A stretch of 64,000 nucleotides of DNA from Ruegeria sp. HKCCA6707 (GTDB taxonomy: Bacteria; Pseudomonadota; Alphaproteobacteria; Rhodobacterales; Rhodobacteraceae). The position numbers and the translations under genes were made by a program. The DNA lies in assembly GCF_013033515.1 (NCBI RefSeq), contig NZ_WQEG01000010.1, positions 1 through 64,000 on the forward strand, in the 5' to 3' direction. Shown in pieces: positions 1 to 64,000 of this stretch. The notes beneath the pieces are model-generated. The model was given only the letters and a program-made list of their open reading frames with translations, searched no databases and was not told the DNA's origin. Each line of letters starts with the position of its first letter. Position 1 is the first letter of the stretch.

Positions 1-2
1 AA

Positions 3-62
3 AAACCCGTCGCCGTCGCAGGCATCAGCAAAGACGACATGCGCACACAGGTCGGAGCCTGA
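3..62 (+). CDS. C-terminal end of an unidentified protein (partial)
   Basis: The first bases read open in one plus frame as KPVAVAGISKDDMRTQVGA followed by TGA. The rest of the gene lies outside the window, so the product cannot be named. Two strong hairpins follow the stop at once, which fits the end of a transcription unit. Too short for any family call; that it is coding is inferred from the open frame and the terminator behind it. Confidence 0.45.
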   Translation, partial: KPVAVAGISKDDMRTQVGA

Positions 63-73
63 TCCTCCTCCCC

Positions 74-93
74 GGCCGGGGTTTTCCCCGGCC
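74..93 (+). terminator. GC-rich hairpin, 8-bp stem with TTTT loop
   Basis: GGCCGGGG, loop TTTT, CCCCGGCC: a perfect stem 12 bases after the stop of the partial gene. No T-run follows, so it is either a weak intrinsic terminator or an mRNA-protecting stem. Confidence 0.5.
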
Positions 94-98
94 TCGGG

Positions 99-136
99 CG
101 TGCCCCCTTTGTTACTTCCTTCGCAAAGGGGGCACG
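99..136. terminator. 13-bp perfect hairpin
   Basis: CGTGCCCCCTTTG (99-111) pairs perfectly with CAAAGGGGGCACG (124-136) around a 12-base loop. It lies between the partial plus-strand gene and the 3' end of the minus-strand operon ending at 242, so it could serve as a two-way terminator. Confidence 0.5.
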
Positions 137-241
137 TTCATCGGCAACGCTGCTTGTCATCAGATTCTGCGGACAAACGGTTTCGGTCGGCAGGGTCAGA
201 GATTTGGTCTCGGCGGTGTACCACCGCTTTGGGCGCGTGAG

Positions 242-913
242 TTACATCACGCCGAATTTCTCAAAGGCTTCAACAGTGCTCATGCCCTCTTTGATGGCAA
301 TGGCCACCTTGTTTTCGGTTGCCACCTTGTCCAGCGCCTTTTCGACCGCTTCCTGTTCTACTTCGGCAGGAATGGCCAGGACGCCTTCTTCATCTGCAAA
401 GATCAGATCGCCAGGGGCCACTACGGTTGCACCGATCTGCATCTTGACGCGATAGTCCAGAACTTTGCCGCGTACGCCCTGGTCCTGGGCAAAGCTGCCC
501 CTTGAAAACACCGGAAACCCGAGGCGGCGAATTTCATCAGTGTCACGCACAAAGCCGTCCAGAATGGCGCCTGCAGCCTTGAGATGCTGCGCCCGCGTGG
601 ACATCAGCCCGCCCCAAAGCGCGTAGTCAAAAGAGGACCCGCTGGCCAGATAGATTTCGTTTTCCCGCAGACTGTCCAGTGCTTCGAACATGATGCCAAA
701 CGGTTTGTCGGCCATCGGTCCATGGCCCGCCCCATCGGGATAATCGGCCTCGAGCACCGGCATGGCGCGTCCCACAAGTTTGGTCCCGGGGACAAGCGGT
801 TTGATCGACTGCGGCAGGAACTGATTGCTATGGCCCATGACGTCGAGAACGTCGCCAACCACAGCGGTAAAAAGCTGCTCTTTGATCTGGGTGAACATCT
901 GGGTGTCGGTCAT
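242..913 (-). CDS. RraA/HMG-aldolase family protein
   Basis: 223 aa from ATG at 913 (MTDTQMFTQ), preceded by GAGAG at a suitable distance; a longer open frame upstream is only read-through of the neighbouring SDR. The core GAILDGFVRD...PVF.RG...GDLIFADEEGV is the family signature: the RD pair and the GD...D stretch bind metal and substrate in 4-hydroxy-4-methyl-2-oxoglutarate and oxaloacetate aldolases. Members cleave or decarboxylate 2-keto acids, while some (RraA proper) regulate RNase E. Last gene of an operon with SDR and alcohol dehydrogenase, so a retro-aldol step on a keto acid made by them is more likely than an RNase role. Substrate unknown. Confidence 0.85.
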   Translation of the reverse strand: MTDTQMFTQIKEQLFTAVVGDVLDVMGHSNQFLPQSIKPLVPGTKLVGRAMPVLEADYPDGAGHGPMADKPFGIMFEALDSLRENEIYLASGSSFDYALWGGLMSTRAQHLKAAGAILDGFVRDTDEIRRLGFPVFSRGSFAQDQGVRGKVLDYRVKMQIGATVVAPGDLIFADEEGVLAIPAEVEQEAVEKALDKVATENKVAIAIKEGMSTVEAFEKFGVM

Positions 914-923
914 GGTTGATCTC

Positions 924-1694
924 TCAAAATCCTGTGGCGGCACCGCCATCCACAAGGACGACCTGGCCGGTGATGTATTTGGCGGCGGGCGAGGCGAGAA
1001 ACGCGCAGGTCCAACCGATATCTTCGGGGGCGCCAAGCCGTTCCATGGGAATGCGCGACAGGATCTTTTGCTGTCGCGGTAGGTCCCCGGCGGTGGCTTT
1101 GCGGTACAGGTCGGTATCGATCCAGCCCGGAGCGACTGCATTCACGCGAACCCCCTGGCTAGAAAGCTCGGCCGACAGGCCACGCACCACTCCGGTCAGG
1201 GCGGTTTTGGCTGTAGTATAGCCCAGAACGCTGGGCTGGCCGATGAAGGCAGTCATTGATGAGGTGAACAATACGGCACCCGCGCCCGCCTCGATCTGAT
1301 CTGGAACAAGCGCACGCGTCAGTTCCAGTGCACCGCGTACATGCACGTCGAACACGCTATCAAATTCGGCGATGCCGCTGTCGAGGAATGGTTTTTTCAC
1401 CGTATTGCCAGCGTTATTGACCAATATGTCGATCGGGCCGTGGGTGTCTCGGATGGCTTGTGCTTGCGCAGCGACGCTGTCGACATCCGACAGATCCAAC
1501 TGATGCCAAGCCGTATTGCCCCCGATATCGTCGCACGCCTTGCGCAGGACATCGGTGCGTCGGCCCGCGATGATCACCCGTGCACCCGCGCGGGACAGAC
1601 ATTGCGCAATGGCCAGTCCCAATCCGCTGCCCCCGCCGGTGACCAGCGCCTGTTTTCCGCTCAGCCCGTAAATCTTGTTCAGATCAGTTGTCAT
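924..1694 (-). CDS. SDR-family NAD(P)-dependent oxidoreductase
   Basis: 256 aa classical short-chain dehydrogenase from ATG at 1694, which overlaps the stop of the upstream alcohol dehydrogenase in an ATGA, so the two are translationally coupled. TGGGSGLG nucleotide loop near the N terminus, NNAGN, catalytic Ser (TSSM) and YTTAK, and a C-terminal VDGG. Probably oxidises or reduces a sugar-derived hydroxy/keto acid in the same pathway as the neighbouring dehydrogenase and RraA-type aldolase. The precise substrate cannot be read from sequence. Confidence 0.88.
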   Translation of the reverse strand: MTTDLNKIYGLSGKQALVTGGGSGLGLAIAQCLSRAGARVIIAGRRTDVLRKACDDIGGNTAWHQLDLSDVDSVAAQAQAIRDTHGPIDILVNNAGNTVKKPFLDSGIAEFDSVFDVHVRGALELTRALVPDQIEAGAGAVLFTSSMTAFIGQPSVLGYTTAKTALTGVVRGLSAELSSQGVRVNAVAPGWIDTDLYRKATAGDLPRQQKILSRIPMERLGAPEDIGWTCAFLASPAAKYITGQVVLVDGGAATGF

Positions 1695-2722
1695 AGTGCC
1701 ACTACCAGTTTCAAAACCTCTTGTGGGTGCTGATCCCAATAGGGCAGGGCACCGCTTGCATCGGCCAGCGCAATCTCGCGCGTGATCAGCAGATCGGCGT
1801 CTGATCCAAGCTCTTCGAGCGCGGCCACCACATCATCGAAATCCGCGCGACTGGCATTGCGCGAGCCGAAGATGTCCAGTTCTTTCAGGTTGAACTGTTT
1901 GGTTTCGTAGGTGACAGGCGCCTTGGAATACCCGACATACACCACCCGACCGCAATAGGCCGCCAGATCTACGGCAGCGACAAAGGTCTCGGGGATGCCG
2001 ACTGCCTCGATGGCCAGATCGACACCGGCACCCTGGGTCAGTCGCTCGATCTCTTGCGCCAGTTCCGGGCCGGTCAAGGTCAGAAACTGCGCCGCGCCAC
2101 TTGCGCGTGCCACCTGTTCTTTGGCGGCTATCGGGTCAACCGCGATGACCTTCGCGCCAGCGCGCGCTGCAGCCATGATCGCTCCGATTCCGATCATGCC
2201 GCAGCCAAGGACCAGAACCGTGTCTCCCGCGCCTGCCGACCCGCGTCTGGCTGCATGAAAGCCGACCGAAAGCGGCTCGACCAGCGCGAGTCGGCGCGGC
2301 GGGAGTGACGTGTTCGGGATCACTGAATCGGCAGGAACAACGATCTCTTCGCGCAACGCGCCGTCGCGTTGCACACCCATGGTCTGGTTGAAACGGCAGG
2401 CATAGCTGCGACCTGCCTTGCAGGAGGTGCACTCACCGCAGGCCGAATAGGGCCAGAGGATCACGGATTGTCCCAACTCTAGACCTTCGGGCGCGCCTGC
2501 TCCGATTTCGACAATTGTGCCGGCCACCTCGTGCCCGGGGACCCGGGGGAAAGCAACCAAGGGGTTTTTGCCGCGAAACGTATTCAAATCACTGCCGCAC
2601 AGCCCGACATAGTGCACTTTCACGCGCACTTCGCCCGGTCCGGGGGTTTGTGCGGGGATATCACACAGGACGGATTTCCCCACGGCTTCTATGCGCAGTG
2701 CCTTCATCAAACGGTCCGTCAT
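1691..2722 (-). CDS. Zinc-dependent alcohol/polyol dehydrogenase
   Basis: 343 aa MDR-family enzyme from ATG at 2722 (MTDRLMKAL), coupled by ATGA to the permease gene before it. Catalytic zinc ligands in GLCGSD and GHE, four-Cys structural zinc lobe CGECTSCKAGRSYAC, and Rossmann loop LGCGMIGIGA. Closest in pattern to sorbitol, idonate and threonine dehydrogenases. Likely oxidises a polyol or sugar-acid hydroxyl with NAD. The open frame runs on much further upstream, but that extension is antisense-type junk over the permease and has no family similarity. Confidence 0.88.
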   Translation of the reverse strand: MTDRLMKALRIEAVGKSVLCDIPAQTPGPGEVRVKVHYVGLCGSDLNTFRGKNPLVAFPRVPGHEVAGTIVEIGAGAPEGLELGQSVILWPYSACGECTSCKAGRSYACRFNQTMGVQRDGALREEIVVPADSVIPNTSLPPRRLALVEPLSVGFHAARRGSAGAGDTVLVLGCGMIGIGAIMAAARAGAKVIAVDPIAAKEQVARASGAAQFLTLTGPELAQEIERLTQGAGVDLAIEAVGIPETFVAAVDLAAYCGRVVYVGYSKAPVTYETKQFNLKELDIFGSRNASRADFDDVVAALEELGSDADLLITREIALADASGALPYWDQHPQEVLKLVVAL

Positions 2723-3680
2723 TGCGAGTTCGGGTTGGTAATGCGGGCGATCATCAAAGATCCAAGAATAATCAGACCATAGATGGCCTGGATCCAGAAA
2801 GAAGGCACCTGCGCCAGTGTCAGAATGTTCTGCACGATCCCCAGCAGAAGAACACCGGTCAGAGCGCCAATCATCGACCCTTTGCCGCCGTCCAGTGAGA
2901 TGCCACCGATGACCGCTGCGGCAAAGACGGTAAAGATCATACCTTGGCCCTGGCTTGCGCTGATCGCGCCGACATAGCCGGTAAGGATGATGCCCGCCAC
3001 CGCTGCCAGTATCCCGGCGAAGATGAACACGCCCATTGTGATCCGTTCGACGCGGATGCCCGCCGCGCGCGCTGCTTCGGCGTTGCCGCCGATTGCGTAG
3101 ATGGCCCGACCTGTCCGGTGATAGCGCATGAACACGCCGGCACAGATAAAGACAATCAAAGCCAGCCAGACAGATATGGGCATCCAGAGAAATGTCTTTG
3201 TGGCCAACCAGAAAAAGCTGCTGGGCATATCCCACAGGGTCTGGCCTTCGGTGACGCCCACATGCAGCCCCCGCAGGACAATCAGCATCGCCAGAGTGAC
3301 GATGAAGGCGTTCAGTTTAAGTTTGACGATCATGAACCCGTTCAGGATCCCGATGATGGCCCCGGCCAATAAGGTGCAGCTTAGCGCCAGCGCCACGGGC
3401 CATTCGGTGCCAAACCCGGCCGAAGCCGCAGGGATCACCAGCATCGCACCAAGCGCAGGGGTAATGCCCACATTGCTTTCCAGTGTCAGGTCGAATTTGC
3501 CGGTTATGATGATTAGGCTTTCACCCAGAACCAACAAGGATAACGCCGCGGATGCGCCCAGGATCGTTGCAAGGTTGGCAAGCGTAAGGAAGTTTCCGTC
3601 AACATAAGCGCCTATCACGATCAGCGCGACGATCGGAGGCACCAAAGCGAGCTCGCGCAGCAGGCCCAGGATCGCGTTGC
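2719..3680 (-). pseudogene. CUT2-type sugar ABC permease, 5' end lost at a rearrangement junction
   Basis: RbsC-like permease covering almost the whole family: reading from LGLLRELALVPPIVAL through TGKFDLTLES, LNGFMIVKLKLNAFIVTLAML, AGIRVERITMG and GGISLDGGKGSMIGA to the stop at 2719. Upstream of about 3680 the family sequence stops abruptly and the same DNA, read on the other strand, is the 3' part of a second permease. No ATG or convincing ribosome site lies near the break, so the native start and perhaps 10-30 residues are missing. It could be read from a non-canonical start, but the partner ATPase and binding protein are absent nearby, so the transporter is probably dead. The exact break point is uncertain by about 10 bases. 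Confidence 0.75.
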
Positions 3681-4044
3681 CTCCGCGATGTTTGTCGGCA
3701 GCGGGTGGCTGCTGCAATCGGGTATCGGCATCGGCATCGAGTTCACGGTGATCGCCGCCGTCATCCTGGGCGGTACCAAGTTGAGTGGGGGGGCAGGCAC
3801 CGTGGTCGGCTCGGTCATCGGAGCCATCTTTCTGGTGCTGATCGACAACGGCCTGAACCTGATGAACGCGTCGCCTTATATCTACGATATCGTAAGGGGA
3901 TCGGTGCTGTTGGCGGCGGTGGCCATTGATCGGTATTCGGCGATGCGACAGAAATCCGCGCTCGAGTCTCAGCGTGCGGCCCGGCTTGGGATAGACAGCA
4001 CGCTCGTGTCCCCACCCGAACCGCTGCGTGGCCAAAACGGCTGA
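3679..4044 (+). pseudogene. 3' fragment of a second CUT2 sugar ABC permease
   Basis: In the plus frame the DNA reads ASAMFVGSGWLLQSG then EFTVIAAVILGGTKLSGGAGTVVG and LVLIDNGLNLMNASPYIYDIVRGSVLLAAVAID, the typical last third of an RbsC-type permease, ending at 4044. The first two thirds are missing. An ATG at 3688 opens a 118-residue frame but is internal to the family. It lies back to back with the truncated minus-strand permease and meets caiB tail to tail three bases after its stop. Almost certainly non-functional. Confidence 0.75.
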
Positions 4045-4046
4045 TC

Positions 4047-5192
4047 TCAGCCGAGCCCTATCTCTTTCAGCAGGGCGGCCCCATGTTCGTTGAGCAGGGG
4101 TGCCGCTTGCAACTCCGCCACCCGCGTTCCGCCAAACCGAACGGGCGATTGCATCATGCGCAGGTCCGTGCCGGACGACGTTTGAACCTGCTGGATCATG
4201 TCGGTGAAGCCGTCTGACGCCAGCGTTTCGGGCCAGTCCAGAACCCGCGCGCACCAGACGCCCTGCGGTCCAAGTTCCTGTTCCCATGCTTTTGCGCTGC
4301 GGGTGCGAAAAGCGCGTTGCAAGCGGTTGAATATCTCTTCTTTCCGTTGGAACAGATAGCCCGGATCGTCCTGATCCCCGCACAGATCGGGCAGGTCCAT
4401 CAGCTTTGCCAAGGTTTCAATCGGTGTCATCGCCAGCGCCAGATGCCCTTCTGCGGTTTCATAGACACCGTAGGGCGCAGCCAGATAGCCATGGGCAGAG
4501 CCTTGCTTTAACCGTTGCGGCGGCCGTTCACCGTTGTTCAGATAGGTGGTGAGAAATTCAAATTGCAGGTCGAGCAGGGAGTCTAGAAGGCTGGTTTCGA
4601 CCAATGCGCCTTCGCCAGTACGCGACCTATGAAACAAGGCCCCCAGCAGGCCTTGCGCCAGATTGGCTCCGGCGCTGATATCTGCAATGGGCAGGCCAAC
4701 GGGAACAGGCCCTTGTTCGGCATTCCCGTTGAGCCACATGATCCCCGACCGGGCCTGCGCCAGCAGATCCTGACCCGGTAGATCGGCCCACTCTCCGCTG
4801 GGGCCATAGCCTGACACCGAGCCATATATGATATCGGGCTTGATCTGTTGGACATCGCAATAACCAAGTCCCAACCGCTCCATGACACCGGGGCGGAAAT
4901 TCTGAATAACGATGTCAGCGCGCCCGATCAGCCGCCGGGCCGCCTCAAGCCCTTGGGGCGATTTCAGGTCCAGCGCGATACTTTCTTTCCCACGGTTGAT
5001 GGAATGAAACAGGGTCGAGTCGTCTTCGATCCGGGTATCCGACAAGTAGATCTGTCGGCACAGATCGCCCTTGTCGGGGTTCTCAACCTTGATGACTCGC
5101 GCACCCATGTCGAGCAGTTTCAGCGAGGCATAGGGCCCGGCGAGAAACTGGCTGAAGTCGACAACCGTTATCCCTTTGAGCGGCGCAATCAT
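4047..5192 (-). CDS. CaiB/BaiF family CoA-transferase
   Basis: 381 aa class III CoA-transferase. N-terminal VVDFSQFLAGPYASLKLLDMGARVIKVE is the CoA-binding start of the family; FHSINRGKESIALDLK and NFRPGVMERLGLGY follow; the catalytic Asp should be the one in GLPIADISAG. Moves CoA between carboxylic acids. Starts at ATG 5192, three bases after the stop of a paralogous gene, so the two are probably co-translated and may act as a heteromer. With enoyl-CoA hydratase in the same operon, the pair suggests activation of a carboxylic acid to its CoA ester and hydration or lyase chemistry on it. Confidence 0.9.
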   Translation of the reverse strand: MIAPLKGITVVDFSQFLAGPYASLKLLDMGARVIKVENPDKGDLCRQIYLSDTRIEDDSTLFHSINRGKESIALDLKSPQGLEAARRLIGRADIVIQNFRPGVMERLGLGYCDVQQIKPDIIYGSVSGYGPSGEWADLPGQDLLAQARSGIMWLNGNAEQGPVPVGLPIADISAGANLAQGLLGALFHRSRTGEGALVETSLLDSLLDLQFEFLTTYLNNGERPPQRLKQGSAHGYLAAPYGVYETAEGHLALAMTPIETLAKLMDLPDLCGDQDDPGYLFQRKEEIFNRLQRAFRTRSAKAWEQELGPQGVWCARVLDWPETLASDGFTDMIQQVQTSSGTDLRMMQSPVRFGGTRVAELQAAPLLNEHGAALLKEIGLG

Positions 5193-5195
5193 GGA

Positions 5196-6362
5196 TCAGC
5201 TTGTTTCAAATTCCAGCGCACCCAGCACGTCCTGTGTATCTGCCCCCAATTCGGGCGCACCTGCGGGGTTTTTCAGGGCTTTGCCATCAATCCTGATCGG
5301 ACAGCGCGTTGTCTGTGCCTCTTGCCCCGACGCGGTGCGAATGGTCTGCACCGGATCAAGGGCCTTGAACCCGTCACTGGCGACAAAGCCGGGCCAGTCC
5401 AGAACCTCGGCGCACCAGATGCCAGTGGGTTCCAACAGGCCGACCCAATGCTGGGCGGGCTTTTGTTCGATGATCCCTGCAATCACCGCCTTGATCTCAT
5501 TTAAACGCGAAAAGGCCTGATCCTGGCCAAACTCTGACAGCTCGGGCGCGTCAAGCAGATCGGCCACTTTCGCCAGAGGGGCCATCGCCAGCGCCATATA
5601 TCCGTCTGACGTGCGATAAATACCGTAAGGAGCAGGCTGATAGGGGTTGGCGTTGCCGAATGCGTGGCGTTGCGGCTGGCGTTGGTCGTCGTTGAGGAAG
5701 CAGGTGAATTGTTCAAAGGTCATGTCGATGGCCGCCGACAACAAGTCCACCTCCACAAGCCCGCCTTTGCCGGTCACGCCTCGGCGCACCAGACAAGCCA
5801 GAATACCCTGAACCAGATTGCCAGCGGTTGCCACATCCAACATGGCAAAGCCGGTCGGAACGGGACCATCCTGGGCATTGCCGTTCAGCCAGGCGATGCC
5901 CGACAGCGATTGCACCAGAAGGTCTTGTCCGGGCTTGGCCACCCAGGGGCCGTCGGTCCCGTAGCCGGACACAGCCCCATAGACCATGCGCGGGTTCAGT
6001 GCCTTGACGGTGTCATAGCCCAGACCGATACGTTCCATCACGCCCGGGCGGAAATTGTGGATCATCACATCGCATTCAGTAATCAGCGCGCGGATCTTTT
6101 CCAGATCCGTGGACTGTTTCAGATCAGCGGTTACGCTTTTCTTGCCGCGATTGAAGGTATGAAACACAAGACTGTCATTGCCGACCTTCTGATCGTTCAC
6201 CACCATTGACCGGCACAGATCACCGCCTTGAGGTCTTTCGATCTTGATGACCTCGGCCCCCAGATCGGCCAAGCGCAACGCGGCAACGGGACCTGCCAGA
6301 AACTGCGCAAAATCAAGCACGCGGAGCCCGTCCAGGGGGCGCATCTGCGGCGCTTCGGTCAT
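5196..6362 (-). CDS. CaiB/BaiF family CoA-transferase (second paralogue)
   Basis: 388 aa from ATG at 6362 (MTEAPQMRPL), with AAAGGAAT about six bases upstream; an in-frame TTG at 6377 is less likely. LRVLDFAQFLAGPVAALRLADLGAEVIKIERPQGGDLCRSM, FHTFNRGKKSVTADLK, NFRPGVMERIGLGY and the catalytic-Asp region AMLDVATAG mark a class III CoA-transferase. Clearly homologous to the next gene downstream along its full length, so the pair arose by duplication. Follows iclR after 15 bases. Confidence 0.9.
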   Translation of the reverse strand: MTEAPQMRPLDGLRVLDFAQFLAGPVAALRLADLGAEVIKIERPQGGDLCRSMVVNDQKVGNDSLVFHTFNRGKKSVTADLKQSTDLEKIRALITECDVMIHNFRPGVMERIGLGYDTVKALNPRMVYGAVSGYGTDGPWVAKPGQDLLVQSLSGIAWLNGNAQDGPVPTGFAMLDVATAGNLVQGILACLVRRGVTGKGGLVEVDLLSAAIDMTFEQFTCFLNDDQRQPQRHAFGNANPYQPAPYGIYRTSDGYMALAMAPLAKVADLLDAPELSEFGQDQAFSRLNEIKAVIAGIIEQKPAQHWVGLLEPTGIWCAEVLDWPGFVASDGFKALDPVQTIRTASGQEAQTTRCPIRIDGKALKNPAGAPELGADTQDVLGALEFETS

Positions 6363-6377
6363 GGGTATTCCTTTCAA

Positions 6378-7187
6378 TTAAACAGTCAAAGCCGCCTCGA
6401 AGGGGCTGGAGCTTATCTGAAAGCCTAAGGACTTTGACAGCTCGGCCGCTGTGACACGGATTGTGGAAAGCGTCTCTGCTGCGGACGCGGTTTCCTTGGT
6501 CTGGGCAATGAAACCCGAAGTGATTGCAGCGGTGACACCCCGGCTGTCGAACACCGGTACACAGAGGTTACGAACGCCGCTGACCATCTTGCTTGGTGTA
6601 TCCTCGAACCCGTCCATGCGAATACGCGCCAAGCGCTCTTTCGTCTTCTTCTGCGCTTTGGCGGGCAACCGGGCGATATAGCGCTTTTGAACATCATCTG
6701 CAGAAAAGGCCAGGATCACATGGCCTGAACTGGTCTGCTCGACCGGAAACAAGGCGCCGGTTCTGACAGCATAGCCTGCAGGCAGCGGACTTTGGATCGA
6801 CGCCAGAACCAGAATGTTCTCGCGGTTCAGCACACCCAAATGGCACGATTGCATGCTGCGCGCGGAAATACGTTCCAGCATTGGCAGTGCGGCCTGGATC
6901 AGGCGTTCTGTTGGATCGTGGCGGTGGGACAGCTCAAACAGTTGGAGCGTCAACGCGTACCGGTTGGTTTCCTCGTCTTGCCGCAGATATCCACGATCAG
7001 CGAGATAGACCACGACACGGTAGATTTCGCCCATCGTACGTCCAAGCGCATCCACGATCTCATTCATCGTCAGCCCTGACGGGGAGTCGGCCAGAAGCTC
7101 CAGCACATCCAGTGCCTTTTCGACGGCCGGAACCATCGATTTTTCTTTCTTTGATGCAGTGGTTGCGATGTTGCCCGATTTTGTCAT
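6378..7187 (-). CDS. IclR-family transcriptional regulator
   Basis: 269 aa. N-terminal winged helix (VEKALDVLELLADSPSGLTMNEIVDALGRTMGEIYRVVVYLADRGYL, about residues 22-68) followed by an IclR effector domain (LPAGYAVRTGALFPVEQTSSGHVILAF, VRNLCVPVFDSRGVTAAIT). ATG overlaps the stop of the enoyl-CoA hydratase gene in ATGA. Encoded inside the operon it presumably controls, divergent from the plus-strand operon at 8081; an imperfect palindrome at 8002-8028 between them is a candidate operator. IclR proteins usually sense a small organic acid; the effector is unknown. Confidence 0.9.
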   Translation of the reverse strand: MTKSGNIATTASKKEKSMVPAVEKALDVLELLADSPSGLTMNEIVDALGRTMGEIYRVVVYLADRGYLRQDEETNRYALTLQLFELSHRHDPTERLIQAALPMLERISARSMQSCHLGVLNRENILVLASIQSPLPAGYAVRTGALFPVEQTSSGHVILAFSADDVQKRYIARLPAKAQKKTKERLARIRMDGFEDTPSKMVSGVRNLCVPVFDSRGVTAAITSGFIAQTKETASAAETLSTIRVTAAELSKSLGFQISSSPFEAALTV

Positions 7188-7948
7188 CCGCTTTCCCCTT
7201 TGGCTGAGGCGAGGAGTCTAGCCTGCTCGGCCTTTGCGAAACAGAGGGACATCAATTCATTTTCGTTGCGCAAGCCTTGTTCCGTGGTCAAATCGATTGC
7301 CCCGCGCACGGCGGCTTTAACAGCCTGAGTTGCAACGGGTGAGTGGGCGGCAATGTCCTGCGCAAGCGCGCGTGCCTGGGTCAGTTCTTCTCCGGGCTCC
7401 ACCAGATACTCGACCATGCCGATCCTGTTGGCCTCTTCTGCCGAGAACCGTTGACCTGTCAGCAGGATCTTCATTGCCTGGCCATAACCACACATTCGGG
7501 TCAGATGTTGGGCTGCGCCGCCTGCTCCGTTCCAGCCCAGTTGTACTTCGGGGGCTGAAAACTGCGCTGAACGCGCAACCACGCGCAGATCACAGGCCAG
7601 AGCGATTTCAAGCCCGCCGCCCAAGGCCCAGCCCTTGACTGCGGCAATGGCAGGTTTGCGCAGAGCAAGGATGGGCGGGATATAGTCGAACCGGTTACGC
7701 CAGGCCCAGAAATCCTCATACCCTTCCAATGCCTTGATATCTGAACCGGCGCAAAACGCCTTTTCGCCAGCGCCGTGGAAAACCACCACATGCACGTCTT
7801 TGGCCTCGTTCGCCTTGGTGCAGCAATCGGCCAATTGCCGGTACATTTCGGGGGTCAGCGCGTTGTGTTTCTCAGGGCGGTCCAGAACGATTTCGGCAGT
7901 GTTTTCTCGAAATTCGATTCGAACGCATCCGTTTTCGGTCTCGCTCAT
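7184..7948 (-). CDS. Enoyl-CoA hydratase/isomerase family protein
   Basis: 254 aa crotonase-fold protein. IVLDRPEKHNALTPEM, FCAGSDIKALEG and the oxyanion-hole stretch KPAIAAVKGWALGGGLEIALACDLRV are typical. After GGGLE the hydratase Glu pair is only partly recognisable (APEVQLGWNGAGG), so hydratase, lyase or isomerase activity cannot be told apart. First gene of the minus-strand operon that continues into iclR and two CoA-transferases, hence likely to act on the CoA ester they make. GAGAC lies a few bases before the ATG. Confidence 0.88.
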   Translation of the reverse strand: MSETENGCVRIEFRENTAEIVLDRPEKHNALTPEMYRQLADCCTKANEAKDVHVVVFHGAGEKAFCAGSDIKALEGYEDFWAWRNRFDYIPPILALRKPAIAAVKGWALGGGLEIALACDLRVVARSAQFSAPEVQLGWNGAGGAAQHLTRMCGYGQAMKILLTGQRFSAEEANRIGMVEYLVEPGEELTQARALAQDIAAHSPVATQAVKAAVRGAIDLTTEQGLRNENELMSLCFAKAEQARLLASAKGESG

Positions 7949-8001
7949 GGAGTCTCACTCAATTCTATAACTCTTGGGCAAGAGCCTAGCACAACCTATT
8001 T

Positions 8002-8028
8002 CAAATACAAAAGTAATTTTTATACTTG
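8002..8028. promoter_or_regulatory. Candidate IclR operator in the divergent promoter region
   Basis: A 27-bp AT-rich imperfect palindrome with CAAATA on the left and TACTTG on the right; 10 of 13 base pairs of the arms match. It lies between the enoyl-CoA hydratase/IclR operon and the divergent gene at 8081, where an IclR protein would be expected to act. Assignment to this regulator is inference. Confidence 0.4.
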
Positions 8029-8080
8029 CAATAACCTGTCAACTTGCGCCATGCTGTTTGCGTCAAAAGGGGCGTGGTGG

Positions 8081-9193
8081 ATGAAGCTGAAGGGAATGAC
8101 CTGGGATCAACCAAGAGGGTTCGAGCCGGTTGTGGCGGCCTCAAAGGCTTATGCCGCGCAGCGGGGTATCGAGCTGTCTTGGGACAAGCGTTCGCTTCAG
8201 GCATTTGCGGATGCACCGATCGCGGGTCTGGCTGAAACCCATGATTTCATCGTGCTTGACCACCCTCATGTTGGACAGATTGCCGAAACCGGGGCTTTGC
8301 TACCGTTGCCGGAACCCGAAGATGCAGATGCGTCTTTGGGGGGATCTGCAGAAAGCTATTTGTGGAATGGGCAATGCTGGGCTTATGCAATCGACGCGGC
8401 ATGTCAGATGGCCGCGTGCCGACCGGATCTGGATGCGCCCCAGCCCGTCTATTGGGAAGACTTTCTCAGGTCTGAAGCGTCGCAGTACCGCGCGATCACA
8501 CCGCTTTTGCCTGTCGATGCGTTTGACATGTTCATGACCCTGGTCGCCGGGCGCGGGGGCGAGGTCATGCCGATCAACCCTGATGAATTTGTTTCAGAAA
8601 CCAATGGCCTCTATGCGCTTGGGATCCTGCGCGCGCTTTACAAACTGGGCCCGTCCGCGCAGACCGAAATGAACCCGATCAAGGTGCTTGAGACCCTCAG
8701 CACAACCGATGAATTCGCCTGTTCGCCCTGCCTGTTTGGTTATGTGAACTATGCGCGGCCGGGCTTCAGAGACCATAAGATTTCATATTTTGATCTACCG
8801 CTGTGCGAGGGTTACTCCCTGCCTCGCGCAATCCTTGGGGGTGCTGGTATTGGAGTGTCCGCCAAGACCCAGCACCCCAACGAGGCGATTGCATTTGCGC
8901 AATGGATTACGTCCGGCGCGGTGCAATCGGGTGTCTATCTTGACAACAACGGCCAGCCCGCGAACCGCCATACATGGCTGGCGCAGGCTGAAAACCCCTA
9001 TCTTGCAGGGTTCTTCAAAGGCGCATTTCACACCATCGACAACGCCTGGACACGCCCGCGCGATATCTGGTTCCTGGGTTTCGTCGATGACGTCTGCGAG
9101 ATCATGTCCGACTTTTTCCGCAAGGATATCCCAGCAGAGGATTTCCTGACGCAGATCAACTCTCTTTACCGTCACAATCTTCAGAAGGCCTGA
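8081..9193 (+). CDS. Solute-binding-like protein without signal peptide
   Basis: 370 aa from ATG at 8081 (MKLKGMTWDQPRGFEPVV), with AAAAGGGG upstream; ATG at 8051 is an alternative. The body resembles CUT1-type extracellular binding proteins: YWEDFL, LYALGILRALYKLG, CLFGYVNYARPGF, HPNEAIAFAQWITSGAVQSGVY. Yet neither possible start gives a hydrophobic leader or lipobox, so the protein should stay in the cytoplasm. No permease or ATPase of the matching type is adjacent; SDR and Zn-dehydrogenase genes follow, and the CoA-transferase operon is divergent. It may bind a ligand or act as an enzyme on the binding-protein fold. Function unknown. Confidence 0.75.
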   Translation: MKLKGMTWDQPRGFEPVVAASKAYAAQRGIELSWDKRSLQAFADAPIAGLAETHDFIVLDHPHVGQIAETGALLPLPEPEDADASLGGSAESYLWNGQCWAYAIDAACQMAACRPDLDAPQPVYWEDFLRSEASQYRAITPLLPVDAFDMFMTLVAGRGGEVMPINPDEFVSETNGLYALGILRALYKLGPSAQTEMNPIKVLETLSTTDEFACSPCLFGYVNYARPGFRDHKISYFDLPLCEGYSLPRAILGGAGIGVSAKTQHPNEAIAFAQWITSGAVQSGVYLDNNGQPANRHTWLAQAENPYLAGFFKGAFHTIDNAWTRPRDIWFLGFVDDVCEIMSDFFRKDIPAEDFLTQINSLYRHNLQKA

Positions 9194-9196
9194 ATA

Positions 9197-9913
9197 ATGT
9201 CTGTTGCTGTCATCACCGGAGGGAACAAGGGCCTGGGCCTGAGCCAATCGCGCCGTTTCCTGGAGGCGGGATATCAAGTCTATGTCGTCGCCCGCAGCCG
9301 GGCCGAGTTTGATTCTCTGGGTGACGGGGCGCATTTCATTCAATGTGACATCGCCAGCGACCGGTCGGCGGATTGGCTGGCCACGCTGCATTCCGAGGTC
9401 GGGCCCCTTGCGGCGCTGGTCAACAACGCAGGGGTGCATCTGAAAAAGCCGATCTGGGATGTTGCGCCGGATGAACTGGACACGGTGTTGGATATCAACG
9501 TGCGGGCGATGTTTGCGATCTGCGGGCGCTATGTCGCGCTGCATCGCGAGGTTGGCGGCGCGATTGTCAACGTGGCGTCGATGGGCGGCATCATGGCTTT
9601 ACCTTCGGCTGCGGCCTATGTGACCGCAAAGACTGCGGTGGTTGGATTGACGCGCTCGGTTGCGGTGGATGCAGCACCTTACGGCATTCGCTGCAATGCG
9701 GTCAGCCCTGGCTTTATCGACACCGACATGACCCGCGCGGTTCTGGCTCGTGATCCCGCGCGGCGCGACAAGATCGAAGGGCGCATTCCGACACATCGGT
9801 TTGGTCTGCCCGAGGATGTTGCGAACTCCATCTTCTACCTGGCGTCTGACCAGGCCGCTTATGTGAACGGCGTCAACCTGCCGGTCGACGGCGGATATGC
9901 AATCGGATTCTGA
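9197..9913 (+). CDS. SDR-family oxidoreductase
   Basis: 238 aa short-chain dehydrogenase: MSVAVITGGNKGLGLS nucleotide loop, LVNNAGVHLKKP, catalytic Ser in NVASMGG, AAYVTAKTAV (Tyr and Lys), terminal VDGGYAIGF. Starts three bases after the binding-like protein and is followed after nine bases by a Zn-dehydrogenase, so it belongs to the same operon. Acts on a hydroxyl or keto group of the pathway intermediate; identity unknown. Confidence 0.88.
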   Translation: MSVAVITGGNKGLGLSQSRRFLEAGYQVYVVARSRAEFDSLGDGAHFIQCDIASDRSADWLATLHSEVGPLAALVNNAGVHLKKPIWDVAPDELDTVLDINVRAMFAICGRYVALHREVGGAIVNVASMGGIMALPSAAAYVTAKTAVVGLTRSVAVDAAPYGIRCNAVSPGFIDTDMTRAVLARDPARRDKIEGRIPTHRFGLPEDVANSIFYLASDQAAYVNGVNLPVDGGYAIGF

Positions 9914-9922
9914 GAAAAGACC

Positions 9923-10990
9923 ATGACCCTGATCGAAACGAAACTGACTGCCGCACGAGCCATCTCTTCTCAGGATCAGACGGTGGCATCTGAGATTCCC
10001 GATGGCCATGCGCGGTTACGCCTTGCTGTGGGAAGCCTGTGCGGAACCGACATGCATTACTTCGCCGATTTCGCCAATGCCGGGTTCCAGCTGTGCAACC
10101 CAGTGACATTGGGTCACGAGGCCTGCGCCTGGGTGACCGACCCCAATGGCTCGGACCTGAAGGCTGGTCAGTTGGTCGCACTGAACCCGATCATGAATTG
10201 CGGGGTTTGTGAGGCTTGCAAGCGCGGTGAGGTCAACCTGTGTACAGCCAAGAAGTTCCCAGGTTCCGCCACCACGGTCCCGCATCTTGACGGGTTTTTC
10301 CGAGAAGTGATTGATCATCCGGTGCGGTGCTGTCGTCCGGTTGCCGATCACGTCGACCCGCGCCATCTGACGTTTGCCGAACCTCTGGCCTGCGCTTTGC
10401 ATTCGCTGAACAAAGGCGGGGTTTCCGCTGGTCAAAAAGTACTTGTGACGGGGTGCGGCCCAATGGGCCTTTTGGCGATTGCCGGTGCAGCGGCGCGCGG
10501 CGCCGAGGTGACGGCGCTGGATCTTCGGCCCAAGGCGGTTGATGTGGCGCTGCGCGCGGGGGCTAAGACAGGTTTGGTTGTGGGCGAGTTCGATCCCGCG
10601 GACCTGACCAAGCAGTTCGACGTTGTGATTGAGGCCAGCGGCGCGCTGCCCGCTTTCAACACCGCGCTGGATGCGGCCCGGCAGAAGGGGCGGGTCTCGA
10701 TCCTAAGCAATGTTCACCTGCGCGCTGCCGAAGTGACGTTGAACCTGATCATGTTGAAAGAGCTCGAAGTGGTTGGCTCGTTTCAGTTCAACTCGGAATT
10801 CGAGCAAGCAGTGCAGTTGATCGAAGCCGGGTCGATTGATTTCGACGTGCTGACGGCGGGTTCTTTTCCATTGGAAGAGACGGCTAAGGCTTTGGAGCTG
10901 ATGACCAGCGGTAAGGCATACGGAAAGATCATCATCCTCGGTCAAGTGAACAAAGATCCCGGCGGGGCGACACAAACGCACCGGCCATGA
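9923..10990 (+). CDS. Zinc-dependent dehydrogenase with a foreign C-terminal tail
   Basis: 355 aa MDR enzyme. Catalytic zinc at SLCGTD and GHEACAW, structural zinc lobe CGVCEACKRGEVNLC, Rossmann loop VTGCGPMGLLAIAGAAARGAEV. Similar in pattern to idonate/sorbitol dehydrogenases. The usual family end is around GKAYGKIIILG; the last 14 or so residues (QVNKDPGGATQTHRP) come from DNA that matches the 3' end of the GMC oxidoreductase gene at 12776 onward, read in the wrong frame. The true stop was probably lost when that copy was pasted in. Loss of a few C-terminal residues need not inactivate the enzyme. Confidence 0.85.
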   Translation: MTLIETKLTAARAISSQDQTVASEIPDGHARLRLAVGSLCGTDMHYFADFANAGFQLCNPVTLGHEACAWVTDPNGSDLKAGQLVALNPIMNCGVCEACKRGEVNLCTAKKFPGSATTVPHLDGFFREVIDHPVRCCRPVADHVDPRHLTFAEPLACALHSLNKGGVSAGQKVLVTGCGPMGLLAIAGAAARGAEVTALDLRPKAVDVALRAGAKTGLVVGEFDPADLTKQFDVVIEASGALPAFNTALDAARQKGRVSILSNVHLRAAEVTLNLIMLKELEVVGSFQFNSEFEQAVQLIEAGSIDFDVLTAGSFPLEETAKALELMTSGKAYGKIIILGQVNKDPGGATQTHRP

Positions 10991-11185
10991 TGCTGGGGGA
11001 GCGGTGTGAGGACAAGGTCATAGGAATTTGTGAGGGTGGTTTCAGGAGTTGGTTGGAATTTTGTACGACGATAAAGCGGATCTTGAAAGCTATCTTGACA
11101 AAATGGGCAAGTTTCGGTCCTCTTTGAATAGTTTGGTCATACCAAACATGAGAATGTAGAGTTGAGGGCATCAAGTGCCTGAACT
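10953..11185 (+). repeat. Diverged direct copy A: GMC 3' end, promoter with operators, permease start
   Basis: This stretch aligns, with divergence, to 12776-13010. It contains a perfect 28-base match (10970-10997 and 12791-12818) coding in the GMC frame for TNAPAMMLG, then ERCEDKVIGI (compare DRCADMVLGV), then the same promoter layout, and ends in ATCAAGTGCCTGAA where copy B has the permease start ATCAAATGCCTGAC. A one-base insertion (GGGG) puts the GMC remnant out of frame with its own upstream IPAG. It is therefore a relic of another GMC/permease junction. Confidence 0.8.
11061..11147 (+). promoter_or_regulatory. Promoter with twin GntR-type operators (upstream of GMC gene)
   Basis: TTGTACGACGA at 11061-11071, TTGACA at 11095-11100, 17 bases to TCCTCT, then the perfect palindrome GTTTGGTCATACCAAAC at 11131-11147. 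Both sites fit the FadR/GntR consensus TNGTNNNACNA and their centres are 73 bp apart. The same arrangement stands before the permease at 13001 and the dehydratase at 20935. The likely binder is the GntR/FCD regulator encoded at 20050-20757. Confidence 0.75.
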
Positions 11186-11238
11186 GAGCGCACCCGCCCG
11201 GAGGAGGTCCGGGAGGAGGCAGCGTAAGGGGGAATAAT

Positions 11239-12855
11239 ATGGCAGAAACATTTGACCATATCGTCGTAGGAGGTGGATCAGCCGGATGTGTAGCCACGTC
11301 GCGCTTGGTTGAAAACGGCGCAAAAGTGCTGCTTCTCGAAGGGGGCCACCACCATCGCCACCCTCTGTTGGACATGCCGCCGGGTGTGTTCAAACTGCTG
11401 AAAAACGACTCGAAGTTTTTCAAGAACCATATGTCGGTCCCGCAGCCGCATTTGAACGGGCGACAGTCGAAAATTCCGCAGGGCAATGTTCTGGGTGGTG
11501 GCTCGACTGTGAATGGTCAGGCCTATGTGCGCGGTCGGCCGAGTGATTACATTGAATGGAATGAGATACTGCGGGGCAATAACGACGCGGTAAGCTGGGA
11601 TTGGGAAGACGTCCTGCCGCATTTCAAGCGGCTGGAAGGCAACAAGAAGTTTAACGACGATCTACACGGTTGTGACGGCAAGCTGGTGGTCTCGGACCCG
11701 GGCTATATCGACGACATGGCCCGTTGGTTTGTGCAGGCCATTCAGGCACAGGGCGAGCCGTTCAACCCCGATTTCAACGGGAAAACCCAACGAGGGGTTG
11801 GGTATTTCCAGTTCACCTATAATCAGGGTCAGCGGATCTCGGCGGCCTATGCCTTTATCGACCCGCTGAAGAACGACCCAAATCTCGACATCCGGTTGGA
11901 ATCCCAGGTTCAACGTATTCTGATCGAAGGCAAGCGTGCGGTTGGTGTTGTCTACAAAGACAAATCCGGTGTCGAACACGAGGTCAGAACTGACGGCGAG
12001 GTTTTGTTGACCGCCGGTGCCCTTGTGACACCGAAGCTGCTGATGCTTTCTGGTCTGGGGCCAGCCGCGCATCTTCAAACCCACGGGATCGCGGTTGAAG
12101 AGGATCTGCCCGGTGTGGGCCAGAACCTCAAGGATCACCCGGATGTCTCGGTCGTCGCGCGCGCCAATGGGCCTTATGGCTATTGGGGTCAGGATCGTGG
12201 TTGGAACATGATCCGCAACGGGCTTGAATTCAAACTGTTCGGGCGCGGCAGGATCACTACTACCGGCTTGGAAGCGGCGTGTTTCCTGAACCCGACCGAC
12301 CCCGAGGCGCCGCCGACCCATGAGGCCTATTGCATCCCGGTGATGTATCTGAACGACGAGCAGTTGAAAGACATCAAAGAGGATTACGGCGTTTCCATTC
12401 AGATGGTTCTGCTCAAGCCGCATTCGACCGGGGATGTTCAACTGGCCTCGGCTAATCCGGCGGATATGCCGCTGGTCAATCCGAACTTCCTGCAGGATCA
12501 GCGGGATATGGACGAAATGATCAAGGGGTTGCGGTATTTCCGGCAGACGATGGAGACCGAGCCCTTGGCCAGCAAGATCGACAAGGTTGTTGCGCCTTTG
12601 GATATGTCCGACAGCGGTCTGGTCGAGCATTGCAGGAAGGTCGTCAAAACCAACTTCCACCCGGCAGGCACAGCAAAGATGGGCGCCGATGGCGACAAGA
12701 TGGCTGTACTTGATGCGCGGATGCGGGTTCGGGGCATTCAGGGTCTGCGGGTCTGTGACATGTCAGCTGTGCCCGAGATCCCTGCAGGCAACACAAACGC
12801 ACCGGCCATGATGCTGGGCGACCGGTGTGCAGACATGGTTCTGGGGGTTTTGTGA
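11239..12855 (+). CDS. GMC-family FAD oxidoreductase
   Basis: 538 aa glucose-methanol-choline oxidoreductase. FAD-binding HIVVGGGSAGCVATSRL at the N terminus, GMC signature QGNVLGGGSTVNGQAYVRG (about residues 80-100), second signature region VLLTAGALVTPKLLMLSGLGP, and the active-site His in NFHPAGTAKMG near residue 475. Oxidises an alcohol or sugar with FAD; related enzymes handle choline, polyethylene glycol and pyranoses. No signal peptide is seen, so cytoplasmic. It has its own promoter with twin operators and precedes the CUT2 transporter, suggesting it acts on the imported substrate. SD AAGGGGGAA before the ATG. Confidence 0.9.
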   Translation: MAETFDHIVVGGGSAGCVATSRLVENGAKVLLLEGGHHHRHPLLDMPPGVFKLLKNDSKFFKNHMSVPQPHLNGRQSKIPQGNVLGGGSTVNGQAYVRGRPSDYIEWNEILRGNNDAVSWDWEDVLPHFKRLEGNKKFNDDLHGCDGKLVVSDPGYIDDMARWFVQAIQAQGEPFNPDFNGKTQRGVGYFQFTYNQGQRISAAYAFIDPLKNDPNLDIRLESQVQRILIEGKRAVGVVYKDKSGVEHEVRTDGEVLLTAGALVTPKLLMLSGLGPAAHLQTHGIAVEEDLPGVGQNLKDHPDVSVVARANGPYGYWGQDRGWNMIRNGLEFKLFGRGRITTTGLEAACFLNPTDPEAPPTHEAYCIPVMYLNDEQLKDIKEDYGVSIQMVLLKPHSTGDVQLASANPADMPLVNPNFLQDQRDMDEMIKGLRYFRQTMETEPLASKIDKVVAPLDMSDSGLVEHCRKVVKTNFHPAGTAKMGADGDKMAVLDARMRVRGIQGLRVCDMSAVPEIPAGNTNAPAMMLGDRCADMVLGVL

Positions 12856-13010
12856 TGACGGTTTTGGGAGTCAACCAAAATTTTTTGTACGACAATAAGG
12901 TAAGCCTAGAAAGTCTTCTTGACAATACAAGTAAGATTGGGTCCTCTCGGAATAAGTTTGGTCGTACCAAAAAGTGCGAATGGAGGATTGGGGGGATCAA
13001 ATGCCTGACC
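12776..13010 (+). repeat. Direct copy B of the GMC 3' end, promoter and permease start
   Basis: The intact counterpart of the copy at 10953-11185. Here the GMC reading frame ends normally (NTNAPAMMLGDRCADMVLGVL, stop 12855) and the permease ATG at 13001 is in place. Similarity covers coding, promoter and operator DNA, so the two copies descend from one GMC/permease boundary. Confidence 0.8.
12885..12971 (+). promoter_or_regulatory. Promoter with twin GntR-type operators (upstream of ABC transporter)
   Basis: TTGTACGACAA (perfect 4+3+4 palindrome) at 12885-12895, TTGACA at 12919-12924, 17 bases to TCCTCT, then TTTGGTCGTACCAAA at 12957-12971. Centres 74 bp apart, bracketing the promoter. Predicted to be controlled by the FCD/GntR protein at 20050-20757. 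Confidence 0.75.
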
Positions 13011-13957
13011 TAGGACGGCTTCTGCGAGAAAAGAACATCATCTTTGTGACTCTGGCTTTGTGCCTGTTGTTCTTTCTGATCAGCCCGCGCTTTATGAGCG
13101 TAGAAAACATGTCGGCGATCTCGCGCCAGATTGTCCCCATCGGCCTGATCGCTTTGGGTCAGTTCTTTGTCGTTGTTTCAGGCAATATTGATCTTTCGAT
13201 GGGCATGGGCTCGGTCCTTTTTGCGATTCTTTTGGGCGTTTGTTTTGGCCTGACGGGTGGTGTCGCCGTCGGCATCGTGGCCGTTATCGTGGCGTCGTTG
13301 GCGCTTGGCTTTTTGAATGGCGTCTTGGTGGCAAAGCTCAAACTTCCGGCTTTTATCGTCACGCTCTCAATGCTGTTCATGGCACAGGGGCTTTCGGGTC
13401 TGATCATCCCTCGCGGGCAGCAGATCTTTTTGATGGGTGGGTTCTTTCGCTTTGTCGGATCCGAGAAATTCATGGGCTTTTACTGGTCCTTCCTGTTTCT
13501 CGTCGTGCTCTTTGTGCTGGCCTACATCGTCTATAATCACACGCGTTGGGGGTCCTACGTTGTCGCCATCGGCAACAGCGAAGAGAACGCCAAGCTGGCC
13601 GGTATCAATGTCGACCGGGTCAAGATCGGGATCTTCATGTTCTCGGGTCTGTGCAGTGGCTTTGCCGGAATCATGTTGTCGACCCGCATGGGGTTTGTGC
13701 AGCCCGGCTTGGACGGAAACGGGCTGCTGCTGGACGGCATCGCGGCCATTATCATCGGTGGAACACTGATCCTGGGCGGGCGCGGCACCATCGGTGGTGC
13801 GTTCTGGGGGCTCTTGTTCATCGGTGTCATCAACAACGCATTGAATTTGCTGAATGTCGAAGACGTTTGGCACCAGGTCTTCAAAGGCGCGGTCATTCTG
13901 GCAGCGCTGGGTGCGAACTGGGTGCTTTGGCAATCCCGCCAGGCCGAGGCGCACTGA
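13001..13957 (+). CDS. CUT2-type sugar ABC transporter permease
   Basis: 318 aa RbsC-like membrane protein from ATG at 13001 (MPDLGRLLREKNIIFV), with GGGGGAT upstream; a GTG at 12974 lies inside the promoter. Multiple hydrophobic segments; SGNIDLSMGMGSVLFAILLG, LNGVLVAKLKLPAFIVTLSMLF, AIGNSEENAKLAGINVDRVKIG and IIIGGTLILGGRGTIGG are the conserved permease blocks. Forms the channel with the second permease at 15137, energised by the ATPase at 16114 and fed by the binding protein at 14042. Confidence 0.92.
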   Translation: MPDLGRLLREKNIIFVTLALCLLFFLISPRFMSVENMSAISRQIVPIGLIALGQFFVVVSGNIDLSMGMGSVLFAILLGVCFGLTGGVAVGIVAVIVASLALGFLNGVLVAKLKLPAFIVTLSMLFMAQGLSGLIIPRGQQIFLMGGFFRFVGSEKFMGFYWSFLFLVVLFVLAYIVYNHTRWGSYVVAIGNSEENAKLAGINVDRVKIGIFMFSGLCSGFAGIMLSTRMGFVQPGLDGNGLLLDGIAAIIIGGTLILGGRGTIGGAFWGLLFIGVINNALNLLNVEDVWHQVFKGAVILAALGANWVLWQSRQAEAH

Positions 13958-14041
13958 AGAAGGAAGGCAAACTGTAAATCAGAAACCAAAAGTCCGGGTC
14001 AACCGGATCACTAATCGGATTAATACGGAGGAAATAATCCA

Positions 14042-15076
14042 ATGAAATTATCCAAAACCTTGGCGGCAACCACCGCCCTTGTTTCAGCCTTTGCCGCAAG
14101 TGCAGCATTGGCAGATGACGCCCTGGACATTGTGTTCATCAATGATGGCCATGTCGCTCCTTACCACGTGGCGTGGCTGTCGGGCTTTGAAGACGCGATT
14201 GCAGCCTATGACGAGGCCTTCGACGATGTGAAGGTCACCGGGCGCTGGCTGTCTGCCGAAGGTTCGCTGGAAAAGATGATCCAGCAGGCTGAGGTCACGA
14301 TCAACGAAAAGCCTGACATCATGTTCGTGAACGCGATCAACGTGGATGCGTTCGAACCCTTGGTGGCCAAGGCTCAGGCCGAGGGTATCACCTGGATTGC
14401 CGTTCACTCGCCGATGGACAGCGCTGACTACAGCTTCACACTGGGTGATGTGGTCAACGGAACCAATCAAGGCATGGCCATGTGCGCCCTGTCGGATGGT
14501 GAGCCCTATAAGGTTGGCATCATGCTGGGTCAGGCCGGTAACCCGTCGGGTGAAGCGCGCCGTGAAGGGATCCTGAAGGGTATCTCGACTTGTGACAATG
14601 TCGAAGTTGTGGCCGAACAGCCCGCCGACTGGGACACTGTCAAGGCACAATCCATTGCCGAAAACTGGCTGACCCAGTTCCCTGACCTGGACGCGATTTC
14701 CGGTGTGACCGATGGGTATATGTATCCGTCGATCGCAATCGCAGCGAACAGCGGTCGCGACGATCTGCACTTCTATGGCTATGATGGCGACATTCCGATC
14801 ATGCAGCAGATGGAAGGCGGAAATGTCAAAGCTGACATTCTGCTGTCGGGTACGCGTGAAGGCTGGAACTTTGTGCAGATGGCTTATCGCATTCACAAAG
14901 GCGAGACGCCGGACAAAGTCTATGACTTCTTCACGCCGCTGGTTCTGAGCGAAGAGAACCACAAGATCGCGCTGGAGAACGGCTTCCCCGAAGATGTTCA
15001 GGTTTACTATGTCGACCAGGCGCTGGAAGTCGCGCAGAACGGGTACCTGGAATTTGGTCCTGACAGCGTGAAGTAA
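14042..15076 (+). CDS. Periplasmic sugar-binding protein, CUT2 (RbsB-like)
   Basis: 344 aa. Sec signal peptide MKLSKTLAATTALVSAFAASAALA with cleavage after ALA. Type I periplasmic-binding fold: LDIVFINDGHVAPYHVAWLSGFEDAIAAYDE, KPDIMFVNAINVDAFEPLVAKAQAEGI, GIMLGQAGNPSGEARREGILKGI, DAISGVTDGYMYPSIAIA. Ligand unknown; regulon context points to a sugar, lactone or sugar acid. GGAGG a few bases before the ATG gives a strong ribosome site, as usual for the most abundant component. Confidence 0.92.
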   Translation: MKLSKTLAATTALVSAFAASAALADDALDIVFINDGHVAPYHVAWLSGFEDAIAAYDEAFDDVKVTGRWLSAEGSLEKMIQQAEVTINEKPDIMFVNAINVDAFEPLVAKAQAEGITWIAVHSPMDSADYSFTLGDVVNGTNQGMAMCALSDGEPYKVGIMLGQAGNPSGEARREGILKGISTCDNVEVVAEQPADWDTVKAQSIAENWLTQFPDLDAISGVTDGYMYPSIAIAANSGRDDLHFYGYDGDIPIMQQMEGGNVKADILLSGTREGWNFVQMAYRIHKGETPDKVYDFFTPLVLSEENHKIALENGFPEDVQVYYVDQALEVAQNGYLEFGPDSVK

Positions 15077-15086
15077 ACGCTGCTTG

Positions 15087-15112
15087 CGTCGGCATCCTAC
15101 AGGGTGCCGACG
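15087..15112 (+). terminator. Intercistronic hairpin after the binding-protein gene
   Basis: CGTCGGCA pairs with TGCCGACG and the stem continues through one G-T pair to a four-base loop TACA (11 pairs in all). No T-run. Such stems commonly protect the upstream binding-protein message while letting some transcription through to the permease. Confidence 0.6.
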
Positions 15113-15136
15113 TGTCTCCGATTGGGAAATAAAAAG

Positions 15137-16117
15137 ATGACAAGTACAGCTATGGCTTCATCGGCACAAAACACCAAAAAGCTCGATGGTTTGACCCTTC
15201 GGTATCTGGTCCTGATCGGTTTGATCGTTATTGCTTCGGTCGGGTTCAGTTTCGCCAACGAGAACTTCTATTCCCTGACCAATATCGGCATCCTTCTGCG
15301 ATCAATCGCGGTGCTCTTTCTGCTGTCGATGGGGATGACCTTTGTCATGTTGACCGGAGGCATTGATCTGAGCGTCGGATCGAACGTGGCCTTTTCCGGT
15401 GGTGTCGGGGTCATTGCACTGACGACAACCGGAAGCGCGTTCATTGGCTTTGCCGCTGCCATCTTTGCTGGCATGGCCATCGGAGCTGTAAACGGCTTTT
15501 TCATCGGGCGGTTGAAGCTGTCGGCCTTTATGGTGACGCTTGCCACCTTTGCGTTGGCCCGTGGCTTGGCTTTGGTGATCTACGATGCAGATTCGATCAA
15601 TGTATCGAACCAGACTTTCTTGTGGCTGGGCGGTGTGAGCTGGGGCAACATGCCTGTGGTGATCCCCTTTGTCGCGCTGGTGTTCATCGCGCTGTCGGTT
15701 GTGCTCTACAAAACCACCTTTGGCCGCGACGTCTATGCGGCGGGATCGAATTTTGCCACGGCCTTTGTGCTGGGACGTCGGCCTGAAAAAACACTTGTGT
15801 GGGTCTATGTTCTGTCCGGTGCGTTGGCTGGGCTGTCGGCCATCATCACGGTTGGGCGCGTCTCATCAGGGCAACCCTGGGCTGGTCTCTATCTGGAATT
15901 TGACGCAATCACTGCGGTGATCCTTGGGGGCACGTCGCTGTTTGGCGGGCGAGGGATGCTGCTGGGAACAATCCTTGGCGTGCTGCTTTATGGCATCATC
16001 ATCAACGGCCTCGTTCTGACCGGAACCAACCCGTACCTGCAAAGCCTGATCAAGGGCATGATCCTGTTGGGCGTCGTTCTGCTGGATACCTATACGCAGC
16101 GGGGGAAAACCGCATGA
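15137..16117 (+). CDS. CUT2-type sugar ABC transporter permease (second)
   Basis: 326 aa from ATG at 15137 (MTSTAMASSAQNTKKLDG), with GGGAAA upstream. MTFVMLTGGIDLSVGSNVAFSGG, VNGFFIGRLKLSAFMVTLATFALARGLALVIYD, ILGGTSLFGGRGMLLGTILGVLLYGIIINGL are typical RbsC blocks. Ends in ATGA overlap with the ATPase gene, so the two are co-translated. With the permease at 13001 it suggests a heterodimeric channel. Confidence 0.92.
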   Translation: MTSTAMASSAQNTKKLDGLTLRYLVLIGLIVIASVGFSFANENFYSLTNIGILLRSIAVLFLLSMGMTFVMLTGGIDLSVGSNVAFSGGVGVIALTTTGSAFIGFAAAIFAGMAIGAVNGFFIGRLKLSAFMVTLATFALARGLALVIYDADSINVSNQTFLWLGGVSWGNMPVVIPFVALVFIALSVVLYKTTFGRDVYAAGSNFATAFVLGRRPEKTLVWVYVLSGALAGLSAIITVGRVSSGQPWAGLYLEFDAITAVILGGTSLFGGRGMLLGTILGVLLYGIIINGLVLTGTNPYLQSLIKGMILLGVVLLDTYTQRGKTA

Positions 16118-17616
16118 GCAACCGCATCGATATGAAGGGCATTGGCAAAAGCTTTTTTGCCACCCGCGCGCTGGACAATGTCGATTTTTCCTGTGTGTCC
16201 GGTGAGGTTCACGCTCTTGTCGGCCTGAATGGTGCGGGCAAGTCGACCTTGATGAAAGTGCTGGGCGGCGTCTATCAAAAAGACGAAGGCGTTATCGAAC
16301 ATAACGGCAAGCCCATCGAGATCACCGCGCCTGCCGATGCGGCCAAGGCCGGGATTTCCATGATCCACCAAGAGCTGTCTTTGATCAATGAGCTGACCGT
16401 GGCCGGGAACATCTTTCTGGGGCGCGAGCTGAAGCGGGGCGGAACCCCGTTCCTGGACAAGCGCGAGATGGCGCGTCAGGTCAAAATGCAGCTGGATCGT
16501 TTTGGATTGTCATTGGATCCCAACAAACCTGTGCGCGAGTTGAACTCGGGCGAGAAACAGATTGTCGAGATCATTCGGGCGCTGATGTCCGACAGTTGGC
16601 TGATTGTCATGGACGAACCCACTTCGGCCCTATCCGAAGAAGACAAGGATCGTCTGTTCGAATTCATCGCCCGGATGAAGGCCGAAGGCATCGCGATCAT
16701 CTATATCTCGCATCACATGCCCGAGATCTTTTCAATCGCTGAACAGGTCACCGTTATGCGGGACGGTGTAATCGTGCTGTCCGAGCGCACCTCGGACACA
16801 ACCGAAGACGCCGTTATCCAGTCGATGACCGGCGAAGAGCTTGAGCATTTCGTCAAACCGCACAAAGAGATCGAGGGTGACCCTCTCTTGTCGGTGCAGG
16901 ACCTGTGCAAAGCGGGCACCTATGATCAGGTGTCGCTTGAGGTTCGCCCCGGTGAGATCGTTGTCATGACCGGCCTGCGCGGCTGCGGCGCGCCTGAACT
17001 GGCCAAGGCCATTTTTGGCCTGGACGGCGACTATCAAGGCACGGTTCACTACAAAGGCCGCCCTCTCAAACCTGGCCGCGGGCCCTCGGTTTCAGTGCGG
17101 GACGGGATGGGGCTTGTTACCGAAAACCGGGACAAGAACGGTATTTTGCCACCTCTGTCCGTCCGAGATAACATCGCCTTGCCGTTCCTTGAAAAGACCG
17201 TGCGCGCCGGGCTGATCGATGGGGGCTATATCGACAAGGTGGTCGACAAAGCCATCCGGGATACATCGACCAAAACCTCGTCACCGGATCAGGAAATCCG
17301 GTTTCTGTCGGGCGGCAACAAGCAGAAAATCTGTTTCTCGCGCTGGCTGGACGAAGACCTTGAACTGTTGATCCTGCTTGAGCCCACGCGGGGCATCGAT
17401 GTCCATGCCAAGGCCGATATTTATCGGATCATCGAAGACCTGGCCGAACGTGGCGTGGGGATCTTGATCCTATCCTATGAGATTGACGAAGTCATCATGT
17501 TGGCTGACCGGGTTTTGACCTTGTACCAAGGGCAAAGCGTTTCGGAATACGTGTACCCGAATTTCGAGAAAGATCAGATGCTTGCAGACATGGCAGGCGC
17601 GGGTCAGCCGCATTAA
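16114..17616 (+). CDS. CUT2-type sugar ABC transporter ATPase (two nucleotide-binding domains)
   Basis: 500 aa RbsA/MglA-type double ATPase. Domain 1: Walker [10 protein letters not shown], signature [15 protein letters not shown], Walker [17 protein letters not shown]. Domain 2: degenerate Walker [11 protein letters not shown], signature [32 protein letters not shown]. Loss of a normal second Walker A is usual in this family and does not imply inactivity. Completes the transporter with the two permeases and the binding protein. Confidence 0.93.
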
Positions 17617-17638
17617 TCGATTAAAGGAGAGAACACCT

Positions 17639-19072
17639 GTGTTCTACAAATGCTTCATTGACAATGAGTGGGTCGAAGCCAGCAACGGTGCCAGGATGGA
17701 GGTGCGCAATCCGGCAACCGGAGAGGTTTGGGCCGAAGTTCCCGCCTGTACCCAGGCCGAGGTCGACCGGGCGATAGAAAGCTCGGCGCGGGCACAGAAG
17801 GAATGGGCGCTGTTGCCACCTATTGAACGTGCCGGTTACATCTACAAGATCGCCGAAGGGATCGAGCGCGAACGCGCGCTGCTGGAGGAATTGCTGGTCA
17901 AAGAGCAGGGCAAAACCCTTGCAGAAGCGGCCGGTGAGGTAACTGATACCATCCGCTATATGACCTATTCCGCCGAGGCGGCGCGGCGTCTGCGCGGGGA
18001 TATTTTCCCGTCCGATAATCCACGTGAACAGCTGTTCATCTACAAGGTGCCCTTTGGTGTCACGCTGGGCCTGTGTGCCTATAACTATCCGCTAGCCCTG
18101 ATCGGTCGCAAAGCCGGGCCTGCGCTGGTGACGGGCAACACGATGATCCTCAAACCGCATGAGGCGACGCCTGTAACCGCGTCGGTGTTCTGCCGTATTG
18201 TCGAAGAGGCCGGTCTGCCCCCAGGCGTCATCAACATGGTGACAGGCACGGGTGCCGAAGTTGGCGCGCCGCTGGTCGAAAGCCCGACCGTTCGCCTGAT
18301 CACCCTGACCGGTTCGATCCGCGCGGGTCAGGCGGTGGCGCAGGCCTCGGCCAAGAATATCACCGCCCTGTCGCTTGAGCTGGGTGGCAGCGCGCCCTTT
18401 ATCGTTCTGAAAGATGCCGATCTTGATGCCGCCGCCGAAGCCTGCGCGATAGCGCGATTTGCCAATGCCGGGCAGGTCTGCATCTGCTCGGAATCGGTGC
18501 TGGTCGAAGAGGCGGTAGCCGACGCGTTCACTGAGAAATTGCTGGCGCATGTGGCCAAGATCAAGGTCGGTGACCCGATGACCAACGGCGGCATGGGGCC
18601 GATCACGACCCCCGGCGCGTTGGAGCGGGTCGAACGGATCGTGGCGGATTCGGTGGCCGGTGGGGCTGCGATTGCAACCGGAGGGAAACGGCCCGAAGGT
18701 ACTGAATATGCGGCAGGCAACTGGTACGAACCTACCGTCTTGGTCAACGCATCCGCCGACACAGCCGCGGTGCGCGAAGAGATCTTTGGCCCGGTCTTGC
18801 CTGTCGTTCGGGTGGCTGACTATGAAGAGGCGCTGTCGATTGCAAATGACCGCCCGGATGGGCTGTCCGCCTATCTGTGGACGCAAAACCCTTCGGTCTA
18901 TATGGACGCCATCCAGCGTCTTGAAACCGGAACCATCTTTCTGAATTCCGGCATCATTGGATATATTCAAGGCTACCACAATGGCCACAAGCTGAGCGGT
19001 GTGGGTGGCGAAGACGGTGTCTATGGCATCGAAGGCTATCTGCAAAAGCGGACAGTGTATCAGAAATTCTGA
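17639..19072 (+). CDS. NAD(P)-dependent aldehyde dehydrogenase
   Basis: 477 aa from GTG at 17639 ([14 protein letters not shown]), placed by AAAGGAGAG about eight bases upstream; the longer frame overlaps the ATPase. Catalytic Cys in [12 protein letters not shown], general-base Glu in [17 protein letters not shown]-like [10 protein letters not shown], and [10 protein letters not shown]. Similar to lactaldehyde/glycolaldehyde and succinate semialdehyde dehydrogenases. Last gene of the transporter operon; probably oxidises the aldehyde made from the imported sugar. Confidence 0.9.
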
Positions 19073-19082
19073 TCACATATTG

Positions 19083-19117
19083 CGGCAGGCACAGTGCCAA
19101 AAGCTCTTTGCCTGCCG
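19083..19117. terminator. Convergent terminator hairpin
   Basis: CGGCAGGCA (19083-19091) and TGCCTGCCG (19109-19117) form a perfect 9-bp stem with a 17-base loop in the 50-base gap between the aldehyde dehydrogenase gene and the oppositely directed kinase gene. Suitable for ending transcription from both sides. Confidence 0.65.
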
Positions 19118-19122
19118 ACCCG

Positions 19123-20049
19123 TCAGGCTGTGTCGGGGATGATCGCACCGGGATACTGGATCACCTGACTTGCGAGGTTGTGACCGGCCTTTGCGGCTTC
19201 CAGATCACTTTGACCTTGAATGATGGCGGCGATGTAGCCTGCGTTGAAACTGTCACCGGCGGCAGTGCTATCGATCACTTTGGCGACATGGCGCAACCCG
19301 TTGGGCGTATCCCCCGAGGCAAGGTCCAGCGGTCCTTCGGCGCCGCGTTTCAAGGCTCCCCGTGTCACGCCATTGGCCGTCAGGCGCTGCAAAACCTCAT
19401 TTGGACCAGCGTCACCGAACATGGCCATTTCATCATCAACCGAGGGCAGCGCGATATCTGCCCGTGCCCACATGGCGGTATTGACCTGCTGAGCGATCTC
19501 AGGGCTTTCCCACAGGCGCGGGCGGTAGTTGCTGTCATAGACAACCGTGCCACCCGCTGCACGAAACCTGTCGATCCACGCGATGATCTGATCGCGGATA
19601 TGCTGGGGCAGAATGGCCATCGAAATGCCTGTCAGCAGTACAAGATCGAACTGGTTCAGGCTTTCCAATGTGATCTCGCAAGGGGTCTGGAACAGGCTGC
19701 GCGCCGCTGAAGCGGACCGCCAGTAATAGAAACTGCGCTCACCCGCGTCGTCGGTTTCAATTGCGTAAAGGCCCGGCATCTGATCTGCGCGTCGCTCGAC
19801 GCAATCAGTATTCAGCCCATGAGAGTGCATGGCCGCCAGAATACGGTCGGAATAGGGATCTGTACCCAAAGCGGTGACATAAGAGACGGTGGCCTCGGTC
19901 CCGCGCAACTGCCTTGCAAGATAGACAGCGGTGTTGAACGTATCTCCTGCGATGCCAAGTGCCGCTTGGCCGTCCTTGCCGGCAATCAGCTCGATCATCA
20001 CTTCTCCGATGCAGGCGATGCGACGGAGTGAGCGTTTGGGGTGGGTCAT
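19123..20049 (-). CDS. kdgK: PfkB-family sugar kinase, probably 2-keto-3-deoxygluconate kinase
   Basis: 308 aa ribokinase-fold kinase. N-terminal RIACIGEVMIELIAG...GDTFNTAVYLARQL is the KdgK-like substrate-binding start; YDSNYRPRLW is characteristic of KDG kinases; the C-terminal DSTAAGDSFNAGYIAA carries the catalytic Asp (Ala replaces the usual first Gly). Phosphorylates 2-keto-3-deoxygluconate for aldol cleavage in the Entner-Doudoroff pathway. Starts directly after the GntR stop. KduD and a sugar-acid dehydratase in the divergent operon support a KDG intermediate; no KDPG aldolase gene is in the window. Confidence 0.82.
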   Translation of the reverse strand: MTHPKRSLRRIACIGEVMIELIAGKDGQAALGIAGDTFNTAVYLARQLRGTEATVSYVTALGTDPYSDRILAAMHSHGLNTDCVERRADQMPGLYAIETDDAGERSFYYWRSASAARSLFQTPCEITLESLNQFDLVLLTGISMAILPQHIRDQIIAWIDRFRAAGGTVVYDSNYRPRLWESPEIAQQVNTAMWARADIALPSVDDEMAMFGDAGPNEVLQRLTANGVTRGALKRGAEGPLDLASGDTPNGLRHVAKVIDSTAAGDSFNAGYIAAIIQGQSDLEAAKAGHNLASQVIQYPGAIIPDTA

Positions 20050-20757
20050 TTATAGATCCTTGAATGTCGAAGAAACCTGCGTCCAGGCGCCTTCAAGATG
20101 CGCGGACATTGCGGCCTCGGCGGCGTCTGGGTCGCGCATTAGAATGCCGTCCAAAATCGCCGTGTGCGCACGGAAATTGTTCCGGTTGCGATCAGGCAGG
20201 CGCGGCATCTGGGACCATTGCGGTTCGAGCCAGGCCACAAAAGCTTTGTGGATTGCCGGAAGAACAGGATTGCGGGGGATTTCGTAGAGAACGCGGTGAA
20301 AGGCCATGTCCGTCGCATAAAAGACCTGACTGTCTTCGATAGCCGCGCCATTTGCTTCCACGGCGGCCTTCAAGCTAGCCAAATCTTCTTTGTTTGCGAT
20401 TTCCGCGGCCTGCCGTGCCAGGGACACTTCGATCATGGCGCGGCAGTCGAACAGGTTTTTGACCCCGTTTGGTTCGGTCAAAAGATGCGTCACGATCCCG
20501 CTCACCGCGTCGACGGCGGTGTCAAAACTGGGCTTGCGCACGACTGGACGATGGCGCGGTCTGGCCTCGATCAACCCGCGCGACGACAAGACCCGAACCG
20601 CTTCGCGAACCACAGTTCGCGATATGCCGAACTCTTCCATCAGGTTGCGCTCGGGCGGCAGCGGATCACCATCTGCCAGATGGCCTGAATACACACGCTT
20701 TTCGATTTCCCGCACGACCTGATCGGCTGCCCTGCCTGATACGTCTTGTTCGGTCAT
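20050..20757 (-). CDS. GntR-family regulator with FCD domain
   Basis: 235 aa from ATG at 20757 (MTEQDVSGRAADQVV), with AAGGAACAAGG upstream; the frame extends further but into promoter DNA. Winged helix about residues 10-75 (LPPERNLMEEFGISRTVVREAVRVLSSRGLIEARPR), then an FCD ligand domain (FDCRAMIEVSLARQAAE, DMAFHRVLYEIPRNPVL, EHLEGAW-like HLEGAWTQV) with the His/Asp metal pattern. Expected to repress until a sugar acid binds. Its own divergent promoter region holds the twin operators also found before the GMC and transporter genes, so all three are likely its targets. Confidence 0.9.
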   Translation of the reverse strand: MTEQDVSGRAADQVVREIEKRVYSGHLADGDPLPPERNLMEEFGISRTVVREAVRVLSSRGLIEARPRHRPVVRKPSFDTAVDAVSGIVTHLLTEPNGVKNLFDCRAMIEVSLARQAAEIANKEDLASLKAAVEANGAAIEDSQVFYATDMAFHRVLYEIPRNPVLPAIHKAFVAWLEPQWSQMPRLPDRNRNNFRAHTAILDGILMRDPDAAEAAMSAHLEGAWTQVSSTFKDL

Positions 20758-20837
20758 CCTTGTTCCTTTAAGTAGGGCAAAGTCATCAAAGACTTGCGCC
20801 ACATAGGCCCTGACTAGGCCGAATGAGATCAGTGCTT

Positions 20838-20924
20838 TTGTACGATAAAAAAATATATCTGCGCAATAAACTTGACAGAAAATTCGATAATTGATTAGTT
20901 TTTCTTGTATTTGGTCGTACCAAA
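20838..20924. promoter_or_regulatory. Divergent promoter with twin GntR-type operators
   Basis: TTGTACGATAA at 20838-20848, TTGACA at 20872-20877, 17 bases to TTAGTT (20895-20900), then TTTGGTCGTACCAAA at 20910-20924. Centres 74 bp apart, as at the two promoters upstream in the window. It drives the dehydratase operon and lies in front of the regulator gene, so autoregulation is likely. Confidence 0.75.
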
Positions 20925-20934
20925 AGAGAATTCT

Positions 20935-22053
20935 ATGAACATCCCACTCACCGACCGTCAGATCGCCCGGGCGCAGGTAAACCTGTTCGAAGTACCGCTG
21001 GCCGAGGTCTTGACCGATGCCAAGCATGGCGATCACACGCATTTTGAACTTGTGTGTGTGACCATAACTTTGAATGACGGCTCAGAAGGGACCGGCTACA
21101 CCTATACCGGAGGCAAAGGCGGACGCGCGATCGCGGCAATGATCGAACATGATCTTGTTCCCTTCCTGATCGGGAAAGACGCGACCGAGGTTGAAGCCCT
21201 GTATGAGGCGATGCAGTGGCATGTGCATTATGTTGCGCGCGGCGGCGTGGCCTCGTTTGCGATTTCGGCGGTTGATATCGCGCTTTGGGATCTGCGTGGC
21301 AAGCGCACGGGTCTGGCGTTATGGCAAATGGCGGGTGGCCAGTCCGACCGGTGTCGTGCCTATGCGGGGGGGATCGATCTGAACTTTCCTTTGCCAAAGC
21401 TGCTGGACAGTATTCAGTCGTACCTTGATCGTGGATTCAACGGGGTGAAAATCAAAGTGGGTCAGCCCACGCTGGCCGAAGATGTCGCACGAGTCAAAGC
21501 GGTCCGAGAGTTGATTGGCTCTGATGTCACCTTCATGGTGGATGCGAATTACTCGATGAGCGTTGATGAAGCCATCGCCGCCGCCGAAGCGTTCAAGCCG
21601 TTTGACATCACCTGGTTTGAAGAGCCGATCATCCCCGATGACTATAAAGGTTTTGGTCGCATAGCCGATGCGACGGGTATACCGCTGGCCATGGGTGAAA
21701 ACCTGCATACCATTCACGAATTCGAGTATGCGTTCGAGGATGCCAAGTTGAGCTTTATTCAACCCGACGCGTCAAATTGCGGGGGTATCACGGGTTGGTT
21801 GCAAGTTGCGAAGCTAAGCCAAACCCATGACATCCGCGTCTGTTCGCATGGTATGCAAGAACTGCATGTCAGTCTGGTCTCGGCGCAACCGAATCCGGGC
21901 TGGATCGAAGTCCATTCATTTCCGATTGATGAATACACCCATCGCCCGCTGGTGGTTGAGGATAACCTGGCCATTGCGCCTTCGGCTCCTGGGGTTGGCG
22001 TGAGTTTTGATTGGGACAAACTACAAGCTGCACATGAGGGCATGAACAGATGA
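20935..22053 (+). CDS. Mandelate racemase/enolase-superfamily sugar-acid dehydratase
   Basis: 372 aa from ATG at 20935. All catalytic positions of the mandelate-racemase subgroup are visible: K172-x-K174 (VKIKVG), metal ligands D203 (VDANYS), E229 or E230 (WFEEP) and E255 (GEN), and the D278/H305 dyad ([14 protein letters not shown]). Such enzymes remove the alpha proton of an aldonate and expel the beta hydroxyl to give a 2-keto-3-deoxy acid. First gene of an operon with Zn-dehydrogenase and KduD and divergent from KdgK, which fits production of KDG or a close relative. The stereochemistry of the substrate cannot be read. Confidence 0.88.
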
Positions 22054-23090
22054 CTGCTGAACCTATCCGCTCTGCGTTTTATCGCGGTGACAAAACCTTC
22101 GCCGTCGAGCAGGCGACACCGGCAGAGCCGGGTCCGAACGAGGTTCGGATCCGCGTCGCCTATTGCGGTATTTGCGGGACCGATATGCATGTGTTCCATG
22201 GCAATATGGATGCCCGCGTCGGCAAGAATCGGGTTATCGGCCATGAGATGTCCGGGGTCGTGGAATCGGTCGGCGCAGAAGTTGATGCGTCCCTGCTGGA
22301 CCAGAAGGTTGTTGTGCGTCCGCTGGATCATTGTGGCGAATGCCCGGCCTGCAAGGCGGGTCACGAGCATATCTGTCACAACCTGAAATTCCTGGGCCTT
22401 GATACTGATGGCGCGATGCAAGAGCTGTGGGTGGTGCCCGCTCACACGATCCATAAACTGCCTGCTGATTTGCGTCTGGACTATGCCGCGCTGATCGAGC
22501 CGGTGGCCGTCGCCTGCCACGATGTGCGCCTGTCTGGCCTTACGGCGGGCGAGGATGTGGTTGTTATTGGGGGCGGGCCGATTGGTATTCTTGTGGCCAT
22601 GACCGCGCGGGACGCGGGCGGGCGTGTTGTGATCTCGGAAGTAAACCCCAACCGCTTGGCGATTGCGCAGAAGCTGGGTTTTGACACGGTCAACCCGGTC
22701 GAGGTTGATCTGGCCGAGGACATCAATGCCCGAACCGGTGGCAAAGGCGCTGATGTCGTGTTCGAAGTGTCGGGCACGCAGCCGGGCGTTGACGCGATGA
22801 CAGCGGTGGCGGCGACACGCGGGCGGATCGTTATGGTGGCGATCCATGCGCAGAAGCCGCAGATCGACATGTTCCGGTTTTTCTGGCGCGAGCTCAAACT
22901 GATCGGCGCGCGGGTCTATGAGCCCGAAGACTATGAGAATGCCATCTCGATCATCGCTTCAGGCGGGGTGGATGCAGAAACTGTCATCACCGATGTCGCA
23001 CCTCTGAGTGAGATCCAGACTGCTTTTGAATCCCTTGATAGCAGCCCTACAGCCATGAAAAGCCTCATCAAAGTCGGAGAGATCGAATGA
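22050..23090 (+). CDS. Zinc-dependent sugar/polyol dehydrogenase
   Basis: 346 aa MDR enzyme coupled to the dehydratase by ATGA. Catalytic zinc motif [10 protein letters not shown] and GHEMSG, structural zinc lobe [15 protein letters not shown], Rossmann loop [20 protein letters not shown]. Resembles threonine 3-dehydrogenase and sorbitol/galactitol dehydrogenases. Probably oxidises the sugar or sugar acid ahead of dehydration, or the product after it. Confidence 0.88.
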
Positions 23091-23854
23091 GCATACTGAA
23101 CGCCTTTGAACTCACTGGCAAAACAGCCCTGGTCACCGGCTGCAAACGCGGCATCGGGCGGGGCATCGCCGAGGCGCTGGCCGAGGCTGGTGCTGACATT
23201 ATTGGTGTCTCGGCCAGTCTTTCGCCCGACAGCGAGGTCGAACAGGCCGTACGCGCCCTTGGGCGAAAATTCACCAGCTATCAATGCGATTTTTCTGATC
23301 GCGCTGCAGTGCTTGCCTTTGCCGCGCAGGTGCAGGCCGATGGGCTTCAACCCGATATTCTGGTCAACAACGCTGGCACGATCAAGCGAAAGCCTGCTGC
23401 GGAACACCCTGACGAGTGGTGGGACGAGGTGATTGAGGTCAACCTGTCAGCGCAATTCGTTCTGTCCCGCGAGATTGGCAAGGGCATGGTCGCGCGCGGA
23501 TCGGGCAAGATCATTTTCACCGCGTCGCTGCTGACCTTCCAGGGTGGGATCACGGTTCCTGGGTATGCCGCCTCGAAAGGTGGGGTGGGCCAGCTGACCA
23601 AGGCTCTGGCAAATGAATGGGCGCCCAAAGGCGTGAACGTTAACGCCATAGCACCGGGTTATATCGCGACGGATAACACGCAGGCCCTGCAAGACGATCC
23701 CGATCGCGCGCGGTCCATTCTGGATCGCATTCCACAAGGGCGTTGGGGCACTCCGCGTGATTTTGGCGGACCAGCGGTTTTCCTGGCGTCTTCTGCCTCG
23801 GACTATGTGAACGGGGAGATTCTCGTGGTGGATGGTGGTTGGATGGGGCGTTGA
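23087..23854 (+). CDS. kduD: 2-dehydro-3-deoxy-D-gluconate 5-dehydrogenase (KduD-like SDR)
   Basis: 255 aa SDR, coupled by ATGA. It keeps the KduD-specific run: ELTGKTALVTGCKRGIGRG, LVNNAGTIKRKPA, FTASLLTFQGGITVPGYAASKGGV, LANEWAPKGVNVNAIAPGYIATDNTQAL, RIPQGRWGTPRDFGGPAVFLASSASDYVNG and the C-terminal VDGGWMGR. KduD reduces 2,5-diketo-3-deoxygluconate to KDG or acts on 2-deoxygluconate. Together with KdgK it strengthens the case for a KDG pathway in this regulon. Confidence 0.85.
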   Translation: MSILNAFELTGKTALVTGCKRGIGRGIAEALAEAGADIIGVSASLSPDSEVEQAVRALGRKFTSYQCDFSDRAAVLAFAAQVQADGLQPDILVNNAGTIKRKPAAEHPDEWWDEVIEVNLSAQFVLSREIGKGMVARGSGKIIFTASLLTFQGGITVPGYAASKGGVGQLTKALANEWAPKGVNVNAIAPGYIATDNTQALQDDPDRARSILDRIPQGRWGTPRDFGGPAVFLASSASDYVNGEILVVDGGWMGR

Positions 23855-23896
23855 TCGCCCAAAGCCGCCCATAACGTCTGCGCGCCCTATTTGACC

Positions 23897-23923
23897 GATC
23901 CCGTCAGCAATCATCACGGGATC
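23897..23923 (+). terminator. Hairpin after kduD
   Basis: GATCCCGT and ACGGGATC form a perfect 8-bp stem with an 11-base loop, 43 bases after the kduD stop. Only a short T stretch follows (GTTTG), so it is a weak or Rho-aided terminator at best. Confidence 0.45.
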
Positions 23924-24002
23924 AGTTTGCCGGCATGTTTAGTGAGGCACCGGATGTCTCAACTATTTCTGTGTCCCATTTCTCTGAAACAACGCGGCTT
24001 CA

Positions 24003-24025
24003 AAGCCAGGGAATGACCCTGGCTT
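24003..24025 (+). terminator. Hairpin between kduD and the enolase-like operon
   Basis: AAGCCAGGG, loop AATGA, CCCTGGCTT: a perfect 9-bp stem. It probably separates the GntR-controlled operon from the LacI-controlled one that begins just downstream. Confidence 0.5.
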
Positions 24026-24076
24026 GTCCGTCAACTCTGCGTTTCGAGATAATTCAAAAATCATGATCGACTCGTC

Positions 24077-24115
24077 TTGACAGGCGGAGAACAAATTGAA
24101 ATGTTCACGTGAACA
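24077..24115 (+). promoter_or_regulatory. Promoter of the enolase-like operon with LacI-type operator
   Basis: TTGACA at 24077-24082, 17 bases, then AATGTT at 24100-24105, whose last bases are part of the perfect palindrome TGTTCACGTGAACA (24102-24115). The palindrome has the central CG typical of LacI-family sites and occurs once more at 33922-33935, next to the LacI gene. Binding here would cover the -10 region, that is, repression. Confidence 0.7.
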
Positions 24116-24143
24116 ATGCGCTGAGATGCGAGCTGGGGGCTAC

Positions 24144-25460
24144 ATGCCAAATGAATTGATTTCAGATGTTAACGCGCGGCGCGTTTGGGATAGCCGTGGC
24201 AATCCAACCGTCGAAGTTGTTGTAACAACCCAATCCGGTCGGGTCGGGCGTGCCATCGCTCCGGCGGGTGCTTCACGCGGTGCGCGTGAGGCGATCGACA
24301 TGCGCGACGGCGGTTCTGCCTTGAACGGTATGGACGTGAAGCGCGCGGTCAAAAACGTGGAAACGCGGATAGCACCGGCCATCATTGGCAAAAATGTGCT
24401 GAATCAGGCTGAGGTCGATCAGGCGATCCTGGATATGGACCCAAGCAAGCTCAAAAGTGAACTGGGCGGCAATGCAACAGTGGCAACTTCGCTGGCGGTC
24501 TTGCATGCAGCCGCTGCGGCAAAAGGCGTTCCCCTGTGGCGCCACTGCGCCGACCTGTCCGGAAATGAACCCAGCTTGCCTCTGCCCGAAATTCAGATCT
24601 TTGGTGGTGGGGCCCATGCCGGTCGTCGTGTCGATATTCAGGATTTCATGGTCATGGTTCCCGGAGCCGATACGTTTGATGAGGTGATGGAAGTGACCTC
24701 GGAAGTGTATCGCGCCGCGGGTGCGATCATGAAGCAGAAGGGGCGCCTGGCAGGTGTTGCGGATGAGGGCGGCTGGTGGCCTGTCTTTGACCACAACGAA
24801 GAAGCGCTGGAAACGCTGGTGCGCGCGATCGAACTGGCCGGAGAAAAGCCCGGTGACCGGGTTGTCATCTCGCTGGACATCGCCGCGTCGGAATTCGGGT
24901 CAAACGGGCGGTACCGGTTGGCTTTGGAAGACCGAGAGCTTGGGCGCGATGAGATGATCGACCTGTTGGGTCGGTGGTTGAATGACTACCCCATTCTGTC
25001 GATCGAAGACCCGCTTGCCGAAGATGACCCCGAAGGGATGCGTGCCTTTACGCAGGAATTCGGCAGCCGTGTTCAGATTATCGGTGATGACTATCTGGTG
25101 ACAAATGCCGCGCTGCTGCAAGGGGCGGTGCGCGACGGGGCCTGCAATGCGGTTCTGATCAAAGTGAATCAGGCGGGTACTGTGACCGAATCCATGGAGT
25201 GTCTGGCGGCTGCGAAAGCCGCCGGGTACGGCACCATCGTTTCAGCCAGATCTGGCGAAACCGAAGATGTCTCGATCAGCCATATGTCGGTCGGATTTGG
25301 GGCGGGCCAGCTGAAGGTCGGGTCCATCACACGGTCAGAGCGGATGGCCAAATGGAACGAATGCCTGCGCATCGGGGACGAGATGGGGCAGGGGGCCTTT
25401 GTAAAGGGTGCACCGCTGGCCTCGACCGTCTGGGCACAAAAAGTCGGAGAAGAAGCCTGA
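24144..25460 (+). CDS. Enolase paralogue with altered active site, candidate sugar-acid dehydratase
   Basis: 438 aa, full enolase length, from ATG at 24144 (MPNELISDVNARRVWDSRGNPTVEV). Kept: H158 (GAHAG), E208 (DEGG), metal ligands D245 (LDIAASEF), E288 (IEDP) and D315 (GDD), catalytic base K340 (LIKVNQAGT), R369, S370 and K391. Changed: the histidine of the enolase SHRSGETED motif is A368 (SARSGETED), GASTG is GASRG, the Glu of QEF is D167, and SHA is AHA. Known: that His sits beside the C3 leaving group in yeast enolase, so this is unlikely to be the glycolytic enzyme. First in an operon with an FAH hydrolase, SDRs and a sugar ABC transporter and no other dehydratase, so dehydration of a longer acid is a reasonable guess. 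Confidence 0.85.
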   Translation: MPNELISDVNARRVWDSRGNPTVEVVVTTQSGRVGRAIAPAGASRGAREAIDMRDGGSALNGMDVKRAVKNVETRIAPAIIGKNVLNQAEVDQAILDMDPSKLKSELGGNATVATSLAVLHAAAAAKGVPLWRHCADLSGNEPSLPLPEIQIFGGGAHAGRRVDIQDFMVMVPGADTFDEVMEVTSEVYRAAGAIMKQKGRLAGVADEGGWWPVFDHNEEALETLVRAIELAGEKPGDRVVISLDIAASEFGSNGRYRLALEDRELGRDEMIDLLGRWLNDYPILSIEDPLAEDDPEGMRAFTQEFGSRVQIIGDDYLVTNAALLQGAVRDGACNAVLIKVNQAGTVTESMECLAAAKAAGYGTIVSARSGETEDVSISHMSVGFGAGQLKVGSITRSERMAKWNECLRIGDEMGQGAFVKGAPLASTVWAQKVGEEA

Positions 25461-25461
25461 T

Positions 25462-26319
25462 ATGAAACTTTCGCGCTATGGTGACCGTTATGGTCGCAAA
25501 ATCCCTTGCATAATCGACGACGAAGGCGTTCCACGGGATGCATCTTCTCTTGTCGAGGATTTTGGGCCCCGCACATTGTCGCCTGAACTGCTGGATCAAC
25601 TGGCCGCCACGGATCCGAAATCACTGCCGGTCGCCGATGTGGAAGGCAAGCGCCTGGCGCCGCCCATCGCGCAGCCGTTCAATATCTGGTGTGTTGGTCT
25701 GAACTATTCCGATCACGCGGCTGAAGCAGGGTTGCCCGTGCCGGAAGAGCCCATTTTGTTCAACAAATCCACGGTGACTTATTGCGGCCCGAATGATCAG
25801 ATCCTGAAATCCCCGCAGATGACCAAGCTGGATTGGGAAGTCGAGCTTGGGATCATCATCGGCAAACCAGCGCTGAACATCACCAAAGATCAGGCGATGG
25901 ATCACATTGCCGGGTTTGTTCTGGTCAACGACATCTCGGAACGCGCCTGGCAGATGGAACGGTCCGGCCAATGGGTCAAAGGAAAAAGCTTTCCCAATTT
26001 CTGCCCGACAGGTCCGTTTCTGGCTACCAAGGACGAGGTCTCGGACGTTCAGAATCTGAATATGTGGTTGGATGTGAACGGGAAGCGGATGCAGACCGGT
26101 TCGACCTCGACGATGATTTTCGATGTGACGACGATTGTCAGCTACATGTCCGAGTTCACGCGGCTTGAAGCCGGAGACCTGATTTGCACCGGCACCCCGC
26201 CGGGCGTGGGTGCGGGGATGAAGCCTCAGGTCTGGCTGAACGAAGGTGATGTCGTGCGGCTCGGCATCGACGAATTGGGCGAGCAATCCCAGACCGTTAC
26301 AGCTTTTGGGGGCGTGTGA
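25462..26319 (+). CDS. Fumarylacetoacetate hydrolase family protein, diketo-acid hydrolase type
   Basis: 285 aa from ATG at 25462, one base after the enolase-like stop. C-terminal FAH fold: WCVGLNYSDHAAEAG, PILFNKSTVTYCGPNDQI, metal ligands in LDWEVELGIIIGK and GFVLVNDISERAWQ, KSFPNFCPTGPFL, CTGTPPGVGAGMKPQVWLNEGDVV. Resembles hydrolases that split 2,4-diketo-3-deoxy sugar acids into pyruvate and a hydroxy acid (L-fucose and L-rhamnose oxidative routes). The SDRs beside it could supply the 4-keto group, and the enolase-like protein the deoxy acid. Confidence 0.87.
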   Translation: MKLSRYGDRYGRKIPCIIDDEGVPRDASSLVEDFGPRTLSPELLDQLAATDPKSLPVADVEGKRLAPPIAQPFNIWCVGLNYSDHAAEAGLPVPEEPILFNKSTVTYCGPNDQILKSPQMTKLDWEVELGIIIGKPALNITKDQAMDHIAGFVLVNDISERAWQMERSGQWVKGKSFPNFCPTGPFLATKDEVSDVQNLNMWLDVNGKRMQTGSTSTMIFDVTTIVSYMSEFTRLEAGDLICTGTPPGVGAGMKPQVWLNEGDVVRLGIDELGEQSQTVTAFGGV

Positions 26320-27068
26320 TGAACAGCTATGATTTTTCCGGCAAAGTGGCCGCAATCACCGGTGGTGCAAACGGGATTGGCGCTGCTGTGGCCGACCGGC
26401 TTTTGCAATCGGGGGCACGTGTTGCGATTTGGGATCTGGATATCTCCGAGCCCGAAGACCGCCTGAAGGCCTATGCAAAGGGCCAACTGCTTGCGGTGCA
26501 GACCGATGTAAGTGATCTGGCCAGTGTTGAGGCCGCTTTGGCGACCACCGAGGCCAGTTTTGGCAAGGTCGATGTCTTGGTCAACAGCGCCGGGATAGCG
26601 GGGCCAACGTCAACTTTGGCCGAATACCCTGCCGATGCCTGGCGCGCGGTGCAGGTGGTCAACGTCGACGGCACCTTCAACACCTGCCGGGCGGTCAGCA
26701 AGGGCATGATGGCCCGCAATTATGGGCGGATCGTCAACATCGCCTCGGTCGCCGGGAAAGAGGGCAATCCGAACGCATCGGCCTATTCAGCGTCAAAGGC
26801 GGCTGTGATTGCCTTGACCAAATCGCTTGGCAAAGAGCTGGCGGGTCACGACATCGCCGTCAACTGCGTCACGCCTGCGGCGGCCAAGACACGGATTTTC
26901 GATCAGGTCTCGGATGACTTTGTGCAATTCATGCTGTCCAAGATCCCGCGCGGTCGTTTTGTGACCGTCGATGAGATCGCCAATATGGTGGTCTGGATGG
27001 CGTCCGAGGAGAACTCATTCACCACAGGTGCGGTGTTTGATCTGTCCGGCGGGCGGGCAACCTATTGA
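26319..27068 (+). CDS. SDR-family oxidoreductase, candidate keto-deoxy-acid dehydrogenase
   Basis: 249 aa from ATG at 26319, which shares one base with the preceding TGA. KVAAITGGANGIGAAVADRL, LVNSAGIAGPTST, NIASVAGKEGNPNASAYSASKAAV (Ser, Tyr, Lys), terminal FDLSGGRATY. Related in pattern to SDRs that oxidise C4 of 2-keto-3-deoxy-L-fuconate or -rhamnonate, which matches the neighbouring FAH-type hydrolase. Assignment of that step is inference. Confidence 0.87.
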   Translation: MNSYDFSGKVAAITGGANGIGAAVADRLLQSGARVAIWDLDISEPEDRLKAYAKGQLLAVQTDVSDLASVEAALATTEASFGKVDVLVNSAGIAGPTSTLAEYPADAWRAVQVVNVDGTFNTCRAVSKGMMARNYGRIVNIASVAGKEGNPNASAYSASKAAVIALTKSLGKELAGHDIAVNCVTPAAAKTRIFDQVSDDFVQFMLSKIPRGRFVTVDEIANMVVWMASEENSFTTGAVFDLSGGRATY

Positions 27069-27823
27069 CGGGCTCCGTCCCCATATCACCTCGTTTGACG
27101 GGCATGACGGTCTGCGTCACCGCCGCAGGGCAGGGTATAGGGCGCGCGATTGCTGAACGCATGATTGCCGAAGGGGCCGAGGTTCACGCATCGGACCTTG
27201 ACGTCGATCTGTTGCAAGGGCTTGGGGCCGCGTCACTAACGGCGGTGGATGCCACCGACCCAAAGCAGGTTGACCACTGGATTGGCGCCTTCGAGAGGAT
27301 AGATGTGCTAGTCCATGCGGTGGGCTATGTGCATCACGGCACAATCGAGGAATGTTCGATTGATGATTGGCGCCGGTCTCAGTCGATCTGCCTGGATAGC
27401 GCCTTTTATGCGATCAAATCGGCAGTTCCGAAAATGCGGGGCGGGGGCGGCAGTATTGTTCTGATCGCGTCGATTGCGTCATCCATCAAAGGCTATCCGA
27501 ACCGTGCTGCATATGGGGCGGCAAAGGGCGGTGTCATTGGTTTGATGAAAGCCTGCGCTGCCGACTACCTGAAGGACGGAATCCGGGTGAACGCAATTTG
27601 CCCCGGTGTCGTGGATACACCGTCGCTGCGTCAGCGGATCGCCGATCTCGCTGACGAGGCAGGTGGGTTGGATCAGGCCGAAAAGCTGTTTCTGGATCGC
27701 CAACCTGCCGGAAGATTTGCCGCGCCCGAAGAGATCGCGGGAACCTGCGCCTGGCTAGCCTCAACAGATGGTGCGTTTGTGACGGGTCAGGCCGTACAGG
27801 TCGACGGGGGCATAATGATCTAA
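27065..27823 (+). CDS. SDR-family oxidoreductase
   Basis: 252 aa from TTG at 27065, which overlaps the previous stop (TTGA). The family start PRLTGMTVCVTAAGQGIGRAIAERM lies 10 residues in; an internal ATG at 27104 would cut into the first strand and has no ribosome site. LVHAVGYVHHGT, LIASIASSIKG, RAAYGAAKGGVIGL, VDGGIMI complete the SDR pattern. Second dehydrogenase in the operon; perhaps oxidises the sugar or lactol before dehydration. Confidence 0.85.
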   Translation: MTGSVPISPRLTGMTVCVTAAGQGIGRAIAERMIAEGAEVHASDLDVDLLQGLGAASLTAVDATDPKQVDHWIGAFERIDVLVHAVGYVHHGTIEECSIDDWRRSQSICLDSAFYAIKSAVPKMRGGGGSIVLIASIASSIKGYPNRAAYGAAKGGVIGLMKACAADYLKDGIRVNAICPGVVDTPSLRQRIADLADEAGGLDQAEKLFLDRQPAGRFAAPEEIAGTCAWLASTDGAFVTGQAVQVDGGIMI

Positions 27824-27866
27824 AACCAAGACCGGACAACTACATAATCTCAGAGGAGGCGAGAAA

Positions 27867-29135
27867 ATGACGAAGTTTGGGAAACTATTGCTGGGAACAA
27901 CCCTGGCGGCCACAACAACCTATGCGACGAGTGTAGTGGCCGAACCCAAGACCAACATGATGCACCAGTGGGCCCAAGGGTCCGAGGCTGCTGCGATTGC
28001 CAAGCTGGGTGAGATGTTTGAAGCCCAGGGCGGAACATGGAACCAGACAGCGATTTCGGGGCATACTTCGAACACTCTGGCCAAGTTGCGGTCGGATGTC
28101 GTTGCGGGCAATGCGCCTGCTGCGGTGCAGTTGAAAGGCCCGGAAATCGCCGAGTGGAACGCGACCGGCGCGACTGCAAATCTGGATGCCGTTGCTGCGG
28201 CCGAAGGGTGGGATGACGTTGTAGCGCCCGAACTTGTTTCGGTGATGAAGCCCACCGGCAACTGGGTTGCGGCCCCGATGAACATCCACCGCGTCAACTG
28301 GCTGTACAGCTCGCCGAAAATTCTGAACGAGCTTGGCCTTGAAGTGCCCAAAACCTGGGATGAGTTCAATGCTGCATGCGACAAGATCATCGAGGCCGGA
28401 TATGTCTGCATCGCCCATGGTGCGGCGGATTGGTCGGATACGACCACCTTTGACAGTGTTGTCTATGGTATGGATATCGACCTCTATCGCAAAGCCTTCC
28501 AGGAGGCGGATGTCGAAGCCATGCGCAGTCAGGGCATGATCGACGCCTTTGCACAGCTGCGCAAAATGGTCGGTTACATGGATGACGGCATCAATGGCCG
28601 CTCGTGGGAGCAGTCGATGACGATGACCATGACCGGTGAAGCCGCGTTCTTCCTGATGGGAGACTGGACGGTGGCCTCGGCCAATCTTGCCGGGTTCAAG
28701 GAAGGTGTCGACTATTTCTGCGACCAAACCCCTGTAAATTGGGGCGGAGACGGGTTTATCCTGAACGCGGACTCGGTGGTGTTCTTCAACCAAAAAGACG
28801 AGGATTATGTTGAGGGCCAAAAGCTGTTGGCCAGCATCATTATGTCGCCCGAGTTCCAGGTGACGTTCAACGTTGCCAAAGGGTCGATCCCGTCGCGTAC
28901 CGATGTTGATCTGTCCGAAGGCGGCTTCACTCAGTGTCAGCAGAAGGGTCTGGAAGACCTGAAAGCTTCGGTCGAACAAGGCACACTGGTCCGTTCGATG
29001 GCCCACAACATGACCGTGCTGCAGAAATACCGCGGCGCCATGATGGAGGTGATCACTGAATTCGTCGCTGACGATTCGATCACGCCCGAAGAAGCGGCCA
29101 ACCAATTGGCTGACGCTGTCGAACTGCAAAGCTAA
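27867..29135 (+). CDS. CUT1-type sugar-binding protein of an ABC transporter
   Basis: 422 aa. Leader MTKFGKLLLGTTLAATTTYATSVVA directs export. Then a type II binding fold: MMHQWAQGSEAAAIAKLGEMFEAQGGTW, LKGPEIAEWNATGATANLD, NIHRVNWLYSSPKILNELGLEVPKTWDEF, TGEAAFFLMGDWTVASANL, FNVAKGSIPSRTDVDL. Similar to glucose/mannose-type binding proteins. Strong ribosome site GAGGAGGCG. Imports the substrate of the surrounding operon, ligand unknown. Confidence 0.92.
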   Translation: MTKFGKLLLGTTLAATTTYATSVVAEPKTNMMHQWAQGSEAAAIAKLGEMFEAQGGTWNQTAISGHTSNTLAKLRSDVVAGNAPAAVQLKGPEIAEWNATGATANLDAVAAAEGWDDVVAPELVSVMKPTGNWVAAPMNIHRVNWLYSSPKILNELGLEVPKTWDEFNAACDKIIEAGYVCIAHGAADWSDTTTFDSVVYGMDIDLYRKAFQEADVEAMRSQGMIDAFAQLRKMVGYMDDGINGRSWEQSMTMTMTGEAAFFLMGDWTVASANLAGFKEGVDYFCDQTPVNWGGDGFILNADSVVFFNQKDEDYVEGQKLLASIIMSPEFQVTFNVAKGSIPSRTDVDLSEGGFTQCQQKGLEDLKASVEQGTLVRSMAHNMTVLQKYRGAMMEVITEFVADDSITPEEAANQLADAVELQS

Positions 29136-29147
29136 GCAGCGCAGCCT

Positions 29148-29183
29148 GATCCGTGCCGGCACCCTTCCAAGCCGGCACGGATC
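29148..29183 (+). terminator. Strong hairpin after the binding-protein gene
   Basis: GATCCGTGCCGGC and GCCGGCACGGATC form a perfect 13-bp stem with a 10-base loop, 13 bases after the binding-protein stop. No T-run. Like the stem at 15087 it probably stabilises the binding-protein mRNA relative to the permease part. Confidence 0.65.
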
Positions 29184-29212
29184 GATCACGCATGTGACCT
29201 CAAGGAACCGGA

Positions 29213-30136
29213 ATGGCTAGATCCTCAAAACCGGCTGCACAGGGCCTGTTTCAACGACTATCCGGGTGGACACCGCAATTGGTGCTTGTCCCGACTTTGC
29301 TGGCGGCTTTTGTCTATGTCGTTGTCTTCTCGCTTTGGACGCTGTGGATTTCGATCTCGCAATCCACATTGCTGCCGAACATGGCCTATGGTGGCTTTGG
29401 CGAATATGCCGCGTTGTGGCAAAGCAAACGTTGGATCGTCGCCTATCAGAACCTGTTCCTGTTCGGGACGCTTTATGTTCTGGGTTCGCTGATTGTCGGA
29501 ACACTGCTGGCGATTCTGATCGATCAGCGCGTCAAGTTCGAGTCGGTCTGGCGCACCATTTTCCTTTATCCGCTGGCGATTTCGTTCATCGTAACCGGAA
29601 CAGTCTGGCGCTGGATCTTCCACCCGCAAACCGGGGTAGAGCGCGCTTTGAACGATCTGGGGTGGATCAGCGCGCAGTTTGATTGGATCACCGACCGCGA
29701 TATGGCGCTGTATGTCGTCGTCTTTACCGGCATTTGGCACGCGTCAGGCTTTGCCATGGCGCTTGTGCTTGCGGGGCTGCGTTCGGTCGATAGCGACCTG
29801 ATCAAAGCGGCGCAGATCGATGGAGCCTCAATGGCGCGCACCTATCGGCGCGTGGTCCTGCCAACGATCTGGCCGATCTTTGTCGCTGTCACTGTCGTTC
29901 TGCTGCAATTCGCCATCAAAACCTACGACCTTGTCGTGGCTCTGACCCAAGGGGGGCCGGGCGTGGCCACGACGGTTCCAGCAATTGTGGTTTATGACCT
30001 GATGTTCCAGCGCGGTCAGATCGCACAGGGTGCCGCCGCTGCGGTGATGATCCTGGTCGCGCTGGCGCTGGTCTTGGTGCCCTACCTGATCTGGTCGATT
30101 TGGAGAGACAAGCAGGGGAAAAGAACACATGGCTGA
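29213..30136 (+). CDS. CUT1-type sugar ABC permease (MalF/UgpA-like)
   Basis: 307 aa membrane protein. PQLVLVPTLLAAFVYVVVFSLWTLWISIS is the first membrane segment; the EAA loop reads LRSVDSDLIKAAQIDGASMARTYRRVVLPTIWPI; six hydrophobic segments overall. Pairs with the permease that starts eight bases before its stop. Transports the ligand of the binding protein encoded upstream. Confidence 0.92.
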   Translation: MARSSKPAAQGLFQRLSGWTPQLVLVPTLLAAFVYVVVFSLWTLWISISQSTLLPNMAYGGFGEYAALWQSKRWIVAYQNLFLFGTLYVLGSLIVGTLLAILIDQRVKFESVWRTIFLYPLAISFIVTGTVWRWIFHPQTGVERALNDLGWISAQFDWITDRDMALYVVVFTGIWHASGFAMALVLAGLRSVDSDLIKAAQIDGASMARTYRRVVLPTIWPIFVAVTVVLLQFAIKTYDLVVALTQGGPGVATTVPAIVVYDLMFQRGQIAQGAAAAVMILVALALVLVPYLIWSIWRDKQGKRTHG

Positions 30137-31028
30137 AGTATCGCACCAGGCGTATGACCCTCTTGCCACTGGCAGCAAGACGCAACAGGCGCGGTCGCGG
30201 GGGATCGTCTATGTCCTGTTGACCTTCTTTGCACTGCTCTACCTGTCGCCGCTGCTGATTATCTTCATGAACACTTTCCGTCCGTTGGACGAGATCGTGC
30301 GCGAGGGCTTCATCTCGGTCCCTGACTCACTGTCGCTGAAATACTGGGGTGAGGCCTGGGGGTCGTTCTGTATCGGCGGAACATGTGAAGGCGTGTCGCG
30401 CTATTTCTCGAACACATTGCTGATGACAATCCCGGCCACGATCTTTTCGACCGCTTTGGGATTGGTCAACGGATACGCGCTGTCGAAATGGCGGTTTAAA
30501 TGCGATGCCTGGGTTTTTGGGCTGATCACTCTGGGTGTGTTCCTGCCCGCTCAGATGACCTTGCTTCCCTGGGCTTTTGTGCTGGGTCAGATTGGTCTGT
30601 CCAATACGATCATGGGGTTGGTTCTGGTGCATACCGTGCAGGGCACCAGCTTTACCACACTGTTCTGCCGGAACTATTTCGTGGCTGTCCCCGATGATCT
30701 GATCAAAGCCGCGCGGATCGACGGGGCCGGGTTCTGGCGCATCTTTCGTCGTATCATGCTGCCCCTCTCGCCACCGATCGTTATCGTCTGTGTGATCTGG
30801 CAGTTCACCGGGATCTGGAACGAGTTCCTGTTCGGCACCGTGTTCACCTCGGGTGAAAACCAGCCGATTACCGCCGCGATCGTTGCATTCTCGGGCTCGG
30901 GCACGGGCGAACGTCACTATAATGTCGAGGCTGCATCGGTCATCTTTGCCGCTTTGCCACCATTGTTCATCTATGTCCTTGGTGGAAAATACTTTGTTCG
31001 GGGTCTGACCTCGGGCGCCGTGAAATAG
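30129..31028 (+). CDS. CUT1-type sugar ABC permease (MalG/UgpE-like)
   Basis: 299 aa membrane protein overlapping the previous gene by eight bases. YVLLTFFALLYLSPLLIIFMNTFRPLDEI opens the protein; the EAA loop is VPDDLIKAARIDGAGFWRIFRRIMLPLSPPI. C-terminal YVLGGKYFVRGLTSGAVK is typical of MalG-like partners. Forms the translocation pore with the permease at 29213. Confidence 0.92.
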   Translation: MAEVSHQAYDPLATGSKTQQARSRGIVYVLLTFFALLYLSPLLIIFMNTFRPLDEIVREGFISVPDSLSLKYWGEAWGSFCIGGTCEGVSRYFSNTLLMTIPATIFSTALGLVNGYALSKWRFKCDAWVFGLITLGVFLPAQMTLLPWAFVLGQIGLSNTIMGLVLVHTVQGTSFTTLFCRNYFVAVPDDLIKAARIDGAGFWRIFRRIMLPLSPPIVIVCVIWQFTGIWNEFLFGTVFTSGENQPITAAIVAFSGSGTGERHYNVEAASVIFAALPPLFIYVLGGKYFVRGLTSGAVK

Positions 31029-31040
31029 AAAGGTCGGGCC

Positions 31041-32150
31041 ATGTCTTCCTTGCTGATCAGAAATCTTCGCAAAAGCTATGGTGCTGTAGAAGTTCTGAAG
31101 AATATCAATCTCGAGGCTGAATCAGGCGAGTTCGTCGCGCTTGTGGGGCCCTCGGGCTGCGGAAAATCCACTCTGCTGTCCATCATCGCGGGACTGGAAA
31201 GCGTCACCTCCGGTGAGGTGCTGATCGAAGACCGGGTGGTGAATGACGAAGCGCCAAAGGATCGGGACATCGCCATGGTGTTCCAATCCTATGCGCTCTA
31301 CCCGACCATGACGGTCCGGCAGAATATGACCTTTGGGATGGAGTGTCGGAATATCGACAAAGCCACCCAGGACAAGACGGTGCAGCGTGTCGCGGCGCTT
31401 TTGCAGATTGAGCCTCTGCTAGGTCGCAAACCCGCGCAGCTTTCGGGAGGTCAACGTCAGCGCGTTGCCATGGGCCGGGCGTTGGTGCGCGATCCCAAGC
31501 TGTTCCTGTTTGATGAGCCGCTGTCCAATCTGGATGCCAAGCTGCGGGTCGAGATGCGAAGCGAGATCAAGAAACTGCATCAAAGTGTCGGGCGCACGAC
31601 GGTATATGTCACCCATGACCAGATCGAAGCGATGACCCTGGCAACGCGCATTGCCGTGATGCATCAAGGGGTGCTTCAGCAATATGACACGCCCAAAGCG
31701 ATCTATGAGACCCCGGCAAACATGTTTGTTGCGGGCTTCATGGGCTCACCCAATATGAACTTTTTGTCCGCCAAGATCGCGTCCACTGCGGATGGGCTCG
31801 GGGTCGTGGTCAATGGGGGTGATGGCACGGTACTTCCGGTGCCCGCAGATCGTTATCAATCGTTGGAAAACGGCCAGGATGTGGTCTTTGGGGTGCGCCC
31901 CGAGCATTTCAGCCCGGCTCATGAACAACGGGCCGAGCGAAAAGGGCGCACAACAGTGTCCGTTCCGGTCACTGTCGACATGGATGAACCCACGGGATCC
32001 GAGACGATCCTCATGTCCAGAATCGCCGGGCAAGACGCTATACTTGTCTGCGAACCCGATGAAGCGCCAACGCCGGGAGAGACGATGGATTTTGCCATCG
32101 ACATGAGCAAGATCAGTTTGTTCGATACAAAATCAGAGCTTCGCCTGTGA
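31041..32150 (+). CDS. CUT1-type ABC transporter ATPase (MalK/UgpC-like)
   Basis: 369 aa. Walker A GPSGCGKST, Q-loop MVFQSYALYPTMTV, signature LSGGQRQRVAMGRAL, Walker B LFLFDEPLSNLDAKLRVEMR, His loop YVTHDQIEAMTLA. The C-terminal 130 residues form the MalK-type regulatory domain (VFGVRPEHFSPA). One copy works as a homodimer with the two permeases. The gene overlaps the next SDR start by four bases. Confidence 0.93.
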   Translation: MSSLLIRNLRKSYGAVEVLKNINLEAESGEFVALVGPSGCGKSTLLSIIAGLESVTSGEVLIEDRVVNDEAPKDRDIAMVFQSYALYPTMTVRQNMTFGMECRNIDKATQDKTVQRVAALLQIEPLLGRKPAQLSGGQRQRVAMGRALVRDPKLFLFDEPLSNLDAKLRVEMRSEIKKLHQSVGRTTVYVTHDQIEAMTLATRIAVMHQGVLQQYDTPKAIYETPANMFVAGFMGSPNMNFLSAKIASTADGLGVVVNGGDGTVLPVPADRYQSLENGQDVVFGVRPEHFSPAHEQRAERKGRTTVSVPVTVDMDEPTGSETILMSRIAGQDAILVCEPDEAPTPGETMDFAIDMSKISLFDTKSELRL

Positions 32151-32905
32151 CAACCGCAGATCTCCCGAGCGAAGACTTCAGCGGCAAACACGTCATCGTC
32201 ACCGGTGGCGCAACCGGTATCGGGGCCAGTATCGTCACGGCGTTTGCCCGGCAGAAAGCAAAGGTCTCATTTCTGGACAATAATGTCTTCGCAGGTGAAA
32301 GACTGGCGCAAAGCCTGGGCGATGACGTCCATTTTGCGGACGTTGACCTGAGTGATGTCGACCGTGCGCGCGATGCTATTGATCACCTATGTGAAACCGC
32401 AGGTCGCATAGACGTGTTGGTAAACAACGCAGCCAATGACACGCGCCATGCCACGCAGGATGTAACCCCGGAAAGCTGGCGCAACACTCTGGCGATCAAT
32501 CTGGATCACAAGTTTTTCTGCAGCCAAACTGTGCTGCCAAAGATGCAGATGCAAGGTCACGGCGTGATTCTGAATTTCGGATCCATCGCATGGCGTGTGG
32601 GCCTGGCCGATGCGGTTGGCTATGTCACCGCAAAAGCCGCAATAGAAGGTCTGACACGCGCTTTGGCGCAAGAGGGAGGCCCTTTTGGCGTGCGCGTAAA
32701 CTGTTTGCTGCCGGGTTTTGTCAGAACCGAAAGACAGGTCGAAAAGTGGCTGACACCTGAATCTTCCAAGCTGATCTTAGAACAGCAATGTCTGAAGCGC
32801 TTTATCGAGCCCGAAGAGATCGCGGACGTGGCCGTGTTTTTGTGTTCCGACGCCGCGCGCGCGATTACCAAACAGACCATTGTCGTGGATGCCGGTTGGT
32901 CTTAG
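32147..32905 (+). CDS. SDR-family oxidoreductase
   Basis: 252 aa from GTG at 32147, overlapping the ATPase stop (GTGA). KHVIVTGGATGIGASIV, LVNNAANDTRH, NFGSIAWRVGLADAVGYVTAKAAI (Ser, Tyr, Lys), terminal VVDAGWS. Third SDR of the operon. Its stop overlaps by three bases the stop of the convergent kinase gene, so no terminator sits between them. Confidence 0.86.
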   Translation: MTTADLPSEDFSGKHVIVTGGATGIGASIVTAFARQKAKVSFLDNNVFAGERLAQSLGDDVHFADVDLSDVDRARDAIDHLCETAGRIDVLVNNAANDTRHATQDVTPESWRNTLAINLDHKFFCSQTVLPKMQMQGHGVILNFGSIAWRVGLADAVGYVTAKAAIEGLTRALAQEGGPFGVRVNCLLPGFVRTERQVEKWLTPESSKLILEQQCLKRFIEPEEIADVAVFLCSDAARAITKQTIVVDAGWS

Positions 32906-33903
32906 AGAAAACTGTCCCGCAGCCGAGTAAGCAACTGGCTGATCCGATCTTCGGGAGATTCTATCAATCCAACAGCCACGGCGCGGACATGGCACCTGTT
33001 GTCGTCTGACAGGTATTCTACCGGCGACTTTCCATCGATCCGCGCCAGCATCAACGCAGGCAGTAACCTTGTGATCCGACGCTCGATCTCTGATGGATTG
33101 CCAAAGTCCAACGAGGGTACATAGGCCCCCCAGAAGCTTTCGATATTGGTCAAAAGCGTCTCGCGCGAGTCGGGTAGATGAAACGCCTTGAGCACCAGAT
33201 GGTTCAGGCAGAATGCCGGATCAAAGCTTGCATCACCCATCGTCGCACATTCGGCATCCAGAAAGATCGGATCAGATGCGCGGAACATAATGTTCTTGGG
33301 GCTGACATCGCCATGAACCAAGACCTGGTCGGCCTGATACAGCATCTCTGCTAGATCGTTTAAAGGCGCCTCCAAATCGGGATGCCGCCCTGCCGTAAAG
33401 GTCAGGTAAGGTTCGATCCGCAGTGCGCGGAAGTCGTCCCGATTGTTGAATGCGCCCCGGTCGAAATCGGGCATGGCAGAGGCCGCTTGCAGCATCCCCA
33501 AGAAACGTCCGACCTGGGCCGCCTCACCTTTGTCTGGCGCCGAGGCAAGCAAGGCGGCTTTCCAAAGATAGACATCGGGGCCGTCGACGAATTCCATCGC
33601 AAAGCCGTGCTGCGTCTGCGACCGCCCGAACAGTTTGACGGCACCTTGCGGATAGGTCTCAGCGGCGAATTGCAGCCACGCATATTCGGCGGCGTTGCGG
33701 TGCAAAGGCGCGGTCCAGTCTTCGACGACCTTTAGTTTTTCGAGTGCAAATTTGGCGCAAAGCGTTTGTCCGTTCAGGTCAAACCGCGCGATATCAGAGG
33801 CGACCCCACCTGTCAGGGGAACCACATTGGTGACATCTTCGGGCTGACCAAGTTGCAAGTCTTGGACCAGGTTTTTGCATCTGTCATCAATGGTAAGCGT
33901 CAC
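32902..33903 (-). CDS. APH/choline-kinase-fold phosphotransferase
   Basis: 333 aa from GTG at 33903, with CAGGA about ten bases upstream. Kinase-like fold: TGGVASDIARFDLNGQTLCAKFA (ATP-binding strands and Lys), VLVHGDVSPKNIMF (catalytic HGD..xxN) and IFLDAECATMGD (metal-binding Asp). The family phosphorylates hydroxyls of small molecules: aminoglycosides, choline, fructosamine, sugars. Promoter carries the same LacI-type palindrome as the sugar operon, so it more likely phosphorylates a pathway sugar or product than an antibiotic. Confidence 0.82.
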   Translation of the reverse strand: MTLTIDDRCKNLVQDLQLGQPEDVTNVVPLTGGVASDIARFDLNGQTLCAKFALEKLKVVEDWTAPLHRNAAEYAWLQFAAETYPQGAVKLFGRSQTQHGFAMEFVDGPDVYLWKAALLASAPDKGEAAQVGRFLGMLQAASAMPDFDRGAFNNRDDFRALRIEPYLTFTAGRHPDLEAPLNDLAEMLYQADQVLVHGDVSPKNIMFRASDPIFLDAECATMGDASFDPAFCLNHLVLKAFHLPDSRETLLTNIESFWGAYVPSLDFGNPSEIERRITRLLPALMLARIDGKSPVEYLSDDNRCHVRAVAVGLIESPEDRISQLLTRLRDSFL

Positions 33904-33921
33904 TTTGGTAGATTCCTGAGT

Positions 33922-33935
33922 TGTTCACGTGAACA
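33922..33935. promoter_or_regulatory. LacI-type operator TGTTCACGTGAACA
   Basis: Perfect 14-bp palindrome 19 bases before the kinase start and 70 bases before the divergent lacI-family gene. Identical to the site at 24102-24115. It suggests that the LacI protein controls the kinase, itself and the enolase-like operon. Confidence 0.7.
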
Positions 33936-34005
33936 TTTCCGGTTATTACTGGAAAGTCAAGCTGGTCTTGTGATCTAAATCCGAACAACCCGGTCAGGAG
34001 AGTTC

Positions 34006-35001
34006 ATGCCCAAGCGCGTTACGATCAAGTCAATTGCCGATGATCTCGGGATTTCTCATATGACCGTTTCACGCGCTTTGTCAGATAACCCAAACGTCCA
34101 GAAGGACACACGCGAAGCGGTCCAAAAGCGGGCGCAGGAACTGGGTTATGTCCGCAGTGCGGCTGCACGGGCGATCCGTGGTGACAACAGCCCCATCGTC
34201 GGCCTGTTGGTGCCAAATATCACCAATGACTTCTACGCGCGTTTTGCAAATACATTCGCCGAAGCCTGCGAAGATCATGGGCTTCAGTTGATCATTCATC
34301 TGACCAAAGACGACTACGCCGCCGAAAACGAAGCCATGCTGCGCCTGCGCGAGATACAGGCGCAGGCCGTGGTCACCGTTCCGGCACCAAAGACGGACAT
34401 GTCTCTATTGGACGCGGGCAGCGGTTTGAGGAACATTCAACTGATCCGTCAGCGGACCGATGGCGATCCTGTTTCATCCGTTCTGGTCGATGATTCCGAG
34501 GCAATTATACACGCAGTCCAACATCTTCACGCTCTGGGCCACAGACATATTGCTTATCTAGGTGCCCCTGAAGCCCTGTCATCCGGGCGCCAAAGGCTGG
34601 CCGCTTTCCAGCAAGGGTTGAATTCTGTCCACCCCAGCGCCGAGAGCGCTGTAACATTGTTGGATGCCCCTTCACAACAGATGGGCAACAACTCGGCGCA
34701 CCGGTTGTTGCAGGGCTCCGACGCGACAGCGATTGTGTGCGGCGGTTTCGAGATTTCGATTGGGGCGCTGAAAGCTCTGATCGAAACGAACACGCTGAAC
34801 AGGGAAATGGCATTTGTCGGCTACGGAGATCCCGATTTCTATTCCTGGATCGACGGCGGCATCACTACAATACAGGTGCCCGTCGATGAGTTGGCAAGTT
34901 CTGCGTTGAAGATCATCACAGATGAAACTGATAAAAGCGGTATTGAACACCATAGCTTTGCAGCAAAGCTGGTTGTGAGAAACAGCAAGCAGATAGGATG
35001 A
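34006..35001 (+). CDS. LacI-family transcriptional regulator
   Basis: 331 aa. N-terminal LacI helix-turn-helix and hinge (VTIKSIADDLGISHMTVSRALSDNPNVQKDTREAVQKRAQELGY, then RSAAARAIRGDNSPIVGLLVPNI), followed by a periplasmic-binding-type effector domain (DFYARFANTFAEACEDHGLQLIIHL, HLHALGHRHIAYLGAP, GGITTIQVPVDELASSAL). ATG has AGGAG upstream. Probably represses the enolase-like sugar operon and the kinase through the two identical palindromes, relieved by a pathway sugar. Confidence 0.93.
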   Translation: MPKRVTIKSIADDLGISHMTVSRALSDNPNVQKDTREAVQKRAQELGYVRSAAARAIRGDNSPIVGLLVPNITNDFYARFANTFAEACEDHGLQLIIHLTKDDYAAENEAMLRLREIQAQAVVTVPAPKTDMSLLDAGSGLRNIQLIRQRTDGDPVSSVLVDDSEAIIHAVQHLHALGHRHIAYLGAPEALSSGRQRLAAFQQGLNSVHPSAESAVTLLDAPSQQMGNNSAHRLLQGSDATAIVCGGFEISIGALKALIETNTLNREMAFVGYGDPDFYSWIDGGITTIQVPVDELASSALKIITDETDKSGIEHHSFAAKLVVRNSKQIG

Positions 35002-35038
35002 CCCGCAGCAATCAGGTGATCACAGCGGGCCCTTTTTT
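35002..35038 (+). terminator. Intrinsic terminator after lacI-family gene
   Basis: CCCGC (35002-35006) pairs with GCGGG (35025-35029), followed by CCC and six T (35033-35038). It ends the regulator transcript just before the convergent nitrilase gene. Confidence 0.7.
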
Positions 35039-35062
35039 ACTTTTGAAAGCTTAAAAGCGCGC

Positions 35063-36103
35063 TTACTCCGCGGCTTCAAGGTCGGTTGCGGGGGCGGAAC
35101 CCTTTGACGGAACCTGACCGTTTTCAGCCGTTGCCTGGCCCATTCCGATCACCGGACGCCGGGGGTTTTTGTTGTGCATCAGCGCCAGCGCATCTGGGCG
35201 GGCATAGTGGCCGGCCGGGTCGGCTGCTGTTTTGGAATGCGAGATCAGGCCAAGGTCGATATCGGCGATGACCAGGCCTTCGGCACCATGTGCCAGGTTT
35301 TCGCCGAATTCAGCACCGTTGGGTCCAAATATCCGTGAGTACCCGCCTCCAACTTCGACAAATTTCTCATGCATCTCGTTCTTGACCAACAGATCATAGA
35401 TCGGCTGATCAATCACGGAACAAGAAGCCAGAACAAAACACTGACCTTCCACCGCATAGATCTGGTTGACGTTCACGCTGACTTCGGGGCTGAAGGCCTT
35501 GGACAATTTGGCGTAGAGGCTAAAGGCCGGCCACGCCGCGCAGTGGATTTCTTCGTTTTGGCTGAACATTGCGTATTTGCTGAGCGGCTGCAGGTTTTCC
35601 CAGCAACACAGTGCGCCCACATTGCCCAGCTCGGTCTGGTTCACGAACATGTCGCTGCCGTCGCCTTCACCAAAGACCGAGCGTTCCACATGTGTCGGCT
35701 TTAGCTTGCGCCGGCGCGAGATAACCTCACCTTCGGGGCCATAGTGCCATTGCGCCATATAAAGGCTGCCGCCCTCGCGTTCTGAGACGCCGATGACAAC
35801 ATGGATGTTGTTGCGCCGCGCTGCCGCGCGCAGTTTGAGATCCTGTTCGCTGCCAGCAACGATAGCGTTCTGGAAGTAGGGCGCTGCGAACTGCATATTG
35901 ATCGCTGGTGGGTTGAACCAAATCCACCAAGGGTAACCAGGCAACCAGGTTTCGGGGAAATTGATCAGCTGAACCCCCGCCTTGCCAGCTTCATCGATTA
36001 GACCAATGGCCTTTTCTACGCCCGCGTCGAGGTCAAGTAAAACAGGCGCGGCCTGTACCGAAGCAACTTTTACGATTTTTCCAAGAGGTCCATGTCCGGA
36101 CAT
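35063..36103 (-). CDS. Aliphatic/aryl nitrilase
   Basis: 346 aa from ATG at 36103 (MSGHGPLGKIVKVASVQAAPV), with AGGGAGAC upstream. Nitrilase triad: E51 (NFPETWLPGYPWW), K135 (RRKLKPTHVER) and C167 (GALCCWENLQPL). True nitrilases hydrolyse R-CN to the acid and ammonia; the CCWENLQPL form is typical of aliphatic and aryl nitrilases rather than amidases. Divergent from an AraC regulator. Two genes away lies the reductive dehalogenase locus, so a halogenated nitrile is a possible substrate (inference). Confidence 0.9.
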   Translation of the reverse strand: MSGHGPLGKIVKVASVQAAPVLLDLDAGVEKAIGLIDEAGKAGVQLINFPETWLPGYPWWIWFNPPAINMQFAAPYFQNAIVAGSEQDLKLRAAARRNNIHVVIGVSEREGGSLYMAQWHYGPEGEVISRRRKLKPTHVERSVFGEGDGSDMFVNQTELGNVGALCCWENLQPLSKYAMFSQNEEIHCAAWPAFSLYAKLSKAFSPEVSVNVNQIYAVEGQCFVLASCSVIDQPIYDLLVKNEMHEKFVEVGGGYSRIFGPNGAEFGENLAHGAEGLVIADIDLGLISHSKTAADPAGHYARPDALALMHNKNPRRPVIGMGQATAENGQVPSKGSAPATDLEAAE

Positions 36104-36278
36104 GATAGTCTCCCTGTTCTTTTGTCTGACAGTGAGGCTGGCAGGAATCTTGAGGTTCTTCTTAGCTGCATGGGCCAAAAAACTTGCGAATTTGGGACAA
36201 TGCTGGCCCGAATATACAAGTCATTTGTAATTATTTCGTTTTGAAACTATCTTTGTTCTATCCAAACGCGGGGGCGGG

Positions 36279-37244
36279 ATGCCGTCAGAGACGCATATCT
36301 ACAGTACGGAAAGCATCCGGCCGGATCAGCGTTTTGATTTCTGGCGCGATGTCATCTGTGATGCCTATCTGCCGATCACCTGCACGACTCCAAAGCGTTC
36401 AGAGTTTCATGGCCAGATCAGTTTGACACGGTTGCCACGTCTGAATCTCTCGCGTGTGTCGGGCAGCCCGCAGCATGTCAGGCGCAGCAGATCCGAGATT
36501 GGACGTGATCGTGACGCCTATTTCATGATTAGCCTGCAGCTGTCCGGAACCGGGGCGGTGGTGCAAGCTGGGCGCGAGGCGGTTTTGGCAGCGGGCGATT
36601 TTGCGGCCTATTCGACCATAGAACCTTATGAAATCCGCTGTGAAACGCCGGTTGATCAGCTGATCCTGCAAGTTCCGCGTTCTGCCATGCTCGCCCGGTT
36701 GCCACAGGCAGATCTGCTGACGGCGCGCCGTATTCAGTCTACTGATGGGTTGGGCGGTATGCTGTCGTCGCAAATACGCCAAAGCGCCGATCTTGTGGCT
36801 GAACAATCAGTGCTCGTGCAACAGCACATGCGGGACCTGATGATAGACTACGTGGCCACTGGCCTGTCATCCCTGGCGCCGTCGTCTCTCGAACTCAGTC
36901 GGCCCGAGCATCTATTGCTGAACCGCGCTAAGGCCTTTGTGAAGGCAAATTTGCGCGACCACGATCTGAGCCGGGATAGCCTAGCCCGGGCCATGGGCAT
37001 GTCGGCTCGCAACCTGTCGCGCGTGTTTGCGCGCGAGGGTGAGTCGATCGCCGGTTTCATCCGGGCGGCGCGGCTCGAGGCCATTGCCTCGGACCTGGCT
37101 GATCCAAGACTTCTCCGCATGTCGGTCACGGAAATCGCACTCAGATGGGGCATGCCCAACGCGCAGCATTTGTCCCGTCTGTTCAAGGAAACCTACGGGG
37201 TGTCGCCACGCGCCTACCGGGTTGAACAGCAGAAGATGCAGTGA
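36279..37244 (+). CDS. AraC-family regulator
   Basis: 321 aa. N-terminal AraC-binding-like domain (FDFWRDVICDAYLPITC...YFMISLQLSGTGAVVQAGREAVLAAGDFAAYSTIEPYEI) and C-terminal double helix-turn-helix (LSRDSLARAMGMSARNLSRVFAREGESIAGFIRAARLEA, VTEIALRWGMPNAQHLSRLFKETYGVSPRAYR). Regulators of this type often activate nitrile, amide or aromatic catabolism. Divergent from the nitrilase across 175 bases, its likely target; ends one base before the dehalogenase stop on the other strand. Confidence 0.9.
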   Translation: MPSETHIYSTESIRPDQRFDFWRDVICDAYLPITCTTPKRSEFHGQISLTRLPRLNLSRVSGSPQHVRRSRSEIGRDRDAYFMISLQLSGTGAVVQAGREAVLAAGDFAAYSTIEPYEIRCETPVDQLILQVPRSAMLARLPQADLLTARRIQSTDGLGGMLSSQIRQSADLVAEQSVLVQQHMRDLMIDYVATGLSSLAPSSLELSRPEHLLLNRAKAFVKANLRDHDLSRDSLARAMGMSARNLSRVFAREGESIAGFIRAARLEAIASDLADPRLLRMSVTEIALRWGMPNAQHLSRLFKETYGVSPRAYRVEQQKMQ

Positions 37245-37245
37245 G

Positions 37246-40200
37246 TCACAGATCGATTTCGATTACCCCGTCAGCCTCGGCCGCGCGGCTTTGGCAGAGG
37301 ATGATCGAACCCTCTCGCTGCGCTTTGGACAGCACGAAATCGCGATGCTCGACATCGCCTGACACCAGGCCGCATTTGCAGACACCGCAGATACCGTCGC
37401 TGCATTTCACGTCGATGGGGATGCCGGCCTCAACCAGAACATCGGTGGCTGTCTTGTCGGCTGGTATGTGGAATTCTTTGCCACTGCGGGCCAGCTTGAG
37501 CGTAAAGTCGTGATTGACGTAATCGGGCGCTTCGGGGACCGAGAAATATTCCAGATGCCGCGCCTCTTCCGGGAAGCCCGCGCGTTCAGCTGCCTCCAGC
37601 ACGCTGGTCATATAGCGGTCAGCCCCGCAGGTATAAACATGCCAGCCGGGCTGGTACCCGGCCATGACCTGATCCAGATCGGCCCGCGTGCCTTCATCAG
37701 TGACATGCAGCTCGACCCGGTCGCGCCATTCGAAGCCTTCGATATCCTCAAGCAGACCCATGGTCTCACGAGAGCGGCCTGAATAATGCAGCTCGAAATC
37801 AGCCCCTTTGGCGTAAAGCTCATGCGCCATTGCGATCATCGGGGTGATGCCGATCCCGCCCCCCATCAGTATCGATTTGGTGGCTGTGGGTTCCAGCGGG
37901 AAATGGTTGATCGGGTGTGAGATAAAGACCCGGCGACCCTCGGTGAAGATGCGGTGCATCAGTTTCGAGCCCCCGCGCCCCTCATCCTCGCGCAGCACCG
38001 CGATCTGGTATTTCGTTCGGTCAGCAGGGTCACCCGACATCGAATACTGGCGCAGGAATTCGGGCGCGACCACGATGTCCAGATGCGCACCGGCCTGCCA
38101 TTCGGGCAGCACTCCGCCATCGACCGGGATGAATTCGTATTTCATCACCCCATCTGCCGTGGCTTCGGCCTTGGTGATGATCGCGGGGATCACCGGGCTT
38201 TCGCCATCGGCGGTGTAATTGTGAATGACACTGTCATCCCCCTGGGCGCGGCGGTCCTTGTATTCCTGAACCGAGACCATGGCCTTATAGGCCTCGATTC
38301 CCGCCTCGCGGTCCATGTTGAACGGATAGGGGTGGGGATGCGGTGCCAGCGGTGCGGGATAAACCGCAAGCGTCTGATCTTCGAATTTCAGATCCAGATC
38401 TTTTTGCAGTGCGCGTTGGTTGGTGGGCTCTTTGGTGGGGCGGTAACCGCCATCCTCCTGAATCTCCAGATCCCACCACCATTTCTTGACAGGATTGAGC
38501 GTACCATTGTCGACATAGTCATCCAGCTTGGCCAGCGCCGGTGCCAGTTTTGGCACATTCATTGCCGCCCAGCGGAAGGGGCGTTCCTTGAAGATGCCCT
38601 CAAGGTTCCACGGGCAGGTCTTCATGCAACGCCCGCACATGGCGCCACCTGGCGTGGTGACGCGATAGGTGGCGCATTTCTGGCTGTCGGATTTCCAGAT
38701 CTCATAGCCGTTGAACATGGTCTTGGGCCCGGCCGTGATCGCGCCCGAGGGGCATTCGCGCGCGCATTTGTTGCAGCTTTCGCAGAAGGTTTGCAGCCCA
38801 AAATCAATCGGCTTGTCATGGGCCATTGGCAGCGTCGTGGTCACCGTGCCCGATTTCAGCCGGGGGCCCAGATAGGGGTTCAGGATGACCTCACCGATAC
38901 GGCTGACCTCACCCAGACCAGACAGCAGCAACAGCGGCGGCTGCAACACCTCGCCATCCATCACCGTATGGGCCTTGGCCTCATATCCCAGGTTGCGGAT
39001 CTGCTTGGCAATGACACCACCAAGTAGCGAAAACCGCAGATAGGCGCGCATGGATTGAGCCACCGCGATCCAGTCATCGCCGGAGGAGCCTTCCATCGTC
39101 TCATAGCCCTGATCGATGATCATATTGATCGATTGATCATGGGGCGGGTTCAGCACCTCGCCGCGCGCGTCATGGCTGTACCAGGCCCAATCGGGACAGC
39201 GTGAAATGCCAACCGCGTCGATGCCCAGCCAATAGCTGGTCGCCTTGACCAGATCCGCGGCCTCTTGCGGCTCGAGCGTGACCTTTTCCGGCGCAGGTTC
39301 ACCGTCTTGCAACAACACAAACGCTCCCAGGGCTCGGCGTTGCGCCATCGATGGTGCGGCTTTGCGCACATAAAGCCCGCCGGTGGCGGCTTCTTGCACC
39401 TTTTTGCCCATATCGCCGAACTGCGCGCGGGCGAACATGTCGGCGCGTTTGGGCACGCGGGCTACGTTTTCTTCGTCGATATAGGTGGTGGGTTCGTCGA
39501 TCCGTTTGAGCTTTTCAAACGGGTGCGCCCCGTCGACAAAACGCCGTTTGGCAAAAGGAACGGCGTTCATCGCGTTTTTCGCCGATGCAGTGCCAAATTT
39601 CCAGGCGGTGCCAAAGGCGGATGCGGGCTGTTCCGAGCGCGGGGCCAGCGGGGCGTCAGGCGCAAATTCGAACGTGGTGGTGACGGCGGCAAGGCCAAAG
39701 CGCGCGCCTACGTAAGGGTGCGCAAGAACGCCATCTTCGACTGTTGCCAGACCGGTCTGAACCGCCAGCTTGTTCAGATCGACGTCCGAGCTGGACACCG
39801 TATGGCCACGCGCGTCAAAGCCCAGAAGACGCAGGTAATTGGCCAGCACAACGGCGGTTTCAGCCGCCAAAAGCCCCGCCCGATGGGCCTGTGCATCTTT
39901 GATCCAGCCAGTGCCGACCTCATCCTGGTCAGGGTCGCGCGGATTTTCATAGAGAAACACCAGACAGTGGGTGTGGCCGTCGATACTGGTCGGCGGAGCC
40001 TCCATCGATTCTTTCAGATCGGCCATGATCATGTCGATGCCCGCGGCCAGAGTTTTTGTCTGACGCGTTTTCAGGTCATGGGCCAGCCGCGCGACATCTG
40101 GATTCTGGTGAGGGTGTTCCAGCACTGCCTCGGGCGGCAAAAGGCAAGTGCCGACCACAGCGGCATCCGCGAAATAGCCAAAGGATTTCAAATGATCCGC

Positions 40201-40455
40201 GCGCTCTTGCAGGTCGGTTGGAGTCTCGGCTACCGCCTTGTTGATCAACCCGTCGCGGATCGCGTCCAGCATCGCCTGATGTTCGCGCATCGCGTTCACG
40301 ATCGACCTTGGATCAGACCGGCGCGCATAAGATAGATGCTGCGCCTCCGGTACAGACCCCAGATCCGGGGCGCCGGTGGCCCGCGCCAGCAACTCGGTCG
40401 GGTAAGGACCCATGTGAACCGGGCGGTGTTTGTCTGAGAAAAAGCGCAAAGTCAT
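37246..40455 (-). CDS. Self-sufficient (NAD(P)H-type) reductive dehalogenase fusion
   Basis: 1069 aa, no Tat signal, so cytoplasmic and catabolic rather than respiratory. Order: degenerate cobalamin-fold copy (about 150-265), active cobalamin domain (about 400-550), two 4Fe-4S motifs (C558, C561, C564, C568; C594, C607, C610, C614), FMN domain with RQYS (802-805), NAD-binding GGGIGITPM (865-873), plant-type 2Fe-2S (C1018, C1023, C1026, C1054). This is the architecture of BhbA of Comamonas and NpRdhA of Nitratireductor, which remove bromine from hydroxybenzoates and bromophenols using NADPH. Y426 (WAWYSHD) falls where NpRdhA has its catalytic Tyr (from memory). Last gene of an operon with a TRAP transporter. 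Confidence 0.92.
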   Translation of the reverse strand: MTLRFFSDKHRPVHMGPYPTELLARATGAPDLGSVPEAQHLSYARRSDPRSIVNAMREHQAMLDAIRDGLINKAVAETPTDLQERADHLKSFGYFADAAVVGTCLLPPEAVLEHPHQNPDVARLAHDLKTRQTKTLAAGIDMIMADLKESMEAPPTSIDGHTHCLVFLYENPRDPDQDEVGTGWIKDAQAHRAGLLAAETAVVLANYLRLLGFDARGHTVSSSDVDLNKLAVQTGLATVEDGVLAHPYVGARFGLAAVTTTFEFAPDAPLAPRSEQPASAFGTAWKFGTASAKNAMNAVPFAKRRFVDGAHPFEKLKRIDEPTTYIDEENVARVPKRADMFARAQFGDMGKKVQEAATGGLYVRKAAPSMAQRRALGAFVLLQDGEPAPEKVTLEPQEAADLVKATSYWLGIDAVGISRCPDWAWYSHDARGEVLNPPHDQSINMIIDQGYETMEGSSGDDWIAVAQSMRAYLRFSLLGGVIAKQIRNLGYEAKAHTVMDGEVLQPPLLLLSGLGEVSRIGEVILNPYLGPRLKSGTVTTTLPMAHDKPIDFGLQTFCESCNKCARECPSGAITAGPKTMFNGYEIWKSDSQKCATYRVTTPGGAMCGRCMKTCPWNLEGIFKERPFRWAAMNVPKLAPALAKLDDYVDNGTLNPVKKWWWDLEIQEDGGYRPTKEPTNQRALQKDLDLKFEDQTLAVYPAPLAPHPHPYPFNMDREAGIEAYKAMVSVQEYKDRRAQGDDSVIHNYTADGESPVIPAIITKAEATADGVMKYEFIPVDGGVLPEWQAGAHLDIVVAPEFLRQYSMSGDPADRTKYQIAVLREDEGRGGSKLMHRIFTEGRRVFISHPINHFPLEPTATKSILMGGGIGITPMIAMAHELYAKGADFELHYSGRSRETMGLLEDIEGFEWRDRVELHVTDEGTRADLDQVMAGYQPGWHVYTCGADRYMTSVLEAAERAGFPEEARHLEYFSVPEAPDYVNHDFTLKLARSGKEFHIPADKTATDVLVEAGIPIDVKCSDGICGVCKCGLVSGDVEHRDFVLSKAQREGSIILCQSRAAEADGVIEIDL

Positions 40456-40467
40456 TGGCTATGGGCC

Positions 40468-41772
40468 TTAGTTGAACATTGTTTTGGGCAGCATCAGCGC
40501 GATATCGGGCACCGCCAGGATTACGACAATTGCCATAAGCATTGCGAACCAAAACGGCCAGATGCCAAGGAAAATTGTTGCCATCGGAACGTCGCGGGCA
40601 ATTCCCTTTACGATAAAGACATTCACCCCGACGGGCGGTGAGATCAGCCCCATCTCAAGCGCGATAACAGCCAGAACGCCAAACAGGATCATATCCACAC
40701 CCAACGGCTCAAGGATAGGTTGAACCACCGGAATTGACAGCACCAGCATGGCAAATCCGTCCAGGAACATGCCCAGGATGATGAACATCACCAGAAACGC
40801 AATCACGACCTGAAGCCCGGTGAAGCCCTGCGCCTCGACCCAGGAGGACAGAACAAATGTGATGGACGTGAAGCCGACAAAGGTTTTGAAGATAAAGGCC
40901 CCGAACAGGATCAGGTAGACCGATCCCGTTGCCCGCAGGGTCGAGCTGAAGACCTCGTTCATCGCTTGCAAGGTGCATTTCCCGCGCAGGGCCGTGACAA
41001 CAAGGGTCAGCGCAGCGCCGATCCCTGCGGCTTCGACTGCTGAGAACGCTCCGCCATAGATGCCGCCAACGGTCAGCAGGATGATCCCGACCATGACACT
41101 GGCGCGTCCAAGCGAGCCCCATTTTTCCCGGCGGTCCACGTCTTCGGAAAGTGACGGCGCTTTCGACGGGTCCATACGGACGACGATCCAGATGGCGATG
41201 ATGAAAAACAGGGTCAGCATCAGCCCGGGCAAGACACCGGCCATGAACAACCGACCAATGCTTTCTTCGGTCAGCATCGCATAGACGACAAAACCGGCAG
41301 AGGGCGGGATGAGAATCCCCAAAGTACCACCTGCGGCAATCGCACCTGTGGCCAGACCGTCATGATAGCCAAACCGGCGCATTTCCGGCAGGGACACGCG
41401 GCCCATGGTCATGGCCGAGGCCAGGCTTGAGCCAGAGAGTGCCGAAAACCCCGCGCAGCCGACCACCGCAGCCGATGCCAGCCCGCCACGGAACCTGCCC
41501 AACCAATTGTGGGCGGCGGTATAGAGATCCCGGCTGAGGCCAGAGACCCCTGCCAGATTGCCCATCAGCACAAAGAGCGGGATGATCGTGAGGGGATAGC
41601 TGGTGGCCTCGCTGAAAATCTCGCGCGCCAGCGAGGGCAGGGCGGCTTGGGGGCGGATCATCCAGATCCCCGCTGTACCCACCACCATCATGGCGATGCC
41701 CACCGGGGTTCTGATGTACAGCAAAAGCAGAAGGGTGATGAACCCAAGTGCGGCAATCGTCGTCAGGTCCAT
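40468..41772 (-). CDS. dctM: TRAP transporter large permease (DctM)
   Basis: 434 aa, about a dozen membrane segments. VGCAGFSALSGSSLASAMTMGRVSLPEMRRFGY and GAIAAGGTLGILIPPSAGFVVYAMLTEESIGRLFMAGVLPG are DctM hallmarks, as is ALEMGLISPPVGVNVFIVKGIA. Na+-driven uptake of an organic acid with DctQ and DctP. ATG overlaps the DctQ stop by one base; the dehalogenase starts 12 bases after its stop, so substrate uptake and dehalogenation are co-expressed. Confidence 0.94.
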   Translation of the reverse strand: MDLTTIAALGFITLLLLLYIRTPVGIAMMVVGTAGIWMIRPQAALPSLAREIFSEATSYPLTIIPLFVLMGNLAGVSGLSRDLYTAAHNWLGRFRGGLASAAVVGCAGFSALSGSSLASAMTMGRVSLPEMRRFGYHDGLATGAIAAGGTLGILIPPSAGFVVYAMLTEESIGRLFMAGVLPGLMLTLFFIIAIWIVVRMDPSKAPSLSEDVDRREKWGSLGRASVMVGIILLTVGGIYGGAFSAVEAAGIGAALTLVVTALRGKCTLQAMNEVFSSTLRATGSVYLILFGAFIFKTFVGFTSITFVLSSWVEAQGFTGLQVVIAFLVMFIILGMFLDGFAMLVLSIPVVQPILEPLGVDMILFGVLAVIALEMGLISPPVGVNVFIVKGIARDVPMATIFLGIWPFWFAMLMAIVVILAVPDIALMLPKTMFN

Positions 41773-42305
41773 TATTCTGCAACCTCATTTGGGTCTTCAC
41801 CGGCCCAATGGACCAGCCCGCTTGCGATCTGAACCAGCAGCGTCAGAGCAAAGAACCCCAATGCGATGGCCAGCGCGTAATAGAACGGAGCGTGCGGGAT
41901 CGTCAGGTTGCCAGTGACATTGCCGCAGGCCAGACCGCAGTTTCCCTTTTTTATCAGCGCGCTGGCTGCCAGGATCAGGATGACAACTCCGACCCCGCGC
42001 GCGATCAGATCGGTCAAACGCCGAACCTTGCGGCCGAAATGCTTAGGCATGATGTTGACGGTGATATGGCTGTTCTGGGTGGCCCCAAAGGCGACTGCCG
42101 CCGCAGCCACAATCGCCGCCGTCATGGATGACAGATCCTGAAGCCCAAAGATCGGATCAACCAAAATGTAGCGCCAGATGACCCCAACCACAGTCAGGGT
42201 CATCAAAAGCAGCACTCCGACCGAGCCGACCAGGACAAACACATAAGAAAGCCGGTCCAGCCAACGCTGGGCCGAAGTGTGAAAGCTATGTGATCGGCCC
42301 TGCAT
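41772..42305 (-). CDS. dctQ: TRAP transporter small permease (DctQ)
   Basis: 177 aa with four hydrophobic segments (VFVLVGSVGVLLLMTLTVVGVIWRY; LSSMTAAIVAAAAVAFGA; IARGVGVVILILAASALI; YYALAIALGFFALTLLVQIA), the DctQ layout. Associates with DctM. Lies four bases after the binding-protein gene. Confidence 0.92.
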   Translation of the reverse strand: MQGRSHSFHTSAQRWLDRLSYVFVLVGSVGVLLLMTLTVVGVIWRYILVDPIFGLQDLSSMTAAIVAAAAVAFGATQNSHITVNIMPKHFGRKVRRLTDLIARGVGVVILILAASALIKKGNCGLACGNVTGNLTIPHAPFYYALAIALGFFALTLLVQIASGLVHWAGEDPNEVAE

Positions 42306-42309
42306 CGGA

Positions 42310-43287
42310 TCAGTCCTGGACCATCAATGTCATGATGTCGCCCACGGTCTTGTCCCCGGCAGGCTGAGCCAACAGCTCGGGCAGTACCGCGTCGATCACG
42401 GCTTGCATCTTGGCGCGTTCTTCATCGCCGATGTCGATAATCTCTAGCCCCGACTCTTCAGCAAGCGCCATACCCTTGTCGGAGATTTTGGCATAGGTTG
42501 CACCGGCCTGGGCCGAAAGCTCTGAGGTCGCGACCTTTTCTACCGCGGCCTTTTCCGAGTCGCTCAACCCGTCGAAAACTGCCGCAGACATGGCCACCGC
42601 AAACGAAGATGCGCCACCGGGGATGTCGGTGGTGACGTAGCTTCCCGCTTCGTGCAGCTTGAACGAGCCGATCCCCGCTGGGTCGATCATGACACCGTCA
42701 ACCACTCCGTTGGCCAGCGCCTGGTTGATCTCGCTGACCGGCAACGCAACCGGAGAAGCGCCAAGAGCTTCCAGAAACGGCGTGCTGGTCGGGTCGACCA
42801 CCCGAATGGTCATGCCTTTCAGGTCATCAACCGTGCGAACGGGCTTGTCCCGTGTGATCAGCACCGGTGGAGAGTTGGCCCACAATCCGATAATTTTGGC
42901 GTTGTATTCTGTCTCAAGTTCGCTGCGGGCCTTGTTGATGGCTGTGGTGCAGCTGATCGCGTCCACACAGATACCGGGCAATCCGATTACGGCGGTCTTG
43001 GGGAACAGCTTGTTGGTAAAGCTGGGCAGCAAGAACGCCATATCGGCGGTTCCGTCCAGCAACAGGGAATATTGCTTTGGCGGGCTCTGGTTCAGCGCGC
43101 CACCGGGAAATTGTCTGACCGTCAGTTCCCCATTGCTCACCTCTTCCAGCATTTCGCCCATGGGCGTGAAATAGCCTGCGTTCATCGGGTGTTTTGGCCC
43201 CATGAAATAGGCAAGAGACAGTTCACTTGCGGCAGCCGTTACAGGAACCAATGCTGCAAATGCCATCGCCAATAGTGGATGCTTCAT
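42310..43287 (-). CDS. dctP: TRAP transporter substrate-binding protein (DctP)
   Basis: 325 aa with Sec leader MKHPLLAMAFAALVPVTAAA. GYFTPMGEMLEEVSNGELTVRQFPGGALNQSPPKQYSLLLDGTADMAFLLPS is the DctP start, and LKGMTIRVVDPTSTPFLEALGASPVALPVSEINQALANGVVDGVMIDPAGI carries the conserved Arg that binds the substrate carboxylate. In Comamonas a TRAP component accompanies the BhbA dehalogenase (from memory); here the ligand is likely a halogenated aromatic acid. First gene of the operon, divergent from marR. Confidence 0.92.
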   Translation of the reverse strand: MKHPLLAMAFAALVPVTAAASELSLAYFMGPKHPMNAGYFTPMGEMLEEVSNGELTVRQFPGGALNQSPPKQYSLLLDGTADMAFLLPSFTNKLFPKTAVIGLPGICVDAISCTTAINKARSELETEYNAKIIGLWANSPPVLITRDKPVRTVDDLKGMTIRVVDPTSTPFLEALGASPVALPVSEINQALANGVVDGVMIDPAGIGSFKLHEAGSYVTTDIPGGASSFAVAMSAAVFDGLSDSEKAAVEKVATSELSAQAGATYAKISDKGMALAEESGLEIIDIGDEERAKMQAVIDAVLPELLAQPAGDKTVGDIMTLMVQD

Positions 43288-43319
43288 GATCTTCTCCCAG
43301 CTGTAAGTTGCTGGCAGTC

Positions 43320-43340
43320 ATAGTTATCAATGTAAACTAT
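43320..43340. promoter_or_regulatory. Candidate MarR operator between dctP and marR
   Basis: ATAGTT (43320-43325) and AACTAT (43335-43340) form a perfect inverted repeat with a 9-base spacer in the 131-base divergent gap. Size and position suit a MarR dimer controlling both the TRAP/dehalogenase operon and its own gene. Confidence 0.5.
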
Positions 43341-43418
43341 TAAATCAAGAAAATATTTGCACTAAGCTTTTTGGGCCCGTATCATGGGCATGTTTCTGGG
43401 CGACAATGAAATTGAAAA

Positions 43419-43868
43419 ATGGCGAAAGACTATAAATTACAAGAACGTCTGGGGTTTCGGCTTAGTCGGCTGTCGAAGATGATGCAGACAAGGCTCGAGT
43501 TCAGTTTGCGAGAGCATGGGGTCACCAGGCTAGAATGGTGCATCCTGTCCGGCGTTGCGTTGGAGGGGTATGATTCACCTTCAGAACTGGCCGACCATAT
43601 TGGCATAACACGGCCGGCTGTCTCGCGTCTTCTCAAGGGGCTTACCGAGCGTCGTTTGATCGAACGTGCTTTGATAAATTCAGACGGACGGTCCCGGAAG
43701 CTTACAGTCACCAAACAAGGAATGGACAGCGTTACGAAGTGTTTGCCGCTTGTCGAAAGCACGCAGGATCATTTCACCAAAAAGCTTACGGCCGCGCAGC
43801 AGTCTGCACTGAGTGAGACGTTGGATTTGATGCTGTCCGGTGAGGATACGTCTTTTGAAGACTTGTAG
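43419..43868 (+). CDS. MarR-family transcriptional regulator
   Basis: 149 aa winged-helix protein: GVTRLEWCILSGVALEGYDSPSELADHIGITRPAVSRLLKGLTERRLIERALINSDGRSRKLTVTKQG covers helix-turn-helix and wing with the DGR..KL.VT pattern. Divergent from the TRAP/dehalogenase operon, so the likely local repressor responding to an aromatic acid. The ATG is preceded only by a weak purine stretch. Confidence 0.9.
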   Translation: MAKDYKLQERLGFRLSRLSKMMQTRLEFSLREHGVTRLEWCILSGVALEGYDSPSELADHIGITRPAVSRLLKGLTERRLIERALINSDGRSRKLTVTKQGMDSVTKCLPLVESTQDHFTKKLTAAQQSALSETLDLMLSGEDTSFEDL

Positions 43869-43987
43869 GGTTGGGGTTTAGATCCTTGGGTGCGTCGGGT
43901 GGCTGACGTTTCGAAACAAGAGCTACCGCCATTTTATATTTTTACCGATAGAAATAAAATATTAACACAAAAAGCGCCGCCTGTATT

Positions 43988-44009
43988 TTTGTATCGAACG
44001 TTATACAAA
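43988..44009. promoter_or_regulatory. Inverted repeat upstream of the NTF2-like gene
   Basis: TTTGTAT and ATACAAA with an 8-base spacer, in AT-rich DNA about 100 bases before the gene at 44109. Looks like a dimeric repressor site; the binding protein is unknown. Confidence 0.35.
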
Positions 44010-44108
44010 TAGCGACCGGAAGATCTGGTGGTTTTGCACCGCCTGGGTCGCGTCAAAACGATGGCCGTCTCGAGGAATAGAGCGGTCCAATCAGTAAGGA
44101 AGCCCGGC

Positions 44109-44492
44109 ATGTCACCAGATTCACCGCAAGCAAAAGAAGTGCGCAAAACTATCGAGCAGCTAATCGAAGGTGCCAGCTCCAACGATTTCTCGGTCCTTGA
44201 TCGCATTTACCACGACGACATGGATATTTTCATGCTGGCGCCCGGAGGTGAGGTTCAACGCGCGAACAAAGATCAGTTCAAGGCGCAAGTGATCGCAAAA
44301 ACGAATGAAGCGGCGGAACCTCAGACCTGGGCAAAATACCATGTAGTCGAGGCCGACGAAGAGCGCGGGCATGTCGTGATCAGCCGAAAGGTCAATCTGA
44401 CGGACGAAACACAGATCATCACGCTGTCGATTGATCTGGTGCTGGAAGACGGACGTTGGCAGATCATCCGCGAGGTCATTTCGCTGTCCTGA
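44109..44492 (+). CDS. NTF2-like (SnoaL-type) protein
   Basis: 127 aa from ATG at 44109 (MSPDSPQAKEVRKTIEQLIEG), with AAGGAAG upstream; the frame reaches 44028 but lacks a ribosome site there. VLDRIYHDDMDIFMLAPGGEVQRANKDQF...TLSIDLVLEDGRWQIIREVISLS fits the cone-shaped NTF2/SnoaL fold, used by ketosteroid isomerases, dehydratases and binding proteins. Stands before the MBL hydrolase and amidase; role unknown. Confidence 0.75.
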   Translation: MSPDSPQAKEVRKTIEQLIEGASSNDFSVLDRIYHDDMDIFMLAPGGEVQRANKDQFKAQVIAKTNEAAEPQTWAKYHVVEADEERGHVVISRKVNLTDETQIITLSIDLVLEDGRWQIIREVISLS

Positions 44493-44554
44493 CGGCGAAT
44501 TGGGAAACCGTTCTGCATTCCACTGATTGCACATCCAGAGGGGGCAGGGGCGAC

Positions 44555-44611
44555 ATGAAAGACTGGTCGCTGCGCCCGAAATCAACACGACTTGAAAGGA
44601 ATTCACCATGA
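44555..44611 (+). CDS. Putative 18-residue leader ORF before the MBL gene
   Basis: MKDWSLRPKSTRLERNSP, preceded by the strong site GAGGGGGCAGGGG, ends in a TGA that overlaps the ATG of the next gene (ATGA). It also contains that gene's own ribosome site. Could be a coupling or leader peptide; it may also be chance. Confidence 0.3.
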   Translation: MKDWSLRPKSTRLERNSP

Positions 44612-45519
44612 ATCATGCGTCGCTAAACCGTCGCCAGGCTCTGGCCGGGCTCACGGCTTCGGCAGCCATGCTTGCTGCTGGTCGGGTACAAGCGTTTTCC
44701 GATGTGGCGATCGGCAACGCGACGCTGACTGCGTTGTCGGATGGCTCGCTGACGGTCCCTCCTGTGCTTTTTACAGGACTGGCCGAGGCTGATGCGGCTG
44801 CATTGGGTGAGACCGTTCAGCTTGCGGCCAATACCTATGCCTATCGGAGTGGAGACCGCGTGTTCTTGTTCGATGCGGGTTCGGGAAGCGATCACTATAT
44901 CTCGCAGCAATTCCCGACGGTTGGACAATTACACGCTGATCTCAAGGCAGCGGGAATTGCAGCCGACGAGGTCACGGATATTGTGATCAGCCACATGCAT
45001 ATCGACCATATCGGAGGGTTGGTCGCAGGCGGAACTCCTGTCTTTTCTAATGCCTCGGTCCACCTGTCCGAGGCGGATTGGAACTTCTGGAACAACGAAG
45101 ACCTGCCCGCCTCGGTGCCTGATCAGATGAAACCGATGGTCAACGCCGCACAACTGGTCAGTTCGATCGTGAAAGAGAATGTGGTGACCCACAAGACCGA
45201 GGCCGATCTGGGCGAAGGCGTCGTTCTTTTGCCGACGCCAGGCCACACCCCGGGACACAGTGCTGTTATGCTGACCTCGGGGTCGGAACAGATCATGTTG
45301 ATTGGTGACGCGGTTGTGTCGGACAAGGTGCATTTCGCAAATCCCGACGTAGGCTGGGCGCTTGAGTTTGACAAGGCTGTCGCCGCCCAGACCCGCAAAT
45401 CCATTCTGGATCAAGCGGCCACGGACAAGATCAGAATAGCAGGAAGCCATCTGTCGACACCCGGTATCGGATTTGTCGAAAAGGACGCAAGTGCCTACCG
45501 TTTTGTTCCGACCAGCTAA
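44608..45519 (+). CDS. Tat-exported MBL-fold metallo-hydrolase
   Basis: 303 aa. N terminus SLNRRQALAGLTASAAMLAAGRVQAF is a twin-arginine leader, so the folded enzyme is sent to the periplasm. Metal site SHMHIDHIGG (HxHxDH), then PTPGHTPGHS (His), LIGDAV (Asp) and a late His (AGSHLS). Family members hydrolyse lactones, thioesters and related bonds; the order resembles quorum-quenching-type lactonases. Followed by a strong terminator, so it is probably expressed with the NTF2-like gene but not the amidase. Confidence 0.87.
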   Translation: MNHASLNRRQALAGLTASAAMLAAGRVQAFSDVAIGNATLTALSDGSLTVPPVLFTGLAEADAAALGETVQLAANTYAYRSGDRVFLFDAGSGSDHYISQQFPTVGQLHADLKAAGIAADEVTDIVISHMHIDHIGGLVAGGTPVFSNASVHLSEADWNFWNNEDLPASVPDQMKPMVNAAQLVSSIVKENVVTHKTEADLGEGVVLLPTPGHTPGHSAVMLTSGSEQIMLIGDAVVSDKVHFANPDVGWALEFDKAVAAQTRKSILDQAATDKIRIAGSHLSTPGIGFVEKDASAYRFVPTS

Positions 45520-45526
45520 GGCTATC

Positions 45527-45557
45527 AAAGAAACACCCAGAACATGGGTGTTTCTTT
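45527..45557 (+). terminator. Strong intrinsic terminator after the MBL gene
   Basis: A perfect 13-bp stem (AAAGAAACACCCA with TGGGTGTTTCTTT) and a 5-base loop GAACA, eight bases after the stop; the descending arm is T-rich. Confidence 0.8.
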
Positions 45558-45610
45558 CCTCTCCGGCGGAAGTCGTTCCGTAATAACGAACAGTCCTTAG
45601 AGGAGGGGCC

Positions 45611-45643
45611 ATGTTTCAGAGGCGATCCAACCGCCCACAATAA
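45611..45643 (+). CDS. Putative 10-residue leader ORF before the amidase gene
   Basis: MFQRRSNRPQ with an excellent ribosome site (AGAGGAGGGG) but stopping 19 bases before the amidase ATG, which has its own weaker site GGGAG. Possible leader peptide; unsupported beyond the ribosome site. Confidence 0.25.
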   Translation: MFQRRSNRPQ

Positions 45644-45662
45644 GCATCAGGGAGAACCAACG

Positions 45663-47027
45663 ATGACGTCAGACCAAACAGGATTTGACCTTGCCGAAAG
45701 CGTGATGACCTTGGCCAAGGCGCGCCATCTGCGCGACACGCTGGGTGCGCGGGCGCTGTACGACAAGGTTCTAAAGACGGCACGTGCGGCTGAGGGTAAC
45801 GCGGTGATTGCCACCTCGGATGCAGCAGCATTGCAGGCCCAAGGGCCGCTGGCGGGGATCCCGTTTGGGGTCAAGGACAATATCGACTGTCTGCCGTTTC
45901 CGACAACCGGTGGCTCGCCCGGTTTGTTGGAAAACCTTCCCGAGGCCGATGCGCCCCCGGTCGCGCGACTGAAAGCAGCAGGAGCTTACGTTCCCTTCAA
46001 GCTGAACCTGCACGAGCTGGCCTTTGGCATCACGTCGAACAATGCGCATTTCGGCGCGGTCTCGACGCCCTTTGATCCTATGCGCGTCGCGGGCGGGTCC
46101 TCGGGGGGCAGTGCGGCTGCGGTGGCGCGGGGGCTGATCCCCTTTGCGCTTGGGACCGATACCGGTGGATCAACCCGTATTCCGGCTGCGTTTTGTGGTG
46201 TGGTCGGCTTCCGGCCCAGCGTCGGGCGATATCCTGACGGCGGTGTCCTGACGCTCAGCACCACGCGGGATACCGTTGGCCCGATTGCGTCCTGTGTGGC
46301 TGACCTGCAGGAAGTCGATGGCCTGATCGTACCGGATGACAGTGAAACACCTGGCATCGACCGTCCTTTACGGATCGGGCTGATCTACCGGCACGCAGGG
46401 CTGTCGAACGCAGTGGACGCGCGGTTCGAACAGGCGGTCACGGCGCTTGAAGCGGCCGGGCTGGCCCAGTTTGTCACCCTAAGCGACACCGTGTTCGATG
46501 GGCTTGAACAACAGATGGGGCAAGCCATTGTGGTAAACGAGGCCCATCGGGTCTGGACTGATTTCTGTCAGAACCGGTTGGGTAAATCCTTGTCCGAATT
46601 TGCGGAAACGATTGGCAGCCCCGACGTGCGCGGTGTGTTTTCCGCGCTTCCCGATCTGTTGGAGCCCACGGCCGAGCCCTTTGCAGCGGCGCATGCTGGT
46701 GGGGGGCTAGCGCGGCTAAGGTCTGCCTATGCCGATCTGTTTGATCGCGAAAGCCTGGACCTGATTGCCATGCCCACGGTGCCGGTTCAGCCTCCGCTGA
46801 TTGGCGAAGATGAGACAATCGAAACCGATCAAGGTCCGCAGCCAACCTTTCCGACTGTTATTCGCAACACCTCGCTGGCCAGTCTGACGGGGGCGCCGTC
46901 GCTGTCACTGCCAGCAGGGCTGGATCGCGACGGCTTGCCGGTGGGATTCATGCTCGAGGCCCGCGCCGGCCACGACCGCTTCTTGCTGGCGGCGGCCGCG
47001 CGTTTAGAGACGGTCCTGAACAGCTGA
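45663..47027 (+). CDS. Amidase-signature family amidase
   Basis: 454 aa. Triad of the amidase-signature family: Lys in PFGVKDNID, cis-Ser in VAGGSSGGSAAAVA, nucleophile Ser in LGTDTGGSTRIPAAFCGVVGFRPS. Hydrolyses a carboxamide to acid and ammonia; the standalone context (no gatB/gatC) argues against a tRNA amidotransferase. With the nitrilase 9 kb away it suggests use of nitrile- and amide-bearing compounds. Own promoter region after the terminator at 45527. Confidence 0.88.
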   Translation: MTSDQTGFDLAESVMTLAKARHLRDTLGARALYDKVLKTARAAEGNAVIATSDAAALQAQGPLAGIPFGVKDNIDCLPFPTTGGSPGLLENLPEADAPPVARLKAAGAYVPFKLNLHELAFGITSNNAHFGAVSTPFDPMRVAGGSSGGSAAAVARGLIPFALGTDTGGSTRIPAAFCGVVGFRPSVGRYPDGGVLTLSTTRDTVGPIASCVADLQEVDGLIVPDDSETPGIDRPLRIGLIYRHAGLSNAVDARFEQAVTALEAAGLAQFVTLSDTVFDGLEQQMGQAIVVNEAHRVWTDFCQNRLGKSLSEFAETIGSPDVRGVFSALPDLLEPTAEPFAAAHAGGGLARLRSAYADLFDRESLDLIAMPTVPVQPPLIGEDETIETDQGPQPTFPTVIRNTSLASLTGAPSLSLPAGLDRDGLPVGFMLEARAGHDRFLLAAAARLETVLNS

Positions 47028-47136
47028 ACCCAATGCCTGATCCCTAGGTTTTGCCCAACCGGGCTGCGATGCCTGCAAGCGTGCCCTGACCGCCACAGCT
47101 GCTTTTGCGGATGATCCTGTCGCTGAACTCAATGCT

Positions 47137-47484
47137 GTGAACGATGCGTTTAACGCGGGCATTGCCGAACAGGACGTTCAGGGGCTTTTGGGTCTTTACC
47201 GGGAAAACACAATGTGGATCGAACCGGGAAAGCCAATGACCGAAGGCTTGGATGAAGCTCGGAAACTGTTTGAGTTCGTGACGTCGAAAAACGGTGACGT
47301 CACCCATTCAATCAACCATCTGTTTGTGTCCGATGACACCTCGCTGGCTGTCATGATCGGTGATGTGAACGTCAAAATCGAGTCCGCCGGAATCGACGGG
47401 CACGGGACGTATCTGTATGTTCTTGATCAGGTCGACGACGAATGGAAGATCATCGGCGACATGTGGAATCAGGTGGCAGAGTAA
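47137..47484 (+). CDS. NTF2-like (SnoaL/DUF4440-type) protein, start uncertain
   Basis: 115 aa from GTG at 47137 (MNDAFNAGIAEQDVQGLLGLYRENTMWIEPGKP). The frame is open back to 47041 and upstream residues ADDPVAELNAV look like genuine family sequence, yet no ATG is in frame; nearby ATGs at 47070 and 47111 are out of frame. Either a non-canonical start such as CTG at 47086 is used or a small indel has damaged the 5' end. The cone-fold pattern is clear to the end (YVLDQVDDEWKIIGDMWNQVAE). Function unknown. Confidence 0.6.
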   Translation: MNDAFNAGIAEQDVQGLLGLYRENTMWIEPGKPMTEGLDEARKLFEFVTSKNGDVTHSINHLFVSDDTSLAVMIGDVNVKIESAGIDGHGTYLYVLDQVDDEWKIIGDMWNQVAE

Positions 47485-47508
47485 AGCCGTAACCTGAAAG
47501 CCATTATT

Positions 47509-47540
47509 CCCCACGCCGCTTGTGTTCCAAGGGTGTGGGG
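47509..47540 (+). terminator. Hairpin terminator
   Basis: CCCCAC pairs with GTGGGG and the stem continues through a G-T pair and two C-G pairs, with T-rich DNA after it. Ends the NTF2-like transcript ahead of the convergent homogentisate operon. Confidence 0.55.
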
Positions 47541-47592
47541 TTATGGTCTTTGTTTTATGAACACTGGCTTAAGCGCCGATGAAGACCAGCGC

Positions 47593-47781
47593 TTAGCCCT
47601 TACAGAGTTCAAAGGCCTCGCGTAGAACCTTCGTGTCGCCAATATGGTTGGACAGAACCAATATCAGCTTGGCATTCAACGCTTCGCTTTCGTCGTCTGT
47701 CAGCCCTTCGTGCAGCTTGATCAGATCAGAATAGAACGCATCGGGCGTTTCAATGTTTGGTTTGGTGATCAGGTGGCCCAT
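47593..47781 (-). CDS. DUF2783 small protein
   Basis: 62 aa from ATG at 47781 (MGHLITKPNIETPDAFYSDLIKLHEGLTDDESEALNAKLILVLSNHIGD), preceded by AAAGGATAAG. The run DAFY..L...H.GL.D..S.ALNA.L.L.L.NHIGD is the DUF2783 pattern. These proteins are repeatedly found next to FAD-dependent aromatic hydroxylases, as here, seven bases after one. A subunit or stabiliser of the hydroxylase is a fair guess but unproven. Confidence 0.8.
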   Translation of the reverse strand: MGHLITKPNIETPDAFYSDLIKLHEGLTDDESEALNAKLILVLSNHIGDTKVLREAFELCKG

Positions 47782-47788
47782 ATCTGTC

Positions 47789-49414
47789 TTATCCTTTTCC
47801 GCAGGCGGTACGAAGTGCCTGGCGCAACGCATCGCTGTCAAAGCGGTCCCACCGGGCGGTGACATGCTGATCAGGTCGGATCAGGTAGACGGCGGATTTT
47901 GCATCGCCCAGATATCTTTCGGACAGGACGCCCGTCGGATCGTCTGACGCCGACAAGGCAAGCCGCGACACTGTGATACCGTCATCCTCAAAGCTGTCGG
48001 GTGCATCGGTGTCGATGGTCAGCAAGATAAACCCGTCCCCCATTTGGTCCAGCAGGAACCCTTCGCTTAGCGGCGCATCAGGGCAAGGGCTTCCGACCCG
48101 AGTACGAGACGGGCCTCCAGTCAACGCGTCTTCACCGTTCAGCGACAGCCCGTCATAGGTGCAGGGCAGGGACAGCCTACCAGAGTTCACCAGCGGTCGC
48201 GCGAATTCTTGTGTTTTGGCCAGATTCAGCACCGCGTTGCGGAACGTATGACTGATCTTGGATTTCGGCGTGATGAAATCGGTGGACCGGGTCGAGTTCA
48301 GAATATTCTCATCCGCGCCATAGGCCCGTTCTTCGTTATAGCTGTCGATCAGGCTTTCAGGCGCTTTGCCTGCAAGCACAAGGCCCAGTTTCCAGCCCAG
48401 ATTGTCGACATCCTGCATCCCAGAATTCGCGCCACGCGCGCCAAAAGGCGACACCTGATGCGCTGCGTCTCCGGCAAAGATCACACGGCCTTTGCGGAAG
48501 TTCTCCATGCGGCGGCATTGGAACGTATAGATCGAAGACCACACGATGTCATATTCCACATCCTCGCCCAGCATCGCATCCAGACGAGCGCGGATGTTTT
48601 CCTCTTTCAGCTCTTCCTTGCGGTCGACATCCCAACCGATCTGGAAATCGACCCGCCACACGTCATCGGGTTGCTTGTGCAGCAAAGTCGAGGCACCCGA
48701 TTTGAAATAGGGCTCAAACCAGAACCACCTTTCGGTGGGAAACTCGGTCGATTTCATTTTGATATCGGCAATCAGGAAACTGTCCTGGAACACCCGACCT
48801 TCAAAATCCAGCCCCAGCATATTGCGCAGGGGTGAGCTGGCGCCGTCGCAGCCGATGACCCAATCGGCCTCAAGCTGATAGGGGCCATCGGGCGTCATCA
48901 CATCCAGCACCACATGGTCGTCTTGCGCATCTACCGCATCGACGCGGTTTTTGCCCCGGATCTGAATCGGCGCGCCCTTTTCCTGCTCGGCGCAGATCTG
49001 TTCGAACAGGAATTTTTCAAAATAGGGCTGCTGAAGATTGATGAAGGCCGGATTGCGGTGACCTTCCTCGGGTAGCAGGTTGAACTCATAGACTTGTTCC
49101 GCGTCTTGGAACACTTTGCCCAGGTTCCACACCACGCCCTTGTCCCGCATCGGTGCACCACAGCCGTAGCGATCTGCAATCTCCAGCGTGCGTTTGGCGA
49201 AACAGATGGCGCGGCTGCCCATGCCAATGCCTTCGTGGTCGTCCAGGACAACAACGGGGATCCCCTGCCGTCCCAGATCAAGCGCTGTGGCCAACCCAAT
49301 TGGCCCGCCGCCGACAACCACTACAGGATGGCGTACGGCTGAATCCACGTCCTGATCCGCAGATCGGGTGTAGGGATAGAGTTTGAATGCAAGTGTATAA
49401 CGATCGTCGAACAC
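47789..49414 (-). CDS. FAD-dependent aromatic monooxygenase (MhpA/PheA-type)
   Basis: 541 aa from GTG at 49414, placed by AAAGGAATTCC just upstream. PVVVVGGGPIGLATALDLGRQGIPVVVLDD binds the FAD ADP part, VIGCDGASSPLRNMLG is the DG motif, and RVIFAGDAAHQVSPFGARGANSGMQDVDNLGWKL the GD motif. The C-terminal 130 residues form the thioredoxin-like tail of phenol/3-hydroxyphenylpropionate hydroxylases. In a homogentisate operon it probably hydroxylates a hydroxyphenyl acid to homogentisate or a close analogue, for example 3-hydroxyphenylacetate (inference). Confidence 0.88.
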   Translation of the reverse strand: MFDDRYTLAFKLYPYTRSADQDVDSAVRHPVVVVGGGPIGLATALDLGRQGIPVVVLDDHEGIGMGSRAICFAKRTLEIADRYGCGAPMRDKGVVWNLGKVFQDAEQVYEFNLLPEEGHRNPAFINLQQPYFEKFLFEQICAEQEKGAPIQIRGKNRVDAVDAQDDHVVLDVMTPDGPYQLEADWVIGCDGASSPLRNMLGLDFEGRVFQDSFLIADIKMKSTEFPTERWFWFEPYFKSGASTLLHKQPDDVWRVDFQIGWDVDRKEELKEENIRARLDAMLGEDVEYDIVWSSIYTFQCRRMENFRKGRVIFAGDAAHQVSPFGARGANSGMQDVDNLGWKLGLVLAGKAPESLIDSYNEERAYGADENILNSTRSTDFITPKSKISHTFRNAVLNLAKTQEFARPLVNSGRLSLPCTYDGLSLNGEDALTGGPSRTRVGSPCPDAPLSEGFLLDQMGDGFILLTIDTDAPDSFEDDGITVSRLALSASDDPTGVLSERYLGDAKSAVYLIRPDQHVTARWDRFDSDALRQALRTACGKG

Positions 49415-49456
49415 TGGAATTCCTTTCTGACCAAGTGGGGTTGGCGGCTGAGTGGA

Positions 49457-50407
49457 TCAGCCCTGAAGCTGTTCCCACATCTCGATATCGCGCTTGTCGG
49501 TCCAGATACGTGGCGTATCGATTCCGCGGGCTTCGTCATAGGCGCGGGCGACGTTGAACGGCAGGCAGTGTTCGTAAATCGCGTAGTCGGCGAATTTCGG
49601 GTCACATTCTGCGCGCACGGCGTCCCAGGCCTCTTTCAGGCTGCCACCACGCGCAGCGACCTTGGCGGCCGGGCGATAGGTGCTTTCGACAAAGTCGCGG
49701 GTGTTTTCGATGGCGGCGTTGACCATGTCGTGCCCCACCAGCGCGTCGCCGCGTCCGGGTGCGATGGCGTCCACATCATAGGCTTTGATATTGTCCAGGG
49801 TCTGGCCCCAGTCACCAAAGTGACCGTCGCCGCAATAGCAGGCCGAGTGGTATTCGACGATGTCACCGGTGAACATCACGTTCTGATCGGGTACATGGAT
49901 CACTGCATCACCCGCCGTGTGGGCCCGGCCCAGATGTTTGATATCGACCCGGCGATTGCCCAGATAGACGGTCATACTGTCGCTGAAAGTGGTCGTGGGC
50001 CAGGTCAGGCCGGGGATGCTTTCATGGCCTTCAAAGAGGCGCGGGAAGCGTTGGAATTCGCTGTCCCAATCCTCTTGTCCGCGCTCCACAACCATGGATC
50101 GCGCCTTGTCAGACATGATGATCTGATCCGCCCCAAAGGCCGAAGCGCCCAGAACGCGCACCGCGTGGTAATGCGTCAGCACCACATGGCTGATCGGCTT
50201 GTCGGTGACTTCGCGGACCTTCTCGATCACCTTGCCGGCCAGGCGCGGTGTCGCCTGCGCTTCGACAATCATCACGCTGTCATCGCCGATGATTACGCCC
50301 GAGTTTGGGTCGCCCTCGGCAGTAAAGGCATAAAGCCCTTCGCCGATCTCATCGAAGGTGATTTTCTTTTCGGTCAGGTCGCCTTGCGAGGCAAATGCTT
50401 TGGCCAT
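49457..50407 (-). CDS. MBL-fold protein of the homogentisate cluster, incomplete metal motif
   Basis: 316 aa MBL-fold protein. The usual HxHxDH is HYHAVR: both first histidines remain but the bridging-site Asp and His are Val and Arg, so only one metal may bind. HTAGDAVIHVPDQNVMFTGDIV keeps the later His and Asp. It lies between the monooxygenase and fahA, six bases before the latter's end, so is co-transcribed. Perhaps hydrolyses a thioester or lactone, or no longer uses two metals. Role unproven. Confidence 0.8.
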   Translation of the reverse strand: MAKAFASQGDLTEKKITFDEIGEGLYAFTAEGDPNSGVIIGDDSVMIVEAQATPRLAGKVIEKVREVTDKPISHVVLTHYHAVRVLGASAFGADQIIMSDKARSMVVERGQEDWDSEFQRFPRLFEGHESIPGLTWPTTTFSDSMTVYLGNRRVDIKHLGRAHTAGDAVIHVPDQNVMFTGDIVEYHSACYCGDGHFGDWGQTLDNIKAYDVDAIAPGRGDALVGHDMVNAAIENTRDFVESTYRPAAKVAARGGSLKEAWDAVRAECDPKFADYAIYEHCLPFNVARAYDEARGIDTPRIWTDKRDIEMWEQLQG

Positions 50408-50412
50408 GGGTT

Positions 50413-51666
50413 TTATCCTTTGAATGGGTCGTCGAGTGCTGGCAGCACCGTGCCGGTGCAGGTGCCAAATCCGATCTGATAGCCGTCGCCTTTTGCGGCG
50501 CCGTGCAATGTCAGCGTGTCGTTGTCTTCGATAAAGCTGCGGGTAGTGCCATCCGCCAGCGTCATGGGCTCCTTGCCGCCCCAGCTGAGTTCCAGCAGAG
50601 ACCCGCGATTGTGTTTTTCCGGCCCCGAGATGGTGCCCGACCCCAGCAGATCACCCACCCGCATCGGGCAGCCCGAGGTGGTGTGATGCGCCAGTTGCTG
50701 AGCGGCAGAGTAATACATCTCGTTATAGTTGGTCTCGGCAATGACGCTGGCATCGCCACCTTCGGGCGTCAGCGTTACCTGCAAGTCGATATCGAACAGC
50801 ATTGGGGTGGTGTCGCGCAGATGTGGCAAAAGCTCTTTCTCGCGCGCAGGAGTTTCGCAGCGGAAGGGTGCCAGCGCGGCAGCGGCGACGATCCAGGGGC
50901 TGATCGAGGTGGCGGTCGCCTTGGCCTGGAACGGGCCCAGCGGCTGGTATTCCCAGGCCTGAATGTCGCGCGCCGACCAGTCGTTCAGCAGCACATAGCC
51001 AAAGATATTGGCATCCGCCCGATCCACCGTGATCGGCCCGTTCGAGGGCTGACCGACGATTGCGCCCATCTCAAGCTCGATGTCAAAGCGCTGCGATGGG
51101 CCCCAGCGCGGCGCGTCATCATTGGGGCCTTTCAGCTGGCCCCACGGGCGACGGATGTCGGTGCCCGAGACCACAACGGATGAGGCACGTCCGTTATAGC
51201 CAATGGGGATATGCAGCCAGTTGGGGGGCAGCGCGTTTTCCGGGCCACGGAACATGGTGCCCACATTGAAGGCATGGTTCTTGCCTGCGTAAAAATCAGT
51301 GTATTCCGACACGGCGATGGGCATGTGCAATGTCGCGTCTGCCTGCGCCACCAGCATCGGGGCCAGCTTGTCCTGGTCGGCGTTGCCCTCGGCCAACAGC
51401 GAGGTCAGCGTTGCTCGCAGGCGGGCCCAGGCCTCGGACCCCAGTGCCATAAAGGCGTTCCAGGTCGCACCGGTCAAAGCACCGCCGAAATCGACCAGAC
51501 CGGCCTCTTCCAGCGCGCGCATGTCGAGGATCTGATCCCCAATGGCCACGCCGCATCTGGATGACAAAGTGGCAGTCGAGAAGACGCCATAGGGCAGGTT
51601 GTTGAGGGGGAAGGGTGTGTCAGCGCTGTTGGCGCTGTCCACCCAGGAGTTCATCAGTTGTGTCAT
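50413..51666 (-). CDS. fahA: Fumarylacetoacetase
   Basis: 417 aa, the size of genuine fumarylacetoacetase with its N-terminal SH3-like domain (residues to about 120) and catalytic FAH domain: YTDFYAGKNHAFNVG, FDIELEMGAIVG, DWSARDIQAWEYQPLGPFQAKATATSISPWIV, LLGSGTISGPEKHNRGSLLELSWGG. Splits 4-fumarylacetoacetate to fumarate and acetoacetate, the last homogentisate step. ATG overlaps the maiA stop (TAATG). Confidence 0.94.
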   Translation of the reverse strand: MTQLMNSWVDSANSADTPFPLNNLPYGVFSTATLSSRCGVAIGDQILDMRALEEAGLVDFGGALTGATWNAFMALGSEAWARLRATLTSLLAEGNADQDKLAPMLVAQADATLHMPIAVSEYTDFYAGKNHAFNVGTMFRGPENALPPNWLHIPIGYNGRASSVVVSGTDIRRPWGQLKGPNDDAPRWGPSQRFDIELEMGAIVGQPSNGPITVDRADANIFGYVLLNDWSARDIQAWEYQPLGPFQAKATATSISPWIVAAAALAPFRCETPAREKELLPHLRDTTPMLFDIDLQVTLTPEGGDASVIAETNYNEMYYSAAQQLAHHTTSGCPMRVGDLLGSGTISGPEKHNRGSLLELSWGGKEPMTLADGTTRSFIEDNDTLTLHGAAKGDGYQIGFGTCTGTVLPALDDPFKG

Positions 51667-52304
51667 TAGGAACCTATCGCGTCAGGTTGTTGATCAGGAT
51701 GGGCGGCAGCAATTTCCGGCAGGCCGAGACAGGCCTGTTCGACCCGGGTGATCTTTGGGAACGGGCTCAGATCCACACCCCATCGGTGCGCATTGTAGAC
51801 CTGCGCCACCAGGCACAGATCGGCCAGATCCGGGGCCTCGCCAAAGCTGAATGTACTGGTGTCGGACAGCTGCGGCTCAAGCGCGTTGAACCCTTCGGTC
51901 ATCCAGTGATCCATCCAGTCGCGCGCCTGTTCGGGTGTCGCGCCATAGCGTGACTTGAGTTGCCCGATCAGGCGCAGATTGTTCACCGGATGGATGTCCA
52001 GCGCCACGGTATGCGCCGCCGCAAGAACCCGCGCGCGCTGCGCAGGTTCTTCGGGGATCAGACGCGGCGAGGGGACAACCGCGTCCAGATAGTCGATGAT
52101 CGCCAGCGACTGAGTCAGAACGGTACCATCATCCAGAACCAGCGTCGGAACACCTTTACCCGGGTTCAGCCGCACATAGTCCTCGGCCTGCTGCGCGCCT
52201 GCGGTCAGATCCACCGGGATCGTCTCATAGGCCAACCCCTTGAGATTCAGGGCTGCGCGCACGCGGTAGGATGTTGTTGAACGCCAGTAACTGTAGAGTT
52301 TCAT
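51666..52304 (-). CDS. maiA: Maleylacetoacetate isomerase (zeta-class GST)
   Basis: 212 aa from ATG at 52304 ([24 protein letters not shown]), overlapping the hmgA stop. The SYRVR-AL run corresponds to the zeta-class glutathione-site motif; [29 protein letters not shown] completes the thioredoxin-like half, with a helical C-terminal half ([16 protein letters not shown]). Isomerises maleylacetoacetate to fumarylacetoacetate using glutathione. Confidence 0.93.
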
Positions 52305-53659
52305 TTCAGACCCGGCGTGCCGTCGAACTTCTTCTCGATATCCGCCCAGCAATCGATGTAGTCATCCTGCAGCGGTGCTTCTTCACCGGCGAAGCGGGTA
52401 AGATGCTGTGGAAAGCGGGTTTCGAACATGAAGGACATGGTGTTGTCCAGCTTGTCAGGGCCCAGATTGGAGTTGGAGGCTTTTTCGAACGCTTCCTTGT
52501 CGGGCCCGTGCGGCAGCATCATGTTATGAAGGCTCATGCCACCTGGAACAAAGCCCTGCGGCTTGGCGTCATATTCACCATAGATATTGCCCATCAGTTC
52601 CGACATGACGTTCTTGTGGTACCAGGGGGGACGGAAGGTATCTTCCATCACCATCCAGCGTTCGCGGAACAGCACAAAGTCGATATTGGCCGTGCCGGGC
52701 TGCCCCGAGGGCGCGGTCAGCACGGTAAAGATCGACGGGTCGGGGTGGTCGAACAGGATCGATCCAATCGGGCAATAGTCGCGCAGATCATATTTCACCG
52801 GCGCATAGTTGCCATGCCAGGCCACCACATCCAGCGGGCTGTGGCCAATCTTGGTCTCGTGGAACTGACCGCACCATTTGATTGTCACGGTCGAAGGTGC
52901 CTCGCGGTCTTCATAGGCCGCAACGGGGGTCTTGAAGTCGCGCCGGTTGGCCATGCAGTTGGCCCCGATCGGGCCCCGGCCCGGCAGCTCGAACTTCTGG
53001 CCGTAATTCTCGCAGACAAAGCCGCGCGCAGGGCCGTCTAGAACCTCGACCCGATAGAGTAGGCCGCGCGGGATGATGGCGATCTCCTTGGGTTCCAGAT
53101 CGATGATGCCCAGCTCGGTGCAGAACCGCAAACGGCCCTCTTGCGGGACCACCAACAACTCGCTGTCGGCGGAATAGAAATAGCTGTCCACCATGGACTC
53201 GGTGACCAGATAGATATGGCTGGCCATACCCACCTGTGTGTTCACATCACCCGCTGTGGTCATGGTGCGCATGCCGGTCAGCCAGGTCAGGCCCTGATCC
53301 GTGTGGGGGACCGGATCCCAGCGATACTGGCCCAGGCTGGTTACGTCTTCGACAATATGCGGTGCCGATTTCCAATAGGGCAGGTCGATCTTTTCATAAC
53401 GATGCGAATGCTTCACAGACGGGCGGATGCGGTAGCACCAGGTGCGCTCGTTCTGATGGCTGGGCGCGGTAAAGGCGGTTCCGCTCAGCTGTTCGCCGTA
53501 TAGGCCATAGTTCACCCGCTGCGGGCTGTTCATGCCTTGTGGCAAAGCGCCGGGCAGCGCCTCGGTTTCAAAGTCATTGCCAAAGCCCGGCATGTATCCG
53601 GGAACTGTGCCAACAGGGGTTTGCGCCTGTGTGAACGCGTGGGGGGCGACCTCGTTCAT
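52301..53659 (-). CDS. hmgA: Homogentisate 1,2-dioxygenase
   Basis: 452 aa from ATG at 53659 (MNEVAPHAF), with GAGGAG upstream; two earlier in-frame ATGs lie before that ribosome site. [67 protein letters not shown] (iron ligands) and [13 protein letters not shown] are diagnostic. Opens the homogentisate ring to maleylacetoacetate. First gene of the operon hmgA-maiA-fahA-MBL-monooxygenase-DUF2783, preceded by twin palindromes. Confidence 0.96.
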
Positions 53660-53712
53660 CTCGTAACTCCTCATCTGAGTATCCGGCATAGATTCGACTT
53701 GCCCTAAGCATT

Positions 53713-53756
53713 CGTTGCATTTGCAACGATGTCAAGATATTTGTTGCATTTGCAAC
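53713..53756. promoter_or_regulatory. Twin GTTGCA-TT-TGCAAC palindromes upstream of hmgA
   Basis: Two almost identical palindromes, CGTTGCATTTGCAACG (53713-53728) and GTTGCATTTGCAAC (53743-53756), centres 29 bp apart, between hmgA and the divergent marR gene. Classic layout for a MarR dimer pair controlling both directions. Confidence 0.75.
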
Positions 53757-53804
53757 GAAAATCGTTTCATCTTGCTGTGAAACTTGGAAATAAAATTGGT
53801 GCTT

Positions 53805-54254
53805 ATGTCCCAGACACTGCCGGAATTCGATTTCGACGGCTTCCTCCCATACCGTATGACGGTTGTCGCAGCGCGGTTAAGCGCCGAGCTCGCGCAGCAT
53901 TACAAGTCAACATATGGAATAACGACGGCGCAATGGCGGGTCATATTGAACGTTGGTTATTCGGGTGCGGTTTCGGTTCGTGACATCGAAAAGAAATTTA
54001 ATCTTGAAAAATCAAAGATCAGTCGAGCCGCCGCCAAGCTTGAAGCCGAAGGGTACATCACCAAAGAGATCGATCGGGCTGACAGGCGGCTGGTGAAGCT
54101 GCAACTCACACCCAAGGGAGCGCAATTGTTAAGCGAACTGGTGCCGCTGGCAAAGGCATATCAACGCAAGCTCGAAGCCGAATTGAAAGGAAACCTGCAA
54201 GGGCTGCAATCCGCTTTGGATATTTTGACGCAAAAAGAACCGCCTCAGGGCTGA
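53805..54254 (+). CDS. MarR-family regulator of the homogentisate operon
   Basis: 149 aa from ATG at 53805 (MSQTLPEFDFDGFLPYRMTVV); an in-frame TTG at 53784 is possible. Winged helix: YGITTAQWRVILNVGYSGAVSVRDIEKKFNLEKSKISRAAAKLEAEGYITKEIDRADRRLVKLQLTPKG. Divergent from hmgA with twin palindromes between, so it is the probable local repressor. Its 3' end overlaps the convergent second marR by ten bases. Confidence 0.88.
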   Translation: MSQTLPEFDFDGFLPYRMTVVAARLSAELAQHYKSTYGITTAQWRVILNVGYSGAVSVRDIEKKFNLEKSKISRAAAKLEAEGYITKEIDRADRRLVKLQLTPKGAQLLSELVPLAKAYQRKLEAELKGNLQGLQSALDILTQKEPPQG

Positions 54255-54697
54255 ACCTGTTCCGAGGTCTCACGTTCTGACATGGCCTGGGTTAGAGCTC
54301 TTAGCCCCTGGTCCAGCGCAGCGCGATCAGAATCCGTCATCAAACCAAACACCTCTTCTGCGCGGGCCTGCACCTTTGGAAACACCGTTTCGAATGTTTT
54401 CTGGCCTTCACTTGTGCAATGATAAACGCGAAGCCTGCGATCTGTGTCAGAGGTGGTCCGACGGATCAAAGACTTGTCCTCAAGTTTCTGCGCTGCACGA
54501 CTGACTTGAACCTTGTCCAAGGACGTCTTTTGCGCCAGCTCTAGCGACGTGAGGCTGCCCGCATTTGCCAGCAGGAACAACAACCTCCACTCTTCCCGAG
54601 AAAGGCCATAGGTTCGGCAATAGACATCTACCAGCGTTTGCGAGAATGCTTCGGCAGCGACGGCCAACCGGTATGGAAAAAAAGAGTCCAGTTGCAC
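54245..54697 (-). CDS. MarR-family regulator (second)
   Basis: 150 aa from GTG at 54697, placed by GGGAGG about nine bases upstream. YGLSREEWRLLFLLANAGSLTSLELAQKTSLDKVQVSRAAQKLEDKSLIRRTTSDTDRRLRVYHCTSEGQ is the winged helix. Homologous to the adjacent MarR and shares its SFFPYRLAVAAE-type start, so the two may be an inverted duplicate pair. Targets unknown; hmgA or pobA are candidates. Confidence 0.86.
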   Translation of the reverse strand: MQLDSFFPYRLAVAAEAFSQTLVDVYCRTYGLSREEWRLLFLLANAGSLTSLELAQKTSLDKVQVSRAAQKLEDKSLIRRTTSDTDRRLRVYHCTSEGQKTFETVFPKVQARAEEVFGLMTDSDRAALDQGLRALTQAMSERETSEQVQP

Positions 54698-54811
54698 TTG
54701 CCAACCTCCCGCGCGAACATCTGTGGTGAAGACTAAGCCGCGCGCGTGGGCGAAACAACGGCATTCTCCGCCACCCTAACGATGCACGATTGTTCGATGG
54801 GTAAAGGCCCC

Positions 54812-56931
<2,120 letters not shown>

Positions 56932-57131
56932 GGTCAGAACGGATCCAGTAACGACAGCCGGGCTCGTCTAACGGTTCAGACGGTCGCGCCGGTCTGTTTC
57001 GGGACCTATGAGCATTGGCGTAAGATCGGCTCTGGCTGGGCGCTTCGGTGCCAGGGGCGTCGTGCCACAATGCGGAGAAATTTATAAACTGCCAGCTTGA
57101 CGGGCGCATTTTCGCCTGTGAAGCTGAAAAA

Positions 57132-57521
57132 ATGATCAGTTTAAGAACAGTTTTGGTGTCTTCATTGGTCTGCCTGTGCGCTTCAGCCGGCATGCTGCGC
57201 GCTCAGGATGATCTGGTCAAATCCTTCGCAAGCTGCGCCGGGCGTTATTCGGCCGAGATGGAACATGCCTGGCTAATCAACGATCCAAAGGCCGAAGATC
57301 TTGAATTGCGCCGCAGCGGATTTGTGGAGCTGCTGGAGGCGACGACCACGGCTGCAAATGCGCAGTTCGTTTTGCATCATCGCATAAACACCAAGCATGC
57401 CCATGCACGTTTGCTGCAAACGGCTTCATTTCACTCAGATACCGACGAATCCGTGACCGCGCGCAAATTGGCGCTGCGTCTTTTGGAGCAGTGCGAATTG
57501 TTAATTCTTGGTGGCGCATAG
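57132..57521 (+). CDS. Small secreted protein of unknown function
   Basis: 129 aa from ATG at 57132. Leader MISLRTVLVSSLVCLCASAGMLRA predicts Sec export with a mature protein of about 105 residues containing two cysteines (ASCAGRYSAEMEHAW and LLEQCELL) and a mainly helical, His-rich middle (FVLHHRINTKHAHARLL). I do not recognise the family. The gene lies 287 bases before urtA on the same strand; a link to urea uptake is not shown by sequence. Confidence 0.7.
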   Translation: MISLRTVLVSSLVCLCASAGMLRAQDDLVKSFASCAGRYSAEMEHAWLINDPKAEDLELRRSGFVELLEATTTAANAQFVLHHRINTKHAHARLLQTASFHSDTDESVTARKLALRLLEQCELLILGGA

Positions 57522-57808
57522 GGCAAAAATTACGCAGACGCCCAAATTTTAGCCGTCAGCACCCGAAGCGCCCTAGAATTGAGCATCTGCCTTAATCTTT
57601 TCAAGAACACCGGTCATGGGACTCTGACCCGACCGCATCACTGACTTAGCAAGAGCGTGCGCCGCCTGGCGGCTTAAAAAATGTGCGAAGGTGTCCGGCC
57701 TAGGAACCAGATGACTCCCTCGCACACCGCAATTTTGCGTAGGGGGTTATATGGGGTGTTTCGATGTCCTGAACAACCCCGCTGCGCATCGCAAAAAAGG
57801 AAACGCTG

Positions 57809-59083
57809 ATGCACACCAAACTTCTCAACACAACTGCTGCTGTCCTGTTCGCAAGCGCCCTGCCTGCGCTGGCAGATTGTCCGATCAAGGTTGGCGTCTT
57901 GCACTCGCTGTCCGGTACCATGGCAATTTCGGAAACCACGTTGAAAGACACGATGGAGATGCTGGTCGAACAGCAAAACGAAGCGGGCGGCTTGCTGGGA
58001 TGTGAGCTGGAAGCCGTTGTTGTTGACCCGGCATCCGACTGGCCTCTGTTTGCTGAAAAAGCGCGTGAACTGCTGACTGTTCACGAAGTCGACGTGATTT
58101 TCGGCAACTGGACTTCGGTGTCGCGCAAATCGGTTCTGCCAGTCATCGAAGAGCTGAACGGCCTGCTGTTCTATCCGGTTCAGTATGAGGGCGAAGAAAG
58201 CTCGAAAAACGTATTCTACACCGGTGCCGCCCCGAACCAGCAGGCAATCCCGGCCACTGATTACTTCCTGGACGAGCTGGAAGTTGAGAAATTCGCGCTA
58301 CTGGGCACCGACTATGTCTATCCGCGGACAACCAACAACATTCTTGAAAGCTATCTTCAGCAAAAAGGCATCGCCGAAGAAGATATCTTTGTGAACTACA
58401 CCCCGTTCGGTCACTCGGACTGGTCCAAGATCGTAGCGGATGTTGTTGCCCTGGGCGCAGACGGTAAAAAGGTTGGCGTGATCTCGACCATCAACGGCGA
58501 CGCGAATGTGGGCTTCTACAAAGAACTTGCAGCCGCAGGGATCTCGGCCGATGACATCCCGGTTGTTGCCTTCTCGGTTGGTGAAGAAGAACTGGCCGGT
58601 CTGGATACCACAAACCTTGTTGGCCACCTGGCGGCCTGGAACTATTTCCAGTCGGCAGACAGCGAAGCCAATGAAGGCTGGGTCGAAGCCTGGAAGGCGC
58701 GCATGGGCGAAGACCGTGTGACCAATGACCCGATGGAAGCCCACTACATCGGCTTCAACATGTGGGTGAATGCGGCGACCGAAGCCGGAACCACAGATGT
58801 GGATGCTGTTCGCACCGCAATGTACGGGCAGGAATTCCCGAACCTGACCGGTGGAACAGCCGTGATGCTGCCGAACCACCACCTGGCCAAGCCGGTTCTT
58901 ATCGGTGAGATCCAGGAAGACGGTCAATTCGACATCATCAGCCAGACCGAAGAAGTTCCGGGTGATGCGTGGACAGACTATCTGCCCGAATCCGCCGTGC
59001 TTGTGTCGGACTGGAAAGAGCTGGGTTGCGGTATGTACAACACCGAAACCGAAAGCTGCGTTCAGATCAAATCGAACTACTAA
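57809..59083 (+). CDS. urtA: Urea ABC transporter substrate-binding protein
   Basis: 424 aa with Sec leader MHTKLLNTTAAVLFASALPALA. CPIKVGVLHSLSGTMAISETTLKDTMEMLVEQQNEAGGLLGCELEAVVVDPASDWPLFAEKARELL, FGNWTSVSRKSVLPVIEELNGLLFYPVQYEGEE and TGAAPNQQAIPATDYF are diagnostic of the urea/amide-binding family. Binds urea in the periplasm for UrtBC. The 287 bases before it hold a small GC-rich stem at 57661-57673 and no gene I can support. Confidence 0.95.
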   Translation: MHTKLLNTTAAVLFASALPALADCPIKVGVLHSLSGTMAISETTLKDTMEMLVEQQNEAGGLLGCELEAVVVDPASDWPLFAEKARELLTVHEVDVIFGNWTSVSRKSVLPVIEELNGLLFYPVQYEGEESSKNVFYTGAAPNQQAIPATDYFLDELEVEKFALLGTDYVYPRTTNNILESYLQQKGIAEEDIFVNYTPFGHSDWSKIVADVVALGADGKKVGVISTINGDANVGFYKELAAAGISADDIPVVAFSVGEEELAGLDTTNLVGHLAAWNYFQSADSEANEGWVEAWKARMGEDRVTNDPMEAHYIGFNMWVNAATEAGTTDVDAVRTAMYGQEFPNLTGGTAVMLPNHHLAKPVLIGEIQEDGQFDIISQTEEVPGDAWTDYLPESAVLVSDWKELGCGMYNTETESCVQIKSNY

Positions 59084-59100
59084 GATCTGAACCTAAAATA

Positions 59101-59134
59101 CTCGGGGCGCGTGCGCTTAGATGCGTGCCCCGAG
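59101..59134 (+). terminator. Intercistronic hairpin after urtA
   Basis: CTCGGGGC (59101-59108) and GCCCCGAG (59127-59134) form a perfect 8-bp stem, 18 bases after urtA and 23 before urtB. No T-run; likely an mRNA-stabilising stem that favours the binding protein. Confidence 0.6.
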
Positions 59135-59157
59135 ACCCAATGCTGAGGTCTTCCTAA

Positions 59158-61113
59158 ATGATGCTTCCGTTCAAGCGGGCTGTCTTGGCCCTGCTGATCC
59201 TTGCGGCCCCGACACTGCTGCAGGCGCAATCAGCCGAGGCTCCGGTGCAGCAGGTTTTGCAAACCCACGCCGACGTCATCGTCAAATCGTCGCGCAAGAC
59301 AATCGGCCCCGCCATTGATGCGCTGGCCACAAGCGGTTTGCCCGAGGCGCAGGTTGTGCTTGAACGCTGGCAGGCGAAAGACATGTGGGTCAACAAAGAG
59401 ACCGGTCTTTTCGTTTTTGCAGAAAAGGCAGATGGCGGGTTGCAGCTGTTTGACGTGTCGGACGGATCAGAGATCGGCATCGCAGACAGGAAACAGTTCA
59501 AGCAGTTGAAACCCAATTCGGGCATTCGGGGCATGATCGCATCTGCCCTTGTGCAGTTCCGCCTGAATGACCCAAACCCGGAAAACCGCGCCGACGCGTT
59601 GACGGCGATCGAACGAGATGCAGAAGCGTCTCATCTGGCTGCGCTGCGCGGTGCGATTGATACTGAGGATGACGCAGACCTGAAGGCCCGCAAAGAACGG
59701 CTGGAGCGTCTGTTGACGATCCGGTTCGATGAAGACGAAGCCGCGCGTTTGGCCGCGATCGAAAGCTTTGCCGGTGATCTGGGTGTGGACGTGCGCGCGA
59801 CGCTCAACCCCTTGGTTGCCTCTGAAATCCAAACTGCCCAACAGATCCCGGACGGCGCTGTCGCAGTCGAGGTCGGTTCGGATGATCTGACCCGCGAGCA
59901 GGCCTATGACCTACTCGTCGAGGCCGGGCTTGCGCCTGCGCTTGTTGACACCGCAACGGTCAAAGAAGCATTGATTGCCAATATCTCGGGCGATACGGTT
60001 GCAGGCGTTCAGGTGGCCAGCCTCAATGAGGACGCCGCGCGTGCCGCAGCCTATCAGCTGCTGGCCGATCAAGGATTGGCTGATCCTCTGGTCACCCAGA
60101 ATGAAATAGACAAGGCGATTGAAAGCCACAGTTTCTTTCGCGTCTATGTCGGAGCCCCTCTGCCCGTCGCATTGGCCGCGCAGGCCACATTGCAAGACAT
60201 TGAGACACAGGTGGCGCTGAACCAAACCGCCGATCTGGTGCTGGACGCGCTGTCTCTGGCCTCGATCTATTTTCTGGCCGCGATTGGCCTTGCCATCACC
60301 TTTGGTGTGATGGGCGTGATCAACATGGCGCATGGTGAGTTCATCATGATGGGCGCCTACACCGGATATGTTGTGCAGTTGTTCATTCCTGACCTGACCC
60401 TTTCAATCCTTGTCGCCATTCCGTGTGCGTTCATGGTGACATTCGGAGCAGGTGTGTTGATGGAGCGGCTGGTCATTCGCTGGCTGTATCACCGCCCGCT
60501 TGAGACGTTGCTGGCCACCTTCGGGGTGTCCATCGCGTTGCAGCAATTGGCCAAAAACATCTTCGGCACACAGGCGCGTCCGCTGACCGCTCCGGCCTGG
60601 TTGGACGGATCGATGGTGATCAATGACATCGTTTCGATCAGCTATATCCGCATCGCAATCTTCATTCTGGCGCTGTTGTTCCTGGCGCTGTTTCTGATCG
60701 TCATGAACCGCACACGGCTGGGGCTAGAGGTACGCGCGGTCACTCAGAACCCGCGTATGGCCGCGTCGATGGGGATCAACCCCGACCGGATCAATATGCT
60801 GACCTTCGGCTTTGGCTCGGGCATCGCCGGTATCGCGGGCGTGGCGATTGGGCTTTATGCCAAGGTCACCTCGGAAATGGGGTCCGACTATATCGTGCAA
60901 AGCTTTATGACCGTGGTGGTCGGCGGTGTTGGCAACATCTGGGGCACGCTCTTGGGTGCGACCATGGTGGGCACACTGCAAAAAGGGATCGAGTGGCTGA
61001 ACCCGTCGAACACACTCGCGGCGCAGACCTATATGATCCTCTTCATCATTCTGTTCATCCAATTCCGGCCACGCGGCATCATCGCGCTCAAGGGCCGGGC
61101 GGCGGAGGCGTAA
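59158..61113 (+). CDS. urtB: Urea ABC transporter permease UrtB
   Basis: 651 aa. Leader MMLPFKRAVLALLILAAPTLLQA, a long non-membrane N-terminal domain (to about residue 360, with ANPNPENRADALTAIERDAEAS-like helices) typical of UrtB, then a LivH-type permease: GVMGVINMAHGEFIMMGAYTGY, LETLLATFGVSIALQQLAKNIFGTQARPL, ASMGINPDRINMLTFGFGSGIAGIAGVAIGLY. Channel half with UrtC. Confidence 0.94.
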   Translation: MMLPFKRAVLALLILAAPTLLQAQSAEAPVQQVLQTHADVIVKSSRKTIGPAIDALATSGLPEAQVVLERWQAKDMWVNKETGLFVFAEKADGGLQLFDVSDGSEIGIADRKQFKQLKPNSGIRGMIASALVQFRLNDPNPENRADALTAIERDAEASHLAALRGAIDTEDDADLKARKERLERLLTIRFDEDEAARLAAIESFAGDLGVDVRATLNPLVASEIQTAQQIPDGAVAVEVGSDDLTREQAYDLLVEAGLAPALVDTATVKEALIANISGDTVAGVQVASLNEDAARAAAYQLLADQGLADPLVTQNEIDKAIESHSFFRVYVGAPLPVALAAQATLQDIETQVALNQTADLVLDALSLASIYFLAAIGLAITFGVMGVINMAHGEFIMMGAYTGYVVQLFIPDLTLSILVAIPCAFMVTFGAGVLMERLVIRWLYHRPLETLLATFGVSIALQQLAKNIFGTQARPLTAPAWLDGSMVINDIVSISYIRIAIFILALLFLALFLIVMNRTRLGLEVRAVTQNPRMAASMGINPDRINMLTFGFGSGIAGIAGVAIGLYAKVTSEMGSDYIVQSFMTVVVGGVGNIWGTLLGATMVGTLQKGIEWLNPSNTLAAQTYMILFIILFIQFRPRGIIALKGRAAEA

Positions 61114-61114
61114 C

Positions 61115-62377
61115 ATGGTTGAGATGACCTCTACCGCCTTGCCGCGCCGCAAACCGCTGGTTTTGCGCTACCCGTCGGTTGCGATCTTTCTGATCATCCT
61201 ATCGCTCTTCACGGCAGTGGTAACGATCCTGGGCGAAGGGTTCGGGATCGGAGTGATCTCGACCAGTTTCATCAAGACGCTGGGCAAGACCCTCTGCCTG
61301 TGCCTTGCAGCTCTGGCAATGGATCTGGTCTGGGGCTATACCGGCATCCTGTCGCTTGGGCATATGGCCTTCTTTGGCATCGGTGGTTATGCCATCGGCA
61401 TGTGGCTGATGTATGCGCGCACCGAGATCATTGTGCGCGACAGTCTGGCAGCGGCGGCCTTGCCACCCACGCCGCAGGAAATCTCGGACGGCATCGCAAC
61501 ACAGATTTTCGGCGTTGTCGGAACCTCGGAATTCCCACCGATCTGGAGCCTGGCCCATTCCTTCCCGCTGCAACTGGCGGCAGTGGTGCTGGTGCCGGGT
61601 CTGCTGGCCTTTGTCTTTGGCTGGCTGGCCTTCCGCAGCCGGGTCACGGGCGTTTACCTGTCGATCCTGACGCAAGCCATGACATTGGCCTTGTCGCTAT
61701 ACCTGTTCCAGAACGACAGCGGATTGCGTGGCAACAACGGCCTGTCTGGCCTGCAGAACCTGCCGGGGCTTGAGGATGTTCCGCAATCAACCGTGTCGAT
61801 CCTGTTCTTCTGGGCCTCAGCGCTGGCGCTTGGACTGGGCTATGTGCTGTGCGCCTGGGTCGTGTCGGGCAAGTTCGGATCGGTGATCCGCGCGATCCGC
61901 GATGACGAAAGCCGGGTGCGGTTTCTGGGCTATTCCGTCGAGGCCTATAAGCTGTTCATCTTCACCTTCACTGCAGTGATCTGCGGCATCGCAGGCGCGC
62001 TCTATTACCCGCAAGCCGGGATCATCAACCCGGCCGAGATCGCGCCCATTGCGTCCATCTATCTGGCGGTCTGGGTGGCCATAGGAGGGCGCGGGCGCTT
62101 GTATGGTGCGGTGATTGGTGCAGCCTTTGTGTCGCTGCTATCGACCTGGTTCACCGGAGGTCAGGCGCCTGACATTTCGGTTGGGTTCTACACAATCCAA
62201 TGGGTTGACTGGTGGACCATCCTGCTGGGCCTGTCCTTTGTTGCGGTCACGCTCTTTGCGCCGCGCGGCGTGGGCGGTCTGATCGACCGGTTCACCGAGC
62301 GTCGCGCACCTGACAGGCATGGCGCCGATCTTGGACCTGATCTTGGATCCCTGCAGGAACGGGAGGCGGATAAATGA
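61115..62377 (+). CDS. urtC: Urea ABC transporter permease UrtC
   Basis: 420 aa LivM-type permease, one base after urtB. LCLCLAALAMDLVWGYTGILSLGHMAFFGIGGYAIGMWLMY, NDSGLRGNNGLSGL, RAIRDDESRVRFLGYSVEAYKLFIFTFTAVICGIAGALYYPQAGIINPAEI and AIGGRGRLYGAVIGA are typical. Ends in ATGA overlap with urtD. Confidence 0.94.
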   Translation: MVEMTSTALPRRKPLVLRYPSVAIFLIILSLFTAVVTILGEGFGIGVISTSFIKTLGKTLCLCLAALAMDLVWGYTGILSLGHMAFFGIGGYAIGMWLMYARTEIIVRDSLAAAALPPTPQEISDGIATQIFGVVGTSEFPPIWSLAHSFPLQLAAVVLVPGLLAFVFGWLAFRSRVTGVYLSILTQAMTLALSLYLFQNDSGLRGNNGLSGLQNLPGLEDVPQSTVSILFFWASALALGLGYVLCAWVVSGKFGSVIRAIRDDESRVRFLGYSVEAYKLFIFTFTAVICGIAGALYYPQAGIINPAEIAPIASIYLAVWVAIGGRGRLYGAVIGAAFVSLLSTWFTGGQAPDISVGFYTIQWVDWWTILLGLSFVAVTLFAPRGVGGLIDRFTERRAPDRHGADLGPDLGSLQEREADK

Positions 62378-63114
62378 GCACGCTTCTTGAAGTGTCCGGT
62401 GTCTCGGTCAGTTTCGACGGTTTCAAAGCCATCAACAACCTGACCTTCCAGATCGGCCCCGCCGAAATGCGGGCGGTGATCGGGCCCAACGGTGCGGGCA
62501 AGACCACCTTCATGGATATCATCACAGGCAAGACCAAGCCCGATGACGGTCATGTGCTGTGGGGGGACAAATCGGTCTCGCTGTTGTCGATGACCGAAAG
62601 CCAGATTGCGCAAGCCGGGATTGGGCGCAAGTTCCAGCGCCCGACCGTATTCGAAGACCAAAGTGTCGGTGAAAACCTGATGCTGGCGCTGAAGAACAAG
62701 CGCAGCCCCTTTGCTGTGTTGCGGTTTAAGCCCAGCCAGAGCGACCACGAAAAGGTCGCGCAATTGGCCAAGGAGATCGGTCTGGAACAGGCCTTGGACC
62801 GTAAATCCGGCGAATTGAGCCACGGTCAGAAGCAATGGCTTGAGATCGGAATGCTGCTGGCGCAAGACCCGCAGCTCTTGCTGGTCGATGAGCCTGCCGC
62901 CGGCATGACCCCGGCCGAGCGCGAACACACAACGGACATTCTGGTTGAGGCGGCCAAAACCCGCGCCGTGGTGGTGATCGAACATGACATGGAGTTCGTG
63001 CGGCGCCTCAATTGCAAAGTAACCGTTCTGCACGAAGGTTCGGTTCTGGCCGAAGGCTCATTGGATCACGTCACACAGGACGAAAAAGTCATCGAGGTGT
63101 ATCTTGGACGCTGA
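62374..63114 (+). CDS. urtD: Urea ABC transporter ATPase UrtD
   Basis: 246 aa LivG-type ATPase. Walker A GPNGAGKTT, signature LSHGQKQWLEIGMLLAQ (His in place of Gly, common in UrtD), Walker B LLLVDEPAAGMTPAER, VVIEHDMEFVRRL. ATG overlaps the urtC stop. Energises urea import together with UrtE. Confidence 0.94.
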   Translation: MSTLLEVSGVSVSFDGFKAINNLTFQIGPAEMRAVIGPNGAGKTTFMDIITGKTKPDDGHVLWGDKSVSLLSMTESQIAQAGIGRKFQRPTVFEDQSVGENLMLALKNKRSPFAVLRFKPSQSDHEKVAQLAKEIGLEQALDRKSGELSHGQKQWLEIGMLLAQDPQLLLVDEPAAGMTPAEREHTTDILVEAAKTRAVVVIEHDMEFVRRLNCKVTVLHEGSVLAEGSLDHVTQDEKVIEVYLGR

Positions 63115-63811
63115 TTTGCTGAGTGTTTCCGATCTGTCGCTGCATTATGGCGGCAGCCAGATCCTGAACGGTATCGAGTTCTCGGCCAAGCGGGGGCAGG
63201 TGACCTGCGTGATGGGCACAAACGGGGTGGGCAAAACCAGCTTGCTCAAGGCGATCTCGGGTGTGCATTCGCGCAGCGGTGGCAGCTATCAGCTGGACGG
63301 AGAAGATATCGGCATGGTCTCATCTTTTGAGCTGGCCAAGAAAGGGGTTGCCTATGTCCCGCAAGGGCGCGAGATCTTTCCCTTTCTGACCGTGCGCGAA
63401 AACCTTGAGAGCGGCTTTGCCTGCCTGCCGCGCAGTGAACATTCGGTGCCCGATTACATCTTTGACCTGTTCCCGATCCTCAAAGAATTTCTGCCCCGGC
63501 GCGGCGGTGACCTGTCGGGTGGGCAACAACAACAGCTTGCCATCGCGCGCGCCTTGATCACCAAGCCCAAGCTTTTGCTGCTGGATGAGCCGACCGAGGG
63601 CATTCAGCCCAATATCATCAAGCAGATCGGTGAGGTGATCCGTCTGCTGCGCGATCAGGGCAATATGGCCATCGTTCTGGTCGAACAGTATTTCGACTTT
63701 GCCTTCAATCTGGGCGACAGTTTCCTGGTGCTGGAACGCGGCACGCCCGTATTGCGCGGCAGCAAGGCCGAGATTGCCGAAGATCAGCTGCGACAGGCCG
63801 TGTCTGTCTGA
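63104..63811 (+). CDS. urtE: Urea ABC transporter ATPase UrtE
   Basis: 235 aa LivF-type ATPase from TTG at 63104, with GAGGTG upstream and an 11-base overlap with urtD; no ATG is close to the family start LLSVSDLSLHYGGSQIL. Walker A GTNGVGKTS, Q-loop VPQGREIFPFLTV, signature LSGGQQQQLAIARAL, Walker B LLLLDEPTEGIQPNI. Last gene of the operon; the remaining 189 bases of the window show no gene. Confidence 0.92.
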   Translation: MDADLLSVSDLSLHYGGSQILNGIEFSAKRGQVTCVMGTNGVGKTSLLKAISGVHSRSGGSYQLDGEDIGMVSSFELAKKGVAYVPQGREIFPFLTVRENLESGFACLPRSEHSVPDYIFDLFPILKEFLPRRGGDLSGGQQQQLAIARALITKPKLLLLDEPTEGIQPNIIKQIGEVIRLLRDQGNMAIVLVEQYFDFAFNLGDSFLVLERGTPVLRGSKAEIAEDQLRQAVSV

Positions 63812-64000
63812 CCCGCCAACGCGCCCAAAAAGCGCGGGCTTGCGCAGATCGGGCCAACGGCGTAACACTCTGGTACGGTTGACAGTCACCGAGGCGTCGC
63901 TGCTCAGATCTGAGTGCTAAAACTGTCCGCATTATACAAACGACATCGCATTCACTTTGGCGTCGTTTCGTTAAGCCAGCGACCGACGAAGCATCAGCAC

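Follow-up and report, generated by a model that had tools for sequence, protein, structure and literature searches.

We propose that the window, by which we mean the whole 64,000-nucleotide stretch of Ruegeria sp. HKCCA6707 analyzed here, probably carries an acquired catabolic module, controlled by a MarR-family regulator, that imports and debrominates ortho-brominated (or iodinated) phenolic acids (Table 1), a reading built on sequence comparison and on analogy with studied relatives. At its core is a reductive dehalogenase (RdhA) which, judged by its sequence, is a self-sufficient catabolic enzyme of the BhbA/JtRdhA class. The class itself is already known from JtRdhA, and the protein described here adds another member to it.

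Table 1. Features of the dehalogenase locus and its surroundings, with positions in the window
Feature	Position	Strand	Evidence and remarks
Nitrilase-family enzyme, start codon uncertain	35063..36178	-	PF00795 177 bits; PDB nitrilases
AraC-family regulator	36279..37244	+	Convergent with rdhA; FeaR 155.9 bits, cut-off 199; same position in L038, L047
RdhA-PDOR fusion, 1069 aa	37246..40455	-	Vestigial domain, cobalamin domain, two 4Fe-4S motifs, FMN/NAD reductase, 2Fe-2S domain
dctM, TRAP large permease	40468..41772	-	PF06808 294.3 bits; TIGR00786 above cut-off
dctQ, TRAP small permease	41772..42305	-	PF04290 57.9 bits
dctP, TRAP binding protein, nearest aromatic-acid binders	42310..43287	-	PF03480; PDB sequence matches; predicted fold
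21-bp imperfect palindrome, proposed MarR operator	43320..43340		Recurrence at related loci
MarR-family regulator, predicted	43419..43868	+	PF12802 51.9 bits; 9 relatives aligned; divergent from operon
Candidate pathway: FAD monooxygenase, MBL-fold protein, fumarylacetoacetase, maleylacetoacetate isomerase, homogentisate dioxygenase	47789..53689	-	Link to RdhA inferred
PobA, 4-hydroxybenzoate 3-monooxygenase, possible second outlet	54812..55993	-	TIGR02360 668.6 bits, cut-off 538.7; link to RdhA inferred

Family, structural and cysteine evidence agree with the sequence-only reading of this protein as a single fusion of cobalamin, 4Fe-4S, FMN, NAD and 2Fe-2S parts. It scores above the cut-off of the NCBIfam reductive dehalogenase model TIGR02486 (187.7 bits, cut-off 160.35), and a PDB search matches it to NpRdhA (6zxu, 4ras; E about 1e-154; best segment, residues 160-726) and, over residues 760-1066, to phthalate dioxygenase reductase (2pia, E 1.6e-55). 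A Fer2 domain is found in this C-terminal reductase module (38.9 bits). A second, weak TIGR02486 match (28 bits) lies N-terminally in the same frame, which fits the vestigial duplicated domain typical of the BhbA/JtRdhA class; that the NpRdhA alignment starts only at residue 160 also points to a vestigial cobalamin domain. Eight aligned RdhAs share invariant cysteines at C558/C561/C564/C568 and C594/C607/C610/C614, which from their motifs we take to mark two 4Fe-4S clusters, and at C1018/C1023/C1026/C1054, presumably the 2Fe-2S set. Six active-site residues of NpRdhA (F291, S422, M423, Y426, K488, R552) are all retained (F341, S468, M469, Y472, K534, R598), as they are in the seven other aligned relatives.

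The enzyme had also been described as cytoplasmic, and inspection of its N-terminus by eye indeed revealed neither a twin-arginine motif nor a hydrophobic stretch. In a phylogenetic tree, 20 fused RdhAs, including the window's and BhbA, form a single clade (100/100), which nests in a 100/99 clade that includes NpRdhA (L002 was left out of this tree, and JtRdhA is in no tree). This was the placement called for by the sequence-only reading, which had named the class after BhbA and NpRdhA. The grouping with BhbA stands; since NpRdhA has no fused reductase, the precise class is BhbA/JtRdhA. A source of cobalamin had been called for as well, and CobN and CobT are both encoded in the genome. It is hardly conceivable that the protein belongs to the respiratory reductive dehalogenases or the epoxyqueuosine reductases (QueG). 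Such enzymes have the TIGR02486 family in common with it, and the QueG model gives a weak score (25 bits, cut-off 200), but it has a fused reductase and no export signal, the direct neighbors of rdhA are dctM and araC, with no rdhB anchor gene among them, and the protein groups firmly with BhbA. We therefore rejected both identities on domain content, QueG score, neighbors and clade placement.

As had been proposed, the TRAP genes and rdhA have the layout of one operon: dctP, dctQ, dctM and rdhA follow each other on the same strand at spacings of 4, -1 and 12 bp. A promoter scan reported no site on this strand. Among PDB sequence matches of DctP, aromatic-acid binders lead, which holds for most of 5i7i/5izz, 7nr2, 7nte and 7nqg, and against these TarP-type structures its predicted fold reaches Z values of 30.8-33.5. 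Ranks 1-12 of the fold search are aromatic-acid binders (two with titles cut before any ligand, one an unliganded open form), with other TRAP binding proteins scoring close behind. DctP is nearest, in sequence and predicted fold, to the aromatic-acid binders, though only 18-25% identical to the TarP type, and the transporter may well import the phenolic acid.

The divergent marR gene facing the operon, predicted to encode a winged-helix protein, is borne out by its PF12802 match. The inverted repeat reported between dctP and marR is present as well, with 8 of 10 arm positions pairing, but is not significant alone: a shuffled intergenic stretch equals it in 111 of 300 cases, which is within chance, and we rejected the palindrome as stand-alone evidence for this reason. 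A repeat search with a minimum length of 7 did not report it. The palindrome is credible only because it recurs at related loci. Beside related marR genes adjoining rdhA, 16-18 of its 21 bases are found in 5 of 11 loci, and 55 control stretches lacking marR match it at 14 bases at most. It is weak in L038 (50 of 500 shuffles as good), though the MarR there is 57% identical, and at background level in L049, L053 and L087. In L154, a locus examined later, it fell short of significance (101 of 1000 shuffles). Its position and recurrence suggest that MarR is a phenolic-responsive local repressor acting through the palindrome. Together, this recurrence and the predicted class of DctP speak for a single module in which uptake and sensing are joined to RdhA.

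Gene context was compared across 86 loci, namely the best 80 of 564 confirmed ones plus 6 of 8 long plasmid matches; the set is biased to close relatives, since the 80 are the best of the 564. RdhA was kept as such under the overlap rule in 81 loci, and 25 have less than 6 kb on one side. Within this set, the gene order of the window is seen wholly or partly in 6 of 86 loci and a TRAP-marR-rdhA variant in 3 further ones; TRAP genes lie near rdhA in 12 and marR in 11, so that most relatives manage without the TRAP-MarR set. We found no published description of the TRAP-MarR-RdhA arrangement in the open-access literature. Conceivably, the compound that the transporter and MarR act on is an unhalogenated aromatic acid (such as 4-hydroxyphenylacetate or a hydroxycinnamate), with rdhA as a passenger for its occasional brominated contaminants: the ligands of DctP-like binding proteins are unhalogenated, homogentisate and pobA genes lie close by, and most RdhAs of the same kind have no TRAP genes. 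We consider this fairly unlikely, given that rdhA ends a tight operon and is its sole constant partner, that the TRAP-rdhA order occurs in several genera, and that marR is flanked by TRAP genes and rdhA in three loci.

In the dedicated module that we favor, the aromatic-acid-type TRAP transporter would bring the phenolic acid into the cell, and RdhA would remove the halogen adjacent to the phenol hydroxyl, with electrons passing in the cytoplasm from NAD(P)H through FMN, 2Fe-2S and the two 4Fe-4S clusters to base-off cobalamin. Tyr472, Lys534, Ser468 and Arg598 are present; by analogy with NpRdhA and JtRdhA, Tyr472 and Lys534 would be the proton-donating pair, and Ser468, Lys534 and Arg598 would hold the hydroxyl. 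MarR, on the 21-bp palindrome upstream of dctP, would repress the operon until a phenolic ligand comes. The dehalogenated hydroxyaryl acid would then enter ring catabolism, plausibly via the nearby homogentisate or PobA genes. Homogentisate genes adjoin rdhA in four loci (L042, L044, L060, L151); the PDB relatives of the FAD monooxygenase point to no particular substrate, and the homogentisate genes of the window may have no role beyond tyrosine breakdown. Bromo- or iodophenolic acids seem likelier substrates than chlorinated ones, again by analogy: chlorinated substrates would be unlikely for a JtRdhA-like enzyme because the tested chlorinated compounds inhibited JtRdhA and none was dehalogenated (PMC10463259).

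The araC and nitrilase genes, which lie beyond the stretch covered by the sequence-only reading, probably belong to the cassette too. The nitrilase scores 239.1 bits against the Nit6803 family, below the cut-off of 502.6. The rdhA-araC-nitrilase order is found again in two loci, L038 on a plasmid of Yoonia and L047 in a bin of Granulosicoccaceae (where the contig end cuts the nitrilase), the nitrilase pieces being 91% identical. Comamonas sp. 7D-2 reportedly takes bromoxynil from nitrile to acid and then to debromination. The cassette could likewise be a nitrile-to-phenol module, in which the nitrilase converts a natural marine brominated hydroxyaryl nitrile to the acid that RdhA then debrominates. 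Besides the shared gene order, this idea draws on plasmid pBHB, where bhbA has a nitrilase-family gene some 11 kb away, on 12 other genus members examined, none with a close nitrilase copy (two have 33-34% matches), and on the turnover of bromoxynil by JtRdhA at 13.6% of its top rate (PMC10463259). We nevertheless judge it unlikely. At 41% identity, the nitrilase of pBHB is more distant than two other nitrilase-like genes of the window's own genome (57% and 45%), and the two pairings thus appear to be independent; the window's nitrilase lies outside the rdhA transcript, with its own divergent araC gene; and the pairing occurs in only 2 of the 86 loci (best 80 of 564 plus 6 plasmid). Moreover, L047 is a short MAG contig, possibly misbinned, and the reading frames of both rdhA and the nitrilase are broken in L038.

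The debrominating module seems to have been acquired as a cassette and to stand in for the LysR-linked RdhA of relatives. RdhA occurs in 53 of 54 Ruegeria genomes, and a hand count among the matches listed gives at least about 145 near-full-length RdhA matches in 394 sampled genomes of the family (236 genomes at E<=1e-20, a number that includes reductase-only matches). The usual LysR-linked rdhA locus of the genus, situated elsewhere, is empty in this strain, and in the RdhA tree the window's copy groups with other genera, not with the usual genus copy (L038 and L153 were left out because they have no intact frame with both motifs). The empty locus and the tree position suggest that a near-core gene has given way to a cassette that brings an importer and a regulator of its own. 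The contig as a plasmid is unsupported, with no RepC (PF03428) in the genome. A far-reaching version, which we regard as unlikely, has the near-core RdhA lost and a mobile cassette (importer, MarR with portable operator, nitrilase) for natural marine brominated aryl nitriles or acids common to alphaproteobacterial genera and plasmids, and perhaps Granulosicoccaceae. The swap provides a natural opportunity to compare one enzyme under two regimes of control and uptake. The frequency of RdhA in genus and family suggests that aerobic debromination is routine in these bacteria and not a pollutant speciality, and the operator, transporter class and product routes named here yield testable predictions for the way in which marine bacteria detect bromophenolic acids, take them up and remove their bromine in air.

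Among known systems, one of the same architecture is JtRdhA of Jhaorihella thermophila, which debrominates in air with NADPH and enables growth of E. coli W on 3-bromo-4-hydroxyphenylacetate (PMC10463259). Both proteins have a duplicated domain, two 4Fe-4S clusters and a fused reductase and no TAT signal, and the window's has the six active-site residues listed there as conserved; the activity of JtRdhA was measured, whereas the window's enzyme, known from its sequence, is likened to it by architecture and these residues (PMC10463259). BhbA, from plasmid pBHB of Comamonas sp. 7D-2, is 50.3% identical over the full length. There too a transport-type binding protein gene adjoins the dehalogenase gene, but of the tripartite tricarboxylate (TTT) type instead of TRAP, and the bhbA surroundings hold ring-cleavage genes and IS elements, with no MarR or TRAP match. 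NpRdhA of Nitratireductor pacificus is 43% identical over 562 positions and shares the active site, but it has no fused reductase and depends on partner proteins (PMC10463259).

RdhA is, as an enzyme, ordinary for these bacteria. Among 394 sampled genomes of the family, 236 match it at E<=1e-20, many by the reductase half alone, and about 145 of the matches listed span roughly 1000 residues or more (hand count). It occurs in 53 of the 54 genomes of the genus, and eight of 72,556 plasmid records match 80% or more of its length. One genus member (G718) has three full-length RdhA-reductase fusions on contigs C78, C88 and C115, with 68, 67 and 72% identity to the window's protein.

The rdhA of the window is a copy other than the genus's usual one. 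Among the matches listed, its product shares 67-72% identity with the copies of other genus members, versus 83% with that of Epibacterium ulvae (L040) and 82.6% with that of a Yoonia plasmid (L038). A tree built from 101 fused RdhAs, computed by a quick method without bootstrap and with 39 of 95 inner branches below 80, places it in a 35-row branch (SH-aLRT 96) that also holds Granulosicoccaceae bins, Ahrensia and further genera; all 26 rows labelled Ruegeria or the same genus lie in a separate 56-row branch (SH-aLRT 96). The usual locus is present in the window's own genome (contig C28, about 72-74 kb, L181), and it is empty. The alignment of a related locus, L097, with C28 runs up to base 8986 and resumes at 13257, so that 110 bp on C28 stand in place of 4270 bp containing rdhA together with a LysR gene, and tblastn with the L097 RdhA gave no match there. 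Loci L067, L101 and L109 (Ruegeria sp. HKCCSA071) show the same gap; in L109 one flank of rdhA has a different gene, and L104 has another context downstream. The empty site adjoins a molybdenum-hydroxylase-like gene set. The simplest reading is that the usual rdhA was lost at one site and a foreign, differently regulated copy gained at another; an old paralogue, retained only in this strain, could also explain the divergent copy. Under loss and gain, a near-core gene was apparently replaced by another copy.

Features of the window and the evidence for them
Feature	Position	Strand	Evidence or remark
rdhA, 1069-residue ORF	37246-40455	minus	NCBIfam reductive dehalogenase, PDB alignments
Palindrome ATAGTTATCAATGTAAACTAT	43320-43340		putative MarR operator, recurrence at related loci
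MBL-fold protein	within 44608-47027, between cassette and homogentisate genes		AidB lactonase model 161 bits, cut-off 360
Amidase	within 44608-47027, between cassette and homogentisate genes		indoleacetamide hydrolase 429.6 bits, cut-off 532
COG3860 RNA element (Rfam RF02940)	63876-63928		47.9 bits, gathering score 42.5

The sequence-only reading had described a fused RdhA-reductase lacking an export signal, preceded by TRAP genes and facing a marR gene, and this description holds. The protein passes the NCBIfam profile (187.7 bits, cut-off 160.35); in a PDB sequence search residues 160-726 align with crystallised NpRdhA and residues 760-1066 with phthalate dioxygenase reductase. Its Fe-S cysteines, located by motif, are invariant across all eight aligned sequences, and direct reading of the N-terminus revealed no export signal. 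The genes dctP, dctQ and dctM lie upstream on the same strand, with spacings of 4, -1 and 12 bp down to rdhA, and marR is transcribed in the opposite direction.

We compared this arrangement with 86 loci (80 named contigs, the best 80 of 564, and six plasmids), 61 of which extend at least 6 kb to either side of rdhA. In 12 loci TRAP genes are found no more than about 5 kb from rdhA, two of these cases being weak (26-28% identity), and 11 loci have a marR homologous to the window's. The dctP-dctQ-dctM-rdhA order recurs, whole or partial, in six (L038, L040, L047, L053, L062, L115), and marR stands between TRAP and rdhA in three (L036, L074, L102). Many Ruegeria copies have LysR genes among their neighbours instead. 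Twenty additional loci yielded marR once (L154), nearby TRAP genes of the window's kind on the other strand once (L158) and homogentisate genes once (L151). In the open-access literature searched, one paper, on a Dehalococcoidia single-cell genome, combines the terms "reductive dehalogenase", "TRAP transporter" and "MarR".

The inverted repeat previously noted between the operon and marR is present, but taken alone is no better than chance. We used the palindrome unaltered as a query against the marR-side stretches of the 11 loci, with shuffled stretches as controls. It matches 18 of 21 bases in L102, 17 in L074, L040 and L036, and 16 in L060 (0/500 shuffles each); L056 scores 14 (3/500), L037 13 (7/500) and L038 13 (50/500), and L049, L053 and L087 give background values only. 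Over the 11 loci together the score is 160; shuffles average 125.6 and never exceed 138. Control stretches upstream of rdhA in 55 loci without marR score at most 14, and the later locus L154 scores 13, reached by 101/1000 shuffles. Presence of the palindrome does not fully track MarR similarity: it is present in L036, with a MarR of 34% identity, and hardly so in L038, with one of 57%. Genome-wide, the strict pattern finds only the window's site and one more with one mismatch allowed, versus nine matches for the pattern read backwards; a wider regulon is thus not suggested. By eye, a TTGATT hexamer precedes the palindrome on the TRAP strand, a position at which bound MarR should hinder transcription of that strand; a promoter scan reported no site on it. 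Comparative evidence thus adds a recurring candidate MarR operator.

It likewise points to an aromatic-type TRAP importer within the rdhA operon. The best PDB sequence relatives of DctP are 5i5p/5i7i, 5iga/5izz, 7nr2/7nra, 4p56 and 7nsw/7ntd/7nte (best E 2.9e-27). The top 12 fold matches of a model built from eight rows (mean pLDDT 87.1) reach Z 31.9-33.5, with rmsd 2.4-2.9 over 302-308 residues. Four are structures from marine metagenomes whose titles read "specific for aromatic acid ligands", two are entries whose shown title omits the ligand, and others are TarP proteins, either in open form or bound to coumarate, cinnamate, caffeate or ferulate; 7nqg, with bound 4-hydroxyphenylacetate, follows (Z 30.8). 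As these matches share 18-25% identity with DctP and further TRAP binders score not far behind, the comparison favours an aromatic acid ligand, short of proof.

Homogentisate genes adjoin rdhA, in differing arrangements, in L042, L044, L060 and L151 (L042 and L151 being close relatives), and lie 7-13 kb from it in the window; there the profile scores of FAH, MAI and HmgA are above cut-off. This linkage is not the genus norm, as about 20 kb around hmgA in all 16 genus genomes examined (54 have hmgA) contained no homologue of the rdhA, marR, TRAP, nitrilase, amidase or pobA genes with identity above 40% and coverage above 60%. The window's order at 47789-53689, hmgA-mai-fah-mbl-FAD monooxygenase, is that of L044; unlike it, the 16 genomes have a mai homologue beyond the monooxygenase. 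With pobA homologues near rdhA in L034, L035, L073 and L089, these neighbours make brominated 4-hydroxyphenylacetate or 4-hydroxybenzoate the leading candidate substrates. A nitrilase gene behind an AraC gene, after rdhA, in L038 and in L047 (a Granulosicoccaceae bin, where the contig end truncates it; pieces 91% identical) suggests a possible nitrile step upstream of RdhA. In L038 (15836-21440) rdhA and the nitrilase are in broken frames, as pseudogenes or through sequencing errors.

As to the cobalamin source on which the earlier proposal depended, profile search found CobN cobaltochelatase (1056.6 bits with its parts in the frame, cut-off 822.05) and a CobT-type phosphoribosyltransferase (395.5 bits), two enzymes read here as markers for a probable cobalamin pathway. 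The proposed BhbA/NpRdhA placement is supported by a 46-protein RdhA tree, with long branches flagged (NpRdhA among them): BhbA and the other reductase-fused forms (n=20) are one clade (support 100/100), nested in a 100/99 clade to which NpRdhA, two-domain and some short forms also belong. L136 (G613:C14) encodes an RdhA-type protein of 1116 residues that carries an extra part and groups with two-domain forms rather than in the BhbA clade.

The window's RdhA is thus a new example of an already described enzyme class, 50.3% identical to BhbA over its full length and 43% to NpRdhA over 562 positions. NpRdhA F291, S422, M423, Y426, K488 and R552 align with F341, S468, M469, Y472, K534 and R598; PMC7565698 describes contact of K488, R552 and S422 with the phenol hydroxyl and proposes Y426/K488 as proton donor. 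Judged by architecture, the closest studied enzyme is JtRdhA. As described in PMC10463259, purified JtRdhA is NADPH-dependent and tightly coupled in air and acts on bromo- and iodophenols, whereas those chlorinated compounds that were assayed inhibit it; it enables Escherichia coli W to grow on 3-bromo-4-hydroxyphenylacetate. The predicted activity and mechanism of the window's RdhA are taken over from NpRdhA and JtRdhA.
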